Part shown: in pieces, positions 1 through 64,000 of the stretch
Position numbering within the stretch: the stretch's first letter is position 1
Layout: every line of letters starts with the position of its first letter
Source: Pseudonocardia sp. 73-21
Lineage (GTDB): Bacteria; Actinomycetota; Actinomycetes; Mycobacteriales; Pseudonocardiaceae
Direction of reading: 5' to 3'
Assembly (NCBI RefSeq): GCF_001899645.1
Contig: NZ_MKVV01000053.1
Location: forward strand, 16,849 to 80,848
Length of the DNA: 64,000 nt
Made by a program: the position numbers and the translations under genes
Notes under the pieces: generated by a model
What the model saw: the letters and a program-made list of their open reading frames with translations, nothing else
Told to the model about the DNA's origin: nothing
The model's database searches: none

Positions 1-114
1 CTCGTCCTCTCGCCCCGGACGGTGGAGAACCACGTGCAGCACATCCTGCGCAAGGTCGGCCTGCCCAACCGGGCGGCACTCGTCCGGTACGCCATCGAGG
101 AGGGGCTGGCGTGA
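1..114 (+). CDS. LuxR-type response regulator, C-terminal fragment
   Basis: Only the last 37 residues lie in the window. They contain the second half of a LuxR/NarL helix-turn-helix, with the recognition-helix signature SPRTVENHV followed by ILRKVGLPNRAAL. This is the DNA-binding end of a two-component response regulator or a stand-alone LuxR regulator; the receiver part, if any, lies upstream. Its TGA overlaps the GTG of the next ORF, so the following lipoprotein pair may be co-translated with it. Confidence 0.8.
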   Translation, partial: LVLSPRTVENHVQHILRKVGLPNRAALVRYAIEEGLA

Positions 115-572
115 TCGACCTTCGCGAAACGCCCACGGATCCGGGGGTGGGCTGCGACGATGGAGGTATGGCCAGTCTTCCCGACGGTGGTGGCGGAACC
201 AGCCTCGACGACAAGATCATGGGCGCGCAGTGGCGGCTGTGGATGGCGAAGATCGAGGAGAACGGGTCGGTGCAGGCGGCGGGTGGGTACGTCGTGGATC
301 CGGAGCGAGCGGAGGAGTGCATCCGGGAGATGGAGCGGATCGCCAACGACGTGCGCGCATCGCTGTATCAGGCGGACCGCTTTTCCTTCGTCGCTCCGGG
401 GTATGACCCGGTGAGCCAGAACGTCGCCCGGCAGGGAGCAGTGATGGGTCAGCGAGCGGAGACCTTCGTCGCGAGCTGGGCCCATCAGATCGAGGCCACC
501 CGCGACGCCCTCGTCGCTCAATTGGCGGCCTATCGCGAGGTGGAGCGGGCGAACGCGGCCCGGCACGCATGA
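111..572 (+). CDS. Small helical protein paired with a DUF3558 lipoprotein (WXG100-like)
   Basis: A 153-aa predicted cytosolic or secreted helical protein. The region from about residue 38 onward is amphipathic helix containing a W-x-x-W segment, similar in size and layout to the small WXG100/ESX-like proteins that often precede DUF3558 lipoproteins in Pseudonocardiaceae. The GTG at 111 overlaps the upstream stop (GTGA). An in-frame ATG at 168 is preceded by GGAGGT but with no spacing, so the shorter 134-aa form is also possible. It overlaps the next gene by 4 bp (ATGA). Function unknown; the pairing is the main clue. Confidence 0.65.
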   Translation: MIDLRETPTDPGVGCDDGGMASLPDGGGGTSLDDKIMGAQWRLWMAKIEENGSVQAAGGYVVDPERAEECIREMERIANDVRASLYQADRFSFVAPGYDPVSQNVARQGAVMGQRAETFVASWAHQIEATRDALVAQLAAYREVERANAARHA

Positions 573-1171
573 CCAGTCGGATCCGCCCCTACGTCGTCGT
601 CGCGACGGTGCTGATGCTGGCGGCCTGTGCGGCGCCGGTGCGAGGCACTCCGGCGTCGGTGCCCGCGCTGTCGCCCCCCGGGGTTCCTGTGAGCGGTGAC
701 AAGCCGCCGCCGCGCTACACGCCGGCGGTCCGTTCGCCGCTCGACGCGCGCGGAATCCCACCTTGTGACCTGCTGACCGAGCGTCAGTTGATCGAGCTGA
801 ACCTACTACCTGCAACTGCGAAGCCTGGTGGAACCGAGGGGGCCGCGCAGACCTGCACCTGGACGTCGTCAGTGGACCCGGCCAATCCAGGCGGACTCCA
901 GGTGAGGACGGAGTCGCCCATCCCAGTACTGGATGGCCTCTTCATCGTCCGCGACAGTCTGGCTGTCTTCGAACCCACCGAGGTGTCCGGCCATCCCGCA
1001 TACCGTGCGGACGGAACCACGCTGACCGGCTGCAGGATCTACACCGCTATCGCTGACTATCAGGGCGTCGCGACCGGAACCAATCCCGCCGGCCGCAAGC
1101 TCGCCGACCCCTGCGCCGGCGCGCGCCGGATGGCCGAGATGATCCTCTCGAACCTGCCGCCCCTGCGCTGA
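569..1171 (+). CDS. DUF3558-type secreted lipoprotein
   Basis: A 200-aa protein with a lipoprotein signal: a short basic N-terminus, a hydrophobic core and a lipobox LAACA with the lipidated Cys near residue 20. The mature part has the conserved pattern of actinobacterial DUF3558 lipoproteins: a PPCDLLTERQL start to the folded domain, a central QTCTW and a late GCRIY followed by DPC, giving paired cysteines. Role unknown; it should sit on the outer face of the membrane. It is coupled to the helical protein upstream (4-bp overlap). Confidence 0.8.
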   Translation: MTSRIRPYVVVATVLMLAACAAPVRGTPASVPALSPPGVPVSGDKPPPRYTPAVRSPLDARGIPPCDLLTERQLIELNLLPATAKPGGTEGAAQTCTWTSSVDPANPGGLQVRTESPIPVLDGLFIVRDSLAVFEPTEVSGHPAYRADGTTLTGCRIYTAIADYQGVATGTNPAGRKLADPCAGARRMAEMILSNLPPLR

Positions 1172-1381
1172 TCCGCTCGCAACTCCACACCGGCCCGCTG
1201 ATGGCGCGCGGACCGCGGTCTCCTCGGCCGTCCATCTCCGCCTCCTCCTGGGCGCAACGCGTGGCATCACATCAGGTGCGTCGGCCGCGCCGACGACGGT
1301 CACATGTGCCCGCCTCGTGCGGGGCCCCCATCCCATCCGCTGGTCACGGCACCGTGGTCGTCGTCGCGCCGAGCCCCAGGA

Positions 1382-1447
1382 CGCTGATCAAGGCGGAATG
1401 GTGGTCTGTGGAGATCCACTGGCGACCGCTACGCCTTGATCACCGCG
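1382..1447. repeat. Palindromic intergenic repeat, copy 1
   Basis: Perfect 10-bp inverted arms TGATCAAGGC (1385-1394) and GCCTTGATCA (1433-1442) enclose 38 nt. The same unit with the same arm spacing recurs at 1488. It lies between convergent genes, so a bidirectional terminator or REP-like element is possible. Confidence 0.7.
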
Positions 1448-1487
1448 TGCGGGGGAGGCTCGGCCGGCCACGCACGGCGGTCCATCA

Positions 1488-1554
1488 CGTTGATCAAGGC
1501 CATGTTGTCGTTCGCGGAGATCCATCGGCGACCTTCTCGCCTTGGTCACCGCGG
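1488..1554. repeat. Palindromic intergenic repeat, copy 2
   Basis: Second copy: arms TGATCAAGGC (1491-1500) and GCCTTGGTCA (1539-1548) with one mismatch, and again a 38-nt interior. The interior shares the segment GCGGAGATCCA-TCGGCGACC-type sequence with copy 1 (GTGGAGATCCA-CTGGCGACC), so the units are homologous rather than chance palindromes. Confidence 0.7.
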
Positions 1555-1561
1555 GGACGGG

Positions 1562-2482
1562 TCAGCCGAGTGTGCTCAGGCGTTCCAGGATCGCCGCCAG
1601 CACCGCTTCGGTGTCGGCGTCGAGGGCCACCGCCACCGCCGGGCCGGGGCCGCCGGGCACCGTGGCCCCACGGGCCGGGCCCAGGTCGCAGGCCACCTGG
1701 AGCGGGTGGGGGGTGGTGCGCAGCGTGCCGGGCAGGACGGCCTCCAGCACCGCCACGGCGTCGTGCACCGCCACCGCGTCCACGCCGTAGCGCGCGCGGT
1801 ACGCCGTGCGGTAGTGGGTGATCACCGTCCCGAGCTCGGCGCAGCGGGGCCCGGCGGCGGCCAGCGCGTGGAGCCAGGCGGGGCCGACGGGGCACTGGTG
1901 GGTGAGGTCCAGCGGCACCATCGTCACCGGCACGTCGGCCTGCGTGAGCACCCGGTGCGCCGCCTCCGGGTCGCAGTGGGCGTTGAACTCGGCCGCGCCG
2001 GTGACGTTGCCGCCGCTCAGCGAGCCGCCCATCCACACGATGCGCCCGATCCGCGGGGCGAGCTCGGGGTGGGTGGCGAGCAGGAGCGCGATGTTCGTGA
2101 GCGGGCCGATCGTCGCGATCGTCACCGGCTCGGACGCCTCCCGCAGCACCTCCACCTGCGTGCCGAGCGCTCCCCGGGGATCCGGTGCGGGCCCGGGCGG
2201 CAGGCCCGCCGCTCGGCCGCCGAGGCCGTCGTCGCCGTGCCACTCCTCGGCCCGCTCCGCCTGGACGTGCACGAGCGGGCGGGCGGCGCCCGGCGCCACC
2301 GGTATCTCGGGACGCCCGGCCAGCGTCAGGATGCGACCGGCGTTGGCCGTCGTGCCGGGCAGCGGCACGTTGCCGAACACGGTGGTGACGGCCAGCAGGT
2401 CCACCTCGGGTGACGCGCAGGCCAGCATGAGGGCCATGGCGTCGTCGACGCCCGGGTCGGTGTCGATGATCAGCGGGATCAC
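1562..2482 (-). CDS. Inosine-uridine preferring nucleoside hydrolase
   Basis: A 306-aa enzyme of the IUNH family, which cleaves ribonucleosides to base and ribose in the cytosol. The N-terminus carries the Ca2+-binding Asp cluster DTDPGVDD at residues 8-15, the family fingerprint. Further family elements are TTVFGNV near residue 33, an IGPLTNIAL segment and a late HDAVAVL segment. It starts with GTG at 2482, overlapping the stop of the upstream ribokinase (GTGA). Together they would release ribose from nucleosides and phosphorylate it. Substrate preference cannot be told from sequence. Confidence 0.92.
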   Translation of the reverse strand: MIPLIIDTDPGVDDAMALMLACASPEVDLLAVTTVFGNVPLPGTTANAGRILTLAGRPEIPVAPGAARPLVHVQAERAEEWHGDDGLGGRAAGLPPGPAPDPRGALGTQVEVLREASEPVTIATIGPLTNIALLLATHPELAPRIGRIVWMGGSLSGGNVTGAAEFNAHCDPEAAHRVLTQADVPVTMVPLDLTHQCPVGPAWLHALAAAGPRCAELGTVITHYRTAYRARYGVDAVAVHDAVAVLEAVLPGTLRTTPHPLQVACDLGPARGATVPGGPGPAVAVALDADTEAVLAAILERLSTLG

Positions 2483-3312
2483 CGGACGGCCTCCAGCTCG
2501 GCGGCGGTGGGCAGCGACGGCTGTGCGCCCGCGCGGGAGACGGCGAGCGCCCCGGCCGCGCAGGCGTAGCGCAGCGCCTCGGCGTCGGAGCGGCCCGAGA
2601 GCAGGGCGACGGTGAGCGCCGCGGTGAAGCAGTCGCCCGCCCCCGTGCCGTCGACGACGGTGGTGGGCGGCGGGGTGGCGGTGGCCACCACGACGCCGGC
2701 CCGGCGGATCTCCGCCCCGTCGCCGCCGTGGGTGATCACCACGGCCCCGGCGGTGTCGAGGCCGTCGAGCTCGGCGTACTCGGCGGAGTTGACCACCACG
2801 ACGTCCACCCGACGCAGCACCTCCGGCGCGACGGGCCGGGCGGGCGCCGCGTTGAGGACGACCAGCCCGGTGGCGGCGGCGACGGCGGCGGCCACCGCCT
2901 CGTCGGGCACCTCCAGCACGGAGAGCACGGCGTCGGCGTCACGGACGTGAGCCGGCTCCACCACGGGATCGGCGTTGGCCCCGGCGGCCACGACGATGGT
3001 GGTCTCGCCCTCGTCGTCGACGGTGATCAGCGCGTGGCCGGTCGGGAGATCGGGCACGCGTCGGACGGCGGTGAGGTCCACGCCGCCGTCGGCGAGCAGC
3101 GCGAGGGCCTCGTCCGCGGCGGGATCGCGTCCCACCGCCCCCACCAGCGCGACGTCGGCGCCGAGGCGCCGGGCGGCCAGCGCCTGGTTGGCGCCCTTGC
3201 CGCCCGGATGGCGCGCCAGAGCGGAGGCGGCGAGGGTCTCGCCGGGCCCGGGCAGCCGGTGCACGCGGGCGACGACGTCCAGGTTGACGCTCCCGACCAC
3301 GACGACCTTCAC
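2479..3312 (-). CDS. rbsK: Ribokinase (PfkB family)
   Basis: Cytosolic kinase converting D-ribose to ribose 5-phosphate. Sequence shows the PfkB N-terminal signature (VVGSVNLDVV), the HPGGKGANQA sugar-binding motif and the C-terminal DGTGAGDCF motif carrying the catalytic Asp and anion hole. The GTG at 3312 was chosen because it directly precedes the conserved N-terminus; the open frame continues upstream but the extra residues are Pro/Arg-rich and unlike the family. 277 aa, normal length. It is translationally coupled to the nucleoside hydrolase downstream, defining a salvage operon. Confidence 0.93.
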   Translation of the reverse strand: MKVVVVGSVNLDVVARVHRLPGPGETLAASALARHPGGKGANQALAARRLGADVALVGAVGRDPAADEALALLADGGVDLTAVRRVPDLPTGHALITVDDEGETTIVVAAGANADPVVEPAHVRDADAVLSVLEVPDEAVAAAVAAATGLVVLNAAPARPVAPEVLRRVDVVVVNSAEYAELDGLDTAGAVVITHGGDGAEIRRAGVVVATATPPPTTVVDGTGAGDCFTAALTVALLSGRSDAEALRYACAAGALAVSRAGAQPSLPTAAELEAVR

Positions 3313-3331
3313 CCGGGCACGATAGCCGGGC

Positions 3332-3544
3332 CTACTCCGAGCGGGTCGGCTCGTCGTCCTCGTCGGGGCCGTCCATATCGCGGCCGGCCCGCTCGGCGGC
3401 GCCGCCGGAACCACCGCTGTCGGTATCGGCCTCCGGCACGGCGGACGGGGAGCGGTAGGACCGCGCGTCCTCGACCGTCGCGTCGGTGGGGTGCTCGACG
3501 CGGCGGGAGACGTTGCGGTCGAGGTGTTCGGGTTCGGTGCTCAC
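3332..3544 (-). CDS. Small acidic hypothetical protein
   Basis: A 70-aa ORF starting with GTG, ending 19 bp upstream of the ribokinase start. It is hydrophilic, rich in Asp, Glu, Ser, Gly and Arg, and lacks hydrophobic stretches, so it is likely disordered. Codon third positions are strongly GC. It may be the first gene of the ribokinase operon. No family recognised. Confidence 0.45.
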   Translation of the reverse strand: MSTEPEHLDRNVSRRVEHPTDATVEDARSYRSPSAVPEADTDSGGSGGAAERAGRDMDGPDEDDEPTRSE

Positions 3545-3595
3545 CGACCTGCATACCCGGCGGGCGGTCCCGGGCAAACGAATAGGGTTCACGCC

Positions 3596-4354
3596 ATGAC
3601 CAGCATGTGGGGGTCGCCGCTGCGCGACCGGTGGGGGCGGGCCGGTCGTCGGGACCCCGAGCAGGCCCGCTTCCTCACCCTCGCCTCGCTGCGCTGGGTG
3701 ATCCGCCACCGCGCGTGGACGCCCTGGTACCTCGTCCGCTACGCGCGGCTGCTGCGGTTCCGGATGGCCAACCCGCACGTGGTGCTGCGCGGCATGGTGT
3801 TCCTCGGCAGGCGCGTGGAGCTGCACGCCCGGCCGGGCTTCGGGCGCCTGGAGATCGGACGCTGGGTGCACATCGGCGACGGCAACTCCCTGCGCTGCCA
3901 CGAGGGGTCGCTGCGCATCGGCGACAAGGTGGTGTTCGGCAAGGACAACACCGTCAACTGCTACCTCGACGTCGAGATCGGCGCCGCCAGCATCGTCGCC
4001 GACTGGGTGTACGTCACCGACTTCGACCACCGCACCGAGGACGTCACCGTCCCGATCAAGGACCAGGGCATCGTCAAGACGCCGGTGCGGATCGGGCCGG
4101 ACGTGTGGATCGGCACGAAGGTCTCGGTGCTGCGGGGGACCAGGGTCGGGCGCGGGTCGGTGCTGGGCGCCCACGCGGTGGTGCGCGGCGACATCCCCGA
4201 GTTCTCCATCGCCGTCGGGGCGCCCGCGCGCGTCGTGCGCAACCGGCTCGCCGACTACGAGGCCGCCGCCGAGCAGCGGGCCGCGATCAGCGACATCGCC
4301 CGCAAGACGGCCAAGGCCGTGCAGCTGCGCCTGGAGCGTTCTGAATCGATGTGA
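3596..4354 (+). CDS. Left-handed beta-helix (hexapeptide) acyltransferase
   Basis: A 252-aa protein of the hexapeptide-repeat transferase superfamily, usually O- or N-acetylating a sugar or lipid-linked glycan. After a basic helical N-terminus, imperfect hexapeptides begin near residue 75 (LEIGRWVHIGDG, LRIGDKVVFG, VEIGAASIVA, VRIGPDVWIGTKVSVL) and end with VGAPARVVR. The likely catalytic His lies in the VTDFDH segment near residue 145, as in related acetyltransferases. A basic amphipathic C-terminal helix follows. Next to a glycan GT4 gene on the other strand, so surface polysaccharide modification is plausible but inferred. Confidence 0.85.
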   Translation: MTSMWGSPLRDRWGRAGRRDPEQARFLTLASLRWVIRHRAWTPWYLVRYARLLRFRMANPHVVLRGMVFLGRRVELHARPGFGRLEIGRWVHIGDGNSLRCHEGSLRIGDKVVFGKDNTVNCYLDVEIGAASIVADWVYVTDFDHRTEDVTVPIKDQGIVKTPVRIGPDVWIGTKVSVLRGTRVGRGSVLGAHAVVRGDIPEFSIAVGAPARVVRNRLADYEAAAEQRAAISDIARKTAKAVQLRLERSESM

Positions 4355-4428
4355 CCTGGGCCAAACTTGGTAACACAGATCCTCTACGAGGCGTAGTACT
4401 AGGAGGAACCCAACAGGAAGGCACCACC

Positions 4429-4587
4429 GTGAACGACACCACCGTCCGCCGCCTCAACGCCCTCGACGAGCAGTACACCGCCGCCGTCAACGAGGCCATC
4501 GCCGAGGACCGCGACGACCTCATCCAGCAGCTCGTCGCCGAGTACCCCGACGCCGCCGCGGAGATCATGAACAGCGAAGCGGCCTGA
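4429..4587 (+). CDS. Small acidic helical protein
   Basis: A 52-aa, highly acidic, probably helical protein. The GTG at 4429 is preferred because an AGGAAGG ribosome-binding site sits about 8 nt upstream; the longer open frame back to 4351 would start inside the preceding gene. Upstream sequence (4355-4400) holds a plausible promoter stretch unusually AT-rich for this genome. Ends 1 bp before the stop of the convergent glycosyltransferase. Function unknown. Confidence 0.65.
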   Translation: MNDTTVRRLNALDEQYTAAVNEAIAEDRDDLIQQLVAEYPDAAAEIMNSEAA

Positions 4588-4588
4588 G

Positions 4589-5845
4589 CTAGGCCCGTCC
4601 GAACACGTTGCCCGTCGGGATCTTCGGGCGACCCAGCTCCTGCGGCCCGCCCGTCCGGGCCGAGGCGTACACCTGCGCCGTCCCCGCGGCGATGTGTGCC
4701 CAGTCGAAGTCGACGCCCAGCCGGGCCCGGGCCGTCCGGGCCCGCCGGGCGGCTCCCCGAGGGTCCGTGAGCACCCGCCCGACCGCCGTGGCCAGCGCCG
4801 CGACGTCGCCGGGCGGGAACGTCACGCCCGTCTCCCCGTCCACCACCACCTCGCCGAGCCCGCCCGCCGTCGACGCCACGAGCGGCGCACCGGCCGCGGC
4901 CGCCTCCAGTGCGACGATGCCGAACGGCTCGTAGCGGCTCGGGAGCACCACCGCGTCGGCTGCGGCGAGCAGCGCGGCGAGCTCGTCGTCGGGCAGGTGG
5001 CCCAGGAACGCGACGCTGCGTCGCACCCGGTGGGTGCGCGCGGTCTCGACGAGCATGTCGGCCGCCGTGCCGGTGCCCGCCACCACGAGCCGTGCACCGG
5101 GGTGGGCCCGCCGGATCCGCGGCAGGGCCGCGACGAGGTCGTGCACGCCCTTCTCGTACTCCAGGCGGCCGAAGTACAGCAGCAGCGGCTCGCCCCGCGG
5201 CGCCTGCTTCTCCCGGGCCGCCGCGACCCGCTTCGGGCCGACCCGCCACTCCCGCGGCGCGATGCCGTTGTGCAGCACCAGGACCGACTCCGCGTCGAGG
5301 TCGAACAGCTCCGCGATCTCGTCCCGCATGGCCGACGAGCAGGCGATCACCACGTCGGCCCGGTTCGCCAGCCACCACTCCGCCGAGTGCACCTGCCGGC
5401 TCAGCGGCGACGACAGCCAGCCGTTGTAGCGCCCGGCCTCGGTGGCGTGGACGGTGGCGACGAGCGGCACCCCTAGGACGTCGGCCAGTGCGACGGCCGG
5501 GTGCGCGACGAGCCAGTCGTGGGCGTGCACCACGTCGGGACGCCACCCACCCAGGCGCACCAGCGCCGCGCGCAGCAGGGCGTGGCCCATGGCGAGGGTC
5601 CAGGCCACCATGTCGCGCTCGAACTCCAGGTGGGTGGGGTCCTCGGCGACCGAGATCACCCGCACGCCGTCGACCGTCTCGTCGAGCGTCGGATGGGTGT
5701 GCGCGTCGGTGCCCGCAGGCCGGCGGGACAGGACCACCACGTCGTGACCGGCGGCGGCGAGCTCGGTGGCCAGCGCGTGCACGTGCCGTCCCAGCCCGCC
5801 GACGACGACGGGCGGGTACTCCCAGCTCACCATCAGCACCCGCAT
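4589..5845 (-). CDS. GT4 alpha-glucosyltransferase, Rv3032-like
   Basis: A 418-aa family GT4 glycosyltransferase closely resembling mycobacterial Rv3032, which elongates alpha-1,4-glucan for 6-O-methylglucose lipopolysaccharide and capsular glucan. Features: N-terminal MRVLMVSWEYPP and GGLGRHV (donor loop), central LYFGRLEYEKG, and the C-terminal retaining-GT signature EPFGIVALEA (E-x7-E type). ATG 5845 is chosen because it gives the family's typical start; an in-frame ATG at 5857 is the alternative. The Rv3031-like (GH57) and Rv3030-like (methyltransferase) partners occur at 11.1-13.5 kb, separated here by other genes. Confidence 0.9.
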   Translation of the reverse strand: MRVLMVSWEYPPVVVGGLGRHVHALATELAAAGHDVVVLSRRPAGTDAHTHPTLDETVDGVRVISVAEDPTHLEFERDMVAWTLAMGHALLRAALVRLGGWRPDVVHAHDWLVAHPAVALADVLGVPLVATVHATEAGRYNGWLSSPLSRQVHSAEWWLANRADVVIACSSAMRDEIAELFDLDAESVLVLHNGIAPREWRVGPKRVAAAREKQAPRGEPLLLYFGRLEYEKGVHDLVAALPRIRRAHPGARLVVAGTGTAADMLVETARTHRVRRSVAFLGHLPDDELAALLAAADAVVLPSRYEPFGIVALEAAAAGAPLVASTAGGLGEVVVDGETGVTFPPGDVAALATAVGRVLTDPRGAARRARTARARLGVDFDWAHIAAGTAQVYASARTGGPQELGRPKIPTGNVFGRA

Positions 5846-5916
5846 CCGCGAGATCATCCCAAACGCGCCCGATCGGGTTACCCGCGGGTAGGCCAGGGAC
5901 GCGCCATGATGGGGCG

Positions 5917-6663
5917 GTGCGTGTGAACGTCGGCGGTGCGGTCCTGCTCGCCTTCCTGGCCACGGCGGCCTGCGCCCCGGCGGTGGTGGCGCCGGTGGCC
6001 GTCCCCGCCTCCGCGCCCGCCCCGGAGTGGACGGCGGCGGGCGCCCTGTTCGGCGGCACGCCCGACGCGCTGGCCGACCACTTCTGCAGCGGCTCCGTGC
6101 TCGACACGCCCACGGGCGACGAGGTGCTCACCGCCGGGCACTGCGTGGCCACCGGCGACGGCACGCCGGCCCGCACCGGCATGCAGTTCGTGCCCGGCTA
6201 CGCCGGAGGCCACGCGCCGCTGGGCGTGTGGACGGTGACCGCGGCCGCCGTCGACCCCGAGTGGCTGGCCCACGGCGACCCGTCCGTCGACGTCGCCGTG
6301 CTCATCGTGCACCGCGCGGACGGGGTGCCGATCGAGAGCCTGACCGGAGGCTTCCACCTCGTGGTGGACCCCGGCTCGGTCAACGCCGTGTCGGCCATCG
6401 GCTACCCCGACGGCAGCGACCAGCCGCTGGTCCGCTCCGGCACGACCAGCCGGTTCTCGCCGACGCAGCTCGAGCTCGACGCCCACGGCCTCTACGACGG
6501 CACGAGCGGCGGGCCGTGGGTGCGCAACGGTAACGAGGTCATCGGGGTCACCGGCGGGTACGAGCAGGGCGGCCTGACCCCGGAGGTCTCCTACGCGGCC
6601 TACCTCGACACCCGCACGACGGCGTTGGTGACCACCGCGGGCCAGGCGTCCCCCGGGGCCTGA
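5917..6663 (+). CDS. Secreted trypsin-like serine protease
   Basis: A 248-aa exported S1-type protease. A signal sequence occupies about residues 1-28 (VLLAFLATAACAP; the Cys is not in a canonical lipobox, so lipidation is uncertain). The catalytic triad is visible: His in LTAGHC, Asp in SVDVAVL, Ser in GTSGGPW. Small proteins of this group are common secreted actinobacterial proteases of unknown target. It starts at GTG 5917 (a second GTG at 5923 is in frame) and is divergent from the glycosyltransferase. Confidence 0.85.
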   Translation: MRVNVGGAVLLAFLATAACAPAVVAPVAVPASAPAPEWTAAGALFGGTPDALADHFCSGSVLDTPTGDEVLTAGHCVATGDGTPARTGMQFVPGYAGGHAPLGVWTVTAAAVDPEWLAHGDPSVDVAVLIVHRADGVPIESLTGGFHLVVDPGSVNAVSAIGYPDGSDQPLVRSGTTSRFSPTQLELDAHGLYDGTSGGPWVRNGNEVIGVTGGYEQGGLTPEVSYAAYLDTRTTALVTTAGQASPGA

Positions 6664-6681
6664 CCGCTCGCGGCGAGACCC

Positions 6682-6737
6682 CGACTCGCGGGCTCGGAAC
6701 CGTCGACTCGCGGGCTCGGAACCGCCGACTCGCGGGG
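6682..6737. repeat. 22-bp tandem repeat between convergent genes
   Basis: Two full copies and one partial copy (starting 6682, 6704 and 6726) of a unit beginning CGACTCGCGGGCTCGGAAC. It ends exactly at the stop codon of the convergent dioxygenase gene. It could act as a bidirectional terminator; that is inference. Confidence 0.75.
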
Positions 6738-7712
6738 TCAGGGTGTCGGCGGGGCCAGGATCGGGTTGCGGGCGCTCGCCACCACCGCGCCGGGCTCGGC
6801 GCCGGGGATGAACGTGCGCCAGTCGCCGCTCACCATCGTCGGCGCCGGGATCACCCGTACCCCGTCCGCGAAGTACGTGGTGGCGAGCACCATCCGCGGC
6901 GACGTGGTGCGGTTGGCGCCCGCGGTGTGGAAGCAGTTCGCGGAGTGGAAGCTCATCTCGCCGGCGGCGAACGGCCGGTCCTCGACCTGCACGCCGTCGC
7001 GCCGGAACGCGTCGGAGACGCCGCGGTCGTAGGAGGTGCCGTGCTTGTCGAACGCGACGTCGGCCACGAGCTTCCACGTCTCGGCCCCGCGGGCGAACGC
7101 GAGCGGTCCCATCTCCACGGGCGTGGCCTGCAGCGGGATCCAGGCCGTGAGCACCGAGGGCGAGTCCAGCGGGAAGTGGTGGGCGTCGTAGTGCCAGGGT
7201 GTGCGCCCGGCGCCGGGCTCCTTCGACAGCGCGTTGTCGTGGTAGAGCCGCACCCGCTCGGCGCCGAGCAGCGCGGCCGAGATCCCGCCGATCCGCGGCG
7301 AGAGCACGGCCGACCGCACCAGCGCGTCGTCGAGCCACATCATCTCGAGGCTCTGGAACCCGACCGACGGATCGACGACGTCGTCGAGCATCTCGCGCAA
7401 CCGGGCCCGCAGGCGCGCAAGGGCGCCGGGCGTCAGCACCCCGGGCAGCTTGACGAACGACTCGGCGCGGAAGGACGCGACCTGCGTGTCGGTGACCGGG
7501 TACGGGACGGCCAGCTCGGCCGCCACCTCGTCGTCGGACGGCAGCGGGCCGGGGTCGGCCTCCGCGACGTCCACGAGGGGGCCGACGGGCGCGGGGGAGT
7601 CGGCGAGCGACATGTACCAGTCCCACCACTGGTCGTTGCCGCGGTCCCACTCCACCGCGACGTCGGACGCGGTGCCGGCCGCGGTCGCGGAGGAGAGGTA
7701 CGGGTTGGTCAC
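6738..7712 (-). CDS. Phytanoyl-CoA dioxygenase-family Fe(II)/2-oxoglutarate oxygenase
   Basis: A 324-aa cytosolic oxygenase of the PhyH group. The iron-binding HxD is seen as WHYDAHHF around residue 175; the distal His and Arg follow in the FHTAGANRTTSPR segment. Start at GTG 7712, overlapping the stop of the upstream methyltransferase (GTGA), so the two are translationally coupled. The pair, with a third methyltransferase gene divergently oriented, suggests hydroxylation plus methylation of a small molecule. The substrate is unknown. Confidence 0.85.
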   Translation of the reverse strand: MTNPYLSSATAAGTASDVAVEWDRGNDQWWDWYMSLADSPAPVGPLVDVAEADPGPLPSDDEVAAELAVPYPVTDTQVASFRAESFVKLPGVLTPGALARLRARLREMLDDVVDPSVGFQSLEMMWLDDALVRSAVLSPRIGGISAALLGAERVRLYHDNALSKEPGAGRTPWHYDAHHFPLDSPSVLTAWIPLQATPVEMGPLAFARGAETWKLVADVAFDKHGTSYDRGVSDAFRRDGVQVEDRPFAAGEMSFHSANCFHTAGANRTTSPRMVLATTYFADGVRVIPAPTMVSGDWRTFIPGAEPGAVVASARNPILAPPTP

Positions 7713-8545
7713 GCGTTCTCCCACGTGAGCAGGTGCGCCTGGTGGCGGAACTCGTAGGAGCCGTCGGACGCCCGGCACCCGGCCAGGTACGACGCCAGGG
7801 GCTCGACGGTCTCCATCTGCTCCAGCGCCACGGTGTCGTCGAACGCGCAGCGCTGCAGGAACCCCTCGACGACGGCTCGGTCGGCGGAGCCGGTGCGGTA
7901 GTCGAGCACCTGCACCGCGACGTCGGCCCCGGCCTGGCGCAGCGCGTCGGCCACGCCCTCGGCGTCGGTGTACGGGACGACGTCGGGCGCGAACGCCGGC
8001 CGGTAGGCCTCGTAGAACGCGAGGTAGTGCGAGAGCGACGAGCCCTGCGCGACGACGCCGAACCCGCCCGGTCGCAGCGCCGCGACCATCCGCGCCACGC
8101 CGGCGGCGAGCTGGTCGGGCGGCAGGGCGTAGAGGGCGTGCGTGGCCCAGGCGACGTCGTAGGCAGCGCCTCCGTCCCCACCCACCCCGTCGAAGTCCTG
8201 CAGGAACACCTCGTGCTCCCCGGCCACGACGAACGGCGGCGCGAGCACGGCCCGGGCCTCGGCGATGCTGAACGCGGAGGGGTCGAGCAGGTCCACCATG
8301 ACGGCGGGGGAGGCGGGCAGGCCCGCGGCCAGGAGCGCCGCGGGGAACCTGCCGCTCCCGCAGGCCACGTCGAGCAGGCGCACCCGCCCGTCGCGCGCGT
8401 GCCCGCCCAGGTCGGCGGCCCAGTCGCGGGCGCCGGCGAGCTGCCGGTAGTCCTCCGTGGCGAGGGCGTAGAACGCCTGCATCTCGGCACGTCCCGCCTC
8501 GCTCCAGTGGTCGAGGCTGCGCTGGGCCGTGTCGGGTCGGGTCAT
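7709..8545 (-). CDS. SAM-dependent methyltransferase (class I)
   Basis: A 278-aa class I methyltransferase. The SAM-binding motif I is LLDVACGSGRFP near residue 60, with the acidic residue of motif II in VMVDLLDP and a motif IV-like AYDVAWATHALYAL. ATG 8545 was selected; GTG and TTG codons just upstream are in frame. It is coupled to the dioxygenase downstream and divergent from a second methyltransferase at 8593. Probable small-molecule substrate, not identifiable. Confidence 0.85.
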   Translation of the reverse strand: MTRPDTAQRSLDHWSEAGRAEMQAFYALATEDYRQLAGARDWAADLGGHARDGRVRLLDVACGSGRFPAALLAAGLPASPAVMVDLLDPSAFSIAEARAVLAPPFVVAGEHEVFLQDFDGVGGDGGAAYDVAWATHALYALPPDQLAAGVARMVAALRPGGFGVVAQGSSLSHYLAFYEAYRPAFAPDVVPYTDAEGVADALRQAGADVAVQVLDYRTGSADRAVVEGFLQRCAFDDTVALEQMETVEPLASYLAGCRASDGSYEFRHQAHLLTWENA

Positions 8546-8592
8546 CACCCGAGCCAACCACAGCTCCCGATTCGCCGCGCCGCGAACGGAGC

Positions 8593-9459
8593 ATGCGCTT
8601 ACGTTGGGCCGTGACCACTCTGCGCTCGTCCCGTCCGCTGGACCGGCTGCGCGAGGAGGTGCGGGGCACGGCGCCGCTCCCCGCGTTGTCCGGCGAGCGC
8701 TACGCGCTGACCCACGCCGCCTACGAGGCCGCCAGCGACCAGCGTCCGCGGTTGGAGGCGTGGCTCGCCCGCGAGCTGCCGCCGCTGCTGGCGGGCATCG
8801 ACCCGGTGCGCGTGGTGGGCGTCGGGGTCGGCGACGGCACCGTCGACGCCGTGCTGGCCGCCGCGCTCGCGTCCGACGGCCGGCGGGTGCACTACACGGG
8901 GGTGGAGCCGCACGCGGCGTCGGCGGTGGGTTTCGCCGGGCGGCTCGCGGCGCTGGCCGTCTCGGCGTTGATCCCGACCGTCGTCATCGGCGACTTCGCC
9001 GACCACGACGCCGGGGCGCCGGCCGACCTCGTGCACTTCGTCCACTCGCTCTACTACGTCGACGACCTGTCCGCGGCCCTGGACCACGCGCTGTCGATGG
9101 TGCGGCCCGGCGGGCTGCTCGTGGCGGCGACCGCGCCGCTGGAGCCGCTGTGCGTCCTCACGGAACTGCTGTGCCCGTGGGGCGGTCACCGTCCGTGGTT
9201 CGCCGGGGACGTGCGCGCCGAGCTCGACCTGCGGGGCCTCGACGTCCGCGCCGAGACGCTCGTCGGCCACCTGGACGTCCGGGACGCGCTGCTGGGTGGC
9301 GGGGAGGACGTCCTCGACTTCCTCGTGGGCGCCCGCACCTCGGCGATGGAGCCGCAGGTGCGTGCACAGATGCTCGATTACCTGCGGGACATCTCCCTGC
9401 CCGGCTCCGTGGGGGTGGTGCCGCATCCGTTGGATCTGACCATTGCGCGCATCCCCTGA
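8593..9459 (+). CDS. SAM-dependent methyltransferase
   Basis: A 288-aa protein with a degenerate motif I (VVGVGVGDGTVD) and a motif IV-like region ADLVHFVHSLYYVDD. The Tyr/Asp-rich FVHSLYYVDD and an early YALTHAAYEAASDQ segment resemble the histamine/betaine-type small-molecule N-methyltransferase fold. ATG 8593 is used; GTG 8611 in frame would give a 6-residue shorter protein. It is divergent from the methyltransferase-dioxygenase pair and may act in the same pathway; that link is inferred from position only. Confidence 0.78.
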   Translation: MRLRWAVTTLRSSRPLDRLREEVRGTAPLPALSGERYALTHAAYEAASDQRPRLEAWLARELPPLLAGIDPVRVVGVGVGDGTVDAVLAAALASDGRRVHYTGVEPHAASAVGFAGRLAALAVSALIPTVVIGDFADHDAGAPADLVHFVHSLYYVDDLSAALDHALSMVRPGGLLVAATAPLEPLCVLTELLCPWGGHRPWFAGDVRAELDLRGLDVRAETLVGHLDVRDALLGGGEDVLDFLVGARTSAMEPQVRAQMLDYLRDISLPGSVGVVPHPLDLTIARIP

Positions 9460-9505
9460 TCGGCCGGATGGTCTTGTCCTTGCGCCACCCGGTGGTCAAG
9501 ACTCA

Positions 9506-9526
9506 CCCGGATTTCACTCATCCGGG
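9506..9526. promoter_or_regulatory. Hairpin in the leader of the peptidase gene
   Basis: Perfect 7-bp arms CCCGGAT and ATCCGGG around a 7-nt loop, ending 23 nt before the start codon of the secreted peptidase. A further GTCTTG/CAAGAC pair lies just upstream. It could be an operator or an mRNA leader stem. Confidence 0.35.
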
Positions 9527-9549
9527 CAACGGCCCACAGGGGGGCATGA

Positions 9550-11160
9550 ATGCGCAGAGTTGTCATCGCGCTCGTCACAGCAGGACTGCTGGCAGCCGGC
9601 ATCGTCACCGCGCCACTGGCGCAGGCGGCCCCGACAGGGCCGTCCGCCACGCCGGATTTCCAACCGGCTCCCGTCACATGGGGGCCCTGCACCACCAACA
9701 ACACGCTGAAGGCGCGCGGCGCCGAGTGCGGGTTCGTCGAGGTTCCGCTGGACTACGCGAACCCCAGGGGCACGAAGATCCAGCTGGCGGTCTCGCGGCT
9801 CAAGCACACCACCACGGACTTCCAGGGCGTGATGCTGGTGAACCCGGGTGGCCCCGGTGGATCCGGCCTCATCTACTCGGTCCTGCGCGACAGCGCGACG
9901 CTGAACGGAGCCGGCAAGTCCTACGACTGGATCGGGTTCGACCCGCGCGGCGTCGGCTCCAGCAAGCCCGCGCTGAGCTGCATCCCGGACTACGCCGGCT
10001 ACAACCGGCCGTACTACATCCCGGACAACCCGAAGGACGAGGCGGCCTGGCTCAAGAAGTCGGCCTCCTACAGTGCGGCGTGCGCGGTCAAGGGTCGTGA
10101 CCTGCTGCCGCACCTGACCACGGCCGACTCGGCCAAGGACATGGACAGCATCCGCAAGGCGCTGGGCCAGGAGCAGATCAACTACTACGGCTTCTCCTAC
10201 GGCACCTACCTCGGGTCGGTCTACGCGACGCTGTTCCCCCAGAACCTGCGGCGGGCGGTCTTCGACGGTGTCGTCGACCCGCGCGGTGTCTGGGAGCAGG
10301 ACAACTACGACCAGGACATCGCGTTCGAGCGCAACATCAAGATCTACTTCGAGTGGGTCGCGAAGTACGACTCGATCTACCACCTCGGCACCACCGAGGC
10401 GGCGGTCGAGAAGCAGTACGACGACCAGTACCAGGCGCTCCGCACGACGCCGGCCGGCGGCAAGATCGGCTCGTCGGAGTGGAACGACATCTTCCTGCAG
10501 GCCGGCTACTACGTGTACGGCTGGGAGGACATCGCCACGGCGTTCTCGAGCTGGGTCAACGACAAGAACGCGGACGGCCTGATCGCGCTCTACGGCGGCC
10601 CGCCCTTCGACGACAACGGCTACGCCATGTACCTCGGTGTGCAGTGCGTCGACGCGACGTGGTCGAGCTACCCGCAGTTCCGCCAGAAGAACGCGGCCGT
10701 CTACAAGAAGGCGCCGTTCGAGACCTGGTCCAACGCCTGGTTCAACGCGCCGTGCACGTTCTGGCCGGCCAAGGCGGGCACCCCGGTGAAGATCGACGGG
10801 AGCAAGGCCCCGCCGATCCTGCTGGTCAGCGAGACCCTGGACGCGGCCACCCCGTACTCGGGCGCGCTGGAGATCCGCAAGCAGTTCCCGAAGTCGTCGC
10901 TGCTGGAGGGCGTGGGTGGCACCACGCACGCCGGCACCTTCGGCGACTCCGACTGCGAGAACGCGGTGGTGGCGAGCTACATCGCGACGGGCGCGCTGCC
11001 CAAGCGGGTCGCGGGCAACGGCAAGTCCGACGCCCAGTGCGACCCGAACCCGCAGCCGGTGCCGACCGCGCCGGCCACCGCGGCCTCGATGGCCGCGACG
11101 GGTAGCGGTGCGGCCGCCCAGGCGGTGCCGGGCAGTGGGACGAAGGCGCTAACCCGCTAG
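9550..11160 (+). CDS. Secreted alpha/beta-hydrolase, tripeptidyl aminopeptidase-like
   Basis: A 536-aa exported serine peptidase of the S33 TAP/SlpD type found in Streptomyces and relatives. A signal peptide (about residues 1-27, ending AQAAP) is followed by the hydrolase fold: oxyanion segment NPGGPGGSG, IGFDPRGVGSS, and the nucleophile elbow GFSYGT near residue 216. The C-terminal TAP-like domain carries the catalytic Asp (ETLDAATPY) and His (GTTHAGTF). It likely removes N-terminal tripeptides outside the cell. Its end overlaps the convergent GH57 gene by 12 bp. Confidence 0.9.
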   Translation: MRRVVIALVTAGLLAAGIVTAPLAQAAPTGPSATPDFQPAPVTWGPCTTNNTLKARGAECGFVEVPLDYANPRGTKIQLAVSRLKHTTTDFQGVMLVNPGGPGGSGLIYSVLRDSATLNGAGKSYDWIGFDPRGVGSSKPALSCIPDYAGYNRPYYIPDNPKDEAAWLKKSASYSAACAVKGRDLLPHLTTADSAKDMDSIRKALGQEQINYYGFSYGTYLGSVYATLFPQNLRRAVFDGVVDPRGVWEQDNYDQDIAFERNIKIYFEWVAKYDSIYHLGTTEAAVEKQYDDQYQALRTTPAGGKIGSSEWNDIFLQAGYYVYGWEDIATAFSSWVNDKNADGLIALYGGPPFDDNGYAMYLGVQCVDATWSSYPQFRQKNAAVYKKAPFETWSNAWFNAPCTFWPAKAGTPVKIDGSKAPPILLVSETLDAATPYSGALEIRKQFPKSSLLEGVGGTTHAGTFGDSDCENAVVASYIATGALPKRVAGNGKSDAQCDPNPQPVPTAPATAASMAATGSGAAAQAVPGSGTKALTR

Positions 11161-12627
11161 TCCCCGGGAGTCGACGGAACCGAACGGAGTGGCGGCCCAG
11201 TGCGCGATGCGCCGGGCCGCCGCTCCGCGTCGGCCCCCGGCCAGCAGTCCGGCGAGCTCCTCGACGTGCCCGGCGTGGGTCCGGGCGCGGTCGCGCGCGT
11301 AACCGGCCGCCGAGTCCTTGCTGACCATGAACGCCCAGTCGCTCGACAGTGCCAGCAGCGCCTCCTGCGCGAGGGCGTCGCGCAGGGGGTCGCGGGCGCG
11401 GCCCGGAGCGGTCGAGGACACCAGCGTCTTCTGCACCTGGTCGTTGAGCGCGACGATGTCGGCCACCTGCTCGCCCGCCCAGACCCGCCAGTCCTTGCCC
11501 GATCCCCACGACGACGGCGGCAGGTCCACGGGTGCACCGACCAGCCCGGCGTCGGTGGCGCCCCGCAGCGTGGTGACGCGCACGCCCGCCTCGGGCAGCG
11601 CGCGCAGCACCGCCTCCAGCCACGCCGGGCCCTCGTGCCACCAGTGGCCGAACAGTTCGGTGTCGAACGCCGCGACCGTCAGCGCCGGACGTCCGTGCTG
11701 GTCACGCAGTCCGGCGAGCCTTTCGCGGACGACCGACACGAAGTCGGCGGCGTCCCTCGCGACGGCGGCCGCGGCCCGCTCGGGGTCGTAGGGCTGCTTG
11801 GCCTCCGGCGCCACCGACTTCCCCGTGACGCGGGACGGCTTGAGGCCCGAGGCGTGGTCGAACGTGTGGAAGTCGCGGTAGTCGCGGCCGCCCGGGTAGC
11901 CCGAGCGCGGCGACCACACCCGGTAGGTGACGTCGAGGTCGCGGCCGAACGCCACCACGTCGGACGTCCCGACGGTGCGGCCGAACGCGGTGACGCCGCG
12001 CAGCGCCGGCCCGTCGACGAGGAAGCGGCGCACGCCCGCCGCGGCGTAGCCGTCCTCCATGCCCGGGGTGTAGCCGCACTCGGGCGCCCAGATCCCGGCC
12101 GGCCGCGTCCCGGTGCGCAGCGTCTGGTCGGCCAGCCCCGTCTCCAGCGCGAAGGCACGTACCTCCGGCAGCAGCAGCGGGCCGAACGGGTGGGTGGCGG
12201 GGCCGCCGAGCAGCTCCATCGCCCCGGCGTCGGCCAGCCCGCGCAGCACCGGCGACGCGCCGTGGCGCCAGCGCGTCTCGAAGTCGGTGAGCGCGGCGGC
12301 GGCGGCGCGGTGCTCGTGGGCGGCCAGGTCGGGCAGGCGCGGGGCGGCCTCATGGGCGCGCAGCAGCCAGCCGCCGAGCCAGTCGTGCAGACCGCGCAGG
12401 CAGTACGGGTCGTCGAGCTGGGCGGCGAGCACCGGCGTGACGCCGAGCGTCAGCAGGTCCTGCCGCCCCTCGGAGGCCAGCCGGGACACCACGTCGACGA
12501 CGGGGAGATACGAGTGCGCCCACGCCTGGTAGAGCCACTCCTCCCCGACGGGCCACCGCCCGTGGTGCGCGAGCCACGGCAGATGCGAGTGGAGTACGAG
12601 GCAGAACGTCCCCACGGGCCCGCTCAC
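11149..12627 (-). CDS. GH57 1,4-alpha-glucan branching enzyme, Rv3031-like
   Basis: A 492-aa GH57 enzyme introducing alpha-1,6 branches into alpha-1,4-glucan. Seen directly: N-terminal FCLVLHSHLPW, the nucleophile Glu in IWAPECGYTPGMED and the acid/base Asp in AFDTELFGHWWHEG, all family hallmarks. GTG 12627 is chosen because it places the conserved N-terminus near residue 6. It neighbours an Rv3030-like methyltransferase upstream on the same strand (82-bp gap), matching the mycobacterial Rv3030-Rv3031-Rv3032 locus for methylglucose lipopolysaccharide, except that the GT4 gene lies about 5 kb further downstream. Confidence 0.92.
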   Translation of the reverse strand: MSGPVGTFCLVLHSHLPWLAHHGRWPVGEEWLYQAWAHSYLPVVDVVSRLASEGRQDLLTLGVTPVLAAQLDDPYCLRGLHDWLGGWLLRAHEAAPRLPDLAAHEHRAAAAALTDFETRWRHGASPVLRGLADAGAMELLGGPATHPFGPLLLPEVRAFALETGLADQTLRTGTRPAGIWAPECGYTPGMEDGYAAAGVRRFLVDGPALRGVTAFGRTVGTSDVVAFGRDLDVTYRVWSPRSGYPGGRDYRDFHTFDHASGLKPSRVTGKSVAPEAKQPYDPERAAAAVARDAADFVSVVRERLAGLRDQHGRPALTVAAFDTELFGHWWHEGPAWLEAVLRALPEAGVRVTTLRGATDAGLVGAPVDLPPSSWGSGKDWRVWAGEQVADIVALNDQVQKTLVSSTAPGRARDPLRDALAQEALLALSSDWAFMVSKDSAAGYARDRARTHAGHVEELAGLLAGGRRGAAARRIAHWAATPFGSVDSRGLAG

Positions 12628-12709
12628 GTGCCCACCGCACACGCGTCGTGGCGAGCGCACACCCGTTGTGGCGCTGGCGCGGCCGGGGCTGCGCTTGTGC
12701 GGTGCGCCG

Positions 12710-13477
12710 TCATGCTCGCCTCGCCGACAACACGAGATCGAGGCTCGCGTCGATCTCGTCGGCGCCGAGGTCGAAGTCGGCGCAGCGCACCGACTCGACG
12801 TCGCGCAGCAGTGCCCCGGGCCAGATGCCGTCACCCAGGACGACCGCCGTCTGGGCCTCGACGATCGAGCCGCCGTGCGCCGCGTCGAGAGCGCGCAGGC
12901 GGGGGCCGTGGTGCAGGCCCAGCACCTCGACATCGGCGAAGCCCGCGTCGGCGACGAGCCCGCCCAGCTCGGCGCCGGAGAGCTCGCGGGTGTGGAACGG
13001 GTTGAGCGGGGTGTCACGGCCGGGGGAGAAGGTGATGCGGTTCGGCGTCGAGACGAACAGCGTGCCTCCCGGCCGCAGCACGCGCCGGCACTCGCGCAGG
13101 AACCCGTCCTGGTCCCACAGGTGCTCGATGACCTGTAACGAGACCACCACGTCGACCGCGCAATCCGGCACCGGCAGCGCCACCAGGTTCGTGCGCGCCA
13201 CCCCGATGCGGGGGTAGCGGCGGGCGGCGTGGGCGGCGGCCTGGGCGTCGTAGTCCAGCGCCAGCACACGACGGGCGACGCCGGCGAGCAGGTCGGCGCC
13301 GTAACCCTCGCCGCAGCCTGCCTCCAGGACCGTCGCGCCCGTGCAGCGCGGAGCCAGCTCCTCGTAGACCACCTCGTGGCGGCGGAACCAGTAGTTCTCC
13401 TCGGCGATGCCGGGCACGGTACGCTCGCCGGTGAGAGGCAGATTGACAGCCTGATCTGCGCCTATAGGAAAGCTCAC
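12710..13477 (-). CDS. SAM-dependent methyltransferase, Rv3030-like
   Basis: A 255-aa class I methyltransferase with motif I VLEAGCGEGYGADLL, motif II LALDYD, motif IV VDVVVSLQVIEHLWD and post-motif RVLRPGG, then STPN. Homologous in organisation to mycobacterial Rv3030, which is linked to methylglucose lipopolysaccharide production and lies beside the branching enzyme gene. The GTG start at 13477 gives a short N-terminal extension. This is the last core-type gene before the recombinase at 13544. Confidence 0.85.
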   Translation of the reverse strand: MSFPIGADQAVNLPLTGERTVPGIAEENYWFRRHEVVYEELAPRCTGATVLEAGCGEGYGADLLAGVARRVLALDYDAQAAAHAARRYPRIGVARTNLVALPVPDCAVDVVVSLQVIEHLWDQDGFLRECRRVLRPGGTLFVSTPNRITFSPGRDTPLNPFHTRELSGAELGGLVADAGFADVEVLGLHHGPRLRALDAAHGGSIVEAQTAVVLGDGIWPGALLRDVESVRCADFDLGADEIDASLDLVLSARRA

Positions 13478-13543
13478 GTCGTTCGCATGCCTCTCGTCAG
13501 TTCCGCACAGCGCTCGTTGCCAACATAACCGACGGAGCCAGCG

Positions 13544-14467
13544 ATGAACGAACTGATGGACCTGGCCGAGGAGTGGGATCTCACGCTCGGCACGGTGTCA
13601 GACAAGACGAGGGAGGTCTACCGGCGGGCTATCGTCCAGTTCTCGGCCTGGCTCGGAGCCGAACATCCCGACGTCGTCGCGATCGAGCAGCTGCAGCGGC
13701 GGCACGTCGACGGATGGATGCGGCATCTCGCTGACGGGCTGGGGCGCAGCGACGCGACCCGTCGGGTGCGGCTCATCGCGCTGCGGAAGTTCTTCGCATA
13801 TCTGGTGAGCGAGCCGGACATTCCGATGGACACCAACCCTGCCGGCCTCGTCGCGTTGCCCAGTCCCAAGGACAAGGTCGTCCCGGTGATCCACGACGAG
13901 GACCTGGTGAAGCTGCTGCGGCCCGTCGAACGCGGCTCGACGTTCGTCGACCGACGCGACGCGGCGATTCTCCGCGTACTCATCGACACCGGGTGCCGAC
14001 GCGGGGAACTGGCTGGCATCGACGTCGAGGACGTCGACCTTCGGACGAACGACGTCCGGCTCCGCCGCACCAAGGGAGGCAGCGAGCGGCTCGTCCCGAT
14101 CGGCGCGAAGTCAGCACTTGCTCTGCGCAAGTACCTGAGGGCGAGGCAACGGCACGCAGCCGCTGGATCACCCGCGCTGTTCCTGTCGATCCGCTCGGGC
14201 AACCGCGGTGGATGGAGGATGTCCGGCGGCGGGATAGCCGAGATGCTGGTGCGGCGGTGTGCGGCAGTTGACCTTCCGCCCGTGCATCCGCACATGTTCC
14301 GGCACACCTGGGCTAACGACCTCTTGTCGAATGGCGCGAACGAGACGGACGTCGAGAAGCTTGCCGGGTGGCGGAGCCCGCTCATGGTCCGTCGATACGG
14401 CGCATCGGCCGCAGCGCAGCGCGCTCGCGATTCTTCAAGAAGGTTGGCGCGTGGCGACCGAGTTTGA
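13544..14467 (+). CDS. Tyrosine recombinase / integrase
   Basis: A 307-aa XerC/D-type or phage-type tyrosine recombinase that cuts and rejoins DNA through a 3'-phosphotyrosine. An N-terminal SAM-like core-binding domain (residues about 10-100) precedes the catalytic domain. Catalytic residues are visible: Arg in DTGCRRGEL, Lys in RTKGGSER, HxxR in HMFRH, Trp in LAGWRSPLM and Tyr in VRRYGAS. All are present, so it should be active. It stands at the left edge of the accessory region and may have mobilised the helicase segment. No flanking attachment duplication could be identified. Confidence 0.92.
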   Translation: MNELMDLAEEWDLTLGTVSDKTREVYRRAIVQFSAWLGAEHPDVVAIEQLQRRHVDGWMRHLADGLGRSDATRRVRLIALRKFFAYLVSEPDIPMDTNPAGLVALPSPKDKVVPVIHDEDLVKLLRPVERGSTFVDRRDAAILRVLIDTGCRRGELAGIDVEDVDLRTNDVRLRRTKGGSERLVPIGAKSALALRKYLRARQRHAAAGSPALFLSIRSGNRGGWRMSGGGIAEMLVRRCAAVDLPPVHPHMFRHTWANDLLSNGANETDVEKLAGWRSPLMVRRYGASAAAQRARDSSRRLARGDRV

Positions 14468-14568
14468 GGGCTCGTGTCGCCGGATCCTGAAATCTGACCC
14501 CCTGGCGGTTCGGCGGATTCCGGCCATCGTCGCAACACGTGGGTGAAGGTGGTGAAGCGTAGCGGGGT

Positions 14569-14934
14569 TCAGCGGGTGATCGTAGGTGCGAGCTTGGTGA
14601 CCGTCATGCCGGTCAGCTCGGCCCAGGTTTGGGTGGCTGCGGCCAGGGTGAGGACGCTGCCGTCGAGGACGTGTTCGCCACCTTGTCTGACGATCAGCGT
14701 GTTCAACGAGCGGAAGGCGCGTCCCTTCCGGGCGAGGACGAGGATGTCGGTCGCGGCGCGTTCACCGCGCCAGTGCCCGGCCGGCAGCTGTGCTCGTGGG
14801 CCGACACCGTTGGGTGCGTGCGGGTCAGCGCCGCAGAGCCGGTCATCAAGCAGCCCGAGAGCGGCGCCGATGCCTGAAGTGGCCCCACCCTCTACGTACC
14901 AGCACTGACTGTGGGACGAAGTCAGGGCAGACAA
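14569..14934 (-). CDS. Unrecognised short ORF in a low-GC insert
   Basis: A 121-aa reading frame. The C-terminal half (from LPAGHWRGERAATD to the end) shows good GC bias at third codon positions and a plausible alpha/beta composition, whereas the N-terminal third does not. It may be a remnant of a longer gene whose start has been lost. It lies between the recombinase and the helicase operon, with the stretches 14468-14568 and 14935-15020 apparently non-coding. No family recognised. Confidence 0.4.
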   Translation of the reverse strand: MSALTSSHSQCWYVEGGATSGIGAALGLLDDRLCGADPHAPNGVGPRAQLPAGHWRGERAATDILVLARKGRAFRSLNTLIVRQGGEHVLDGSVLTLAAATQTWAELTGMTVTKLAPTITR

Positions 14935-15020
14935 TGCTCAGCCGGCGATCCCCGCACGCCCATCCCCAGCACCACGACCAAGAAGATCAACAGCAGCGAT
15001 TCAAGATCACAGTACGGACG

Positions 15021-17651
15021 TTACGAAAGATCGAGGCTAACGCTCGAAGGACCTGTGCCGTTGATCCTCGTCCACACGTGCCGAAAGGCAGTGCGGTTGA
15101 CCCGACGTCGGTGGTACCTGCTGCTGAGCAAGTCGCGGAGCGGTTTGGATCCGCGGACGTGGGCCGGCACCTTCGCCGCAGTGTTGTAATCCTCCATCGC
15201 ATCGACGAATCTCATGAGTGGGAGAGCGCGGCTCCGTCTCCGGATGTCGGCGTCCGCAGCCAACGCTCGTACGAGACCATCGTGGATCGCCGCCCACCAG
15301 AAGTTGACGTACTGATGGTGTTCCGGCCGGATCGGCATGCTCAGTTTTGAACTCCACTGCCAGGCCGGCACTCTAGCATTCCTCGCCATGTCGAGGATAG
15401 TTCTTCTGCCAATCGGGTGCAGACCGCGGTAGAAGACTAGGAGCACGTTCGTCGACGACGTATCCCCCATCATCGATCGCAATGAGTCCAGTTCCTCTTG
15501 CCGCAGACCTCGACCGTCGTCCTGGGTGAAGAATTTGACGTCCGCCGGATTCCCGTATTTCTCGGCCGCGAACCGCAACATCTCGCGGACAGCGACCTGG
15601 TCGTTGTCGTCCTCGGACCCGACGATCAGGAACCGAGTTCTGCTGGGGCCGGCTGCCCTCTTCGGCGCTGGGTTCTGTCGTAGGACCGGCGCCTCGACAA
15701 CTGGTTCCGACGTCCGGAGCTCCCTCTGGATCCGGCCGGTGTGCAGCACCACCAGTTCACGGTTCGCGCGGGTGAGGCTGGTGTAGAGCAGGCCGTGCCG
15801 CCCGACGGGTCTCGGGAAGTTCATCGGTTCGACGACGACAGCGGCATCGAACTCGAGCCCCCGCGCCTGCTGCGGGGTCAGCACGCGTACGTGCCGCACA
15901 TCATTGACCATGGTGTTCGGGCGCTGCGGGTCGTTGCGGAACCCGGCCTTCCGCAGCGCGCGGATCGACTCCGGCGGATGAACGCCGATGACGACCACCG
16001 TGCCCTCAGGATGCCGGTCATGGAGGGTCGACACCTCATCGACGACTTGCGCGTACAGCCGCTCGGCCGCGATCTTCCGCACCCTGGGCGGTTCGCCGCC
16101 AGCTTGGAGGGAGACGACTGATCGTTCAGTCTCAGGCAGGAGCCGCGACGCGAACTCCATGATCGCCGCCGAAGTGCGGTATCCGCGGCGGAGGGCCACG
16201 ATAGGCATGTCGTCAACCGCGAGCGACCGGGAAACCGAAGTCCAGTCCGGATGGCTCAGATCGGAACGCCGCTGGTTCAGATCTCCCAGAATGGTCCAGT
16301 GTCCTGATGGGTTCAGGGAGCGGAGGACCGCCCACTCCAGGGGACTGAGGTCCTGTGCTTCGTCGACCACGACGTGGTCGTACGAGTACGGCCCTGCGCC
16401 GGCGACCGCTCCGCCGCAGGCGGCGAGGATCTGGAGGTACCTGCGCATCGTCTGGGCGGCGGTGAAGGCGGGGAGTGCTCGAAGGAAGAGCGCGCGCCCC
16501 AGGTCTTGCGTCAGGTGGGTGATGCCAACGCGGTTGGCACGGAGAGCACTATAGGTCTTCTCGACGCTGGCAGCGTGCGAGATCGGCTCGTTGAGGTGGC
16601 CCTCCTCACGCAGCAGGTGCACGGCCTTCCCGGCGAGGTCGTACAACTCGTGGTCGACTTCCCGCTGGTCGATCGGCTGGGTGTTGTCCAGACTGGCCGA
16701 GATCCCGCGAACGTCGAGCATGGCGCTATCGAGCGACATCGCATCGACGACGCCGGCGCCGCCGTTGAGTTCAGCCAGCACTCCGCGGATGTACTGGACG
16801 TAGTGCTCAGTAGGACCGATAACGAGGACCCGGCGGAGCGGGCGTGGCTCCTGCTCCGGGTGGACGAGGTAGGCTGCGCGGTGCGCGGCGACGACGGTCT
16901 TACCCGTTCCTGGGTGCCCTTCGATGACGAGCGACCGGTCCGAAGCGGCGGTGACCATCTCGTACTGGTCCGGCTGCAGCGTCGCGAGAATGCTCGTCAG
17001 ACGCTCCTTCCGGGGTGCCGAGATCGCGGCGAGGACGGCCCGCTCTGCGCGCATGGGCTCTCGCGCGGGCGCGATCGCCGGTGCCACCGACGCCTTCTTG
17101 AGGGAGGTCGCGGTCTCCGCCTCGTTCTCGAGGGGATGCCGCTGCTCGGGGGCAGGGGGTGCCTCGGCGTTGCGCCGCGGCAGCGGACGGCGAGTCGGTG
17201 CCTTCGGGATCGCTAGCCTGCGCCGCGCGAACGGTTCCGTGTGGCCCCGGGCCGGTCCGGGATCGTCGACGTAGTCGATGATTTCGTCGCCACGGCGGCG
17301 GAGAAGGGTTCTCCGCGACGTGATCTGAGAGCACAATTTGTGCTGGTTCCAGTGCGTGAAGAAGGTGCTTGCGATCGGCGCCGCCCAGCTGAACACGACG
17401 AGACCGTCTCGGTCGTGATAGTGGCTGCCGATGTAGAAGTCGGTTCCGTCGACGATGTCGGTGGGCTCCGCCAGCGCGACGCGACCGAGGAGGCCATGTA
17501 CCGGTGCCGACGCAGGCCTAGGCCCCGGAGCCTGGCGGTGGCCCCCGTGAGCCACGGGGAGCCGCTGCCGTCGCTCGCTCCGCAGCGCCTCGCGGTAGCG
17601 AAAATCGGCCGCGCGCTCGTCGGTGATGATGGCCGCATCGCCGTGGGTCAT
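15021..17651 (-). CDS. HelD/UvrD-like superfamily 1 helicase with a C-terminal extension
   Basis: An 876-aa protein. The N-terminal YIGSHYHDRDGLVVFSW and APIASTFF segments (residues 73-98) match the HelD-type domain of RNA polymerase-remodelling ATPases. Walker A is GHPGTGKT (residues 245-252) and Walker B VVVDEAQDL; helicase motifs continue through GDLNQRR and TSLTRANREL. After about residue 640 comes an extra domain starting RFLIVGSEDDNDQ with alternating beta/alpha character, not typical of HelD. Start ATG overlaps the stop of the SNF2 gene (ATGA), so the two helicases are co-translated. Base composition is less GC-rich than the flanks. Confidence 0.8.
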   Translation of the reverse strand: MTHGDAAIITDERAADFRYREALRSERRQRLPVAHGGHRQAPGPRPASAPVHGLLGRVALAEPTDIVDGTDFYIGSHYHDRDGLVVFSWAAPIASTFFTHWNQHKLCSQITSRRTLLRRRGDEIIDYVDDPGPARGHTEPFARRRLAIPKAPTRRPLPRRNAEAPPAPEQRHPLENEAETATSLKKASVAPAIAPAREPMRAERAVLAAISAPRKERLTSILATLQPDQYEMVTAASDRSLVIEGHPGTGKTVVAAHRAAYLVHPEQEPRPLRRVLVIGPTEHYVQYIRGVLAELNGGAGVVDAMSLDSAMLDVRGISASLDNTQPIDQREVDHELYDLAGKAVHLLREEGHLNEPISHAASVEKTYSALRANRVGITHLTQDLGRALFLRALPAFTAAQTMRRYLQILAACGGAVAGAGPYSYDHVVVDEAQDLSPLEWAVLRSLNPSGHWTILGDLNQRRSDLSHPDWTSVSRSLAVDDMPIVALRRGYRTSAAIMEFASRLLPETERSVVSLQAGGEPPRVRKIAAERLYAQVVDEVSTLHDRHPEGTVVVIGVHPPESIRALRKAGFRNDPQRPNTMVNDVRHVRVLTPQQARGLEFDAAVVVEPMNFPRPVGRHGLLYTSLTRANRELVVLHTGRIQRELRTSEPVVEAPVLRQNPAPKRAAGPSRTRFLIVGSEDDNDQVAVREMLRFAAEKYGNPADVKFFTQDDGRGLRQEELDSLRSMMGDTSSTNVLLVFYRGLHPIGRRTILDMARNARVPAWQWSSKLSMPIRPEHHQYVNFWWAAIHDGLVRALAADADIRRRSRALPLMRFVDAMEDYNTAAKVPAHVRGSKPLRDLLSSRYHRRRVNRTAFRHVWTRINGTGPSSVSLDLS

Positions 17652-20600
17652 CGGGTGATCTCCAGGTAGCAGACGGCGAGGTACTCCAGGCTCAGGTCCA
17701 CCGAACGCCTCTGCTCGAGGGTGCGCATCGCTTCGCTGTGCCGTTCCTGTGCGCGCTTGCGCTGTCCTTCGAAGAGGTGGAGTGCGCCGCGTCCGCGGTC
17801 ACGCGCGGTCTGCATCCTGCGGTCGATCACGGCGAGCTTGCGCTTGAGTTGCTCGTGCAGGCTCAGCCGCCGCCCCTCGGTGAGGGCGTCCGCTTCGTCG
17901 ATCCGTCGTTGCTGCTCGACAGTGTGCCGCTCGTCGAGCACGTCGGTGGCTCGGATGATCGGGGCTTCCAGTTCCTCGGCGTCGGCGGGATCGTCCGCCG
18001 GCCACAACTCCCCGCGTGCGAGTGCGGCCAACAGCGCGTCCGACGCTTCCGGAACCACCCGCTGGTTGCTCAGGTCCACGGCCGACCCCCACAGTTCTCG
18101 GGTCGCCCGATCGCCGGCCCCTTCGACGCGGGCGAGGACGACCGCGTACCGGCCCCGAGGGGCGATGGCGTCCCGGTCCGCTACCCGGATGTGTGCGTGC
18201 CTCGCCTGCCGGTGTCCTGGTACCGAGATCGCCGCCAGCACGAGCGGGTGGTTCGCAGTGAGAAGAGACCCTCCTGATGTCCGCGCGTTCTCCTGGTCGA
18301 GAACGAGCGGCAGGTCAGCTTCCTCACGCAGCGACCGCGCGAGGTCGGCCACCTCTGCGTGCATCCGATGCCCCCGACGGGCCACATCCTGAAGCTGATC
18401 GGCCATCACCGTGTTGCCCCGCAACGTGACCCGGACTTCGTCGACGGTCGCGATCCCCGGCGCGTTCGCTGTCGCCGCCCAGTCGTGCAGGAGGTGCGCC
18501 AGTTCGCGCTGGCCGACGTACCGGCCGCCGCGCACGAGCTCCCGTTCGAGCCCGGTCACGTCGACGTCGTTGCTGACGAGCAGGTCGGCGGCAGCGCCGG
18601 CCAGCTTCTCGGCTTCGGCCTTCTTCGCCTCGACAGCCGTGACGAACTGGTCCGCCTTCGCCTGCTTCTGCTCGGCATCAAGTTCGAAGCTGTAGACCGC
18701 CTTCTGCAGGGAGGAGAGTTCCGACTGGATGATCGGCTCGAGTGCTCCGATGGCGTTCTCGAAGACTCCGATGCGCTCCAGGACGCGGGTGAGGATCTTC
18801 TCGTCGATGGTGTAGTCGTTGACGAAGTTGACGACGTGGATCTTCTGCTCGCGCTGCCCGATGCGATCGATGCGCCCGATGCGCTGCTCGACCTCCATCG
18901 GGTTCCACGGGAGGTCATAATTGACAACGGCAGAGCAGAACTCGAAGTCCAGGCCCTCGCTCGCGACGCGATTGGCGAGGACCATGTCGAACGCGCCACG
19001 GCGGAACCCGGCCATCACCTCGCGGCGCTCCTCGCGGGGCACGCCACCGTGCAGGACCGCGACCCGTGCGTGTGGTGCGAGCCTGCGCCACAGGTAGGCG
19101 AGCGTCGGACGGGAGAAGGTGAACAGCAGGATCTGCTTCCGCTGGCGGAGGAGGCCCTCGACGATCGTCAGAAGCCGATCGAACTTCGAGTCCTCACCGT
19201 CCGGCAGCCTGCGTGCGGCAGCCATGAGCTCCCGGTGTGGGGGCACCGACGACCGGGCCGTCGTGGGTGCCCTCGGATCGTCCTCATCCTGCACTGCTGC
19301 CCACGCGTCGAACTGTCCCATGACGACGTCGCGCGCCGCGGGTAGACATGCGCTGGCGAGGCGCAGCGGCATCTGCATCGCGAAGTGGAGGGGCATGCCG
19401 ACGTCCTCCGCTCGCCGGATGCACCACTGCAGGTACTGGTCGTAGAAGGCACGCTCGGCGTCGCTCCACACGACCACCTCGTGGTGCGGCTCGCGGAGCG
19501 CTTTGTTCTCATCGATCTCCGCTTTGCGGGTACGGGTGATTGCCGACGACAACGCGTTCAGATCGGCGAGATAGCGACGGGCCTCGACCACGTCAGCAGG
19601 TTGCAGGACGTCGCGGCCGATGATCTCCCGGAGGACCGGGTAGTCCGGTCTGCTCATCAGTGCGGCACCGAACTTCATGGTCTTCAGCTCATCAAGGACG
19701 GCGAGGCGGTCCGCACCCGCAGCGCCCCGATCGAGGAGCAGTCGCTCGACGCGGAAAAGCACCGCATTCGGTTCCAGCCGCAGCTCCAGGATTCCGGGAT
19801 CGTCGAAGTCCTCGGGTGCAAGCAGCTCCAGCATGTTCGCCAGGTCGCTGTAGCCGAGGTTGACCGGCGTCGCGGTGAGGAAAACCCGGGCATCGGCCCA
19901 GTCGTTCAGGCGCATGCCGAGGTCGTAGCTCTTCGTCTCGACGTTGCGCATCTGGTGCGCCTCGTCGACAATGATCAGGTCGAGCTGGGGGGGATCCTCA
20001 TCGAACTCCTCGAGGCCCTTCCACGACCGCAGCCGCTCAAGGCTCGTGACGTAGGCGAACCGGTTGGGCAGCTTGCCCTTCTGGTGCCGGTCGAGGAACT
20101 GGTCGAGGGCCTTCGTGTCCAGCTCGCCGAGCCTGAAGTCGAATCGCTGCTCCATCTCGTCCCGCCATTTCGAGACGAGCGAGGACGGTGCGATGACCAG
20201 GACGCGATCGGCGGCGCGACGGGCCTCGAGCTCCGTCCAAATCAGGCCCGCTTCGATCGTCTTGCCGAGGCCCACCTCATCAGCGATGAGGATGCGTGCG
20301 GCGCCGGTGCGCAGCAGCCGCAAGACCGGCTTGAACTGGTACGGGCGGAACACCGTCCGCGTGGCACGGAAGGAGAAGATCGTGTCCGTCAAGGACGCAG
20401 CGAGCTTGCCCCGTGTCAGCGTGGCACCGAACCGGTCGATCGTCGACGCCGGCCCGAGGATCCACTCGGCTGGGCCGCCGTACTCGGGCGCCTCGTCGAG
20501 CGCCGATTCGGTAAGGAACTGGGACCGGTTATCGAGTCGCAGTTCGTAGCGCCACGTGCCCGCCACGAACCTGCGGCTGCGCACGTCCGTGTCCCGGCCG

Positions 20601-21004
20601 CCGGCGCGGGTAACGACCGGCTGGCCGACCCCGAAGCGCGGCGCCGCAACGACTGAGCCGTCGTCCCAAAGGGTCTCTGCCCAATCGTAGGCAGCGGCGA
20701 GCGGCGAGTCCTCGGTGAGGGCATCGACGTCGACGATCGCGCTGTCACCCGAGCCGACACCGACGTTCACCATCATGACGATCGTCGAGTCCACCCCGGA
20801 GAACCAGTAGAGACCCATCGGCAGCTCGGCCTCCGCCGCGGTACGGAGCTGTCCTACCGACGCGACGACGTCGGGGATCGCGCCGCCGATGACGAGCAGG
20901 CGGTCGAAGCGCATCGTCGTGAGGAGCTCGGTCAGGCCGGTGGACAGCGGGTGATAACCGAACGTCCGGGCAACCTCCTCAACCGACCGCACGAAGCGCC
21001 CCAC
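17648..21004 (-). CDS. SNF2/RapA-like helicase
   Basis: An 1118-aa SNF2-family ATPase. About 230 N-terminal residues (possibly phospholipase D-like, beginning at the FGYHPLSTGL region) precede the ATPase: Walker A ADEVGLGKTIEAG, Walker B VDEAHQM, and motif VI QRIGRIDRIGQ. A long coiled-coil, Glu/Lys-rich C-terminal region follows. The GTG at 21004 is preferred because GGAGGA lies just upstream; the frame is open further but Arg/Pro-rich. RapA-like SNF2 helicases frequent defence islands (for example DrmD of DISARM), but no DISARM partner is present here. Operon with the HelD-like gene. Confidence 0.85.
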   Translation of the reverse strand: MGRFVRSVEEVARTFGYHPLSTGLTELLTTMRFDRLLVIGGAIPDVVASVGQLRTAAEAELPMGLYWFSGVDSTIVMMVNVGVGSGDSAIVDVDALTEDSPLAAAYDWAETLWDDGSVVAAPRFGVGQPVVTRAGGRDTDVRSRRFVAGTWRYELRLDNRSQFLTESALDEAPEYGGPAEWILGPASTIDRFGATLTRGKLAASLTDTIFSFRATRTVFRPYQFKPVLRLLRTGAARILIADEVGLGKTIEAGLIWTELEARRAADRVLVIAPSSLVSKWRDEMEQRFDFRLGELDTKALDQFLDRHQKGKLPNRFAYVTSLERLRSWKGLEEFDEDPPQLDLIIVDEAHQMRNVETKSYDLGMRLNDWADARVFLTATPVNLGYSDLANMLELLAPEDFDDPGILELRLEPNAVLFRVERLLLDRGAAGADRLAVLDELKTMKFGAALMSRPDYPVLREIIGRDVLQPADVVEARRYLADLNALSSAITRTRKAEIDENKALREPHHEVVVWSDAERAFYDQYLQWCIRRAEDVGMPLHFAMQMPLRLASACLPAARDVVMGQFDAWAAVQDEDDPRAPTTARSSVPPHRELMAAARRLPDGEDSKFDRLLTIVEGLLRQRKQILLFTFSRPTLAYLWRRLAPHARVAVLHGGVPREERREVMAGFRRGAFDMVLANRVASEGLDFEFCSAVVNYDLPWNPMEVEQRIGRIDRIGQREQKIHVVNFVNDYTIDEKILTRVLERIGVFENAIGALEPIIQSELSSLQKAVYSFELDAEQKQAKADQFVTAVEAKKAEAEKLAGAAADLLVSNDVDVTGLERELVRGGRYVGQRELAHLLHDWAATANAPGIATVDEVRVTLRGNTVMADQLQDVARRGHRMHAEVADLARSLREEADLPLVLDQENARTSGGSLLTANHPLVLAAISVPGHRQARHAHIRVADRDAIAPRGRYAVVLARVEGAGDRATRELWGSAVDLSNQRVVPEASDALLAALARGELWPADDPADAEELEAPIIRATDVLDERHTVEQQRRIDEADALTEGRRLSLHEQLKRKLAVIDRRMQTARDRGRGALHLFEGQRKRAQERHSEAMRTLEQRRSVDLSLEYLAVCYLEITR

Positions 21005-21188
21005 AGTCTTCCTCCACCGGCATCGAGCTGAACGAACGAGAAGCCGGAGCATCCCGTGCTGGAACACACTTCGCCGCACGCCTTGCGAATGCGACATCCT
21101 CTCGGTCGGATCATCCATTCGGCGTACTACCCGGAGGCGCTTGGCCGGTTGGCCGTCGTCAGCTAATACTGCAACGGCGCTTCGCCGG

Positions 21189-23156
21189 TCAGGGCGGTCC
21201 GATCGGCAACGCGTTGCTGGTCTTGGTCCCGGTCGGGCTCGTGGTGCGGGCGGCAACGGCGCCCGCAGGCGCACGGGCGACCGTGATCGTGTGCACGTCG
21301 TGGCCTGTGGCGGCGTGGTGGCACTGCTGGGTACCGGGGTCGACGACCGTGCTGCCCACCAGCAGGACGATGGGACTGGTCGCGTCGGGGCTACGGCCTG
21401 CCGACTGGCAGTCCGCGGTGACGGTGACGGAGCCGTCGGCGTTGCGCCGGGCGGCGTCGAGCACGACGGCCGGTGTGCAGTCGACCGGATCGTTGATCGT
21501 GACGGTGGCTGCAGGGCTCAGCGTGCCTCCGGTGCCGATGGCACGCACGGAGTAGGTGATCGTGGGCGAGCAGTAGTTGTCCGGGTCGTTCAGGGTGGGA
21601 GTGGGCACCGTCCGGGTGCCGCTGGCGATCGTGCCGCTGGTTGTGACCTGGTAGCCGGTGACCGGGCCGCTGCGCGGAGGCTTCCAGCCGAGCACCACGA
21701 TCAGGCTGCCGCTGAAGTTCTTGCGCTGGGCCGTGAGACCGGTCGGAGCGCTGCCGGGACCGGTGACGAACAGGTTGATCTTCAGTGCGTCCGGGTCGAG
21801 GGCGATGGTGGTTGCGATGTCGGTGACGATGTAGGTCGCCTCGGCGATGAGCAGCAGCCGGCCGAGTGCTCCCTTCGCGACGTCCGCTGTGCGCATGATC
21901 GCGGGGGAGAGCCGTTCCCAAGCCGATGCGGGCATGGCGGCTCGGAGCTGGTCGAGGATCGGTCGCACGTTCTCCACGGCGCACTTGGCGAGCTTCGCGG
22001 CCACCACGAGTGCGGTGCGGACGGACGGTGAACCGTCGGCTGCGTCGGCTGCGGCTCCCTGTGTGCAGTAGGCGAGAGCCTCGTACTCCCAGGTGGGCGA
22101 AGCGTGGCCCAGTTGGCGGGAGAGCAGCGTGTCGATGAGCCCGAAGGCCATTGTCTCGGGGGTGTAGCGGCTACGGAGCACGGTCGGGTTCGCCGACGGT
22201 GCGAGCGCGGCCTGCGCGAACCCGACGTGCACCTGCTGGCCCGGAGCGACCAGCCAGGTGCGGTCGGCCAGCGATGCGGGGATTCCCAGTTTGCCCAGTG
22301 CCGCGGTGCGCAGCTCGTCCAGCCAGCCGGGCACCCCGTCACCGAGCACGCTCTGGTAGGTCCACGTCGGTCGTACCGGCGAGGCGAACAGCAGCGCACC
22401 ACCTCGGTTGTCTGCCACCTTCACGGTGGCGACGGTGGCCTGTTGGGGGTCGTGCCCGGTGCAGACGCGCATGGGTGCGTTCTGGTCGTCGACGTAGATC
22501 GCATCGGTCAGCCAGACCGGGCGGGGCCCGCTGCACGTGGGGGCGTCCGTGCGTTGGTCGAAGACCGCGCCGATGTCGTGGGTGAGGTCACCGATGGCAT
22601 CGGTCAGCCACTGTTTGAAGCTGAGGTGGTCGACGGTGACGGTGGCGGTCCGGCGGTCGGGGCTCAATGCGGCGAGGTGCACACGCGCCGGGGTGACCTC
22701 GTGGACGGTCGCGTCCACGGCGGGAGCACCGTAGGCGGAGCCGTCGCCGGCGTCGTCGAGCAGGTAGAGCAGGCGATCGGGCGGCAGCGGCGTGTCGAGG
22801 TGGTAGACGAACGTCCAGGGCGCCGTGGGCTGACCGCTGGAGAGCACCAGACGCGCCGCCGAGAGCGACGTGCCGCCGGCTGGTCGGACGCGTTCGCCGC
22901 CGACCGGCTCGATTGCGAGGGTCGCCGGTGCCGGTCCCGCCCCGCCGGCGGGGACGCGAATCGACCAGCGATCGTCGATCTGGACCTCGGTCGACCGGTC
23001 GGCGGGGATGGAGACCACGTGCGTGGTCTCCACCGGGACCGGCGGGGCCGCCGACGTCGCGGGCGGCGAACCGTCGAGCCGGACTGCCGCGACCACGCCT
23101 CCGCCCAGAACCACGAGGATCGCGACGAGTGCGGCGGCGTGGACACGTGTCATCAT
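21189..23156 (-). CDS. Membrane-anchored surface protein with a fibronectin III-like domain
   Basis: A 655-aa exported protein. An N-terminal transmembrane or signal segment (about residues 5-25) follows MMTRVH. The next 450 residues include a beta-rich region and a largely helical part with several Cys; the last 180 residues look like a fibronectin type III domain (LGWKPPRSGPVTGYQV, YSVRAIG) followed by another beta-sandwich segment. It is the last gene of a minus-strand operon starting at 31865. Function unknown; an extracellular sensor or adhesin is possible. The 21005-21188 stretch beyond its end appears non-coding. Confidence 0.7.
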   Translation of the reverse strand: MMTRVHAAALVAILVVLGGGVVAAVRLDGSPPATSAAPPVPVETTHVVSIPADRSTEVQIDDRWSIRVPAGGAGPAPATLAIEPVGGERVRPAGGTSLSAARLVLSSGQPTAPWTFVYHLDTPLPPDRLLYLLDDAGDGSAYGAPAVDATVHEVTPARVHLAALSPDRRTATVTVDHLSFKQWLTDAIGDLTHDIGAVFDQRTDAPTCSGPRPVWLTDAIYVDDQNAPMRVCTGHDPQQATVATVKVADNRGGALLFASPVRPTWTYQSVLGDGVPGWLDELRTAALGKLGIPASLADRTWLVAPGQQVHVGFAQAALAPSANPTVLRSRYTPETMAFGLIDTLLSRQLGHASPTWEYEALAYCTQGAAADAADGSPSVRTALVVAAKLAKCAVENVRPILDQLRAAMPASAWERLSPAIMRTADVAKGALGRLLLIAEATYIVTDIATTIALDPDALKINLFVTGPGSAPTGLTAQRKNFSGSLIVVLGWKPPRSGPVTGYQVTTSGTIASGTRTVPTPTLNDPDNYCSPTITYSVRAIGTGGTLSPAATVTINDPVDCTPAVVLDAARRNADGSVTVTADCQSAGRSPDATSPIVLLVGSTVVDPGTQQCHHAATGHDVHTITVARAPAGAVAARTTSPTGTKTSNALPIGPP

Positions 23157-23164
23157 CCGTGCCG

Positions 23165-23326
23165 TCAGTAGTTCTTGCCGTGGCTCGGGCAGAGCCAGCC
23201 GTGCATGTTGCAGCTCTTGCGGCACTGCGTGGTCGCGGAGCCGCCACGGCCCTTGCAGACCTCGCACCGTGTCATTCTGACGTCCTTGCGGCACTTGCCG
23301 CAGTAGCGGTTCTCGGTCACAGCCAT
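23165..23326 (-). CDS. Tiny cysteine-rich (zinc-binding) protein
   Basis: A 53-aa protein with seven Cys and two His: CGKC near the N-terminus, CEVC in the middle, then CRKSC, MHGWLC and SHGKN. The spacing suggests two small zinc sites resembling a DnaJ-type or Zn-ribbon module. Its ATG overlaps the stop of the upstream gene (TGATG), and it ends 8 bp before the next start, so it sits firmly within the operon. It is too short for many gene callers. A zinc-binding adaptor is the likely role. Confidence 0.75.
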   Translation of the reverse strand: MAVTENRYCGKCRKDVRMTRCEVCKGRGGSATTQCRKSCNMHGWLCPSHGKNY

Positions 23327-23763
23327 CAGGCGGCGCTCCACATGTCGCGGGGTAGGACGTCTCCGTGGTTCCGGCTCGCGGAGACGGCGGAGTCATGCAT
23401 CGAGGAGACGAAGTCCCCCAGGACTCGGTGCAAGCGACCGTCCCACTGCCAGAGGAAGTCGACCATGGCGTCCGGGATGCGGACCAGATCGTGGTCGCCG
23501 GCCGCCGCCGGACGGTTGAAACGGACAGCCCACTCCTGCCTGACGCCGTCGTCGCCGATCACGTCGAACCACTGGTCAGCGTTGAGCGCGAGGTTGCAGG
23601 CCGTCAGGCCGGCGAGAGCCAGCACGTTGCCGTCGGTGATCGGCTTGCCTGCGTCGCGAAGGGCGGCGGTGTAGAAGTCCGGGTACAGCTGCCCGATGGT
23701 CCGTGGACCGGTCGGGCTCCCCGCGCTCCGCGGAGGTGGCTGCTTGCGGGTGAAGATGCCCAT
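23326..23763 (-). CDS. Unknown 145-aa protein
   Basis: A soluble, mostly helical protein starting MGIFTRKQPPPRS. A basic Pro-rich N-terminus is followed by a compact domain with GQLYPDFYTAALRDAG and a Trp-rich centre (NADQWFDV, QEWAVRF, FLWQWDGRLH). No family recognised. It is translationally coupled to the zinc-binding microprotein downstream and follows the 247-aa unknown protein after a 22-bp gap. Confidence 0.65.
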   Translation of the reverse strand: MGIFTRKQPPPRSAGSPTGPRTIGQLYPDFYTAALRDAGKPITDGNVLALAGLTACNLALNADQWFDVIGDDGVRQEWAVRFNRPAAAGDHDLVRIPDAMVDFLWQWDGRLHRVLGDFVSSMHDSAVSASRNHGDVLPRDMWSAA

Positions 23764-23785
23764 GGTGTTCGGCGTTCCTTCCTGG

Positions 23786-24529
23786 TCATTCGTCTCGATG
23801 GTCGACACTGACGGACGGCCGAAGCGCGGTCGGGGCCGAGAGCACGCGCACGGCGGCGCTCGCGTCCTCGCGCAGGCGCGTCCGCATGTCGGAGAACGTG
23901 CGCAGCGCCGCAACCGGTGTGAGCCGATCGGTCAGTCGACGCCGGCGTCGAGGTGCCAGCCCATCCAGCTCGTCGGTGACGCTGCCGATCAGCGAGCCGA
24001 GATCACGTCCGATCCGGACGACAGTACGGACGAGGTCGCTGACACCACCACCGCCGGCCGCCAGCGACGGCGCGGGCTTCGTCGTCGACGGTGCATCGGC
24101 CGGGGGGCGGATCTCCCGCCCCCAGAGGACACGGGCCAGCAGCGCCTCCTGGTGGGCGTCATCGGTGACCCCGTACTCGCCGGCGATGCCGCACAACAGC
24201 AGCCCTCGGCCGGCGGCTTGGACTGCCGCCGCGGCACCCATCCGGTCCTGCAGCGGTCCCAGCAGCTCCGGTGTCGATCCCGCGAGCGCGACGAGCGCGC
24301 CGACCCGCATCACCCACCATTCGGTGCGCTCGGCTACCGGGAGGGTGTTCCAGGTGGGTGCGCCAGGGCCGATCGACGCCATGCGCCGACGCGTGCGGTC
24401 CAGCAGACCGGAGCCGGCACCGTCGGACCCGGCGAATACCCCGGTCGTGGCGAGCTGGTCGAGCACCGGACCTGCGGCTCGCACGAAACCCTGCAGGACC
24501 ACGGCGATCTGTTGGTCGGTGAGCGGCAC
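23786..24529 (-). CDS. Unknown helical protein, 247 aa
   Basis: Starts at GTG 24529 behind an AGGAGAA ribosome-binding site. The first 150 residues are helical and Ala/Leu-rich, with TEWWVMRVGALVALAG; a Pro/Thr/Gly linker follows, then a basic helical C-terminus rich in Arg. No transmembrane span is clear. Part of the kinase-FHA operon. No family recognised. Confidence 0.65.
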   Translation of the reverse strand: MPLTDQQIAVVLQGFVRAAGPVLDQLATTGVFAGSDGAGSGLLDRTRRRMASIGPGAPTWNTLPVAERTEWWVMRVGALVALAGSTPELLGPLQDRMGAAAAVQAAGRGLLLCGIAGEYGVTDDAHQEALLARVLWGREIRPPADAPSTTKPAPSLAAGGGGVSDLVRTVVRIGRDLGSLIGSVTDELDGLAPRRRRRLTDRLTPVAALRTFSDMRTRLREDASAAVRVLSAPTALRPSVSVDHRDE

Positions 24530-24539
24530 GATCTTCTCC

Positions 24540-25307
24540 TCAGGAGCGGATACGACGGGATGACATGCGGCCACGCAGCGCGGCCACGGCGCCCCAGACC
24601 GCGAGGAACGCGACGATGAAGCCGGCGGCCGGGCCGGAGAGGCGGACCACCCCGTAGAGACCGAGCAGCGACGTGCCCACGCCGAGCAGGAACGACACGC
24701 CCGCGCCCGGCAGGACGAAGAGCAGGGCGGCGAGCACGGCGACGCCGATCGTGGCCGCGACCCGAACCGGGTCGGCGGTCCCGCCGACAACGGGGAGGTC
24801 GAGCGGCGCCACCGCGAAGCCGGTGAAGGTCACCGCGGCGCACGCCTTCGCCGACAGCACCGGGATGCGTGCCTCGCCGAAGGCGGCGATCCCGACCGCG
24901 ATCCCGATGACGAGGGGCAGCAGAACGGCGGCGGCCAGCGCCTTCTCCGCCGATGAGGCGGTGAAGAGCTCCGTCACCTTCGACACGACGGCGAACCACA
25001 TCAACGGGGTGAACAGCCAGGCCCGCGCTCGGCCGCCCAGGAGCCCGGTGAGAGCCCCGAGCAGCGCGCCCGCGAACCAGGGCGTGCTTCCCAGGAACGA
25101 GTAGACGTCCTTGGCGTCACCCAGCGCAAGGAGGGCGAGGATCACGTAGCCGTAGGTGTGCCACGGGGTCGTGGTCTCGGGGTCGCCACCGAGTCGCCGC
25201 AGGTCCCGCCACGATCTGATCGGGCGACCACGCAGCAGCGGCATCAGCAGTGCCATCCCGAACCCGATGACGACGAGCACGGCCAGCGGCTCCCAGACCG
25301 TCGTCAT
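24540..25307 (-). CDS. Polytopic membrane protein
   Basis: A 255-aa protein with about seven hydrophobic segments: the N-terminal VLVVIGFGMALLMPLL, then spans around residues 55-75, 85-105, 120-150, 165-180, 190-220 and 225-245. A cytosolic loop GRPIRSWRDLRRLGG separates the first two. Its ATG overlaps the kinase stop (ATGA), so it is probably a partner of the membrane kinase. No transporter signature is seen. Confidence 0.75.
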   Translation of the reverse strand: MTTVWEPLAVLVVIGFGMALLMPLLRGRPIRSWRDLRRLGGDPETTTPWHTYGYVILALLALGDAKDVYSFLGSTPWFAGALLGALTGLLGGRARAWLFTPLMWFAVVSKVTELFTASSAEKALAAAVLLPLVIGIAVGIAAFGEARIPVLSAKACAAVTFTGFAVAPLDLPVVGGTADPVRVAATIGVAVLAALLFVLPGAGVSFLLGVGTSLLGLYGVVRLSGPAAGFIVAFLAVWGAVAALRGRMSSRRIRS

Positions 25308-27697
25308 GATCCAGCCGCCATGACGAGCACCAGCAGTACGCCCGCCGCGATGGCGATACCGATCCCGAGCACGCCGAAGGCGAGCCCGCCGACCACACCC
25401 ACGACCTCCGGCAGGAGCAGGCATACGAGCGCGGCGTTCACCACCAGGACAGCGACGAACAACGCACGGGCGACGAGCGACCAGGAACGGCGCAGTCTCC
25501 CCGACAGGCACATCGCGGTCAGCGTGGCAAAGCCGATGCCCAGCACCGTGTAGCGCGCCCAGGGCACGGTGCGCTGGGTCAACGGATCGGCCAGCGCCGC
25601 GAAGGGCGGACGGTAGGCCCAGCGGTTCGCGACCTCGTACCAGTAGTGGTAGAAGCGGGCGAGGAAGAACGTGGGGTCGTGCAGCACCTGCGCGTAGAGG
25701 GCGTCGTGCGTGGCGGGATCGATCAGCCGCAGCAGTTCCAGCAGGCCGAGGAAGACGCCGCCGCCGAGGATGGGGACGCTCCACCGGGTGAGGGTCCGGT
25801 GGGTTCGCAGAGCCTGGGCGCGGCGGGTGTTCTGCCGTTCGAGCCGGCCTCGTTCGCGTTCAGCGCGCCGGCGCTCGGTCTCGCGGTCGCGGTGTTCCTG
25901 CTCGATGGCGGTCGCCCGGGCCTCTGCAGCATGCTGCTGCCGTTGGGCCTGGGCGAGGGTGACGGTCGCGAGGGCCAGGGCGATTCCGCCGTCCAGGGGC
26001 CCGTGGCCATGCGTCGCGTCGTCGCGCAGCGACGTCCACCAGTCGGGCGCAGGCCCACTCATGCGGCGGAGCCTCTTCAGGTCGGCTCGGGCGCGATCGG
26101 GATCGAGCTGGTGCACGAGCGCGAGTGCGGTGCCGCGGTGTGCCACGTCGGCGACTGGAGGAGCGCCGACCGCGGCGTCTCGACCGTAGGAGCCGAGGAG
26201 GCCGTCGATGTTCGCCGGGATCGTCGCGAGGTGCGGTCCACGGGCCAGGCCCTGAAGTCGTGCGCATCCCGTCTCGCCGCATCCCGGGTCGTGGTCTGCC
26301 GTGCACCAGTGCCGGCTGAACACGCCGATCAGGCGGCCCGCCACGATTTCGGCGAGGATCTCGCCGGAACGCGAGTGGGGCCCTTCGGCCGTCGCGGTGG
26401 TCGCGAGCGTGATCAGGCCGGTGACGTCCGCGGCATGGCCGCGGAAGCGGGGCGGGCTGATCGAGGGGGCGAACTGCGCGACGAAGGAGGCCATCAGCCG
26501 TCGGGCCGCGGGACTGTCGGCGATCGGCCGACGAAGCGGCTGGACCGACCACGTCGTGTCCCCGACGTCGCGGCTGATCCAGTCGGCGAGCTGCTCGCGA
26601 CCGCGGAGCAACCAGTCCTGCCCGAATTCGGGATCGTCGACGAACAGCGCGGCGAGGGTCTCGGCGTCCGGAACCACCCGTCCGTCGACGTCGAGTGGCG
26701 GATGCGCCCGGCTTGGCGCTGCCGCCGAGACCACCGCCGGGTCGCCGCCCCGCAGCCAGTCCTGCACCTGCGCCGCCCCCCAGCGGTCCTCGCGGGCGCG
26801 GGTGAGCAGGCCGCGCAGCGCCAGCCGCCACCGGGGATCGATCACGTCGTCGAGCGGTACGTCGTAGTTGGTGAGCCGGTCCCGGACGGTGCGGTCGTCG
26901 AGCCCCGCGTAGGGATGGGTGCCCAGCAGCACCTCGAGGACAATCATGCCCAGTGCCCACCAGTCCTGCTCGTGACCGAGGTGCCCGTTCAGCGATTCCG
27001 GCGCGGCGTAGAGCTCGGTCATGCGGACCTGGGAGAAGTGCCGGGACACGGTCTGCCGGCGGGCCGAGCCGAAGTCCGCGAGCACCAGCTCGAGAGGGTC
27101 GGTTCGGCGCACCAGCACATTGGCGGGTTTGACGTCGCGGTGCGCGTGATCGAGCTGTTGGTGGCAGTAGTGCAACGCTTCGGCGAGCTCACGCAGGACC
27201 TCGCCCGCTAGCCCGGGTCGCTCCGGGGGCGGTGTCGTGACAATCCGGTCGGCGAGCGTGCCCCGACCGTGGAAGGGCTGCAGCTCCCACCACCGCAGCG
27301 CGCCGTTGACCGGGTCGATGAAGCTCCCGTATCGGAGGACCCGCGTGACCCGGCGCTCGTCGCCCTCGGCGAGCAGGTCCAGCAGTGCGGTCTCCGGTGG
27401 GGAGTGCTCGAAATAGACCTTGACGAACACCCGGCGACCGTCGGACACCAGGGTGCCCTCGAACGGTTCGGATTGCCCCGATCGCGTCAGCCCGCGCACA
27501 TCCGTCAGCAACGCGGCCAGCTCCGGTGGCAGACGGGTCACCGCACCGAGAGCCGGTGGTCCCGCGGCCTCGAGTCGGGTGGGGCGGCCCTTCACGTAGT
27601 CGATCTTCTGATGGCGGGTCGGCGGAGGTCCGGCCTCGTGCCGAGTGGCCGGCGCAGCGGCCTCGTGCCGGGTGGGGGGAGCGAGCGGATCGGTCAT
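25304..27697 (-). CDS. Membrane-anchored Ser/Thr protein kinase
   Basis: A 797-aa Hanks-type kinase. A Pro-rich N-terminus carries three TRH-containing repeats (TRHEA, TRHEA, TRHQK). The kinase domain (about residues 80-340) shows FVKVYF with the ATP-anchoring Lys, the catalytic loop HRDVKPANV, DFGSARR and AAPESLNG; all key residues are present. A 250-residue unknown middle region, a charged coiled coil rich in Arg/Glu, and four to five transmembrane spans form the C-terminal half. The membrane anchor is thus C-terminal, unlike PknB. The neighbouring FHA gene (4-bp overlap) likely encodes a phosphothreonine reader of this kinase. Confidence 0.88.
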   Translation of the reverse strand: MTDPLAPPTRHEAAAPATRHEAGPPPTRHQKIDYVKGRPTRLEAAGPPALGAVTRLPPELAALLTDVRGLTRSGQSEPFEGTLVSDGRRVFVKVYFEHSPPETALLDLLAEGDERRVTRVLRYGSFIDPVNGALRWWELQPFHGRGTLADRIVTTPPPERPGLAGEVLRELAEALHYCHQQLDHAHRDVKPANVLVRRTDPLELVLADFGSARRQTVSRHFSQVRMTELYAAPESLNGHLGHEQDWWALGMIVLEVLLGTHPYAGLDDRTVRDRLTNYDVPLDDVIDPRWRLALRGLLTRAREDRWGAAQVQDWLRGGDPAVVSAAAPSRAHPPLDVDGRVVPDAETLAALFVDDPEFGQDWLLRGREQLADWISRDVGDTTWSVQPLRRPIADSPAARRLMASFVAQFAPSISPPRFRGHAADVTGLITLATTATAEGPHSRSGEILAEIVAGRLIGVFSRHWCTADHDPGCGETGCARLQGLARGPHLATIPANIDGLLGSYGRDAAVGAPPVADVAHRGTALALVHQLDPDRARADLKRLRRMSGPAPDWWTSLRDDATHGHGPLDGGIALALATVTLAQAQRQQHAAEARATAIEQEHRDRETERRRAERERGRLERQNTRRAQALRTHRTLTRWSVPILGGGVFLGLLELLRLIDPATHDALYAQVLHDPTFFLARFYHYWYEVANRWAYRPPFAALADPLTQRTVPWARYTVLGIGFATLTAMCLSGRLRRSWSLVARALFVAVLVVNAALVCLLLPEVVGVVGGLAFGVLGIGIAIAAGVLLVLVMAAGS

Positions 27698-28263
27698 GGG
27701 TGTTCTCCGAGGCATATCTGCACCGACAGACCGAGCCCGATCGTGTCGCCAGGGGTCAGCTGCACAGGGGTGTCCGGAACCAGGCGGCGTCCGTTGAGGT
27801 AGGTGCCGTTGGCCGAGCCGGCGTCACGCAGCCAGGCCTGCCCGTCGTGCACCACGATCTCGGCGTGGTCACGCGAGACCGTGTCGAGGTCAGCGAGGGC
27901 GGTGGCCACGGTTCGGTCGGGGCTGGACCGCCCGATCCGTAACGGCGCCGGTCCCAGCTCGAGCGAGCCCCACGGCCCCGCCAGGTGCAGCGGGCCAGAG
28001 TGAACGTTCTCGGCGCCCGGTACGGGCGGGCACCAGTCGCACTCGTCACTTCCCGGCCTCCGCTGGCCGCCGCATCCGTCGCACACGGAGGTATCGACAG
28101 GATCGATTACGGCAGCGGCTTCCTGACCGGGCACCGGCCCGGCTGGTTCGTCGTCGACCGGTAGCAGCACGGTGAAATGAGTGCGGCAGTTGGTGAAGCC
28201 CGCCCCCGCGGGATAACGCTCGCCGCAGGTCGGACAGGCCAACCCACCCGTCAGCTCCGCCAT
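27694..28263 (-). CDS. FHA-domain protein with zinc-ribbon modules
   Basis: A 189-aa cytosolic adaptor. The N-terminus has a CPTCGERYPAG zinc ribbon completed by a later Cys, and a second CDGCGG plus CDWC pair lies near residue 62-77. The C-terminal FHA domain carries the phosphothreonine-binding pattern: LRIGRSSPDRTV, TVSRDHAEI and GSANGTYLNG. It overlaps both the radical-SAM gene upstream and the kinase gene downstream. Expected to bind Thr-phosphorylated partners made by the adjacent kinase. Confidence 0.9.
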   Translation of the reverse strand: MAELTGGLACPTCGERYPAGAGFTNCRTHFTVLLPVDDEPAGPVPGQEAAAVIDPVDTSVCDGCGGQRRPGSDECDWCPPVPGAENVHSGPLHLAGPWGSLELGPAPLRIGRSSPDRTVATALADLDTVSRDHAEIVVHDGQAWLRDAGSANGTYLNGRRLVPDTPVQLTPGDTIGLGLSVQICLGEHP

Positions 28264-28877
28264 GAGACCCCCGTCAGCGTCACGCCTCGTCTGTGCAACT
28301 CGCGTTCCATGCGTCCGAGATCGCCGGGTCGGGGTAGGCCGATCATCGTCAGCCCGTCCTCGTCGACGACGAGCTGGAGGCCGCCACCCGCACCGTGCGG
28401 GTTGACGAATCGCTGCCTGCCGATGTCGGTCAGTGTCAGGAGCCGCTGGTTCGCCGACGCTCGAAGCCACTCGGCGCCTGCTTCGCCTGCGCGGTAGCGG
28501 CCGACGACCGCGGCGTCGGCCCGCTGGATGGCATTGCGCTGGTCGGCGTCCCATTCCTCGGGCAGCAACCCTGTGAAGACGAGAACGTCCCACCCGCGGG
28601 TTCGGGGGTCGGCCCGTACCGCCCGCAGCAGGTCGGCGAGCGCGAGCGGCTGCTGCAGGGGTTCGCCGCCGCTGATCGTCAGCCCGGTGCAGGAGGCCCC
28701 GAGCTCGGCGACCGTGCCCAGCAGGTCGGCGGTGGTCACCTCGCGTCCACCGGCCGGGTCCCACGTGTCACGGGATGCGCAGCCCGGGCAGGCGAGGGTG
28801 CAACCCTGTACCCAGACACCCACCCGCTGACCCGGCCCGAGCACGGTGACCGGTGCGTGCACCCGGCTGATCCTCAT
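28251..28877 (-). CDS. Radical SAM protein, NrdG-like activating enzyme
   Basis: A 208-aa small radical SAM enzyme. The iron-sulfur motif is CTLACPGC (CxxxCxxC) near residue 26, followed by the SAM-binding SGGEPLQQP. Length and layout match the NrdG/PflA-type activases that generate glycyl radicals, but no glycyl-radical enzyme is encoded in the window. Being wedged between a Clp-type ATPase and an FHA/kinase pair is unusual; it may modify a peptide or a partner protein. Assignment to the superfamily is secure, the substrate is not. Confidence 0.85.
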   Translation of the reverse strand: MRISRVHAPVTVLGPGQRVGVWVQGCTLACPGCASRDTWDPAGGREVTTADLLGTVAELGASCTGLTISGGEPLQQPLALADLLRAVRADPRTRGWDVLVFTGLLPEEWDADQRNAIQRADAAVVGRYRAGEAGAEWLRASANQRLLTLTDIGRQRFVNPHGAGGGLQLVVDEDGLTMIGLPRPGDLGRMERELHRRGVTLTGVSWRS

Positions 28878-28890
28878 TCCGGTCGCCTGC

Positions 28891-30695
<1,805 letters not shown>

Positions 30696-30699
<4 letters not shown>

Positions 30700-31865
30700 G
30701 CCTCGCGCTGCCGGGTGACCGGCCGCGACCTGCCGGACGAGACCTGCCGGACGCGGGTGCCATCGACGGCGCGCAACGGTCGCTCGCCGGCGGCGAAGCG
30801 ACGAACCGGTGCCAGGCCCAGGCCGCGGCGTCCCGCTCGCGCCACCATGGCGTCGAAGTCCGAGCAGAACTCCGCGTCAACCCGGGCGTCGGCTCCGGTG
30901 TCGGCGTCGGCCGCCCGCACGGCGTGGGTGTGCACGCGACCGGCGTCGTCCAGGCGCACGGAAACGGCATGGTCGTTCCAGCCCGGCCGGCCCACCAGCA
31001 CCTCGGTCGGTCCGTGCAGGCGGGTCGTGAACGACCCACCGAGCTGGTACCCCATCTCGGTGAGCACGTCGGCGAGGATGGTGCTCGCTTCGTCGCGATC
31101 CCGGCGGGCATGGGCGGCGGCCACGTAGGCCTGGACCTGAGCAGGGAGTTCCTGCGGGAACGCGGTGGCGGCCTCATCGATGCGGGCCAGCAGCGTTCGG
31201 GTCGTGGTGTCGTCCTGCCACTGCCGCACCGACTCGACCTCGGCCCGTAGGCGGTCGAGCTCCGCCGAACGATCGACACGGGCGCGTTCGGCCGAGCGCA
31301 ACGACGCCAGGCGGTCCCGGGCACGGGCCACGGCGAGCGCCGCCGCCGACGACCCCGCCGCGATGGCTACGGTGGCCGTCGCGGCGTCGAGCACGTCCTT
31401 CGGCTGGCCGAGCGGCCACGCGCGCGCAATCTCGGCGAGATCGGCCACATGTGTCGACCGCCAGCCATCCGGCTGTGCGGCCACTTTGCGGCGCAGCTGG
31501 GCCTCCGCCGACACGACCGTGCGCAGGTCCCGTACGACCGGGGGCGCGTCGGCGAGCCAGCGCTCGCGACCCAGCTCGGCGGTGATCCTCCGCAGCTCGT
31601 CCTCAGCACGTCCCAGCCGGGCGGTGGCGGCCCGTTCGGCTTCGACGAGGTCCACACTGGTCCGACCGGCACGTACGCCGGGTGGAAGCCCGGCGACGAC
31701 CGGTACTCCGTTCCCGAACACCGCCTGGAGGGCCAGGGCCTCGGTGCGCAGCCGCGCCAGTGCCGCACGTGTCCGCTCGTAGGCCGCGAGCGCAGCCGCG
31801 TAGGCGCGTGCCTCACGAGCCTGTGCGGTCTCGACCGTGTAGCCGCTGCACTTCGGTCCACTCAC
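30696..31865 (-). CDS. Coiled-coil protein, first gene of the kinase operon
   Basis: A 389-aa protein, mostly long Ala/Arg/Glu-rich helices (residues 10-270) predicted as coiled coil, ending in a compact beta-containing segment with VLVGRPGWNDHAVSVRLDD. GTG 31865 follows a good GAGGTGA ribosome-binding site. Its stop overlaps the ATG of the Clp-type ATPase. It could be a scaffold or substrate adaptor for that ATPase. No family recognised. Confidence 0.7.
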
Positions 31866-32220
31866 GGACTCACCTCGTCGTACTTCCGCGTCATCGATTG
31901 CCTCCTGGCGACACGCATCCCCCTGACGGACAGCACCGCGGAATCGTCGCGGCCGGTCTGGCGCCGCAGTGGGGAGCTGGACTGGTACGGACGTCGCGCC
32001 GTGCTCAGTCGGTGTTACGCAGCTGAGTCGACCGGTGACGGCGGGTGTACGGAGTTGTACGAGATCCCGGATCCGCGGTGACATTCGGACGATCACGAGC
32101 GAGGAACCACCTGGCACGCCGCCGACGCCGGATCCCCAACGGTCCGTCAGTGCGCCCGGGAGCCGAGCCTTCGGTTCACCTCCTCCTCCGAACCATCGAA
32201 TCCACCCCCTGGAGTTCCAC
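31866..32220. other. Divergent intergenic region
   Basis: 355 bp between the coiled-coil gene (minus) and the small membrane protein gene (plus), so it should hold promoters for both. Longer frames here show no coding bias. On the minus strand a 33-nt mini-ORF (32179 to 32147, ten codons) stands behind a GGAGGAGG ribosome-binding site; it may be an upstream peptide or chance. A short GGTTC/GAACC inverted pair covers the same spot. Confidence 0.45.
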
Positions 32221-32721
32221 GTGAGTGTTCTCGTCGTTCTGTTGATCATTGCGGCCCTGGTCGGGGGGGTCATCTGGAACAAGCGCAACGCCGGTGCGGC
32301 GATGAGCGGCGTCCAGTTCTCCGTGCCCGCCACGGCGGACGTGGTGACCGGTGCGCTGCGCAACGCCTACTGCCGCAGCGGGGCGAAGAGCCTTGCCCGG
32401 AGCATGGTTTCGGGGATCACGGTTGCCGAGACGGGCGGATACGCCTTCCGGATCGACACCAAGCTCGGCGACAACGCCGAGATCGTGGTGAGCGACAACG
32501 GCGGTGGCGCCAGCCTCGTCACGGCCCGGACGAACGAGCTGTACGTGGGAAGCCACCCGTCCTCGCACTTCAGCAGCGGCCTGATGGCCATCGGCGCGGT
32601 CATGACGCACAACATCTTCAAGCTGCTCGGGATCACCCCCAGCGCGGCCCGGCTCAAGCGCTTCCAGTGCGGTGTCGAGAGCCGCGTCCTGAAGGAGCTG
32701 CAGCGCGCGCCCCGGGCGTGA
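32221..32721 (+). CDS. Small membrane-anchored protein
   Basis: A 166-aa protein starting at GTG 32221 with an N-terminal transmembrane helix (VSVLVVLLIIAALVGGVIW) followed directly by a soluble alpha/beta domain containing IRNAYCRSG-like and GGYAFRIDTKLGDNAEIVV-type segments. The longer open frame upstream is not coding-like. It faces the sigma-like gene convergently (16-bp gap). No family recognised. Confidence 0.7.
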   Translation: MSVLVVLLIIAALVGGVIWNKRNAGAAMSGVQFSVPATADVVTGALRNAYCRSGAKSLARSMVSGITVAETGGYAFRIDTKLGDNAEIVVSDNGGGASLVTARTNELYVGSHPSSHFSSGLMAIGAVMTHNIFKLLGITPSAARLKRFQCGVESRVLKELQRAPRA

Positions 32722-32737
32722 TCCCCGGCCGATGGCG

Positions 32738-33718
32738 TCACTGCAACCCGAGGGCGGCCACGACGTCGGTCGCGATCCGCCGGGCTTGAGCGTCGTCCGC
32801 GAGCAGCGAGGCGATGATCTCGTCTCGGTCGGCGCCCGCCTGCGGCACCTCGGCCAGCTCGGCCGCGCACGCCCGGTGGCCCAGGAAGACCGTGGCGACG
32901 ATCTCCCGGACGACGGCCACTGGGTCGCCGCCCGCCATCAGCCCGGCCTCGATGGCTTCGATCGCCAGCGCGGCGAGCTGCCGGTCGTCGCGGTCGGTGA
33001 GATCGGCGCCGGGCAGCGCGACGTGGAACGCCGGGTCGCCGGCAGCCACTGGGGCCTGCTTGTGCCCGAGCGGGCCCTCGATCCGGTCGGCGAACCAGGC
33101 AGGCTTGGTGCGCCGCATGACGCCGAGCACCTCGCGGATCTCCGCGTCGACGCGACCGGTGGAGCTGTCGCCCGCCGAGTCACCGCGGAACGAGCGGCGC
33201 AGCAGCGTCCAGGCGCCGACCGGCCATGTCTGTCCGCCCGCGCTCGCCGGCAGGCCGACCCACTCGATGATCCGGGCGGCCAGCTCGACCGACCACGGAT
33301 CGTTCCCGAGGGCGGTCGCCAGCCACCCCGGCACGCGCACCCGCTGCAGCGCACCCGTGGCGCCCCGGCGGCGTCGGTGGGCGTCGATCGACGCTCCGCC
33401 GATGTTCGCGACGAGCCAGCCCTCCAGGTTCCGGATGGGCACCGCCTGGCCCAACAGCCGTCGCACGACGGCCGCGACGTCGTCGTGAAACCCGTCGAGG
33501 CAGTCGGACGACAGTCGATCGATCGAGCTCGCGCAGCGGCCGTGGCCCTTGCGGCGCTCCAGCGAGCGGGTGTGGCGCTCGAACACCAGCGGGTACGCCA
33601 GAGCAAACGCAGCGTCCCGCAACGTCCGGGTGTCCAGCTCGTCGCGGGGGGCGGCGAGCTCCCCACGCGCGGCGGCCGTCCGCAGCAGCTGCTGGGCGTC
33701 GGTCACGTCGATGGTCAT
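32738..33718 (-). CDS. Sigma-70-region-2-like protein
   Basis: A 326-aa protein. A central segment, IRNLEGWLVANIGG followed by ASIDAHRRRRG, looks like the end of sigma-factor region 2 (helix 2.4 with the usual basic tail). The remainder is helical with no clear region 4, so it may be a highly diverged ECF-like regulator or an RNA polymerase-binding protein. A similarly built protein is encoded at 52129, on the other side of the cluster. It is divergent from the translocase ATPase gene, with a palindrome between them. Moderate certainty on fold, low on function. Confidence 0.55.
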   Translation of the reverse strand: MTIDVTDAQQLLRTAAARGELAAPRDELDTRTLRDAAFALAYPLVFERHTRSLERRKGHGRCASSIDRLSSDCLDGFHDDVAAVVRRLLGQAVPIRNLEGWLVANIGGASIDAHRRRRGATGALQRVRVPGWLATALGNDPWSVELAARIIEWVGLPASAGGQTWPVGAWTLLRRSFRGDSAGDSSTGRVDAEIREVLGVMRRTKPAWFADRIEGPLGHKQAPVAAGDPAFHVALPGADLTDRDDRQLAALAIEAIEAGLMAGGDPVAVVREIVATVFLGHRACAAELAEVPQAGADRDEIIASLLADDAQARRIATDVVAALGLQ

Positions 33719-33728
33719 GGCGTCTCCT

Positions 33729-33755
33729 CGGGAGTGGTGGATGGCTTCACTCCCG
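33729..33755 (-). promoter_or_regulatory. Leader hairpin upstream of the sigma-like gene
   Basis: Perfect 8-bp arms CGGGAGTG and CACTCCCG with an 11-nt loop, 10 nt upstream of the minus-strand start codon at 33718. It would occupy the ribosome-binding region in the mRNA leader; possible translational control. Confidence 0.4.
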
Positions 33756-33783
33756 GGGCGGTGCGTCGGCGCGCCGAGGACAC

Positions 33784-33798
33784 GACGTGTGACACGTC
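33784..33798. promoter_or_regulatory. 15-bp palindrome between divergent genes, putative operator
   Basis: GACGTGT-G-ACACGTC, a perfect palindrome with a single central base, 15 nt before the translocase start and 66 nt before the sigma-like start. The position suits a dimeric repressor or activator controlling one or both genes. Confidence 0.5.
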
Positions 33799-33812
33799 CG
33801 TCAGACCGCGCC

Positions 33813-35867
33813 GTGAACACAGCGAGTACGCGGACGACGGTGGGCGAGACGTTCCGCCCGAACGACCGGGTCGAACGGGTGTGGGCCGTCGCGCCCGGGT
33901 CCGATCGCCACGCGATCAGCACGGTGGCCTGGAAGGAGGTCGTCGCCACCGTCGGCGCATGGAGTCCCGCGGCCGCGTTCCGGCCGGTGGTCGAGCAACG
34001 GTTGTGGCGGCCCGGCGCCCGCGGCCCACTGCAGCACACCGTGGCGGTGGTCCTGCACGATCCGTTCGGGCAGCTCGATGAGGCCGGTGCCGCCGCCGAG
34101 ATCGCCGAGCTGGTTCGTCCGATCAGCCGCAGGCGGCCGCTCGCCGCACTGCCCGCGGTGCGGCTGCGGGCCTACCGTTCAGTGGCCGCCGGTCACATTG
34201 CGGAGCTGGCCGACGCCGATCCGGTCCTGCCCGAGGGCGGGGACGCCTTCGACGGGCTCTTCGCCGGCCTCGTCGAGGGGCTGAGCGCCATGTCCGGGTC
34301 GGTGGCGCTGTCGATGCTGGTGGCGCCGGCCCGCGACGTGGGCCCGGACCTCGGGTTGGCGCCGCCCGCGCTCGACCACGAGGGCTCCCCGCGGCGGGAG
34401 CGTCGGGTCGAGTTCCGGCTTCGGCTGATCACTGCGGAACCGCTCCGCGCGACGCTGCTGGCCCGGGCCGAGGCCCTGTGCCTGGCCCGCAGCCCCGCCG
34501 TGTCGAGCTGGCGCATCCCGTTGAACCGCGGCGAGCTCGACGCCGCACGGCACGCGGTGACGCACAGCACCACCGACGCCTGGACGACCGCGGCCCCGCC
34601 GTCCGCCGTGCATCCCCTCATCGCGGCGCTCACGATGAGCCTCGTCGCGACGGCGGCGCACCCGCGCAGGATTCAGGGCCGCCCGGTGGCCGGACCGCTC
34701 CCGTCCACGGGCGCGGTCATGGGCCGGGTGGCCCGCCCCGGTGGCGGCCGGGCCCCGTGGCGGCTGGACTGGGCACAGCGAGGCCGCCATGTCCTGCTGG
34801 CGGGCTCCAGCGGGTGCGGCAAGACGACCGCAATCCTGCGGCTTGCGCTCGACGACGTCGCGGCCGGCCGATCGGTCGTCCTCGTCGACCCGCACGGGGA
34901 CGTCGCCACCGAGCTGGCCGCCGCTGTGCCGCCCGAGCTGCTGGTGCACATCGACCCCCGGCTTTCCGGCTCCGCCGCGCTCGACCTGCTCGACCCTGAC
35001 CCGGCTCGCTCCGCCGCCCACGTCCTCTCGGCCGTGCGGGAGGTCTGGCCGGCCGACTTCGCCGGGCCCACATTTCATCGCGCCATCGCGCTGACCCTGC
35101 GCGGCCTGCACGCAGCCCTGCCCGAGCGGCCCACGCTGGTAGACGTCGAGCGGTTCGTCACGCAGGCGGGATGGCGCGCCGGGCTCATGCGGGCTGTCTC
35201 GGATCCCGAGCTGCGCGCGGATCTCGAACACGAGGACGCTGTGTGGCGGGGCGACAGCCGCGGCAGCGGAGGCGGGCCCAGCCACGTGCAGTACATCGCC
35301 GGCAAGTTCGCACCGCTGACGCACGGTCCGGCCGGAGCGTTGTTCGCGACGGCCCCGAAGCGTGCGCTGGAGGCCGAGTTGGCCCGCGGCGCGGTCGTGA
35401 TCGTCGCGTTGCCGCTCGGGACGCTGGGAACTGAGACGGCCCGCCTGGTCACCCGCATGTTCCTGTCGCGGCTCACCGCGGCGGTCGCGGCACAGGGGGT
35501 TCTTCCGCCCGCACGACGCAGACCCGTCTCCGTGTTCTGCGATGAGGCGCATCTCATGACCGGGAACTCGCTGGCCGGGCTGTTCGCGCAGGCCCGCAAG
35601 TTCGGCACGGCCGTCCACGTCGCCGTGCAGGCCCCGTCCATGCTCGGGCACCATCTGGAGGAGGTTCTGACCAACACCCAGACGCATCTGCTCGGCCGGC
35701 TGCCGACCTCGCAGGCCGGCCTGCTGGTCGACCGGGCGGGGATGTCGACCGTCCGGGTCCTCCCGACCCTGCCGCGACACCATCTCGTCGCGGTGACCGA
35801 GGACCACGATCCCGACGGTCCACCGGTCGTCCTGACCCCGGTGCCACCGCCGTCCGTCAGACACTGA
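33813..35867 (+). CDS. HerA/TraG-type translocase ATPase
   Basis: A 684-aa P-loop ATPase of the HerA/FtsK/VirD4 group, which pump DNA or protein through rings. An unknown 300-residue N-terminal domain precedes Walker A GSSGCGKTTA (about residues 330-339), then VVLVDPHGD, a variable helical insertion, and Walker B VSVFCDEAHLM (about residue 573) with a late LGRLPTSQAG sensor-like segment. GTG 33813 lies after the palindromic site. The membrane NTF2-like gene follows after 3 bp, suggesting a membrane-linked machine. Whether the substrate is DNA or protein cannot be told. Confidence 0.82.
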   Translation: MNTASTRTTVGETFRPNDRVERVWAVAPGSDRHAISTVAWKEVVATVGAWSPAAAFRPVVEQRLWRPGARGPLQHTVAVVLHDPFGQLDEAGAAAEIAELVRPISRRRPLAALPAVRLRAYRSVAAGHIAELADADPVLPEGGDAFDGLFAGLVEGLSAMSGSVALSMLVAPARDVGPDLGLAPPALDHEGSPRRERRVEFRLRLITAEPLRATLLARAEALCLARSPAVSSWRIPLNRGELDAARHAVTHSTTDAWTTAAPPSAVHPLIAALTMSLVATAAHPRRIQGRPVAGPLPSTGAVMGRVARPGGGRAPWRLDWAQRGRHVLLAGSSGCGKTTAILRLALDDVAAGRSVVLVDPHGDVATELAAAVPPELLVHIDPRLSGSAALDLLDPDPARSAAHVLSAVREVWPADFAGPTFHRAIALTLRGLHAALPERPTLVDVERFVTQAGWRAGLMRAVSDPELRADLEHEDAVWRGDSRGSGGGPSHVQYIAGKFAPLTHGPAGALFATAPKRALEAELARGAVVIVALPLGTLGTETARLVTRMFLSRLTAAVAAQGVLPPARRRPVSVFCDEAHLMTGNSLAGLFAQARKFGTAVHVAVQAPSMLGHHLEEVLTNTQTHLLGRLPTSQAGLLVDRAGMSTVRVLPTLPRHHLVAVTEDHDPDGPPVVLTPVPPPSVRH

Positions 35868-35870
35868 CGT

Positions 35871-37016
35871 GTGGCTTCTGCTAATGACGGCCGGTCCTGG
35901 AACGACAGTCTCGACGGGACCGGCCGGAGGGTCGAGCAAGGCCAGTCCTCACACGGCGGAAGGACCCACGACGTGAGCGTCGAGCCCGAACCGGCAGGCC
36001 AACAACGCGGGACCTCGCGACCCCTGTGGGGCCCGCCGCGTCGCGTGGCCGCTGACCCCGTCCCCTCGACGCCGGGTGTGTCGGATGATCCGCCTACCGG
36101 TGGACCGGGCGCGCCGGTCGTCGATCCGCGTCCCGAGGCCGACCGCACCGGAGCGCCGCCGAGCCCCGGAGGCGGGAGCACGGGGTCTCCGGCCTGGCTG
36201 CCGCCCCCCTCCTTCCCGCCGCCGGTCGTCGATCCGCCGCCGCGCGAGCCGGCGGGCTGGCTCCCGCCCCCGGCCGGGGACCGGGACCTGGTCACCCAGC
36301 AGAACTCACCTCCGTCCTACCTACCGCCACCCCGGCCCGTGTCGCCGACCCCACCGCCACGGCCGGCACCGTCGCGCGCGACATCGCTGACGCGGCCCGC
36401 GGTGGTAGCCGGCGTCGCCGTCGCGGTGCTGGTACTCGTTGGTGGGGTCATCTGGGCGGCAGTGGGTGGCGCCCGCACGTCGACGCCTCCGGGGACCGGT
36501 GCGGCGAACACCGCGGCCTTCGCCGCACCGCCGACGGCCGCCCGAACCGTCGTGCCCGACACCACGTCCGACATGACTCCGACGACAGCCGCGTCAACGG
36601 TCCTCTCCGCGTCCGGGATCGTCACCCTCGATCCGGGGGCCGCCGCGGCACCGTCGGCCCCGACCGTGATGGCGCTGCTCGACCGGTACTTCACCGCTAT
36701 CAACGCCAGGGACTATCCGACGTGGGCCTCGTCCGTTGATCCGAAGCGGGCCCAGCACCAGCCGCTCAGCTCATGGTTGCAGGCCTACCGCAGCACCAAC
36801 GACCAAGCGGTGGAGGTCTCGGCGATCACGCCGTCCGGGGGCGACGCCGTCACCGTCGAGCTGTCCTTCACCAGTACCCAGGACATCGCCGATGCCCCCT
36901 CCGACCTGCAGGTCGGTCGGATCTGCTGGCGGTCCGCCTGGCCGGTGGTCGATCTCAGCTCCGGGGGCCGCATCAACTCGCCGCCGTCGGGGACGACGAC
37001 GAAGTCAGCCTGCTGA
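35871..37016 (+). CDS. Pro-rich single-pass membrane protein with NTF2-like ectodomain
   Basis: A 381-aa protein: about 175 Pro/Gly-rich, likely disordered cytosolic residues with many PPP runs, one transmembrane helix (VVAGVAVAVLVLVGGVIWAAV), a Thr/Ala-rich stalk and a C-terminal domain beginning TVMALLDRYFTAINARDY, typical of SnoaL/NTF2-like folds. The topology (disordered inside, folded outside) is common in actinobacterial sensor or secretion partners. Starts 3 bp after the translocase stop, thus coupled. Converges on the GH3 gene with a 13-bp gap. Confidence 0.72.
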   Translation: MASANDGRSWNDSLDGTGRRVEQGQSSHGGRTHDVSVEPEPAGQQRGTSRPLWGPPRRVAADPVPSTPGVSDDPPTGGPGAPVVDPRPEADRTGAPPSPGGGSTGSPAWLPPPSFPPPVVDPPPREPAGWLPPPAGDRDLVTQQNSPPSYLPPPRPVSPTPPPRPAPSRATSLTRPAVVAGVAVAVLVLVGGVIWAAVGGARTSTPPGTGAANTAAFAAPPTAARTVVPDTTSDMTPTTAASTVLSASGIVTLDPGAAAAPSAPTVMALLDRYFTAINARDYPTWASSVDPKRAQHQPLSSWLQAYRSTNDQAVEVSAITPSGGDAVTVELSFTSTQDIADAPSDLQVGRICWRSAWPVVDLSSGGRINSPPSGTTTKSAC

Positions 37017-37029
37017 GGACGATCTCGGG

Positions 37030-38223
37030 TCAGCACCGCAGCAGGCCGAGGCGCTGTTTGACCGCGAGGACCCGGCGGGCAGCGGCCACGACGGTCGCCG
37101 CGAACGCCGGGTCGCCGGCAGCGCGACGCGAGAGCCCGTCGATCATTGGTGCTGCGGCGCGCGGATCGACCGTCAGCACCACATCACCTCCGGCCGCGAC
37201 GAACCGGACCGAGCGTTGGTTGACGGCGACGCCCGCGACCGCGACGGCGCGTCCGAGGTCATCGGAGACGACGAGCCCGGTGAAGCCCAGCCGGTCACGG
37301 AGCAGGTCGGTGATGACCGCCCGGGAGAACGCGGCGGGTGCGGCGCCGTCGATGCGGGCGTAGATGGCCGAGGACACCATCACAGCCGGTACCCCGGCGG
37401 CGATGGCGCGCCGGAACGGTTCCAGCGACATGCTGTCCGAGGTGGTGACCGTGTCGCGGACATCGCGGCTGGTGTCGGTGTTGGGCGCGACCTGTCCGAG
37501 TCCGGGGAAGTGCTTGACGGTCGCCGCGACCCGGGCTCGGTCCAGCCCGTCGACGAACGCGACCACGCCGGAGGCCACGTCGTCAGGAGCGGTGCCGAAC
37601 GTCCGGTCGCTGATGCCGACCGACAGGTTGCGTGCACCCAGCCGCGGAGACAGGACGTCCGAGACCGGCGCGAGATCGACATTGATTCCGGCCGCCCGTA
37701 GTTGGCTGCCCCATCTCTCGGCGGCACCGGTGAGCCGGTCGGCCGCCCAGCCACCCTGGACGACGGCGCTCGGGATCGTTCCGAAGCCGGGCCCCGACAG
37801 CGTCTGCACCTGGCCGCCCTCCTGGTCCACGCTCACCAGCAGGCCGGGGCGTCCGTTCGGGACCGAGCCCTGCAGTGCGGCGGAGCGATCCGCCACGACC
37901 CGCACGCCCGCCGCGCTCCGGCCGGTGAGGATGACTCCGCCGACGCCGAGCCGGCGCACCGCGGCGAGGGTGGGATCCACCGGATCGGCCAACGGTGATC
38001 CCACGACGAGCAGCTGCGCGGCGAGAGCGCGCATGTCCAGGTGTCCCACGACCTCATCCACGCACGACGGTGCAGGTGCACCTGCCGGAGACGTCGCGAC
38101 GGCAGCGGGCGGACCGGATCCACCAACGGGAGCCGGGTGGCCGGCGACGGGCGCAGCTGTGCAGGCGCCGAGGAGGCCGGCAACGACAAGACCGGCAACA
38201 ACGAGTAGAGCTGCCGTGCGCAC
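37030..38223 (-). CDS. GH3 beta-N-acetylglucosaminidase-like lipoprotein (NagZ/LpqI type)
   Basis: A 397-aa exported lipoprotein: lipobox LLGAC near residue 20, then a Pro/Ala linker and a GH3 TIM barrel (VSVDQEGGQVQTL, INVDLAPVSDVL, VVSDDLG with the nucleophile Asp). In the loop that carries the acid/base His of NagZ (KHFPGHG), this protein reads KHFPGLG, so that residue is Leu. Related actinobacterial proteins may share this, but the activity is uncertain. It would act on muropeptide GlcNAc-MurNAc units outside the membrane. Last gene of the minus operon from 47255. Confidence 0.82.
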   Translation of the reverse strand: MRTAALLVVAGLVVAGLLGACTAAPVAGHPAPVGGSGPPAAVATSPAGAPAPSCVDEVVGHLDMRALAAQLLVVGSPLADPVDPTLAAVRRLGVGGVILTGRSAAGVRVVADRSAALQGSVPNGRPGLLVSVDQEGGQVQTLSGPGFGTIPSAVVQGGWAADRLTGAAERWGSQLRAAGINVDLAPVSDVLSPRLGARNLSVGISDRTFGTAPDDVASGVVAFVDGLDRARVAATVKHFPGLGQVAPNTDTSRDVRDTVTTSDSMSLEPFRRAIAAGVPAVMVSSAIYARIDGAAPAAFSRAVITDLLRDRLGFTGLVVSDDLGRAVAVAGVAVNQRSVRFVAAGGDVVLTVDPRAAAPMIDGLSRRAAGDPAFAATVVAAARRVLAVKQRLGLLRC

Positions 38224-38227
38224 GCTG

Positions 38228-39775
38228 TCAGCCGAGCACGATGCGGCGCGCACGCTGCGGCTCGACACCCCCGGGCTTGCTCGGCCGGCCGGACGCCGGC
38301 AGCGCCCGGTCGCCGAGCTGGCGAACCTCGTCGATCCGTTCGGGTGCTGAACGTGAAAGTGGCAGCACGTTGCGGAACGCCTCGCGCAGGTAGTCCTCGG
38401 CCACGTTGTGGTCTCCGACCCGAAGGGCCTCGTGCCCGATCTCGGCCACGGCTGCCTGCACGTCGGACCCGGCGAACCCGTCGCTGAGGGCGACCAGCTC
38501 GTCGACGAGACCATCTGCCACCGGCGCGCGGAAGTACTTGCGGAGGTAGATCCCGATGATGTCGCGTCGCTCGTCCGGATCGGGCAGGTCGACGAAGAAC
38601 ATGTCATCGAACCGCCCGCTGCGAAGCAGCTCCTGCGGTAGCGCACGCACGTCGTTGGCCGTGGCCACGACGAACACCCGGGCCGCGGACTCCTGGAGCC
38701 AGTACAGGAACTGCCCCACCAGCCGGGTGGTCACTCCCGTGGAGTCGCTGCCGCTACCGGCCAGTCCCTTCTCGATCTCGTCGATCCACAACACACAGGG
38801 CGCGACGGTGTCCGCCGTGGCCAGCGCCTCCTTGAGACGGTTCTCCGACTGGCCGACGAACTGCCCGAAGATCGCCGCCATGTCCAGCCGGTAGAGCGGC
38901 AGCTCCCAGTCCACCGCGACCGCCTTGGCCGAGAGCGACTTGCCGCAACCGGGCACGCCGATCAGCAGGACCCCCCTGGGTGGACGCATGCCGCGGTCGC
39001 GCAGGTCCATCGTCAGCAGTGGCCGTCGGCGATCCAGCCACGTCCGCAGCCCGGCGAGGCCACCGACCTCGTGGTCGGTGCCGCGCAGCGACACCCGTTC
39101 CAGACCGGACAGGTCGCTGAAGATGGAGTCCTTGGCCCGCGAGAGCTCGGCGAGATCGGCCTTGGTAACCGAGCGCTTGACGACCAGCGTGGCCAGGATG
39201 TTGGTGGCCTCGATCTTGGTGACACCCGACAGGATGGATGCGGCCTGGGCGTAGTCGGCCTCGCCCCAGGCGATGTCGATCTGACCGCGATAGCCGTCGA
39301 GGAAGCTGCCGATCTCAGCGCGCATTTCGTCGAGGTCGGGCACATCGAGCGCGACCGACATGCCCAGGCGTTGCAGGCGCGGCCAGATCGGGTCGGCGGT
39401 GATCACGACGATCGACCCGCCGCGCTGCTCGGCGAGGTCGGCCAGGTCGGCGAACCGGCGGCTGGTCTCGTTGTCGTCGCCGAGGCTCTGGACATCGGTG
39501 AACACGACGGTGAGGTTCTGCCGTGACTGGAACTGGGCGCCGGTGAACTCCAGGGCACCGAACAGCGACTTGTCGTCGAAGACCTCGTTGCCCGTGCGCA
39601 GGTCGCGGAGCCCCTGGCTGAGGGTGTGCACGAGCATCGGTAGTTGCCGGTCGGTCGCGAGTGAGGTGAGTATCTCCTGCACCCGGGCCCGCTCGACGGT
39701 GCGCACCGACACGAACGGGATGCGAGCGAGCAGGTAGGACTCGAGTTTGGTCGTGGTCTCGGCGCCGTTGGGCAC
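38228..39775 (-). CDS. Ycf46-like AAA+ ATPase
   Basis: A 515-aa protein of the Ycf46/Spastin-like AAA group. The N-terminal 230 residues form a degenerate RecA-like domain (SYLLARIPFVSVRTVE, VVFTDVQSLGDD). The AAA domain has Walker A GVPGCGKSLSAK (about residues 272-283), WIDEIEKGLAG as Walker B, sensor I ATANDV and the arginine finger region LLRSGRFDDMFF. A typical C-terminal lid follows. Membrane association or remodelling with the coiled-coil protein encoded upstream is possible. Starts at GTG 39775. Confidence 0.85.
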   Translation of the reverse strand: MPNGAETTTKLESYLLARIPFVSVRTVERARVQEILTSLATDRQLPMLVHTLSQGLRDLRTGNEVFDDKSLFGALEFTGAQFQSRQNLTVVFTDVQSLGDDNETSRRFADLADLAEQRGGSIVVITADPIWPRLQRLGMSVALDVPDLDEMRAEIGSFLDGYRGQIDIAWGEADYAQAASILSGVTKIEATNILATLVVKRSVTKADLAELSRAKDSIFSDLSGLERVSLRGTDHEVGGLAGLRTWLDRRRPLLTMDLRDRGMRPPRGVLLIGVPGCGKSLSAKAVAVDWELPLYRLDMAAIFGQFVGQSENRLKEALATADTVAPCVLWIDEIEKGLAGSGSDSTGVTTRLVGQFLYWLQESAARVFVVATANDVRALPQELLRSGRFDDMFFVDLPDPDERRDIIGIYLRKYFRAPVADGLVDELVALSDGFAGSDVQAAVAEIGHEALRVGDHNVAEDYLREAFRNVLPLSRSAPERIDEVRQLGDRALPASGRPSKPGGVEPQRARRIVLG

Positions 39776-39788
39776 GGGTGCGATCTCC

Positions 39789-40310
39789 TTAGAGGATGAC
39801 CCGCCGACCGACGGGCGGCAGCGCCTGCCCGGCCGGACGGGACGGGACGGGATGCCCCGCGAGCAGGGTGTTGGCGCGCACGATGGACAGCAGCTGCTGC
39901 GCGGTGGCCGGGTGGTCTCGGGCGGAGCGTTCGAGGCTGTCCTGGGTACTGTTCAGCAACTGCGCCAGCGCGCCGGCCAGTGACGTACGCACGGCGTCGG
40001 GCAGCCGCGGGTCGGCGGCCAGCCGGTGCAGCGGACGCAGCCGCCCACGCGCCGCGACCAGGGCGGCGGCCAGCTCGGCAGGCCTTCCGACGGCACCGGA
40101 GGCGAGATGGCGGCCGAGGGTGTCGCTCCACCGTTGCGCCCGGGCTTCGAACGCGGCGACGACGCGGCGCAGCAACCGCTCCTGCATGTGCGGACCCATG
40201 CGCTCGTCGACCGGTGTCAGGTGGATGTCGGGCAGGTCCTCGCCGCGGCCGAAGGCGTCGAGCCAGCTCGCCCACACCGCGTAGTCACCCGGTGCGCCGA
40301 GGGCCGTCAT
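39789..40310 (-). CDS. Unknown helical protein, 173 aa
   Basis: A soluble helical protein beginning MTALGAPGDYAVW, with many Leu/Ala/Arg heptads from residue 40 onward. ATG 40310 overlaps the stop of the 62-aa gene upstream; it ends 13 bp before the AAA+ start. It likely works with that ATPase. No family recognised. Confidence 0.65.
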   Translation of the reverse strand: MTALGAPGDYAVWASWLDAFGRGEDLPDIHLTPVDERMGPHMQERLLRRVVAAFEARAQRWSDTLGRHLASGAVGRPAELAAALVAARGRLRPLHRLAADPRLPDAVRTSLAGALAQLLNSTQDSLERSARDHPATAQQLLSIVRANTLLAGHPVPSRPAGQALPPVGRRVIL

Positions 40311-40495
40311 CGGGGCCGGGGGCGTGGTCGCGACCGGTCGAGGAACTCGGTCGGAGGCACCAGGTCCCACTCCGGCAGCCGCATCGCGAGCTCGCGGCCG
40401 GACCTGTCGCGCTCCTCACCGCGCTCCGGGTCTCCCAGTGCGGGACGTTCCGGGACTGCGGCGTCGTCACCACCGGTCATCGGTCGGGGCATCAC
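40307..40495 (-). CDS. Small 62-aa operon protein
   Basis: A short hydrophilic ORF sandwiched between two coupled genes: its GTG/ATG start overlaps the stop of the coiled-coil membrane gene and its stop overlaps the next ATG. The Arg/Pro/Asp-rich sequence ends RLPEWDLVPPTEFLDR before an RPRPR tail, resembling a short linear docking motif. The double overlap argues that it is translated. Function unknown. Confidence 0.6.
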   Translation of the reverse strand: MMPRPMTGGDDAAVPERPALGDPERGEERDRSGRELAMRLPEWDLVPPTEFLDRSRPRPRPR

Positions 40496-42231
40496 GCCAC
40501 CACCTCTCTGCTGCGGTCGGGTGCGGAGGCGATGAACGAGTCACGCACCAGTGCGTTCATGTACCGGCGGAAGGCCTCGGCCCGGTCGACCTCGCGATCC
40601 CATGCCGTTCGCCAGTCCAGCACCTCGGCGACCGCGCCACGAACCTGTGCGGCCCCGGTGGCCTTGCGCTGCTCGCCGAGCCGGCGGACGTGCTCCCGGC
40701 GCGGCTCCAGCTGGCTGTAGCTGTAGGCACCGAAGCCGCCGAGGCCGAGCGCGACGAGTAGGAGGAACACCCCGAATCCCGACCCGCCCTGGACGAAGGT
40801 GATGACAGCGAGCAGGAGGGCCACGCCGCCGACGATCAGTCCGAGCAGCGGCCCGCCGTCGAGTTTGATCTTCGAAAGGGCATTGTCGGTCTCTGCGTCG
40901 ATGTGGATGGTGAGCGAGTCGACCAGGGACTGCTCGGTGGCGTCCCCGTCGATCCGGCCGGTCCAGCCCTCGACGGTGAGCTCCACGGAGGTCGGGAATG
41001 CCGCGACGTTCTGTGCTTCCAGTTGCCCGTCCGCTGCGACGACCCAGTCCTTGGCCAGTGCGATCGCCATCCGCTGGGTGCCGTCCGACGCCCCTACCCG
41101 GTCGGGGAAGAATCCGGCGTTGGTCAGCAACGTGAGGAAGTCGACCGACTCCTCGTGCACCGCTGCCTCGGCTGCGACCGCCGCGGTGGCCGCGGTCCGA
41201 TCACCGTCGGCGTCGATGATCGCCTGAAGTTCGGCTTCCCGCTTGCGGTGTGGCGTCTCCTCCTCGTCGTAGCTGCGCACCAGGTTGTCGAGGATCGCGT
41301 CGACGCGTTCCTGCAGACCCGGAGCGGGCCGCAGCGGCCGTTCGAAGATGCCGCGGAAGTGCGCCTCGGCCCGGCCGTGGACGGTGGCCCCCTCGTAGAC
41401 GGCCTTGAGGACCGGCCATGTGGGGCTGACGGCGGGAAGCACGGTGAAGCGGGGATCGACCGGGGTACGCATCCCGTCGATCAGCTGGCGCCAGCGGGTG
41501 ACCTGGGCGGCGACGGTCTCCGGGTCGGCGGTCAGCCGCTGGTACCAGCCCGACATGTGCTCCATCACCGACGGCTTCGCGACCGGGCCGAGGGTCCCGG
41601 TGGCGACCGCGTCGAGCACGACGGTGAACTCGTGCGACAGGGCGGCCGGATCCTGGCGGGCGACGTACTGGCGCAGCCAGCGGGCGGTGGCGTCGTCGCG
41701 GCCGTGGCGGCGCAGCACGAGTGCGAAGAACAAGGAGGTCTTGTCGTTGTCGCGCCGCAGCGCCTCGGCCAGGGCCCGCTCGGCCAGCGTCCGGTCGTCG
41801 CGGATCCAGGCCGCCAGCCCGACCAGCGCGGGTGCGAGCCAGTACCGCGGTGTGGTGATCATCAACTCCTCGGACGCGGCCTGCATCGCGTCCTGGGTGA
41901 CGGTGCCGGTGTCCATCGCCTGTAGCGTGCCGGTGGCCAGGCGACGCACGGTGGCGTAGTGGCCGTAGGAGGTCTCCAGCTCGCCGCGGACCGCGATGAT
42001 CCGGGTCTGCGCGAGCTGCAGGTTCTTGGCCAGCTCGTCGCGGCGCACATACTCGTCGAACAGCGCACGCAACTGCGTCAGCTCGGAGCGGGTCATGTCC
42101 TGTGTGCTGGCGACCTGATCGACGGTCTGGGATAGGCCTACCTGCAGCTGCTGGACGCGACCGAGTTCCCGACCCAGTTGGAGAACGGCATTGTGGACGC
42201 GGGCGACGTCCCCACTGGTTGCTTCGGCCAT
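40492..42231 (-). CDS. Coiled-coil / helical-repeat protein with two membrane spans
   Basis: A 579-aa protein. The N-terminal 100 residues form a coiled coil (VHNAVLQLGRELGRVQQLQ and following); residues 100-430 are helical, possibly TPR-like, with many Trp and Arg. Two transmembrane helices lie near residues 465-510 (LLGLIVGGVALLLAVITFV and a Gly/Leu-rich second span), and a cytosolic tail follows. Probably a membrane scaffold of the AAA+/CHAT operon. No family recognised. Confidence 0.7.
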   Translation of the reverse strand: MAEATSGDVARVHNAVLQLGRELGRVQQLQVGLSQTVDQVASTQDMTRSELTQLRALFDEYVRRDELAKNLQLAQTRIIAVRGELETSYGHYATVRRLATGTLQAMDTGTVTQDAMQAASEELMITTPRYWLAPALVGLAAWIRDDRTLAERALAEALRRDNDKTSLFFALVLRRHGRDDATARWLRQYVARQDPAALSHEFTVVLDAVATGTLGPVAKPSVMEHMSGWYQRLTADPETVAAQVTRWRQLIDGMRTPVDPRFTVLPAVSPTWPVLKAVYEGATVHGRAEAHFRGIFERPLRPAPGLQERVDAILDNLVRSYDEEETPHRKREAELQAIIDADGDRTAATAAVAAEAAVHEESVDFLTLLTNAGFFPDRVGASDGTQRMAIALAKDWVVAADGQLEAQNVAAFPTSVELTVEGWTGRIDGDATEQSLVDSLTIHIDAETDNALSKIKLDGGPLLGLIVGGVALLLAVITFVQGGSGFGVFLLLVALGLGGFGAYSYSQLEPRREHVRRLGEQRKATGAAQVRGAVAEVLDWRTAWDREVDRAEAFRRYMNALVRDSFIASAPDRSREVVA

Positions 42232-42233
42232 GA

Positions 42234-42722
42234 CTACTCACCCACCGTCACGACGGCACCGTCAGCGCGGACACAGACGAGCTTGTCGGGATAGACCTCG
42301 ATCACGCGGTAGTGCTCGGTGCGGGCCAGGGCGCGCGCCCCTTCCAGCGGCCCGGGCAGCGGCTCGCCGGCCCGGTAGTGCTCGATGATGGCGCCGTCGA
42401 CCGTCACGGTATGTGCCTCGTAGGGCGCTCCGAGGTAGCAGTGCGCGACGAAGCCCTGCGGCACGGCCGACCACGTCTCGTCGAACTCGCGGTGCAGCTC
42501 GTCGATGATCTCCTGGAGGTCGAGGGGCAGCAGGGTCGCGGAGGCGTCCAGCCGCGCGATCGCGGCCAGGTAGCGCGCCGAACGGGGAGATGTCAGCAGC
42601 CGTCCACCCGATGCGGGACGGTGTCGAGCCGCTGCAGTGGGGGCCAACCGGCCGATCTGCTGTTGTGGGCCCATCAGGGGGCGGGGCATCGCGTCTCCTC
42701 GGTCAGCGGTCTCGATGGTCAT
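42234..42722 (-). CDS. Unknown 162-aa protein
   Basis: A soluble protein: a basic, Pro/Arg-rich N-terminal 50 residues, then a helical segment (LDLQEIIDELHREFDETW) and a beta-rich C-terminus (AHTVTVDGAIIEHYR, YRVIEVYPDKLVCV). ATG 42722 overlaps the stop of the zinc-ribbon membrane gene; it ends 2 bp before the next start. No family recognised. Confidence 0.65.
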   Translation of the reverse strand: MTIETADRGDAMPRPLMGPQQQIGRLAPTAAARHRPASGGRLLTSPRSARYLAAIARLDASATLLPLDLQEIIDELHREFDETWSAVPQGFVAHCYLGAPYEAHTVTVDGAIIEHYRAGEPLPGPLEGARALARTEHYRVIEVYPDKLVCVRADGAVVTVGE

Positions 42723-43465
42723 GCCGTCAGCACCAGCGCCCCCGTGATGAGCGCGGAGATCACCGACAGGGCAAGTGCGGTGGCAGGAGCGTGCCGTGCG
42801 ACGTGGTAGGCCAGGGGGGCTCGGCCGTGCATCCGTTCGGCGCCTCGAACGATCTCTGCTGCACGGACCGGGGTACCTGCGCGTCCGAAGATCTCGACCG
42901 CGTCGCCGGAGCCGAGCGGTTCGCCGGTGGCCGAGCCGAGCAGTTCGCAGGCGGTCACGGTGCCCGACACCGCCGTGAGCCGGAAGCGGTGCATCTCGGT
43001 CACGGTCCGCTGTGAAGGCAGCACAAATGGCACCGCCGACAGCACGACCGCCGCGACCAGGGTCGGTAGCAGCAACCACAGCCCGGAGCCGCGGTGCGAG
43101 CCACCCAGTACGAGCAACGCCAGCAGGGCCAGCGCCGCGACTGCGGCAGCACCGGCGGCGCAACCGCGCTGCACCGGCCCGACCGCGTACACCTCGGTGC
43201 GGTCGACCGGGCCGGTGACGGTGCCGGTCGCGACTGGACCGCCACCGGCGCGCCGGGAGGTCGTCGCTGCGACCGAAGCCGGCCGCCGGGGCTGCTGGGA
43301 CGGCCTCCGGAGTGGCGGCGGATCGACGGCACCGACGGGGCTGTCGAGCAGGACCCGCCGGCCCTGTCCGCCGGCGATGCGTCCGCCGGCCGGCGCGCCG
43401 CACGCCGGGCAGGAACGGTCGCCGCTCCCGAGCGGGGTGGCGCACGTCCGGCACTGTTCAGTCAT
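42719..43465 (-). CDS. Zinc-ribbon membrane protein
   Basis: A 248-aa protein. The N-terminal zinc ribbon is CRTCATPLGSG followed by CPACGAP (two CxxC). A Pro/Arg-rich linker leads to two adjacent transmembrane helices around residues 105-150, a soluble beta-rich domain and a last hydrophobic segment at the C-terminus (LALSVISALITGALVL). The soluble part resembles the E3-like GIDE domain layout only loosely. Coupled to the 162-aa gene by 4 bp. Confidence 0.7.
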   Translation of the reverse strand: MTEQCRTCATPLGSGDRSCPACGAPAGGRIAGGQGRRVLLDSPVGAVDPPPLRRPSQQPRRPASVAATTSRRAGGGPVATGTVTGPVDRTEVYAVGPVQRGCAAGAAAVAALALLALLVLGGSHRGSGLWLLLPTLVAAVVLSAVPFVLPSQRTVTEMHRFRLTAVSGTVTACELLGSATGEPLGSGDAVEIFGRAGTPVRAAEIVRGAERMHGRAPLAYHVARHAPATALALSVISALITGALVLTA

Positions 43466-43523
43466 CGGCCGGCCTCCCCGCGTCGTCGACGTACTGCGCC
43501 CTTCGGTCGCAGCACATGCCGCG

Positions 43524-46500
43524 TTACGCCCCGACATGCAGGCAGCCGGCCCAGGCGACCGGGTCGTCGGAGGGGAGCGCGCTGCGCCAACTCGCGGCCA
43601 GGGCGGGCGGCATTCCGTCCGGCGGCACCCGGTGCGGGTCACGCGACCAGCGCCGCGCCCGGTGCAGGGCCACCGCGGGTGTACAGCCTTCGACGCGGCG
43701 GTAGTGGTGCACCATGAACATCAGGCGTGAGGTGTAGCGGTCGGGCACCGTCCACATCGAGCCGTAGGCGGTGCGCGCTCCGGCCGCCAGGAAGGCAGTG
43801 GCCAGACTGAACGCCTCGTCGTAATCGGCGCCCGAGACAATGGTCGAGCAGGCCGCCAACTGCACGGTGTCGAGCTCGAAGGGCTGCGTGGGACGCACCG
43901 CCAGGATCTCGTCGACCTCGAGCCACCGGTCGGCGAGCCGCAGGCTCGAGCGGCCGGGTGCAGCCGGTTCCGCGCGGGCGTGGCAGGCCAGGTGCAGGAC
44001 CGACAGCGACGGAGAGCCGTCGCGCAGCCGGTCGAGCACCTCGACGGCCGAGCCCGTCCCGTCCGGGTCGGGAACCCCGTCGCCGGGTTGCCCGAGGTAG
44101 GTCGCCTCCGGATAGAACGCTGCGACCAAGGCGCGTGCTTCGGCGCCGGCCGCCCTGAGATCGCCCGACGGGTTGCCGATGACGAGCTGGGCGCCGTCGA
44201 CGCCTGTGTGTCGGGTCACCGCTTGGCACAGCAACCTGGCCGACGGCGTCGTCGACACGACGGCTGCGTCCGCGAGGTCGCCGCTGCCCTCGGGCCCGGC
44301 CGCCGCATGCCAGGGGACGAGTGCGAGCGTGCCGAACGGCGCCAGGACCAGATGCGGGGGGTCCTCGCCGGTCCCCGGTGGCAGCCGGTGGGCGAGCTCG
44401 GCGAGCTCGGCGCCCGCGACCCGCCAGGCCCAGCGGGTCAGGTCGGTCAGCCGGGCCCGCCACGTCTCGAAGCATGCGCGGCGGTCCTCGGCGGGCTGCG
44501 GCTCCTCGGGGTGGTGCCACGCGGTGTAGGCCTCGCCGTAGTGCCGCAGTTCGGGGCCGGTCCCCAGGTCGGGAAGCTCCAGCACCTCGACGGGCTCGGC
44601 CGCCGGCACGACAACGGCGAGTCCGGGTTCGGGACCGTCGGCCGGGACGAGGTACACCAGTGCCGCACTGCCCTGAGCCTGGAGAGCCGCGCGGATCTGC
44701 GGCGTCGACGGTGGGTCCAACAGCCCCGAGTCGGTGGCGGTGAGCGCGGTCAGGACGCGCCGGCGCAGGTCACCGCGCAGGGCGGCGTCGGGCGTGGTGA
44801 GCAGCTCGACGGAATCGTCCCCGCCGGCGAGGGTCCACTCGTCAGCCAGGTCGTCCCGGCCGACCAGACGCAGCCGCTCGCCGACGCCGCGGGTGGTCAC
44901 CGCGGCGTGCAGGACGAGCCCGCGGCCGGCGTCGAGGGCCGCCACGAGGTCGTCGGCGACCCGGTCGTGCACGCACCAGCGGGCGATGCGCAGCGCGTCG
45001 GCGGCGGCGCTGCGGGCCATCGTGACGGCGTGTTCGGTACCGGACTGCAGCAGCACCATCCAGGCGTGGCCGCGCAGCGCCGCCAGCCCGAGCTCGCGGC
45101 TTCGCGCCCGGTCCTCGGCGGTGCCCCGCAGCCGGCGGGCCTGGGCGGCCTGCATCGCCGACTGCACCCACAGCGGGTTCTCCGGGCCGGCGTCGAACGC
45201 GGACGCCGCCTCGCACCACCGCACGGCGTGCTCGATGTCGTCGGGGCGGTGAGTGCGTTCGGCCCGGTGCAGCCACCAGATGGCGAGGGTGTGTGCGGCC
45301 ATGCCGTGCTGCGGACTTCCGGTCGGCAGGCCGGCGACCCGGGACTCCAGGGCGAGCAGCTCGTCGCGTTGTCGCCCGGGATCGTCGGCGGCGGCGGCGA
45401 TCGCCGCACCGGCGGCGGCGGTGCCGGTGACGCTGTCGAGCAGGTCGGCGAGAGGACCGCGCAGCGTGCGCGGCGGCTGCACCGGAAGCGGCTTTCCGGA
45501 CGGGGCGATCATCTCGCGCATGGCCTGGAAGAACGGGAGCTGGTACTCGCTGATCCAGCGGTCCTGCGGGTCGGCCGCGGCCATGGCGTGGACCGCCTCC
45601 ATGAGCCGGTCGTGGGCGGCGAGCTGCTCGGCCGCGGGGGCGCCCCTGCGGTTCAGCTTTCCCAGTTCGGCGAACGCGGCGAGGAAGCCGCCGGTCGTGT
45701 CGCCGTCGCTCCCGTCCAGCAGAGCCGCCGCGTCGAGCTTGCCGAGGTCACCGGTCCGGCTCGCGTCCAGTACCGACCCGAGCGCCGCCATTCGCGCGAG
45801 GTCGGGTCCGAGTACATCGGGGTGCCCGCTTTCGCGGGCCGTTCTGGCGAAGGCGCCGACGCCGAAGTCGCCGTGCCCGCCCGCCCGTCCGGCCATGAGG
45901 TCGTCGACCATCTGCAGGAATCCTTTGGCGATGCCGACCAGGGACTGCCATTCCTCGTGCGGTTCGGGATGGCGCCGGGCGGTCGCGAGCAGCCGGTGCA
46001 TGCGGTCACGATCGAAGGTGTGGGGCGCCGGATTGAACAGGTCGATCTCCGTGCGCAAGATCGCCATCGCCAGCTCGGCCCGCAGGCCCTCGCCCGCGGA
46101 GCCGGCGGTGTCGAGGGCCTCGATCCCTTCCTCGTGTGCCGTGATCGCCGCCGCCACCATCTCGTCCGACGGCCCCGCGCGCAGCACCTCGTCGAGCATC
46201 TCCAGGCGCCAGCGGTGCGCATCGAGGACCAGGTCAGCGTCGTCGAGGCCGTGTCGCAGCGCCGCATCGAAGCACGACGCGGCCCGGGCGTGGTCGACGT
46301 CTGCCCCGAGCTCCCCGCGCCGCTGGTGGGTCATGCCCAGGGTCAGCCAGGCCATACCGGCATCGCTGTCGTCCACGGCGAGTACCGCCGCGTCCAGGCG
46401 GCGCACGGCGGTATCGAGATCAGGCAGTGACCCGGTGCGGTTGCCCCGGTCGGACCACAGCTCGGCGCAGCGCAGCAGCGCTGTTGGGGGCGGATCCTCG

Positions 46501-47255
46501 CCTTCGCACACCCGCTCCAGGCACTCCCGCGCGACGTCGCCGGCGGTCTCGTCATCGGCCAGTACCCATCGGGTGTAGCTCAGATGGCCCTCGATGAGAT
46601 CCAGCTCGATCGCGGGTTGCCCGGGGTCGATCAAGCTTCGGGCGCGACGTAGCGCGTCGAGGCCTGGATCGACGTCACCGATGTCGTCGCACGCCGATGC
46701 GTAGTCGGCGAGGGCCTGGAGGAGCAGCGGCGCGCCGTCGTCGACGGCAGGCAGCGCCGCAGCCAGCAGCTCGCGCCCGGCCTCGTGATCCGGAACGCTC
46801 TCCTCGGCCCAGGCTCGGTGCAGGCGGGCCATCCCCCGCAGCATGACGACGCCCGGGACGTCGGCGCGGATCGCGTCGAGGTCGGCGACGAGCGTGCCGA
46901 GGTCGCTGGGATCGTGACCGGCGGCGTCGAACCGGGAAACCAGGACCCAGGCCAGGTCCGCCGCCACCTCGTCTCGGTCGATGTCGAGGTGTGCCGGTGC
47001 CCGCCACGCCTGATGGATCTCGTCGCGGGCCTGGTCCCACCGGCGGAGATCGGCGGTCTGTTCGGCCGCGGCCGCGGCGGCGAGCCCGAGACCGTAGTGC
47101 CAGCACACCTCGTCCGGGTGCCCCGTTCCCGCTGCCAGCGCGTCGCCGAACAGCTCCGCGGCGTCGTCGAGGCCCGCCGGATCCCGGCCGTCCAGGGCGT
47201 CGGCCAGCCGTCCCCAGGCGCGCGTGCCGAGCGCGCTCACATCCAGCTGCTCCAT
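43524..47255 (-). CDS. Large helical-repeat CHAT protease (caspase-like)
   Basis: A 1243-aa protein. Roughly 850 residues of TPR-like helical repeats precede a CHAT domain (about residues 880-1243). CHAT landmarks: VLAPFGTLALVPWHA, the catalytic His in LHLACHA (H1092) and the catalytic Cys in VQLAACST (C1136), both intact. CHAT proteins are cysteine proteases related to caspases, often activated by sensor modules in prokaryotic immunity, with TPR-CHAT Csx29 of type III-E CRISPR as a known example. First gene of a minus-strand operon that includes AAA+, zinc-ribbon and coiled-coil proteins. The start at ATG 47255 is preceded by a long structured leader. Confidence 0.88.
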   Translation of the reverse strand: MEQLDVSALGTRAWGRLADALDGRDPAGLDDAAELFGDALAAGTGHPDEVCWHYGLGLAAAAAAEQTADLRRWDQARDEIHQAWRAPAHLDIDRDEVAADLAWVLVSRFDAAGHDPSDLGTLVADLDAIRADVPGVVMLRGMARLHRAWAEESVPDHEAGRELLAAALPAVDDGAPLLLQALADYASACDDIGDVDPGLDALRRARSLIDPGQPAIELDLIEGHLSYTRWVLADDETAGDVARECLERVCEGEDPPPTALLRCAELWSDRGNRTGSLPDLDTAVRRLDAAVLAVDDSDAGMAWLTLGMTHQRRGELGADVDHARAASCFDAALRHGLDDADLVLDAHRWRLEMLDEVLRAGPSDEMVAAAITAHEEGIEALDTAGSAGEGLRAELAMAILRTEIDLFNPAPHTFDRDRMHRLLATARRHPEPHEEWQSLVGIAKGFLQMVDDLMAGRAGGHGDFGVGAFARTARESGHPDVLGPDLARMAALGSVLDASRTGDLGKLDAAALLDGSDGDTTGGFLAAFAELGKLNRRGAPAAEQLAAHDRLMEAVHAMAAADPQDRWISEYQLPFFQAMREMIAPSGKPLPVQPPRTLRGPLADLLDSVTGTAAAGAAIAAAADDPGRQRDELLALESRVAGLPTGSPQHGMAAHTLAIWWLHRAERTHRPDDIEHAVRWCEAASAFDAGPENPLWVQSAMQAAQARRLRGTAEDRARSRELGLAALRGHAWMVLLQSGTEHAVTMARSAAADALRIARWCVHDRVADDLVAALDAGRGLVLHAAVTTRGVGERLRLVGRDDLADEWTLAGGDDSVELLTTPDAALRGDLRRRVLTALTATDSGLLDPPSTPQIRAALQAQGSAALVYLVPADGPEPGLAVVVPAAEPVEVLELPDLGTGPELRHYGEAYTAWHHPEEPQPAEDRRACFETWRARLTDLTRWAWRVAGAELAELAHRLPPGTGEDPPHLVLAPFGTLALVPWHAAAGPEGSGDLADAAVVSTTPSARLLCQAVTRHTGVDGAQLVIGNPSGDLRAAGAEARALVAAFYPEATYLGQPGDGVPDPDGTGSAVEVLDRLRDGSPSLSVLHLACHARAEPAAPGRSSLRLADRWLEVDEILAVRPTQPFELDTVQLAACSTIVSGADYDEAFSLATAFLAAGARTAYGSMWTVPDRYTSRLMFMVHHYRRVEGCTPAVALHRARRWSRDPHRVPPDGMPPALAASWRSALPSDDPVAWAGCLHVGA

Positions 47256-47312
47256 CGTGCTCCTGTCCCTGGTCCGTTGCCCGGGTCGTCGTCCCCGGCT
47301 CCGGTGGGGTTA

Positions 47313-47342
47313 CGCGGGAGGGTGGGGCACCACCCTCCCGCG
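47313..47342 (-). promoter_or_regulatory. 13-bp hairpin in the CHAT gene leader
   Basis: Perfect stem CGCGGGAGGGTGG / CCACCCTCCCGCG with a 4-nt loop, 57 nt upstream of the CHAT start codon. It lies between divergent starts, so it is not an ordinary end-of-gene terminator. There is no U-tract on either strand. It may be an attenuator or an operator. Confidence 0.5.
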
Positions 47343-47369
47343 CCGTCCACTGACGGACGGGGCCGTCAG

Positions 47370-47402
47370 CTACAGGACGTTGTCGTCGTCGTCACCACGC
47401 AC
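47370..47402 (-). CDS. Putative 10-codon leader peptide
   Basis: GTG-initiated mini-ORF of ten codons (VRGDDDDNVL) behind a GAGGAGG ribosome-binding site 5 nt away, ending 27 nt before the strong hairpin and 115 nt before the CHAT ATG. The run of four Asp codons recalls attenuator leader peptides. Chance occurrence cannot be excluded. Confidence 0.25.
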   Translation of the reverse strand: MRGDDDDNVL

Positions 47403-47575
47403 GGCTGCCTCCTCGGGTCGGGCCGGGCCGGCGCGGTGCGCGGGATCACCCCGTGCACCGGCCCGACACCCGCAGGCCGGTGCGTCGCGCCGCGACCGCC
47501 AGATGTCGTCGAGGGGCTGACGGACCGCCCACGCGGCGCGCTACAGTCCGGCCCGCACTGCGGGAGGAGGCAGAT

Positions 47576-48379
47576 GTGGGACCGACCACCTGGGACGGTC
47601 ACGTCCGGCTCGACTACCTGCCGGACAGCCGCCGACTGCAGGTCACGCTGATCACGGTGGAGCCCACCCGCGAGGCCCAGCTGCGACGGGGGTTGCGAGC
47701 CGGGTTCGTGATCGACGACCCCGACGGCCCCCCGGCGTTCGTGGCCGCCGACCTGCCCGCGGCCTTCCTGCCCGCCGACCTGGGGGAGCTGCTGGGCCCG
47801 CGCCTGGCCCCGGAGGCCCGGCTGGTCATCGGGGACGAGCCTCAGGTGCGCTGGTTGCGGCTCGGCCTCAGCGAGGTCGATGACCTGGCCGAGACGTGGG
47901 CGCCCTACCGCGCGGTGGTCCTGGCCGGGGTGGAGCAGCCGAGCCGGATGCGCGCTGTCGGAGCCTGGGCAGGTGGTCTGTGGGCCCGGCTGGGGGTCGA
48001 GGACATCGTGGCCGGTATCGCCGCGCTCGGTCCTCCCACCCCTGCCATGGGCGATGTGCGCTACGACCATGACGACCCGTTCGGAGGCGAGCCGGAGGAA
48101 CCGGAAGTGCTCGGATCGTGGGAGCTGCCCGCATCGTTGGCGCAGGCCGCCGGTGTCGAGGCCCGGCTGCAGTGGTCCGCGGCGGGTGGCCTGGTCACCG
48201 TGACCGCGCGCCGCGTGGCGGCTCCGGGCGCACCGCTGGCCGTCATGTTCGATGACGGCCGCGGTCGTTGGACCGTGCTCGAGCCTGCTGGGGAGGGTGT
48301 GCTCCGGGCCGCCATCGCCAGCTCCGCCGATCCGACGGTGCTGCCCGCGGTCCGGGTGCGGGTCGGAGAGCAGCCGTGA
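47576..48379 (+). CDS. Unknown 267-aa protein
   Basis: A soluble, acidic alpha/beta protein starting at GTG 47576 behind GGGAGGAGG. The first part looks beta-rich (HVRLDYLPDSRRLQVTLITV), the C-terminal 100 residues form another beta domain (VEARLQWSAAGGLVTVTARR). No family recognised. It overlaps the next gene (GTGA) and is divergent from the CHAT gene. Confidence 0.65.
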   Translation: MGPTTWDGHVRLDYLPDSRRLQVTLITVEPTREAQLRRGLRAGFVIDDPDGPPAFVAADLPAAFLPADLGELLGPRLAPEARLVIGDEPQVRWLRLGLSEVDDLAETWAPYRAVVLAGVEQPSRMRAVGAWAGGLWARLGVEDIVAGIAALGPPTPAMGDVRYDHDDPFGGEPEEPEVLGSWELPASLAQAAGVEARLQWSAAGGLVTVTARRVAAPGAPLAVMFDDGRGRWTVLEPAGEGVLRAAIASSADPTVLPAVRVRVGEQP

Positions 48380-49989
48380 GTGCCGCTCAGGAGGTGCCCG
48401 GCCGGCCCGAACGCGAGCCGGCGGACGCGGCGGCGGCGGTCCTGGCCATGCTCGACCCGGAGGTCCTCGAGCGTCTGATCGACCAGGTCGGTTCTCGCGG
48501 TGAACTGGTCGAGCAGATGGCCACGCAGATCGTGGCGCTCCAGGTCAGGCTGGCAGCGCGTCGGGTGTCGGTACCGTCCTGGCGAGCCGAACATCTCGCA
48601 GCGGCGACCCTGTCCGACGCTCCGGGCGTCCAGCAGAACGTCGAGCACGCCGCTCAGCGCTATGCGAAGATCACGGCCGATCCGGACCTGCCGGTCGAGG
48701 TCGCCGTGCTCGTCGGCCGCGCCCACGACGCCGAGACCGTCACCCTGATGGGGCGCACGTATCGGGGTCTTGCCGAGGTCGCAGCACAGCGACCGGCGGA
48801 GCCGCGGATCTTCCAGCGCATGGTCGTGGCGGCCCTGGCCGCAGCCGGGGTGCCGGATGTGGGGCGGCGGGCGTGTGCGGTGCTGGACCGGGGTGCGGCC
48901 TTCGCTGCCGGCCACCGCGCGGTAGGCGGGGAGGTGCCGCCGATGCCCGTGTTCGGCAGCGCCGACTTCCTGGTGGCCGTCGCCGGCTACCGGGTGGCGC
49001 TGGACGAGGCCGGGGGCCGATCCGTCGTGGAGCCGGTCGCCGAGGTCGGCGCCGCGTTGCCGGAGCTGGCCCGACTACTGCGGCTGGGCTTGACCCGCCC
49101 CTCACGGGAGCTGGACCGCGGCGGTGTGGACGAGCCCGACAGCGCGTGGTTCCTCGAACAGATCGCGGAGTACCTTGGCGGGCACAGCGCCCGCCGCTGC
49201 GTCACGGCGCTGGACCGGGGGCTGCGCCGCGCGCGGTGGCGGCCGCAGCCGTCCACGGCGCTCGATCCGCGGACCCGGCGTGCGGTCGGGGTCGTCGAGG
49301 TGGAGCCGTCGGAGCCGAACGTCACCGAGTTGGCCGGCCGGATCGTCGCGTCGCTGGTACGGGCGCCTGCCGCAGCTGCGGCGGCAGCGTGGTTGCGTGG
49401 CGTCCGTCCGGTCGACGAGCAGGATGATCTGGACGAGTTGCTGAACGGCATCTGGCGGCTGCGCGCCGAGCTCGCGACCCGGCCCGTGGATGACGACCCG
49501 GGCCCGGTCGACCCCGCGCTCGTCGCGGTGGTCGAGGCGCGCCTCGGCGACGGCGTCGTCGGCCCGGTCCGGCGGCTCACGGCGGCATTACCGCCACTGT
49601 GGAGCCGGCGCGATCCGGCGATCCGGCTGCTGACCGCGCACCTGCGGGCCGCAGGGAACAGACCACCGGTCGCGCGCCTGGTCGCGGCGGTGGTGGCCTG
49701 CGGGCCCGGGCAGGCCGCCGTGGCCGGCGACGTCGCCGCACACGAACCGGGCACGGCCTGTGTCCGCTCCGAGGAGTCGGGAAGGTGTGTCGCGCGGACG
49801 GACGCGGCGGCGCTGCCGCCGGCGCTCGTCTGCCCGGCCCGACCGTGGCCGGAGGACGGGCTGGTCGAGAGCCACCGCACCCTGGCCCAGCGCGACGGCC
49901 GTGACGACGCGGGGTCGGCGGCACGCACCTGGCGGACCTACAACGGGCCGTGGGCGGACGTGGTCTGGCTCGTCAGCTCACGGGTGTGA
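48376..49989 (+). CDS. Unknown helical protein, 537 aa
   Basis: A largely helical Ala/Arg/Val-rich protein. Residues 10-75 look coiled-coil (LDPEVLERLIDQVGSRGELV); the rest is a series of helix pairs, perhaps a repeat superhelix. No catalytic motif is seen. GTG 48376 overlaps the upstream stop. The last 12 bp overlap the 3' end of the convergent gene. Confidence 0.65.
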   Translation: MSAAQEVPGRPEREPADAAAAVLAMLDPEVLERLIDQVGSRGELVEQMATQIVALQVRLAARRVSVPSWRAEHLAAATLSDAPGVQQNVEHAAQRYAKITADPDLPVEVAVLVGRAHDAETVTLMGRTYRGLAEVAAQRPAEPRIFQRMVVAALAAAGVPDVGRRACAVLDRGAAFAAGHRAVGGEVPPMPVFGSADFLVAVAGYRVALDEAGGRSVVEPVAEVGAALPELARLLRLGLTRPSRELDRGGVDEPDSAWFLEQIAEYLGGHSARRCVTALDRGLRRARWRPQPSTALDPRTRRAVGVVEVEPSEPNVTELAGRIVASLVRAPAAAAAAAWLRGVRPVDEQDDLDELLNGIWRLRAELATRPVDDDPGPVDPALVAVVEARLGDGVVGPVRRLTAALPPLWSRRDPAIRLLTAHLRAAGNRPPVARLVAAVVACGPGQAAVAGDVAAHEPGTACVRSEESGRCVARTDAAALPPALVCPARPWPEDGLVESHRTLAQRDGRDDAGSAARTWRTYNGPWADVVWLVSSRV

Positions 49990-52071
49990 GACGCCAAGGG
50001 CCGCCAGCCGGGCAGCGAGTGTGACGACTTCGGCGTGGCGGGTGTGATGCTCGCCGCCGCCGACGGTGGCCTCCTCCCAACGCCGCACCAGCTCGACGAG
50101 CTGGGCGGCCGTGGTCAGGTCTGCCGGGTCGATATCCGGTACCCGCAGTTCGGCGGCCAGCAGCAACGCCGGCGCGGCCAGTAGCGCGAACCGGCACGCG
50201 TTCTCGGTCGGCGGTTCGCCGTCGAGCAGCCTGCCGGTCTCGGTGGCGGTGAGGGCCCGGCAGATCCAGGCCCGTCCCTGCTGGGCCCATCGCATCGCCT
50301 GGGCGATCTCCCCGCGGGCGCGTGCCGCCTCGGCGAGGCCGGTCGAGGCGCGGGTGGCGACCTGCAGGGCGTTGCGCAACGGTGCGGAGTGCCCGGTGCG
50401 GATCGCGAACTCGGACCGGGCTGGGATCACCACCGACGTGAAGAGCCCGATGGCGGTGCGCAGGTCGGCCTCGTCGGTCGAGGCGGCGAGGAAGGCAGCG
50501 TAGTTCTGCAGGTGGTAGCCCGCGAGGCCGGGAAGCCGGGGAAGCGGCGAGTCGAGGTGGAACCTCGGGACCTCCAGGGCTTCGTGGAAGGCCGCCCACG
50601 CCCGGTGCAGCCGCCGGTCCAACGCCGCGGGCGACGGGAGACCGGCGTCGGGTCGCTGGGCGTTGGTGCGCCGCACGGCGAGCAACTCGACACACGCCGA
50701 GGAGATCACCTCGGCTGCCGCGCCGCGGTCGAGCAGCCCGCGCGCCAGCAGGTTCTCGCAGCGATCCAATCCTGCGAGCAGGTCCGTCAGCGGTGCCCGC
50801 AGGTCGTTGCGCTGGTCGGGCCGCAACGTCTGCACGCGCATGTCAGCTGTGCGGCAGGCCGTGAGGGCGGCGACCGGGTCGTCGGGGTCGAGCACCGCAT
50901 CGGCCAATGCGGCGAGCTGTTCGAGGACCGGTCCGATCGTCTGGCGGGAGGCATCACGACCGCGCGGGGAGACCTGCAGGTGAGCCAGGACGGTGTACAA
51001 CCCGAGCACCAGCGCCCGCCGCGTGAGCAGCGGCAGGCCCTGGACGTCGGAGGCGTGCGGGATCGCGGGCAGGACCTGCGGCGGCTCCGACCCGGGCCCG
51101 GGGGCGCCCTGCGCGCGAGTCGCGTGCCGGACGAACTGGTCGACCAGCCCGGATGGGAAGAGCAGCGCCTCCACGGCCAGCTGGCCCGGCTCGCGTTCGC
51201 TGAGCCACAAATGGCTGGCGTCGGCGGGGGTGCCCGCAGCGAGCAGCCGGCGCAGCAGCAGGTCCACGGCCTCGGCATCGCGCAGCCGACCGGCGAGCTC
51301 CGCGGACAGCTCATCGTCGCCGTCGGGGGGCTCTGCCGGCTGACACGCGGCGAAGGTGTGGTCGGCCACGTCGAGCAGGAACGGCTGGGTGGTGGTGGCG
51401 CCACGGGCCAGGGGGGCACCGACCTCGCAGCGGGTCAGCGGGAGGTCGCCGAGCCCTGCGGCCAACGGGAGTTGCCAGGACTGCACGAGCTCGTGCTGAA
51501 TGGCGCGGGCGTGAATCCCCGCCGCGAGCAACGCGGGCTGCGAGCGGAAGGTCTCGACGACCAGGCCGGTCCAGGCGGCGAGGCGCAGCCGGGTCGGCAG
51601 CGGTGACCCGTTCGGATCGACCAGCAGGGCCAGCGCGGTGCCGATCGCGTCGGTGACCGGATCGAGCAGCCGGTTGACCGCGGTGAGCACCACGGCTGCA
51701 CGGGTGTCGGGTCCGAACCGGTTGAGCGTCGCATTGGCGATCTCGTTGGGCAGGCTGGCGCGCGGCCCGGCCAGCCCGATCCGCTCGACGACCTGCCACG
51801 CGCCTGCATGCGGTGTCGTCAACCGCTGGGCGTCGGCGCGGGTGGGTAGCGGCGCCCCCCGGCTGATCTCCGACAGGGTGACGCGGGCGTAGTCGGACAC
51901 CCAGGTGCGGCGGCCGAACGGCCCGTCGGGCCACGGCACGCCGAACAGCGGTGCGATCTTGCGGGCCAGCCGTGCCGCGGCGACCTCGGCACGGCTCTCC
52001 GGGATGTCGGGCACGACCGCGGGCAGCAGCGGCATGTGATCACCGTAGACGAACGATGCGATGCCCGCCAT
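49978..52071 (-). CDS. Unknown large helical-repeat protein
   Basis: A 697-aa protein composed almost entirely of predicted helices, with tetratricopeptide-like alternation in the last 250 residues (LQVATRASTGLAEAARARGEIAQAMRWAQ-type segments). No catalytic motif. ATG 52071 is used; in-frame ATG 52035 begins just before the better-conserved-looking MPLLPAVVPDIPE. It shares a short promoter region with the sigma-like gene at 52129. Possibly a sensor or scaffold of the CHAT cluster; inferred from context only. Confidence 0.65.
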   Translation of the reverse strand: MAGIASFVYGDHMPLLPAVVPDIPESRAEVAAARLARKIAPLFGVPWPDGPFGRRTWVSDYARVTLSEISRGAPLPTRADAQRLTTPHAGAWQVVERIGLAGPRASLPNEIANATLNRFGPDTRAAVVLTAVNRLLDPVTDAIGTALALLVDPNGSPLPTRLRLAAWTGLVVETFRSQPALLAAGIHARAIQHELVQSWQLPLAAGLGDLPLTRCEVGAPLARGATTTQPFLLDVADHTFAACQPAEPPDGDDELSAELAGRLRDAEAVDLLLRRLLAAGTPADASHLWLSEREPGQLAVEALLFPSGLVDQFVRHATRAQGAPGPGSEPPQVLPAIPHASDVQGLPLLTRRALVLGLYTVLAHLQVSPRGRDASRQTIGPVLEQLAALADAVLDPDDPVAALTACRTADMRVQTLRPDQRNDLRAPLTDLLAGLDRCENLLARGLLDRGAAAEVISSACVELLAVRRTNAQRPDAGLPSPAALDRRLHRAWAAFHEALEVPRFHLDSPLPRLPGLAGYHLQNYAAFLAASTDEADLRTAIGLFTSVVIPARSEFAIRTGHSAPLRNALQVATRASTGLAEAARARGEIAQAMRWAQQGRAWICRALTATETGRLLDGEPPTENACRFALLAAPALLLAAELRVPDIDPADLTTAAQLVELVRRWEEATVGGGEHHTRHAEVVTLAARLAALGVSHP

Positions 52072-52091
52072 CGATCGAACCGACTATCTTC

Positions 52092-52128
52092 TTGACACGC
52101 CGAATACCTAGACACGACTATTTTCGGC
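52092..52128 (+). promoter_or_regulatory. Putative promoter of the sigma-like gene
   Basis: A TTGACA hexamer at 52092-52097 stands 18 nt upstream of a weak -10-like GACTAT (52116-52121); initiation would fall at or next to the ATG at 52129, giving a leaderless mRNA. A direct repeat CGACTATYTT (52081-52090 and 52115-52124) flanks it and could bind a regulator. Confidence 0.4.
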
Positions 52129-53079
52129 ATGAGCTCACCCTCTCGGCCGTCCCCCGACCCCTATCCGGGGCTGGCCGGCCTGCCCGACGGACTCATGCGG
52201 GAGGTGGTCGACGCAGTGTGGTTCGAGTCGGGGCGAATGCGTGCGTCGTTGCACCGGCTGCGTCGCGTCCGCGCGTGTGACGTCGTCGTGCGGGTCGCGG
52301 GCTGCGGGTCGCTGTTCGTGGGTGGCGAGTGCCCGTGCCGCGACTTCGTACTCGACATGCTCGTCGAGGCCGACCGGTTCCTCGCGCGGCACGAGCCGTC
52401 CGGTCTGCGCAACCCGCCCGGGGCCGTGCGGGCCCACGTCCGCAGGCGTGCCCAGGAGTGGACGCGTCGCCGGCGGGCCGACGCGGGCGCCCAGGCCCGC
52501 ACCGACCGGCTCGACGCGAGCGAGCAGGGGCGCCGCCTGCCCGACGCGTACCACCGCGCCCTGCTGCGCAACCTCGCCGACGAAGCCGGATCACTGGCGT
52601 TGCTCGGTGACGAGCGGGGTCTGCTGCAGCGGCTCGCGGCGCTGGCCGCGAACCAGTTCGGCGGCGAAGTCGCGGACCACCTGGGTCGGGTGGTCGCGGC
52701 CTTGCCGCTGGTGGAGGAGGCCTGTCGGGCGGGTCGCCGCGTGCCGGCGCGGGACGGCTCCGGTCCGGTCACCTGGTGGGAGCGCTACATCGAGGAGCCG
52801 CTCGGGCGCCGCGACCGGATCGACACGCAGCCGCTGGACGAGCTCGACGACGTCGAATCCGCGATGCCGGACGGTGGATGCGACGAGCTCGTGCTGGGGA
52901 TCGTGGTGCGGGCGGTTTCGGGGCCTGGACGCTCGGGGGTGGCAGCCCGGTTGCATGGAGCGGTCGCCGAACTGGTGCGGCTGCAACTGATGTCTGCTGG
53001 TGCCGCCGGTCTGTTCACGGCTGATCCGGCCCGGGTGCGGGCGGCCGCGGAGCAGGCGTGGGTGCTGGCGTCGGCATGA
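52129..53079 (+). CDS. Sigma-like helical protein, second copy
   Basis: A 316-aa helical protein built like the product of the gene at 32738: a cluster of acidic/hydrophobic helices, then LRNPPGAVRAHVRRRAQEWT followed by RRRRADAGAQARTDRL, equivalent to the IRNLEGWL...RRRRG block of that protein. The basic helix recalls sigma region 2.4. An added CxC (ECPCRDF) is present near residue 67. No sigma region 4 is evident. Probably a paralogous regulator; fold assignment is moderate. Confidence 0.5.
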   Translation: MSSPSRPSPDPYPGLAGLPDGLMREVVDAVWFESGRMRASLHRLRRVRACDVVVRVAGCGSLFVGGECPCRDFVLDMLVEADRFLARHEPSGLRNPPGAVRAHVRRRAQEWTRRRRADAGAQARTDRLDASEQGRRLPDAYHRALLRNLADEAGSLALLGDERGLLQRLAALAANQFGGEVADHLGRVVAALPLVEEACRAGRRVPARDGSGPVTWWERYIEEPLGRRDRIDTQPLDELDDVESAMPDGGCDELVLGIVVRAVSGPGRSGVAARLHGAVAELVRLQLMSAGAAGLFTADPARVRAAAEQAWVLASA

Positions 53080-53163
53080 CTCGCGTCGGCGTAACACCGC
53101 GCCCGGATGTGACGACGAGCACAGGACGCTTCGTGTTTATCCACATCGGACCGAGGGATCGCC

Positions 53164-53487
53164 ATGTCGCTACCTCTGACCGTCGCGGGTCGGTCGCCCG
53201 TCGACCCGATCCGACTGCGCTGGGGCGGCGGCGGGGCCGTCGTCCTGGGTGTCCTTGCGATGTTCAACGGAGCCGGCGGGTTGGTCGTAGGGGCGCTGCT
53301 CGCACTGCTGGGCGTCGCCACCTGGGGCGTCACGGCCTTCGGGGCCACTCCATGGCCGGAGCTGAGCAGCCCGAAGAAGGTGGTAGCGGCCAGCGGTGCG
53401 GCGATCGGCCTTGCCTTCCTCTACCTGTTCTTCGCGATCTTCTTCCTCATCATATGGATCATCCGGATCGCCACCCAGTCCCGCTGA
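53164..53487 (+). CDS. Small membrane protein, 107 aa
   Basis: Two to three transmembrane helices: AVVLGVLAMFNGAGGLVVGA continuing to about residue 58 and a strongly hydrophobic C-terminal span (LAFLYLFFAIFFLIIWII). Short charged cytosolic tail. First gene of the plus-strand run leading to the CRISPR locus. No family recognised. Confidence 0.65.
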   Translation: MSLPLTVAGRSPVDPIRLRWGGGGAVVLGVLAMFNGAGGLVVGALLALLGVATWGVTAFGATPWPELSSPKKVVAASGAAIGLAFLYLFFAIFFLIIWIIRIATQSR

Positions 53488-53498
53488 TCGGAGCCGAG

Positions 53499-53630
53499 AT
53501 GCCCCACGTCGAGAACTACACCGTCGGGGTGCGCCCCATGGACTGGAGTGCGGCCATGGACCGCACGCTGATCGCCGCCTTCGACAGCCGCGCCGAGGCC
53601 GAGGAATCCATCCGCCGGGCCAGCCGCTAG
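53499..53630 (+). CDS. 43-aa small protein
   Basis: Starts at ATG 53499 behind GGAGCCGAG and ends 8 bp before the CHAT gene. The C-terminal half is a likely amphipathic helix (SRAEAEESIRRASR). The tight spacing on both sides supports translation. Unknown; could be a pro-peptide-like or regulatory partner of the adjacent CHAT protease. Confidence 0.5.
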   Translation: MPHVENYTVGVRPMDWSAAMDRTLIAAFDSRAEAEESIRRASR

Positions 53631-53638
53631 CAGGGCCG

Positions 53639-54934
53639 GTGGAGCTCGTCCTCCGCGCCGCCGACCACGGTACGACCTACCTGACGTGGCGTTGTCCCGA
53701 CGACCCCCGGGTCGCCGACTTCGCCGCGCTCGATCGCGACGATCTCGGTGCGGTCCTCGACGAGCTGCACGCGGCGCTGCCTGGGCGGCGTCCGGGTGAG
53801 GACGGCCGGGCCGCCGCCGAGCGGGCACTCGGCACGGGCGCGTTCGCCGACCCGGCACGAGAGGCCGTGCTGTCGACGGCGCTCTCGGCTGCCGTGCTGC
53901 CCGGGCGGCTGGCCCGCCGGCTGACCGCCGCTGATACCGCCGCCCATGTCCGGCTGCGGGTGATCCCCAGCCCGCGGCTGGCGCAGGTCCCGTGGGAGCT
54001 GCTGGTGCTGCCGGACGGTCGGCGGCTGGTGGAGGTCGCCGACGTGTGCCACGACCCGCCCGCGACCCTGTTCGCGGGCCGTGGACGTTCGCCGGGGCGC
54101 TGGGCCGATGTTGCGCACCAGCCCGTGGTGTACCTGCTCGAGCCGCGCCCACCCGAGCCACGCTACCGCCCGGTGCTCGACGAACGAGCCGATCCGGCGG
54201 GCGTGGCTGCGCTCGCGCGATGGTGCGACCAGCGCGTCGTCGACGGACGACTGCGTGCCGACGACCGGCCGGACGCACTGCACGGCGCGACCGGGCGAGC
54301 GGCCCTGGGTCGTCGACTGCGCGAGCATCCCGCGTCGCGGCTGGTCTACTTCGGCCACGCCGGGGCGGCCGACGACGAACCGGGTTCGGCCGCGCTGTAT
54401 CTCGCCGACTCGTCCGCGGTCTACGGGCTGGCCCGCGCGATCGGCAACCACCGCCCGTTCACGGCGCTGGACCTGCTGCACGGCACCGCGACCGCCGGCG
54501 CAGCGGAGTCCGGGTGGCCGGTCGACACCCGGGCGGCCGGACATCGCATCTGGCCGATGCCGCAGCGGGTGGCGATCATCGGGTGCAGCAGCGGCGGGGA
54601 CCACCGCTTCGCCGAGCCGTTCGGCCTCGTGCTCGCCTGCCTCGACGCCGGCGCCGAGCTCGTCACCGCCACCCGGTGGTCACTGCCGTCCTTCGAGGCG
54701 TTCCGGCTCGTGCGACCGGAACTGGCCGCGACGGCGCAGCGACCGACGGCCGGGCTGATGCAGGCGGTCGACCGCTGCCACGACCACGACGACCCGGTCG
54801 GCGCGCTGGGGGACTGGCAGCGGGAGCGACTCGCGGCCTGGCAGGCGGGCGGGGACGTCGTCGACACACCGCTGCTGTGGGCCGCGTTGGGCACGCACGT
54901 CGCACCCTCCCGTGCTCTGGCGGTGGCACCGTGA
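53639..54934 (+). CDS. CHAT-domain cysteine protease
   Basis: A 431-aa stand-alone CHAT protein. The family motif PWELLVLP is near residue 118; the catalytic His is in LVYFGHAGAA (H240) and the catalytic Cys in VAIIGCSSGGD (C316). The 100-residue N-terminus has no repeats; the TPR part is encoded separately by the next gene (GTGA overlap), so the pair equals a split TPR-CHAT. CHAT proteases act as caspase-like executioners in several anti-phage systems. The same-strand order CHAT, TPR, CARF-like, Cas6, CRISPR suggests a CRISPR-linked role; that is inference. Confidence 0.85.
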   Translation: MELVLRAADHGTTYLTWRCPDDPRVADFAALDRDDLGAVLDELHAALPGRRPGEDGRAAAERALGTGAFADPAREAVLSTALSAAVLPGRLARRLTAADTAAHVRLRVIPSPRLAQVPWELLVLPDGRRLVEVADVCHDPPATLFAGRGRSPGRWADVAHQPVVYLLEPRPPEPRYRPVLDERADPAGVAALARWCDQRVVDGRLRADDRPDALHGATGRAALGRRLREHPASRLVYFGHAGAADDEPGSAALYLADSSAVYGLARAIGNHRPFTALDLLHGTATAGAAESGWPVDTRAAGHRIWPMPQRVAIIGCSSGGDHRFAEPFGLVLACLDAGAELVTATRWSLPSFEAFRLVRPELAATAQRPTAGLMQAVDRCHDHDDPVGALGDWQRERLAAWQAGGDVVDTPLLWAALGTHVAPSRALAVAP

Positions 54935-56709
54935 CCGATCCTGAGATCTCCCGGCTGACTTGGGAGCGCCTCGAGGCCGAGCTGGCCGGCGACCCGCTCC
55001 GGACCGCGCGCCTCGACATGATGATCGGCATGCGCCACCGGGAGTCCGGCGATTTCGACGCGGCCGAGAGCGCCTTCTCCGACGCCCTGCGCACCTTCCA
55101 CGAACACGAGCTGCCCTACGAGTCCGCAATGGCCGCGGTCTTCCTGGCCGACGTCTACTTCGTCACCGACCGCCTGGCCGAGGCCGAACTGGCCTACGAC
55201 ACCGCGCACGGCACGTTCGAATGGCTGGGGGCGGCGGCCGAGGCCGCCGGTAGCCTGCTGGGCACCGGCAAGGTGCGGGTGGCCGGGCAGCGCTGGGTTG
55301 ACGCCGAGACCTCCCTGTTGGCCGCCCGGGCGTACTTCGCCGCCGCGCGGATGGACGCCGAGCTGGCCGACTGCGACCTGCACCTCGGCCGGGTGTTCTG
55401 GGAGACCGAACGGCTCGACGCCGCCGAGCGGGCCTACACCGGCGCGAGGGCCACATTCGTGCTGTTGGGCGCCCGGGACGAGGTGGCTGACTGTGACAAC
55501 ATGCTGGGCAACATCTACGACAACACCGGTCGTTACCAGCTGGCCGAGCGGTCCTACGTCGATGCGCTGGTGGCGTTCGACCGTCTGGGCCGGTCGGGTA
55601 ACGCCGCGCGCTGCCGGTTCAACCTGGCCGACCTGTGCGACGTCACCGGCCGGTTCGATGAGGCCGAGGTCCATCTCGTGCGCGCGCGCGACGCCTTCCA
55701 CGACGGCGAAGAACCCGCCGAGGCGGCTCGCTGCGACCTGGCACTGGGCAACCTGCGGTTGCGAGCCGGTCGTCTTCCGGAGGCGGCGGAGGCGCTGGGG
55801 GTCGCACGGGAAGCGCTGTCCGGGCTCGACGAGGACCGCGACGTCGCCGGGTGCGACCTGAGCCTCGGAGTCGTGCACCGCGCCGCCGGTCGCGCCGTCG
55901 CCGCGCAGCAGGCCCTGCAGCATGCGCGGTCGGAGTTCGCCCGTCTGGGGCATCCGCGGGAGGTCGCGCACTGCGAGGTGAACCTCGCTGCCCTGCACGC
56001 CGACGAGCGACGCCTGGGCGAGGCCGAGGAGCTCTTCACGCTCGCCCGCGACCGCTACCGCGAACTGGGCCTGGAACCGCAGGCCGCCGACTGCGAGATG
56101 AACCTCGCGAACGTCTACGCCGACTCCGGGCGCCACGAGCGCGCTGAGCGCAGCTACACGACCGCGCGCGAGCTGTTCCAGCGCAGCGGCCTCGTCGCCG
56201 AGACCGCGCGGTGCGACATCAACCGCTCGCTCGCGCGCCTGCAGGCCGCCCCCGCCGCTGCGGGCCACGAAGCCGTCGCTGCTGCGCTGGACGACATCCT
56301 GCCGGCCGTCCTTGCGCTGGACGCCGTTCGGTTTCGTTTCCCCCGCACGGCCGAGCGCGCTGCGTGGGCGGCGAGCATCGCGCTCGGCACGGAAAAGGCG
56401 TTCGAGCTCGCGGCGCGGCTCGGGGAGGCCGCGCTGGTCGCCGAGCTGGTCGAGGCCAGCATCGCCGCCGGCGTCCACGCTCTCCCGACCGCACCGACGC
56501 TCCCGGCTGCGCGCCCGCGTCCGCTGCTCGGCGGCCCACAGATCCTCGACTCGGGTGCGGGGCGGCTGCTGCCCGGCGCGGCACGGCCCATCGCCCCGGC
56601 GCCCCGGCTGCGCATGCCTGACGGGCGGATCGCGCTCGCCCGCTACGTCGAACTGGCCCAACTGCGGTACGGGGCGACGAGCCGCGCCGAGGCAGTTGTG
56701 GACGTGTAG
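54931..56709 (+). CDS. TPR protein paired with the CHAT protease
   Basis: A 592-aa protein with about ten 40-residue TPR units from residue 25 to 430, each of the form A-x-C-x-x-x-LG...GR...AE..Y..A...F. Eight consecutive units carry Cys at the third position (ADCD, ADCD, ARCR, ARCD, AGCD, AHCE, ADCE, ARCD). The last 160 residues are helical plus a Pro-rich stretch and an RLRMPDGRIALARY tail. Overlaps the CHAT stop by 4 bp. Likely binds and controls the protease, as TPR parts do in fused TPR-CHAT proteins. Confidence 0.85.
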   Translation: MTDPEISRLTWERLEAELAGDPLRTARLDMMIGMRHRESGDFDAAESAFSDALRTFHEHELPYESAMAAVFLADVYFVTDRLAEAELAYDTAHGTFEWLGAAAEAAGSLLGTGKVRVAGQRWVDAETSLLAARAYFAAARMDAELADCDLHLGRVFWETERLDAAERAYTGARATFVLLGARDEVADCDNMLGNIYDNTGRYQLAERSYVDALVAFDRLGRSGNAARCRFNLADLCDVTGRFDEAEVHLVRARDAFHDGEEPAEAARCDLALGNLRLRAGRLPEAAEALGVAREALSGLDEDRDVAGCDLSLGVVHRAAGRAVAAQQALQHARSEFARLGHPREVAHCEVNLAALHADERRLGEAEELFTLARDRYRELGLEPQAADCEMNLANVYADSGRHERAERSYTTARELFQRSGLVAETARCDINRSLARLQAAPAAAGHEAVAAALDDILPAVLALDAVRFRFPRTAERAAWAASIALGTEKAFELAARLGEAALVAELVEASIAAGVHALPTAPTLPAARPRPLLGGPQILDSGAGRLLPGAARPIAPAPRLRMPDGRIALARYVELAQLRYGATSRAEAVVDV

Positions 56710-56786
56710 CCGGTCCCGGGCTGTCCGTCAGTGTGCGGTGTGGAACCGACTACTGACCCCCCGGCCGTCACGTTGGCGGCGTTCTC

Positions 56787-57020
56787 GTGCTGACGAGGGG
56801 CGACGGAGCGGATCCGCTGACCGCGTCGGAACGCGCACGGTTGCTGGCGATGCTGGTGGCAGGCCTGCACACCCGGCGTGCCCCGACCGGTGCGGCTGTG
56901 GCCCTGCGCCGCCAGATCGTGGCATGGTCGCGAGCGGGGGTAACGACGTGTCCCGACGCAGCGACGAGTGTCCGGTGGAGCGATGAGGACGATGGACACC
57001 GGTGCGGCGGAAGCGGCTGA
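56787..57020 (+). CDS. Possible 77-aa protein
   Basis: GTG-initiated ORF with a helical core (ASERARLLAMLVAGLHTRR). Its 3' end overlaps the CARF-like gene by 38 bp in another frame. Codon bias is acceptable over the first 50 residues. May be a small partner of the CARF-like membrane protein or a spurious frame. The gap 56710-56786 shows nothing clear. Confidence 0.35.
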   Translation: MLTRGDGADPLTASERARLLAMLVAGLHTRRAPTGAAVALRRQIVAWSRAGVTTCPDAATSVRWSDEDDGHRCGGSG

Positions 57021-57798
57021 GGCGTCGACAGCGCTGGCCCGGCTCACCTCGCGGCTGCGGCCGGCCCGTGAGCTCGCCGAGGGCGCGACCCGCTACCTGA
57101 ACACGCTGTTGATCGGTGTCCTGCTGGCCCCGGTCGCTCCCGATGTCGCCGTGGACCTTTTCGGCGCGACGCTCCCGTCGTGGCGCAACCCGCTGCTGCG
57201 CCTGCTCGCCGTTCTCGCGGTGTTCGCCCTGTGCCTGTCGGCCTACCGATGGCGGTTGCACGCGGCTCGTCGTCGCGCACGGCGTCGTGGATACCGGCTC
57301 GCCGGCGTCGAGTCACGTGAGGTCGTCGTGTTGCCGATCGGTTTCCGCACCCGGTACGACGCACGCGGGCGCCGGACCGGGTCGATGAGCGTGGCGAACT
57401 GGTTGCTCGACGCCGCACGCCCGTCCGTCGTCATCGGCGTGACCAACCCGCAGATTCCCGCCCAGCAGGTGGAGCAGTTGCGCGCGGAGCTGGCCGTCGA
57501 CGGGATCGCGTTCGAGACCGTGTGTCTCAGTGCGGTGCACGATCCGGAGGTCGCCGTACGTGATGCGGAGGAGATGCTGGTCGGACAGTTGCAACTGCGA
57601 GGTCTGGCCGAGCGGTCGTGCTACGTCGACACCACGGGTGGCACAGTGGCGCTGTCGATGGCGATGTTGCGAGTCGCGGCGTTGATCGGGGCGCAGTGCA
57701 CTTACGTCTCGTCGCGGTTCGAGAACAATCAGCCGGTGCCCGGCACCCAGGTCGGTCACGCATTCGATCCCCGGACCCTGCTCGGAGTGGCGACGTGA
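56983..57798 (+). CDS. Membrane-anchored CARF-like protein
   Basis: A 271-aa protein. Two transmembrane helices (about residues 34-55 and 67-85, LLRLLAVLAVFALCLSAYRW) are followed by a basic stop-transfer and a Rossmann-like cytosolic domain: VVVLPIGFR, PSVVIGVTNPQ, and the motif CYVDTTGGTVALSMAML, matching the D-x-TGGT signature of CARF domains (Csm6/Csx1/Cam1 type). CARF domains sense cyclic oligoadenylate made by Cas10 during type III immunity; a membrane CARF would disturb the membrane or signal to it. ATG 56983 follows GGTGGAG. Cas6 starts 13 bp downstream. CARF assignment is from motif only. Confidence 0.65.
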   Translation: MRTMDTGAAEAAEASTALARLTSRLRPARELAEGATRYLNTLLIGVLLAPVAPDVAVDLFGATLPSWRNPLLRLLAVLAVFALCLSAYRWRLHAARRRARRRGYRLAGVESREVVVLPIGFRTRYDARGRRTGSMSVANWLLDAARPSVVIGVTNPQIPAQQVEQLRAELAVDGIAFETVCLSAVHDPEVAVRDAEEMLVGQLQLRGLAERSCYVDTTGGTVALSMAMLRVAALIGAQCTYVSSRFENNQPVPGTQVGHAFDPRTLLGVAT

Positions 57799-57811
57799 AG
57801 GGAATGCCTGC

Positions 57812-58492
57812 GTGCCAGCCCTCATCGACCTGACCCTCGACACCACCGTCACCCCGGTACTGCATCCGGCCCGCATCCATGGCGCGGCCTGCACACTGCT
57901 GCGCACCCACGAGGGCGGGCGCCTGTTCTCGGCGGCGCCGCCGCGGCCCGAAGGGCGGCGCGCGCGGTGGCGGCTGGGCTGGCTGGCCGCTCAGCCGCCG
58001 ACGCTCGCGCCGGGCCATGTGACCTTCGGTGACACCGAGCACGCGGTACTTGATCGCCGCGTTGTCCCGATCAGTCACCTGGAGCTCAGCAACACTCCGC
58101 CACGCCGACACGCCGCTGTGCAGGTCATCAGCCCGATGTACTTCTCCCGCAACGGCCGCGACCATCCGCTCCCCGACCCGGTGCTCGCCATGCAGTCGCT
58201 GATCCGCCGCTGGGACGGCACGGCCCCGCGCGGGCTGTCGGTCCCGGCCGACGCCGCGCGCTCGCTGATCGACGTGGTGTGGTTGGCCGGGATGGACGGG
58301 CGAACCGTCGCGGGGCAGGTCGGGGCGCGGACGTTCCAGATCGGGTTCGTCGGCGATGTCGAGTTCGCCCTCACCCGCCGAGCCACCAACGCCGACGCCA
58401 CTCTCTTTGCGGCGCTGCTTGCCTTCGCTGAATTGGCCGGGCTCGGGGCTCAGACCGGCCACGGCTTCGGCTCGGTGGCACTGCGTCCATGA
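57812..58492 (+). CDS. cas6: CRISPR-associated endoribonuclease Cas6
   Basis: A 226-aa Cas6, the RAMP nuclease that cuts pre-crRNA within repeats. Diagnostic parts: VQVISPMYFSRNGRDHPLPDP followed by SLIRRWDG (the sPtxf...PdP..l..sl..rWn block of Cas6), and the C-terminal glycine-rich loop LAGLGAQTGHGFGSV. GTG 57812 follows GAAGGGA. It directly precedes the CRISPR leader and is the only processing enzyme in the locus; the repeat hairpin and 8-nt handle fit Cas6 cleavage. The N-terminal catalytic His cannot be assigned with certainty (H23 and H37-region candidates). Confidence 0.85.
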   Translation: MPALIDLTLDTTVTPVLHPARIHGAACTLLRTHEGGRLFSAAPPRPEGRRARWRLGWLAAQPPTLAPGHVTFGDTEHAVLDRRVVPISHLELSNTPPRRHAAVQVISPMYFSRNGRDHPLPDPVLAMQSLIRRWDGTAPRGLSVPADAARSLIDVVWLAGMDGRTVAGQVGARTFQIGFVGDVEFALTRRATNADATLFAALLAFAELAGLGAQTGHGFGSVALRP

Positions 58493-58679
58493 TCGCTGCT
58501 CGAACAGATCGACTTCGGTGAGCCCGAAAATCCATGATCGCTCGCAGGCGCGTTCGCGCTGGTCAGCGGGTCGCCGAGGCCGTTCAGGCAACCACAGTTG
58601 ATCACTATAGATCAACTCCACGGGGTTGCTCGCAACGATCTCCATCGGCCCTGGTCAGAGGCCTCGCCGAGAGGGTAGG
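58493..58679 (+). promoter_or_regulatory. CRISPR leader
   Basis: 187 bp between cas6 and the first repeat with no coding frame of note. It is judged the leader because the first repeats are identical while the last two at the opposite end are degenerate. A perfect 22-bp palindrome (58596-58617: arms AGTTGATC and GATCAACT, centre ACTATA) lies 63 bp before the first repeat and stands out as an AT-rich island; it may hold the array promoter (TATAGA) or an IHF-like/adaptation anchor. Confidence 0.6.
58596..58617. promoter_or_regulatory. 22-bp palindrome in the CRISPR leader
   Basis: Perfect 8-bp arms around ACTATA. The TATAGA inside could serve as a -10 element. Candidate site for a regulator or for leader recognition by the Cas1-Cas2 integrase. 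Confidence 0.5.
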
Positions 58680-59356
58680 GTCGCTATCGGTAGCCCGACG
58701 AACAGGGCATAGAAACGGCATCGACGATCAGTGTCTCCGAAACGGAGAGCGTCGCTATCGGTAGCCCGACGAACAGGGCATAGAAACCGGAAGTAGTCGG
58801 CCAGACCGCTGAAGTGCTCGGTCGCTATCGGTAGCCCGACGAACAGGGCATAGAAACGTGGCCTAGTGGAAGAGGTTCATCACCGCAGTGGTCGCTATCG
58901 GTAGCCCGACGAACAGGGCATAGAAACCTTGTCGAGCGTCGGGCTGATGGGTCGAGCTGTCGCTATCGGTAGCCCGACGAACAGGGCATAGAAACACAGC
59001 ACCAGCACGGTTGCGATTGCCAGAACTGCGTCGCTATCGGTAGCCCGACGAACAGGGCATAGAAACTCACTCGTCGTAGACGTAGATGTACGAGCCCTGA
59101 AGCGTCGCTATCGGTAGCCCGACGAACAGGGCATAGAAACGTGATCGTGCGCAGCGTGCCCATGTCCGCAGACACGTCGCTATCGGTAGCCCGACGAACA
59201 GGGCATAGAAACACTTGAGGCGGCGGAAACCGCTAGAAGCTCAGCCGAGCGAGTCGCTATCGGTAGCCCATAAACAGGGCATAGAAGCGTTGTCGACCTT
59301 CGGGGTCAGCGGCGCGCTGGTCGTTATCGGTAGCTCGATGAACAGCGCATAGAGCC
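58680..59356 (+). CRISPR. CRISPR array, 10 repeats and 9 spacers
   Basis: Repeats start at 58680, 58751, 58821, 58891, 58959, 59030, 59104, 59176, 59253 and 59320. The first eight are identical 37-mers beginning GTCGCTATCGGTAGCCCGAC and ending CATAGAAAC. Spacers are 34, 33, 33, 31, 34, 37, 35, 40 and 31 nt. Within each repeat GCCC and GGGC pair around an 8-nt loop, leaving a 3' ATAGAAAC: exactly the 8-nt handle expected from Cas6 cutting at a stem base, as in type III systems. Repeat 9 has a 1-nt shorter loop but keeps the stem; repeat 10 has several changes and loses it, marking the trailer end next to RT-cas1. Confidence 0.97.
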
Positions 59357-59382
59357 TTTCACCGGCAGACCAGAGCAGCGAG

Positions 59383-59397
59383 GTGACATTACGTCAC
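59383..59397. promoter_or_regulatory. Palindrome upstream of RT-cas1
   Basis: GTGAC-ATTAC-GTCAC, nested within an AGGTGA...TCACCT pair, 55 nt before the preferred GTG start of RT-cas1. Candidate operator or promoter element for the adaptation genes. Confidence 0.4.
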
Positions 59398-59451
59398 AAT
59401 CACCTAGCGTGGCGCAGATGGAGCGAGCGGTATTTGAGAGAAGGTGGAAAT

Positions 59452-61191
59452 GTGGGCATTCTCTTTGCGCGAGCCTTCACCGAGCAGGCGTTGCTCGATG
59501 CGTGGGACACGGTCCGAGCCGCGGCACTTGCCGACGGGCAGCCCGACGCGGAGGTGGCGCGGTTCGAGGACGGAGCCGCACGCCGCATCGCGGAGCTCGC
59601 GGCGGAGCTGGCGGCGGGGGAGTGGGAGCCGCAGCCGGTGCGACGGGTGGAGATTCCGAAGCCCGGCGGCGGGGTGCGGCGGCTCGGGGTGCCGCCCCTG
59701 GCTGACCGGGTGGTGGAACGGGCGCTGCTGACCGTGCTCGACCCGGAGATTGACCCGCGGCTGTTGCCGTGGAGCTTCGCCTATCGGCGCGGGCTCGGAG
59801 CGCGAGACGCGGTGGCGGCGCTCGAGGACGCCCGCGACACGGGGCTGGGTTGGGTCGCGCGCGCCGACGTGAAGGACTTCTTCGAGAGGGTGCCGCAGTG
59901 GGAGGTGTTGCGGCGCCTGCGCGAAGCCGTCGACGACGAGCGGGTCGTGCATCTGGTCGGCATGCTGCTCGACCGCACCGTCGCCGGCGGGCGGGCCGCG
60001 CCGCTCGACCGTGGGCGTGGCCTGCACCAGGGCAGCGTCGTCTCACCGTTGCTGAGCAACCTCTACCTCGACGTGTTGGAACTGAACTCCGGCAAGAGCC
60101 ATGTGGCGTCGTTCGACGGTGGCGTGCGGTTCCTCGGCGAGACGGTCACCGCCTCCACCCTGAATGCGGCCGAGGCGGTGTCGCACCCGCTGGAGACCTC
60201 GGTGTACGTCGACCGCCAGGGCAGCCTGATCCGTGTGCGCGGGGAGAACCTGGTCGTGGTCGACGGCGAGGAGGCGCTGCTGCGACTGAACCTGCGCCGG
60301 GTTCGTCAGGTGACCTGCTACGGACGGGTGGGGCTGACCACCGCGTTCCTGCACCGCGCCCTGGAGCGGGGCATCGAGGTCGTGCTGCTCGACCGCGGCG
60401 GGAGTCTGGGTGGGAGGCTCACTGCGCCGTGCGCGTCGGACCCGACAGTCCGCCGTGCCCAGTACCGGGCGGCCGACGACCCCGACACTTGCCGCACGAT
60501 CGCCGCCGCTCTCATCGCCGGGAAGATCGGCAACATGCGGGTGACGCTGCTGCGGGCGGCACGCCGCCAGGACGACCTCGACGCGGCGATCGGCGCGGAA
60601 CGTCTCGCCGCGCTGGAGGCGCAGCTGCCCGATGCCGCGAGCCTCGACGTGCTGCTGGGGCTGGAGGGCGCCGCCAGCCGCGAGTACTTCCAGGCGGCCC
60701 AGCGGATGGTCGATCCCATGTTCGGCTTCACCGCCCGGCAGCGCCGCCCGCCTCCGGACCCGATCAACGCGATGCTCTCCTACGGCTACACGCTGCTGTG
60801 TCACGAGGTGATCGCGGCCCTGGAGGGAGCCGGTCTGGACCCGCTGGTGGGCGTCCTGCACCAGCATCGGTGGGGTCGCCCGGCCCTGGCCCTGGACCTG
60901 ATGGAGGAGTTCCGGCCGATGACCGTCGACGTCGCCGTGTGGCGCCTGACCGGCTCCCGCACGGTTCGCGCGGAGCAGTTCACCGTCGAGCCCGACCTCG
61001 GCTGCCGGATGGGCGACGACGCGCGGGCCGCGTTCCTGGCCGCCTACGAGCGCCGCATGCTGACCCTGACCACGCACCCGGCGGCCGGGCGGCGGGTGTC
61101 GTTCCGGGTGGCGATCGGGGTACAGGCCAAGGCGCTGGCCGCGGCACTGCTCGATCCGGGGCGCCCCTACCGCGCTCTGCGGTGGAAGTGA
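59452..61191 (+). CDS. cas1: Reverse transcriptase-Cas1 fusion with an internally deleted RT
   Basis: A 579-aa fusion. GTG 59452 is preferred (AAGGTGG nearby); an open frame from 59383 adds 23 residues. RT part (residues about 1-235): IPKPGGGVRRLGVPPLADRV, the motif A region VARADVKDFFERVP (D139) and GLHQGSVVSPLLSNLYLD (190-207) are group II intron-like. The YADD block and flanks, normally 50-60 residues, are missing: residue 210 runs straight into LNSGKSHVASFDGGVRFLG, the block after YADD. Cas1 part (249-579) is intact: E404 (LGLEGAASREYF), H470 (VGVLHQHRWGRPALALD), D482. Spacer integration should work; reverse transcription should not. Confidence 0.9.
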   Translation: MGILFARAFTEQALLDAWDTVRAAALADGQPDAEVARFEDGAARRIAELAAELAAGEWEPQPVRRVEIPKPGGGVRRLGVPPLADRVVERALLTVLDPEIDPRLLPWSFAYRRGLGARDAVAALEDARDTGLGWVARADVKDFFERVPQWEVLRRLREAVDDERVVHLVGMLLDRTVAGGRAAPLDRGRGLHQGSVVSPLLSNLYLDVLELNSGKSHVASFDGGVRFLGETVTASTLNAAEAVSHPLETSVYVDRQGSLIRVRGENLVVVDGEEALLRLNLRRVRQVTCYGRVGLTTAFLHRALERGIEVVLLDRGGSLGGRLTAPCASDPTVRRAQYRAADDPDTCRTIAAALIAGKIGNMRVTLLRAARRQDDLDAAIGAERLAALEAQLPDAASLDVLLGLEGAASREYFQAAQRMVDPMFGFTARQRRPPPDPINAMLSYGYTLLCHEVIAALEGAGLDPLVGVLHQHRWGRPALALDLMEEFRPMTVDVAVWRLTGSRTVRAEQFTVEPDLGCRMGDDARAAFLAAYERRMLTLTTHPAAGRRVSFRVAIGVQAKALAAALLDPGRPYRALRWK

Positions 61192-61697
61192 GCGCCTTCG
61201 TCGTCGTGGTCGCCTACGACATCGCCGACGACGGCCGCCGCGAGGACGTCGCCACGCTCCTGTCGGGCTACGGACCGCGGGTGCAGCTGTCGGTGTTCGA
61301 GTGCGAGGTGCGCTCCACCGGCGACCTGCGGGCACTGCGAGCCGCGCTGCGCGAGCGGATCGACCCCCTGGAGGACCAGGTCCGTGTCTACCCCACCACC
61401 ACGCAGACGTTCTCCGAGCGGGTGATCATCGGCGCCCGCACGGTCGAGGAACGCGCCGACTACTGGATCGTGCGCTGACAGACGTTCCCGCGATGCGTGC
61501 GCACGCTCCTCGGTGACGATCCGCGCGGCCCGCGGCAGGTGCACGCGCAACCACGCCTGCAACCGGGCCGCGTTGCCGTCGCGGGCCAGACCGACGAGCG
61601 TCGCGGCGTCGGCGGGGCCCAGCGCGGCAAGGCATCGCCGACCGATCCGCCGATCGCGTCGCAGCTCGGCCTCCGCACGTGCGTCCGGCCCGTTCAC
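61167..61697 (-). CDS. ORF downstream of the OmpA lipoprotein, running antisense into cas2
   Basis: Starts at GTG 61697, overlapping the OmpA-like gene stop (GTGA). The first 70 residues have a convincing helical composition (LAALGPADAATLVGLARDGNAARLQ-type sequence, split by a basic stretch) and good codon bias. From about 61480 onward the frame simply mirrors cas2 and looks non-genuine. The natural 3' end of this gene may have been lost when the CRISPR locus was placed here. Function unknown. Confidence 0.4.
   Translation of the reverse strand: MNGPDARAEAELRRDRRIGRRCLAALGPADAATLVGLARDGNAARLQAWLRVHLPRAARIVTEERAHASRERLSAHDPVVGAFLDRAGADDHPLGERLRGGGVDTDLVLQGVDPLAQRGSQCPQVAGGAHLALEHRQLHPRSVARQERGDVLAAAVVGDVVGDHDDEGAHFHRRAR
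61188..61478 (+). CDS. cas2: CRISPR-associated protein Cas2
   Basis: A 96-aa Cas2, the structural partner of Cas1 in the spacer integrase. Ferredoxin-like fold with VVVAYDIADDGRRE (conserved Asp), LLSGYGPRVQLSVFEC and the C-terminal VRVYPTTTQTF. Normal length. GTG start overlaps the stop of RT-cas1 (GTGA), so the two are co-translated. It is the last gene on this strand; the following minus-strand ORF converges on it. Confidence 0.95.
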   Translation: MSAFVVVVAYDIADDGRREDVATLLSGYGPRVQLSVFECEVRSTGDLRALRAALRERIDPLEDQVRVYPTTTQTFSERVIIGARTVEERADYWIVR

Positions 61698-62908
61698 GAT
61701 CCGGACGGGGTGAGGATGACGCTGCGGTTGTGCGCGGCCGGCTCGGGAAGCAGCGGCCCCGCCGGACCGTTGTCGGGCCGGTAGCCGGGGAAATGGCTGC
61801 CCAGGCCGGTGGTGTGGATGCGGTCGGCGGGGGCACCCAGGGACACCAGGACCGATGCGACCGCCCGGGCGCGGCGAAGCGAGAGGTCGAGCTGCCCCGC
61901 GTCGTCGCCCCACCGCGCCGTGGTTCCGGTCAGCGTGACCGTGCGGGCGGGATCGCCGGCGAGCCAGGTCGCGACCGGGGTCAGCAGGTCCGCCGCGCCC
62001 TGCGGGTCGCGCAGTACGTCGCGACCGGGCAGGAAGCCGACCGCCGAATCGTCGGCCAGCACGGTCGGGACCCCCGAGCCGAGGTCGATCACCGGCGGCG
62101 ACGGCAGCGGCACCAGGCCGACCGGAGGCAGCCCGGACCCGGCGGCGCCGTTGTGCGGCCACGAGCTGATCGTGACGCAGGCCGCGCCCGACGCGGTGAG
62201 CACTGCCGACCACAGCGCGCGCAGCTGGGCCTGCTGGGCGAGCGGGAGTGGCGGCTGCGGCGGCGCGGTATCGCCGATGCCGTAGCCCCGCACGACGAGG
62301 CCGTGCAGGTCGGGCAGCGCGTGGTGGGCGTGCAGGAACGCCACGACGTCGGCCGGGTCGGCGGCCAGGAGCCCGGGTCGGCGGAAGTCCAGCGGGGCCA
62401 CCGTCGACAGGCCGGGGTCGATGAGCACCACCGTGCCGGTCGGGCCGGTCGCGTGCACCGCCCGCGCAGCCATGTCGAGGCCCGCCAGATCGTCGACCTC
62501 GGCGGTGGTCGCCGTCGTCCGGGCCACCGCGTCGGCGACATCGGCGGAGAACTGGGCGCGGTCGGCGGCGAGCGCGTCGTCGTTCCCGGCGTCGGAGCGG
62601 AACACCTGGCCGGACACGACGGCCATCGGACGCCCGTCGATCTCGATCAGGCTGATCGGCGGTCCCGGCTGTCCGGCGGGCACCGCGACGGCGGCGGCGA
62701 GCATGCCCTCGACGTCGGGGGGAAGGGCGGGTGCTGGGCCGTTCGCGTGGCCGCCGACCGCCAGCGCCAGCGCGCCGGACGTCGGCGGGCAGCCCGGCAT
62801 CGCTGCCGGGTCGGTGGCGGCGGGCGGTTCCGCGGCGCCGCCGCCGCAGGCGGCGAGCAGCACCATGGCGACGAGGAGGGACAGAAGGCGGGGCAGGGTG
62901 CGAGACAT
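61694..62908 (-). CDS. OmpA-like lipoprotein
   Basis: A 404-aa exported lipoprotein: lipobox LLAACGGG near residue 21. The middle is a predicted alpha/beta domain (VVLIDPGLSTVAPLDF, LHGLVVRGYGIGD). The C-terminal 130 residues form an OmpA/MotB-like peptidoglycan-binding domain: VTLTGTTARWGDD, DLSLRRARAVASVLVSLG, IHTTGLGSHFPGY and NRSVILT. Likely tethers the envelope to peptidoglycan. Co-directional with the membrane gene upstream (14-bp gap). Confidence 0.85.
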   Translation of the reverse strand: MSRTLPRLLSLLVAMVLLAACGGGAAEPPAATDPAAMPGCPPTSGALALAVGGHANGPAPALPPDVEGMLAAAVAVPAGQPGPPISLIEIDGRPMAVVSGQVFRSDAGNDDALAADRAQFSADVADAVARTTATTAEVDDLAGLDMAARAVHATGPTGTVVLIDPGLSTVAPLDFRRPGLLAADPADVVAFLHAHHALPDLHGLVVRGYGIGDTAPPQPPLPLAQQAQLRALWSAVLTASGAACVTISSWPHNGAAGSGLPPVGLVPLPSPPVIDLGSGVPTVLADDSAVGFLPGRDVLRDPQGAADLLTPVATWLAGDPARTVTLTGTTARWGDDAGQLDLSLRRARAVASVLVSLGAPADRIHTTGLGSHFPGYRPDNGPAGPLLPEPAAHNRSVILTPSGS

Positions 62909-62922
62909 GGTCGGGGCGCTCC

Positions 62923-63771
62923 TCAGCTGTTCTCGCGACGGGTGCTCTTGGTCAGGGAGATCTCGCGACGCGGGCCCTCGGGAAGGGCGCGGGCCGGTAG
63001 TGGCAGCTCGGGGACAGGGCCGCTGCCGGTGACGCCGTCGGTGTGGCCGGGGTCCTGCTTGCCGATCGCGATCAGCAGCCGGGCGTGGTTTTGCAGCTCG
63101 GCCATCCGGGCCAGCACGATGCTCCGCGCCGAGTCCCGGCGGGCCAGCTCGCGCTCGCGCTCCCGGTCGTGCTGCTCGAGCACGGCGACGGCGCGGGCGA
63201 GCCGGGCGCGGGCGGCGGCCTCCCGCCGCACGGCCGCCCGCAGTACGGTCGCCGCGCGCCGCAGCCCGGTGTGCAGCGGGTTGTGCTGCAGGTACGCGGC
63301 GACGACCGCCCCGAGGCCGGAGGCCAGGTACAGCCCGATGAACACCGCCGCGGTGATGAGGTCGGTCGTGACGTGGCCGGTCGAGGATCCGAACCCGGAC
63401 GACGCCGAGGCGCGGGGCGCCTCGGCCCGCGCGACGAACGCGACCAGGCCGAGCAGCAGCCAACCGGCCAGCGCCAGGCCGAGCAGCACCCGGCTGGCCC
63501 GCGGGTCGCGGCAGCGCCACCGCGCCCACAACACCCCGGCGGCGTGCGCGACCGACACCGCGATCGCGGCGAACCCGGCGGCGATGGCGAGCAGCGTCAC
63601 CGGCGACGTCCGGAACAGCAGCGCGAGCACGGTGTAGAACGCGGCGAGGTCGCCGAGCAGGGCGAGCGCCTGCAGCGCCCAGGGCACCAGCTCCGCGAGG
63701 CCGCGCCCGGGCAGCAGCACCGGGTCGGCGAAGCTCGCGGCGGGTCGGTCGGCGGGTCGGGGATCGGACAC
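62923..63771 (-). CDS. Membrane protein with cytosolic coiled coil
   Basis: A 282-aa protein with about four transmembrane helices between residues 28 and 165 (including VLALLFRTSPVTLLAIAAGF and LLGLALAGWLLLGLVAFVA), then an Arg/Ala/Glu-rich coiled coil (residues 170-235) and a Pro-rich tail. No family recognised. GTG 63771 start. Operon with the OmpA-like lipoprotein, so an envelope role is likely. Confidence 0.7.
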   Translation of the reverse strand: MSDPRPADRPAASFADPVLLPGRGLAELVPWALQALALLGDLAAFYTVLALLFRTSPVTLLAIAAGFAAIAVSVAHAAGVLWARWRCRDPRASRVLLGLALAGWLLLGLVAFVARAEAPRASASSGFGSSTGHVTTDLITAAVFIGLYLASGLGAVVAAYLQHNPLHTGLRRAATVLRAAVRREAAARARLARAVAVLEQHDRERERELARRDSARSIVLARMAELQNHARLLIAIGKQDPGHTDGVTGSGPVPELPLPARALPEGPRREISLTKSTRRENS

Positions 63772-63786
63772 GGTGGGCTCCTCGGT

Positions 63787-64000
63787 TCAGGGGGTGGCGG
63801 GGTCGCCCGCGAGGCGGGCGCGGGCGGCCAGGTGGTCGGCCCGGGCGATCTGCAGGGCCCGGTGGGCGTCGTCGTGGTCGGCGGCCGCGGCGGCGACCTT
63901 TTCGCGCGCCGCGCCGTGCAGGCTCTCGACGGTGCCGGCGTGGTCGGCGTGCTCGGTATCGATGCGGGCGAGCCAGTCCGCGGCCCAGGACGCGATGAGC
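63787..64000 (-). CDS. C-terminal fragment of a helical Ala/His/Asp-rich protein
   Basis: The last 70 residues of a gene that begins beyond the window. The sequence is a long amphipathic helix (WLARIDTEHADHAGTVES and following) with strong codon bias, probably coiled coil. It ends 16 bp before the membrane protein start, so it belongs to the same operon. Confidence 0.6.
   Translation of the reverse strand, partial: LIASWAADWLARIDTEHADHAGTVESLHGAAREKVAAAAADHDDAHRALQIARADHLAARARLAGDPATP

Follow-up and report, generated by a model that had tools for sequence, protein, structure and literature searches.

Organization of the locus

The analysed window is a stretch of 64,000 nucleotides of Pseudonocardia sp. 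73-21 (contig NZ_MKVV01000053.1, positions 16,849 to 80,848), and the features described below lie on its forward strand. Its CRISPR locus comprises a CARF-transmembrane effector gene (56968..57798; PADLOC CARF8--CARF_TM, E = 5.4e-105), cas6 (57812..58492; PF10040, E = 1.3e-15), a CRISPR array (58680..59356), a gene for a fusion of reverse transcriptase and Cas1 (RT-Cas1; 59452..61191) and cas2 (61188..61478; PF09827, E = 3.2e-18), which overlaps the RT-Cas1 stop codon. The array consists of eight identical 37-nt repeats and two degenerate ones at the end facing RT-Cas1; the position of the latter suggests that the segment at the opposite end (58493..58679) is the leader. An inverted repeat, TTGATCACTATAGATCAA, is found inside this probable leader, about 64 nt before the first repeat. 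Further upstream, a CHAT-domain protein (53396..54934; PF12770, E = 1.5e-08) and a TPR protein (54928..56709; PF13424, E = 1.7e-22) are encoded, whose association with the system is uncertain.

Past the end of the window, the same contig carries a CARF-HEPN-like gene, three Cas7-type genes, Csx19 and Cas10 with a GGDD motif; this combination of Cas10, Csx19 and several Cas7-like subunits places the effector in type III-D. The CARF-HEPN-like gene (L024:2199-4508) stands beside the effector genes and, together with the CARF-transmembrane protein, gives the system at least two candidate cyclic-oligoadenylate effectors. Judging by their sequences, Cas1, Cas2, Cas6, the array and the type III-D effector look intact. 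A single Cas1 match was found in the genome, and a search for the array repeat that allowed up to three mismatches gave no further occurrence in it.

An internal deletion in the reverse transcriptase domain

The RT-Cas1 frame is open from a GTG at 59383 to the stop codon at 61189-61191, and translation likely starts at the GTG at 59452, which has AAGGTGG just upstream, yielding a protein of 579 aa. The Pfam profile RVT_1 is matched over residues 91-233 (profile positions 1-138 of 205) and Cas_Cas1 over residues 274-556 (positions 1-282 of 283), both in the numbering of the 602-aa frame. The RT domain thus precedes Cas1 within one protein, which is what defines an RT-Cas1 fusion.

A reading of this DNA made from the sequence alone had proposed that the RT half lacks the YADD active-site block with the frame preserved, and both points are confirmed: the protein lacks 44 residues relative to the commonest homologue length of 623 aa, within a single open frame, and the corresponding segment of the homologue P0003 contains YGDD. 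The loss itself was recognized correctly, and its size overestimated at 50-60 residues. Alignment with P0003 and other homologues places the junction between V208 and L209 (60073..60078), close to residue 210 where the sequence-only reading had seen the protein pass directly into the LNSGKSH block; here NLYLDV is joined directly to LELNSGK, which begins at residue 209. The 44 codons encoded half of a palm helix, the hairpin with YxDD and the helix that follows. What remains of the RT on the 5' side (59452..60075) includes the fingers, the first part of the palm helix and, as had been noted, the motif A aspartate (ADVKDFF, from residue 138) and the QGS block (QGSVV, from 193). On the 3' side (60076..60138) the segment LELNSGK...RFLG is kept with K215, whose column is invariant across 56 aligned sequences. 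The Cas1 domain (60199..61188) retains its catalytic Glu, His and Asp, so that its reported intactness stands with H470 and D482; the glutamate is E405, not E404.

Two structure predictions drew on 56 and 55 of the best 120 of 318 near relatives. The confidence of the predicted models falls around the gap, with 55/47/67 for residues 101-130 against 72/58/78. By its sequence, the protein is a descendant of the RT-Cas1 family, with its group II intron-like CRISPR RT, that has lost catalytic completeness: the absence of YxDD and the 44-residue gap exclude it from the complete members. Its RT catalysis is almost certainly lost.

Rarity of the deletion among homologues

We aligned 360 proteins, query proteins included, from three lists that may overlap: the best 120 of 318 near relatives, 120 of 1678 Campylobacter-type proteins and 120 of 638 proteins of a second actinobacterial group. 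All but three of these 360 listed homologues (357) carry [YF]xDD at the corresponding position (118/120, 119/120 and 120/120 by group). Homologues sharing the deletion had been suggested as a check; beside the protein of the window (P0002), the alignment contains two further proteins lacking the motif, each with a different loss. P0096, the other exception among the near relatives, has 451 aa and a larger in-frame loss extending into Cas1. P0127 is a Campylobacter-type Cas1 protein of 500 aa without YADD, which starts seven residues before the motif-D block and belongs to a cluster of 19 members. The full Cas1 Glu/His/Asp set is missing in 10 of the 360 (8, 1 and 1 by group), many of which are short or altered at their ends. 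These figures argue against a special frequency of YxDD loss and show that gene damage in public sequences also affects parts other than the RT. In the sequences aligned, RT-Cas1 homologues almost always keep the RT active site, and the window gene appears as a rare allele of recent origin within a normal family, not as a representative of an RT-less lineage.

Age of the deletion

The closest among the matches listed, P0003, is 98% identical to the window RT-Cas1 in the shared part. With the RT/Cas1 border set at residue 229, the two proteins differ at 9 of 505 aligned residues; seven of these lie in Cas1 and two in the RT, of which one is the residue at which P0003 starts. This similarity indicates a recent deletion; over the same 505 residues, the RT remnant shows no sign of faster change. 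So young a deletion holds few traces of any selection that followed it. Comparison of its edges with the P0003 protein and with DNA of more distant relatives suggests a microhomology of 1-3 nt.

Lesions in other actinobacterial RT-Cas1 genes

Four overlapping surveys of actinobacterial genomes gave matches in 6/390, 7/394, 5/397 and 4/396 genomes, 17 of them distinct. Removal of G1200 and G1280, which match in Cas1 only, leaves 15 RT-Cas1 genes, three of them cut by contig ends (G445, G630, G738). Twelve of the 15 contain YxDD, in frame with the next segment (G065, G153, G202, G323, G378, G445, G630, G722, G738, G752, G878, G1184). In the remaining three, the window gene, G050 and G596, the motif is lost or cut off.

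In G050, which belongs to the same genus, a one-nucleotide frameshift, seen in a single assembly, about eight codons past FGDD puts Cas1 out of frame. At the RT/Cas1 linker of this gene (G050:C34:34984-36848; L005, L028), the TGA stop of the RT frame overlaps a GTG of the Cas1 frame, possibly a restart site. The locus retains Cas6 and a CARF-transmembrane gene upstream, along with weak Cas10 and Cas7 matches, and Cas2 2.4 kb downstream of RT-Cas1. G596 has suffered an in-frame loss of 244 codons that took away the greater part of the RT together with the beginning of Cas1; by comparison with G722, the deletion joined two copies of a short repeat. The G596 gene (L052) and P0096 represent two different in-frame deletions from RT to Cas1 in closely similar Protofrankia-like genes. 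The RT-Cas1 frame of another locus, L002, has the same reading as its counterpart in G378 (L039), a genome of the same family.

Both genes of the genus found in one survey, that of the window and that of G050, are disrupted at the RT centre. Loss of the motif does not extend to the genus as a whole, since YSDD occurs in P0007 and YGDD in P0024, two named Pseudonocardia proteins. Among the 12 genes with YxDD, frame breaks occur elsewhere in G202, G738 and G878, and G630 is in pieces. The occurrence of such breaks outside the RT centre indicates that part of the lesions are ordinary decay or sequencing errors in draft genomes. In these comparisons, lesions on the Cas1 side are no rarer than those at the RT centre.

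Comparison with known systems

Loss of RT function in a related protein has been studied in the Thiomicrospira Cas6-RT-Cas1-Cas2 system (structures 7KFT and 7KFU), the RT and Cas1 domains of which are homologous to those described here. Mutants in the RT active-site aspartate or in an RT-helix lysine are reported to ligate RNA in vitro with a reduction of more than 80%, while DNA ligation falls by 20-33% (PMC8102632); these point mutants predict an RNA-specific loss. The RT-helix lysine is described as pointing into the Cas1 active site (PMC8102632). K215 aligns with the motif-D lysine of 7KFT, chain residue 577, which a numbering offset of 3 would identify as K574 of that paper. The Thiomicrospira protein, unlike the window RT-Cas1, has an intact RT (FADD) and a fused Cas6.

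A functional parallel, a Cas1 integrase with the RT function removed, is the Marinomonas mediterranea RTdelta-Cas1/Cas2 (PMC11014452). According to that report, the protein without its RT domain takes up DNA-derived spacers, and in vitro RTdelta-Cas1/Cas2 outpaces the full protein in integrating RNA that already bears a 3' DNA tail. There the RT domain was removed by engineering and the N-terminal Cas6 kept, whereas the deletion in the window is natural, internal and limited to 44 codons. RT-less type III Cas1-Cas2 modules share with the window gene a predicted restriction to DNA substrates (in part PMC7515739); they have no RT domain, whereas the window protein retains most of it. Also close are the actinobacterial RT-Cas1 fusions with type III systems (e.g. 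P0003, P0004 and P0024 named Pseudonocardia alni); Cas6 and Cas2 lie on the same stretch at L002 and G050, as they do in the window.

In the literature searched we found no described case of a natural RT-dead RT-Cas1, which is no proof of absence. One paper sets aside, as distant sequences, Streptomyces RTs with WGDD (PMC6013744), and one survey states that disrupted sequences were discarded (PMC5513706). Surveys that proceed in this way would miss such alleles.

Possible consequences of the deletion

RT-Cas1 proteins normally convert RNA to DNA prior to its storage as immune memory. What could an RT-Cas1 without an RT active site do? We propose that 44 codons of the RT palm were recently lost through a deletion with little microhomology, in an otherwise complete-looking type III-D system. 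The published mutants of relatives suggest that the protein would neither reverse-transcribe nor add deoxynucleotides to RNA 3' ends, so that little or no RNA would be captured as spacers, while its Cas1-Cas2 part probably still integrates DNA protospacers. The likeliest consequence would be adaptation limited to DNA spacers, and a DNA-only module, similar to the engineered Marinomonas RTdelta-Cas1, would then feed an RNA-sensing effector. We consider this the best explanation and hold it with moderate confidence. Several considerations speak against it. The integration of tailed RNA by the Marinomonas protein means that the restriction to DNA holds only if nothing else tails RNA. An in-frame deletion has a one in three chance of arising without selection. 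The searched spacers gave no sign of acquisition after the deletion: five spacer cores have no exact match in viral contigs, and two whole spacers match only their own array among 100 genomes.

The main rival is that the deletion destabilized the whole fusion and adaptation was lost, leaving the array as a frozen record for the type III-D effector and the gene as an early pseudogene. The deleted residues are core elements of the palm, and the drop in model confidence near the gap suggests that the protein might be misfolded, which weighs for this rival and against DNA-only adaptation alike. Plain lesions are found in other genomes as well, as frame breaks in G050, G202, G738 and G878 and as a deletion into Cas1 in G596; the ten listed proteins with an incomplete Cas1 catalytic set likewise indicate that broken copies are not unusual. 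The array, with its eight intact repeats, is short. On balance we regard the death of the module as rather unlikely, though worth serious consideration.

It is very improbable that the strain has a full gene from which assembly or sequencing dropped 132 nt. The sequence-only reading had named, as an observation fatal to its claim, close homologues with the motif where this assembly alone lacks it. One half of this holds, in that P0003 carries the missing segment; the existence of such a homologue makes the deletion a recent allele and does not by itself imply an assembly error. Assembly collapse is unlikely, because intact relatives show no long repeat at the deletion edges on which an assembly could have collapsed, the missing stretch amounts to complete codons, and the protein cluster includes a contig of different and greater size. 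This cluster has 4 members on 13 contigs; the longest measures 137,097 bp, the contig of the window 136,772 bp. Membership in the cluster alone leaves carriage of the deletion by all 13 contigs unproven. As far as can be told from assembled sequence, the deletion is real.

Least probable is the suggestion, akin to the binding or structural domain raised by the sequence-only reading, that the remnant has been selected as a non-catalytic RNA- or Cas1-binding domain: the retention of K215 and its likeness to the Thiomicrospira lysine, and the fact that P0127 and the window gene, from different groups, begin or resume at the same LxLNxxK block, would fit it, but the allele is too young to show selection, and the LELNSGK segment, being the physical link to Cas1, needs no special role to be retained. 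Selection for a structural role of the remnant is so far unsupported.

DNA-only adaptation after recent RT loss, our preferred reading, might be extended to actinobacterial RT-Cas1 in general. RT catalysis would be lost repeatedly through small lesions that Cas1 survives, RT-plus and RT-dead alleles would coexist in natural populations, and modules would revert to DNA-only memory with the LxLNxxK block kept as a Cas1 interface. We find this generalization doubtful; it is weakened by the excess of Cas1-side losses (10) over YxDD losses (3) in the 360 aligned proteins.

The question behind the finding is what maintains RT-Cas1 and whether the DNA mode of the protein would suffice. With a natural pair of genes 98% identical, one with and one without YGDD, it would become possible to read from arrays, rather than from overexpression, what the RT contributes to spacer content.

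Genomic surroundings

Besides the window gene, two RT matches occur in the genome, on contigs C70 (profile positions 1-126) and C78 (positions 112-204, with a stop inside and near the contig start). The two may represent a single group II intron-like RT split by assembly. A compensating free-standing CRISPR RT was considered and rejected. Plasmid origin of the locus was likewise rejected, there being no near DNA match in the plasmid collection; at the protein level, the best hit that spans most of the query, from Rhodococcus ruber, has 34% identity. The surroundings of the locus are rich in defence genes (15021-35867 and 43524-56709 of the window), with a UvrD-like helicase, two CHAT proteins, a TPR protein, a DrmD-like helicase (17648-21274), a protein kinase (25304-27715) and an ATPase resembling mads_8/HerA (33549-35867).
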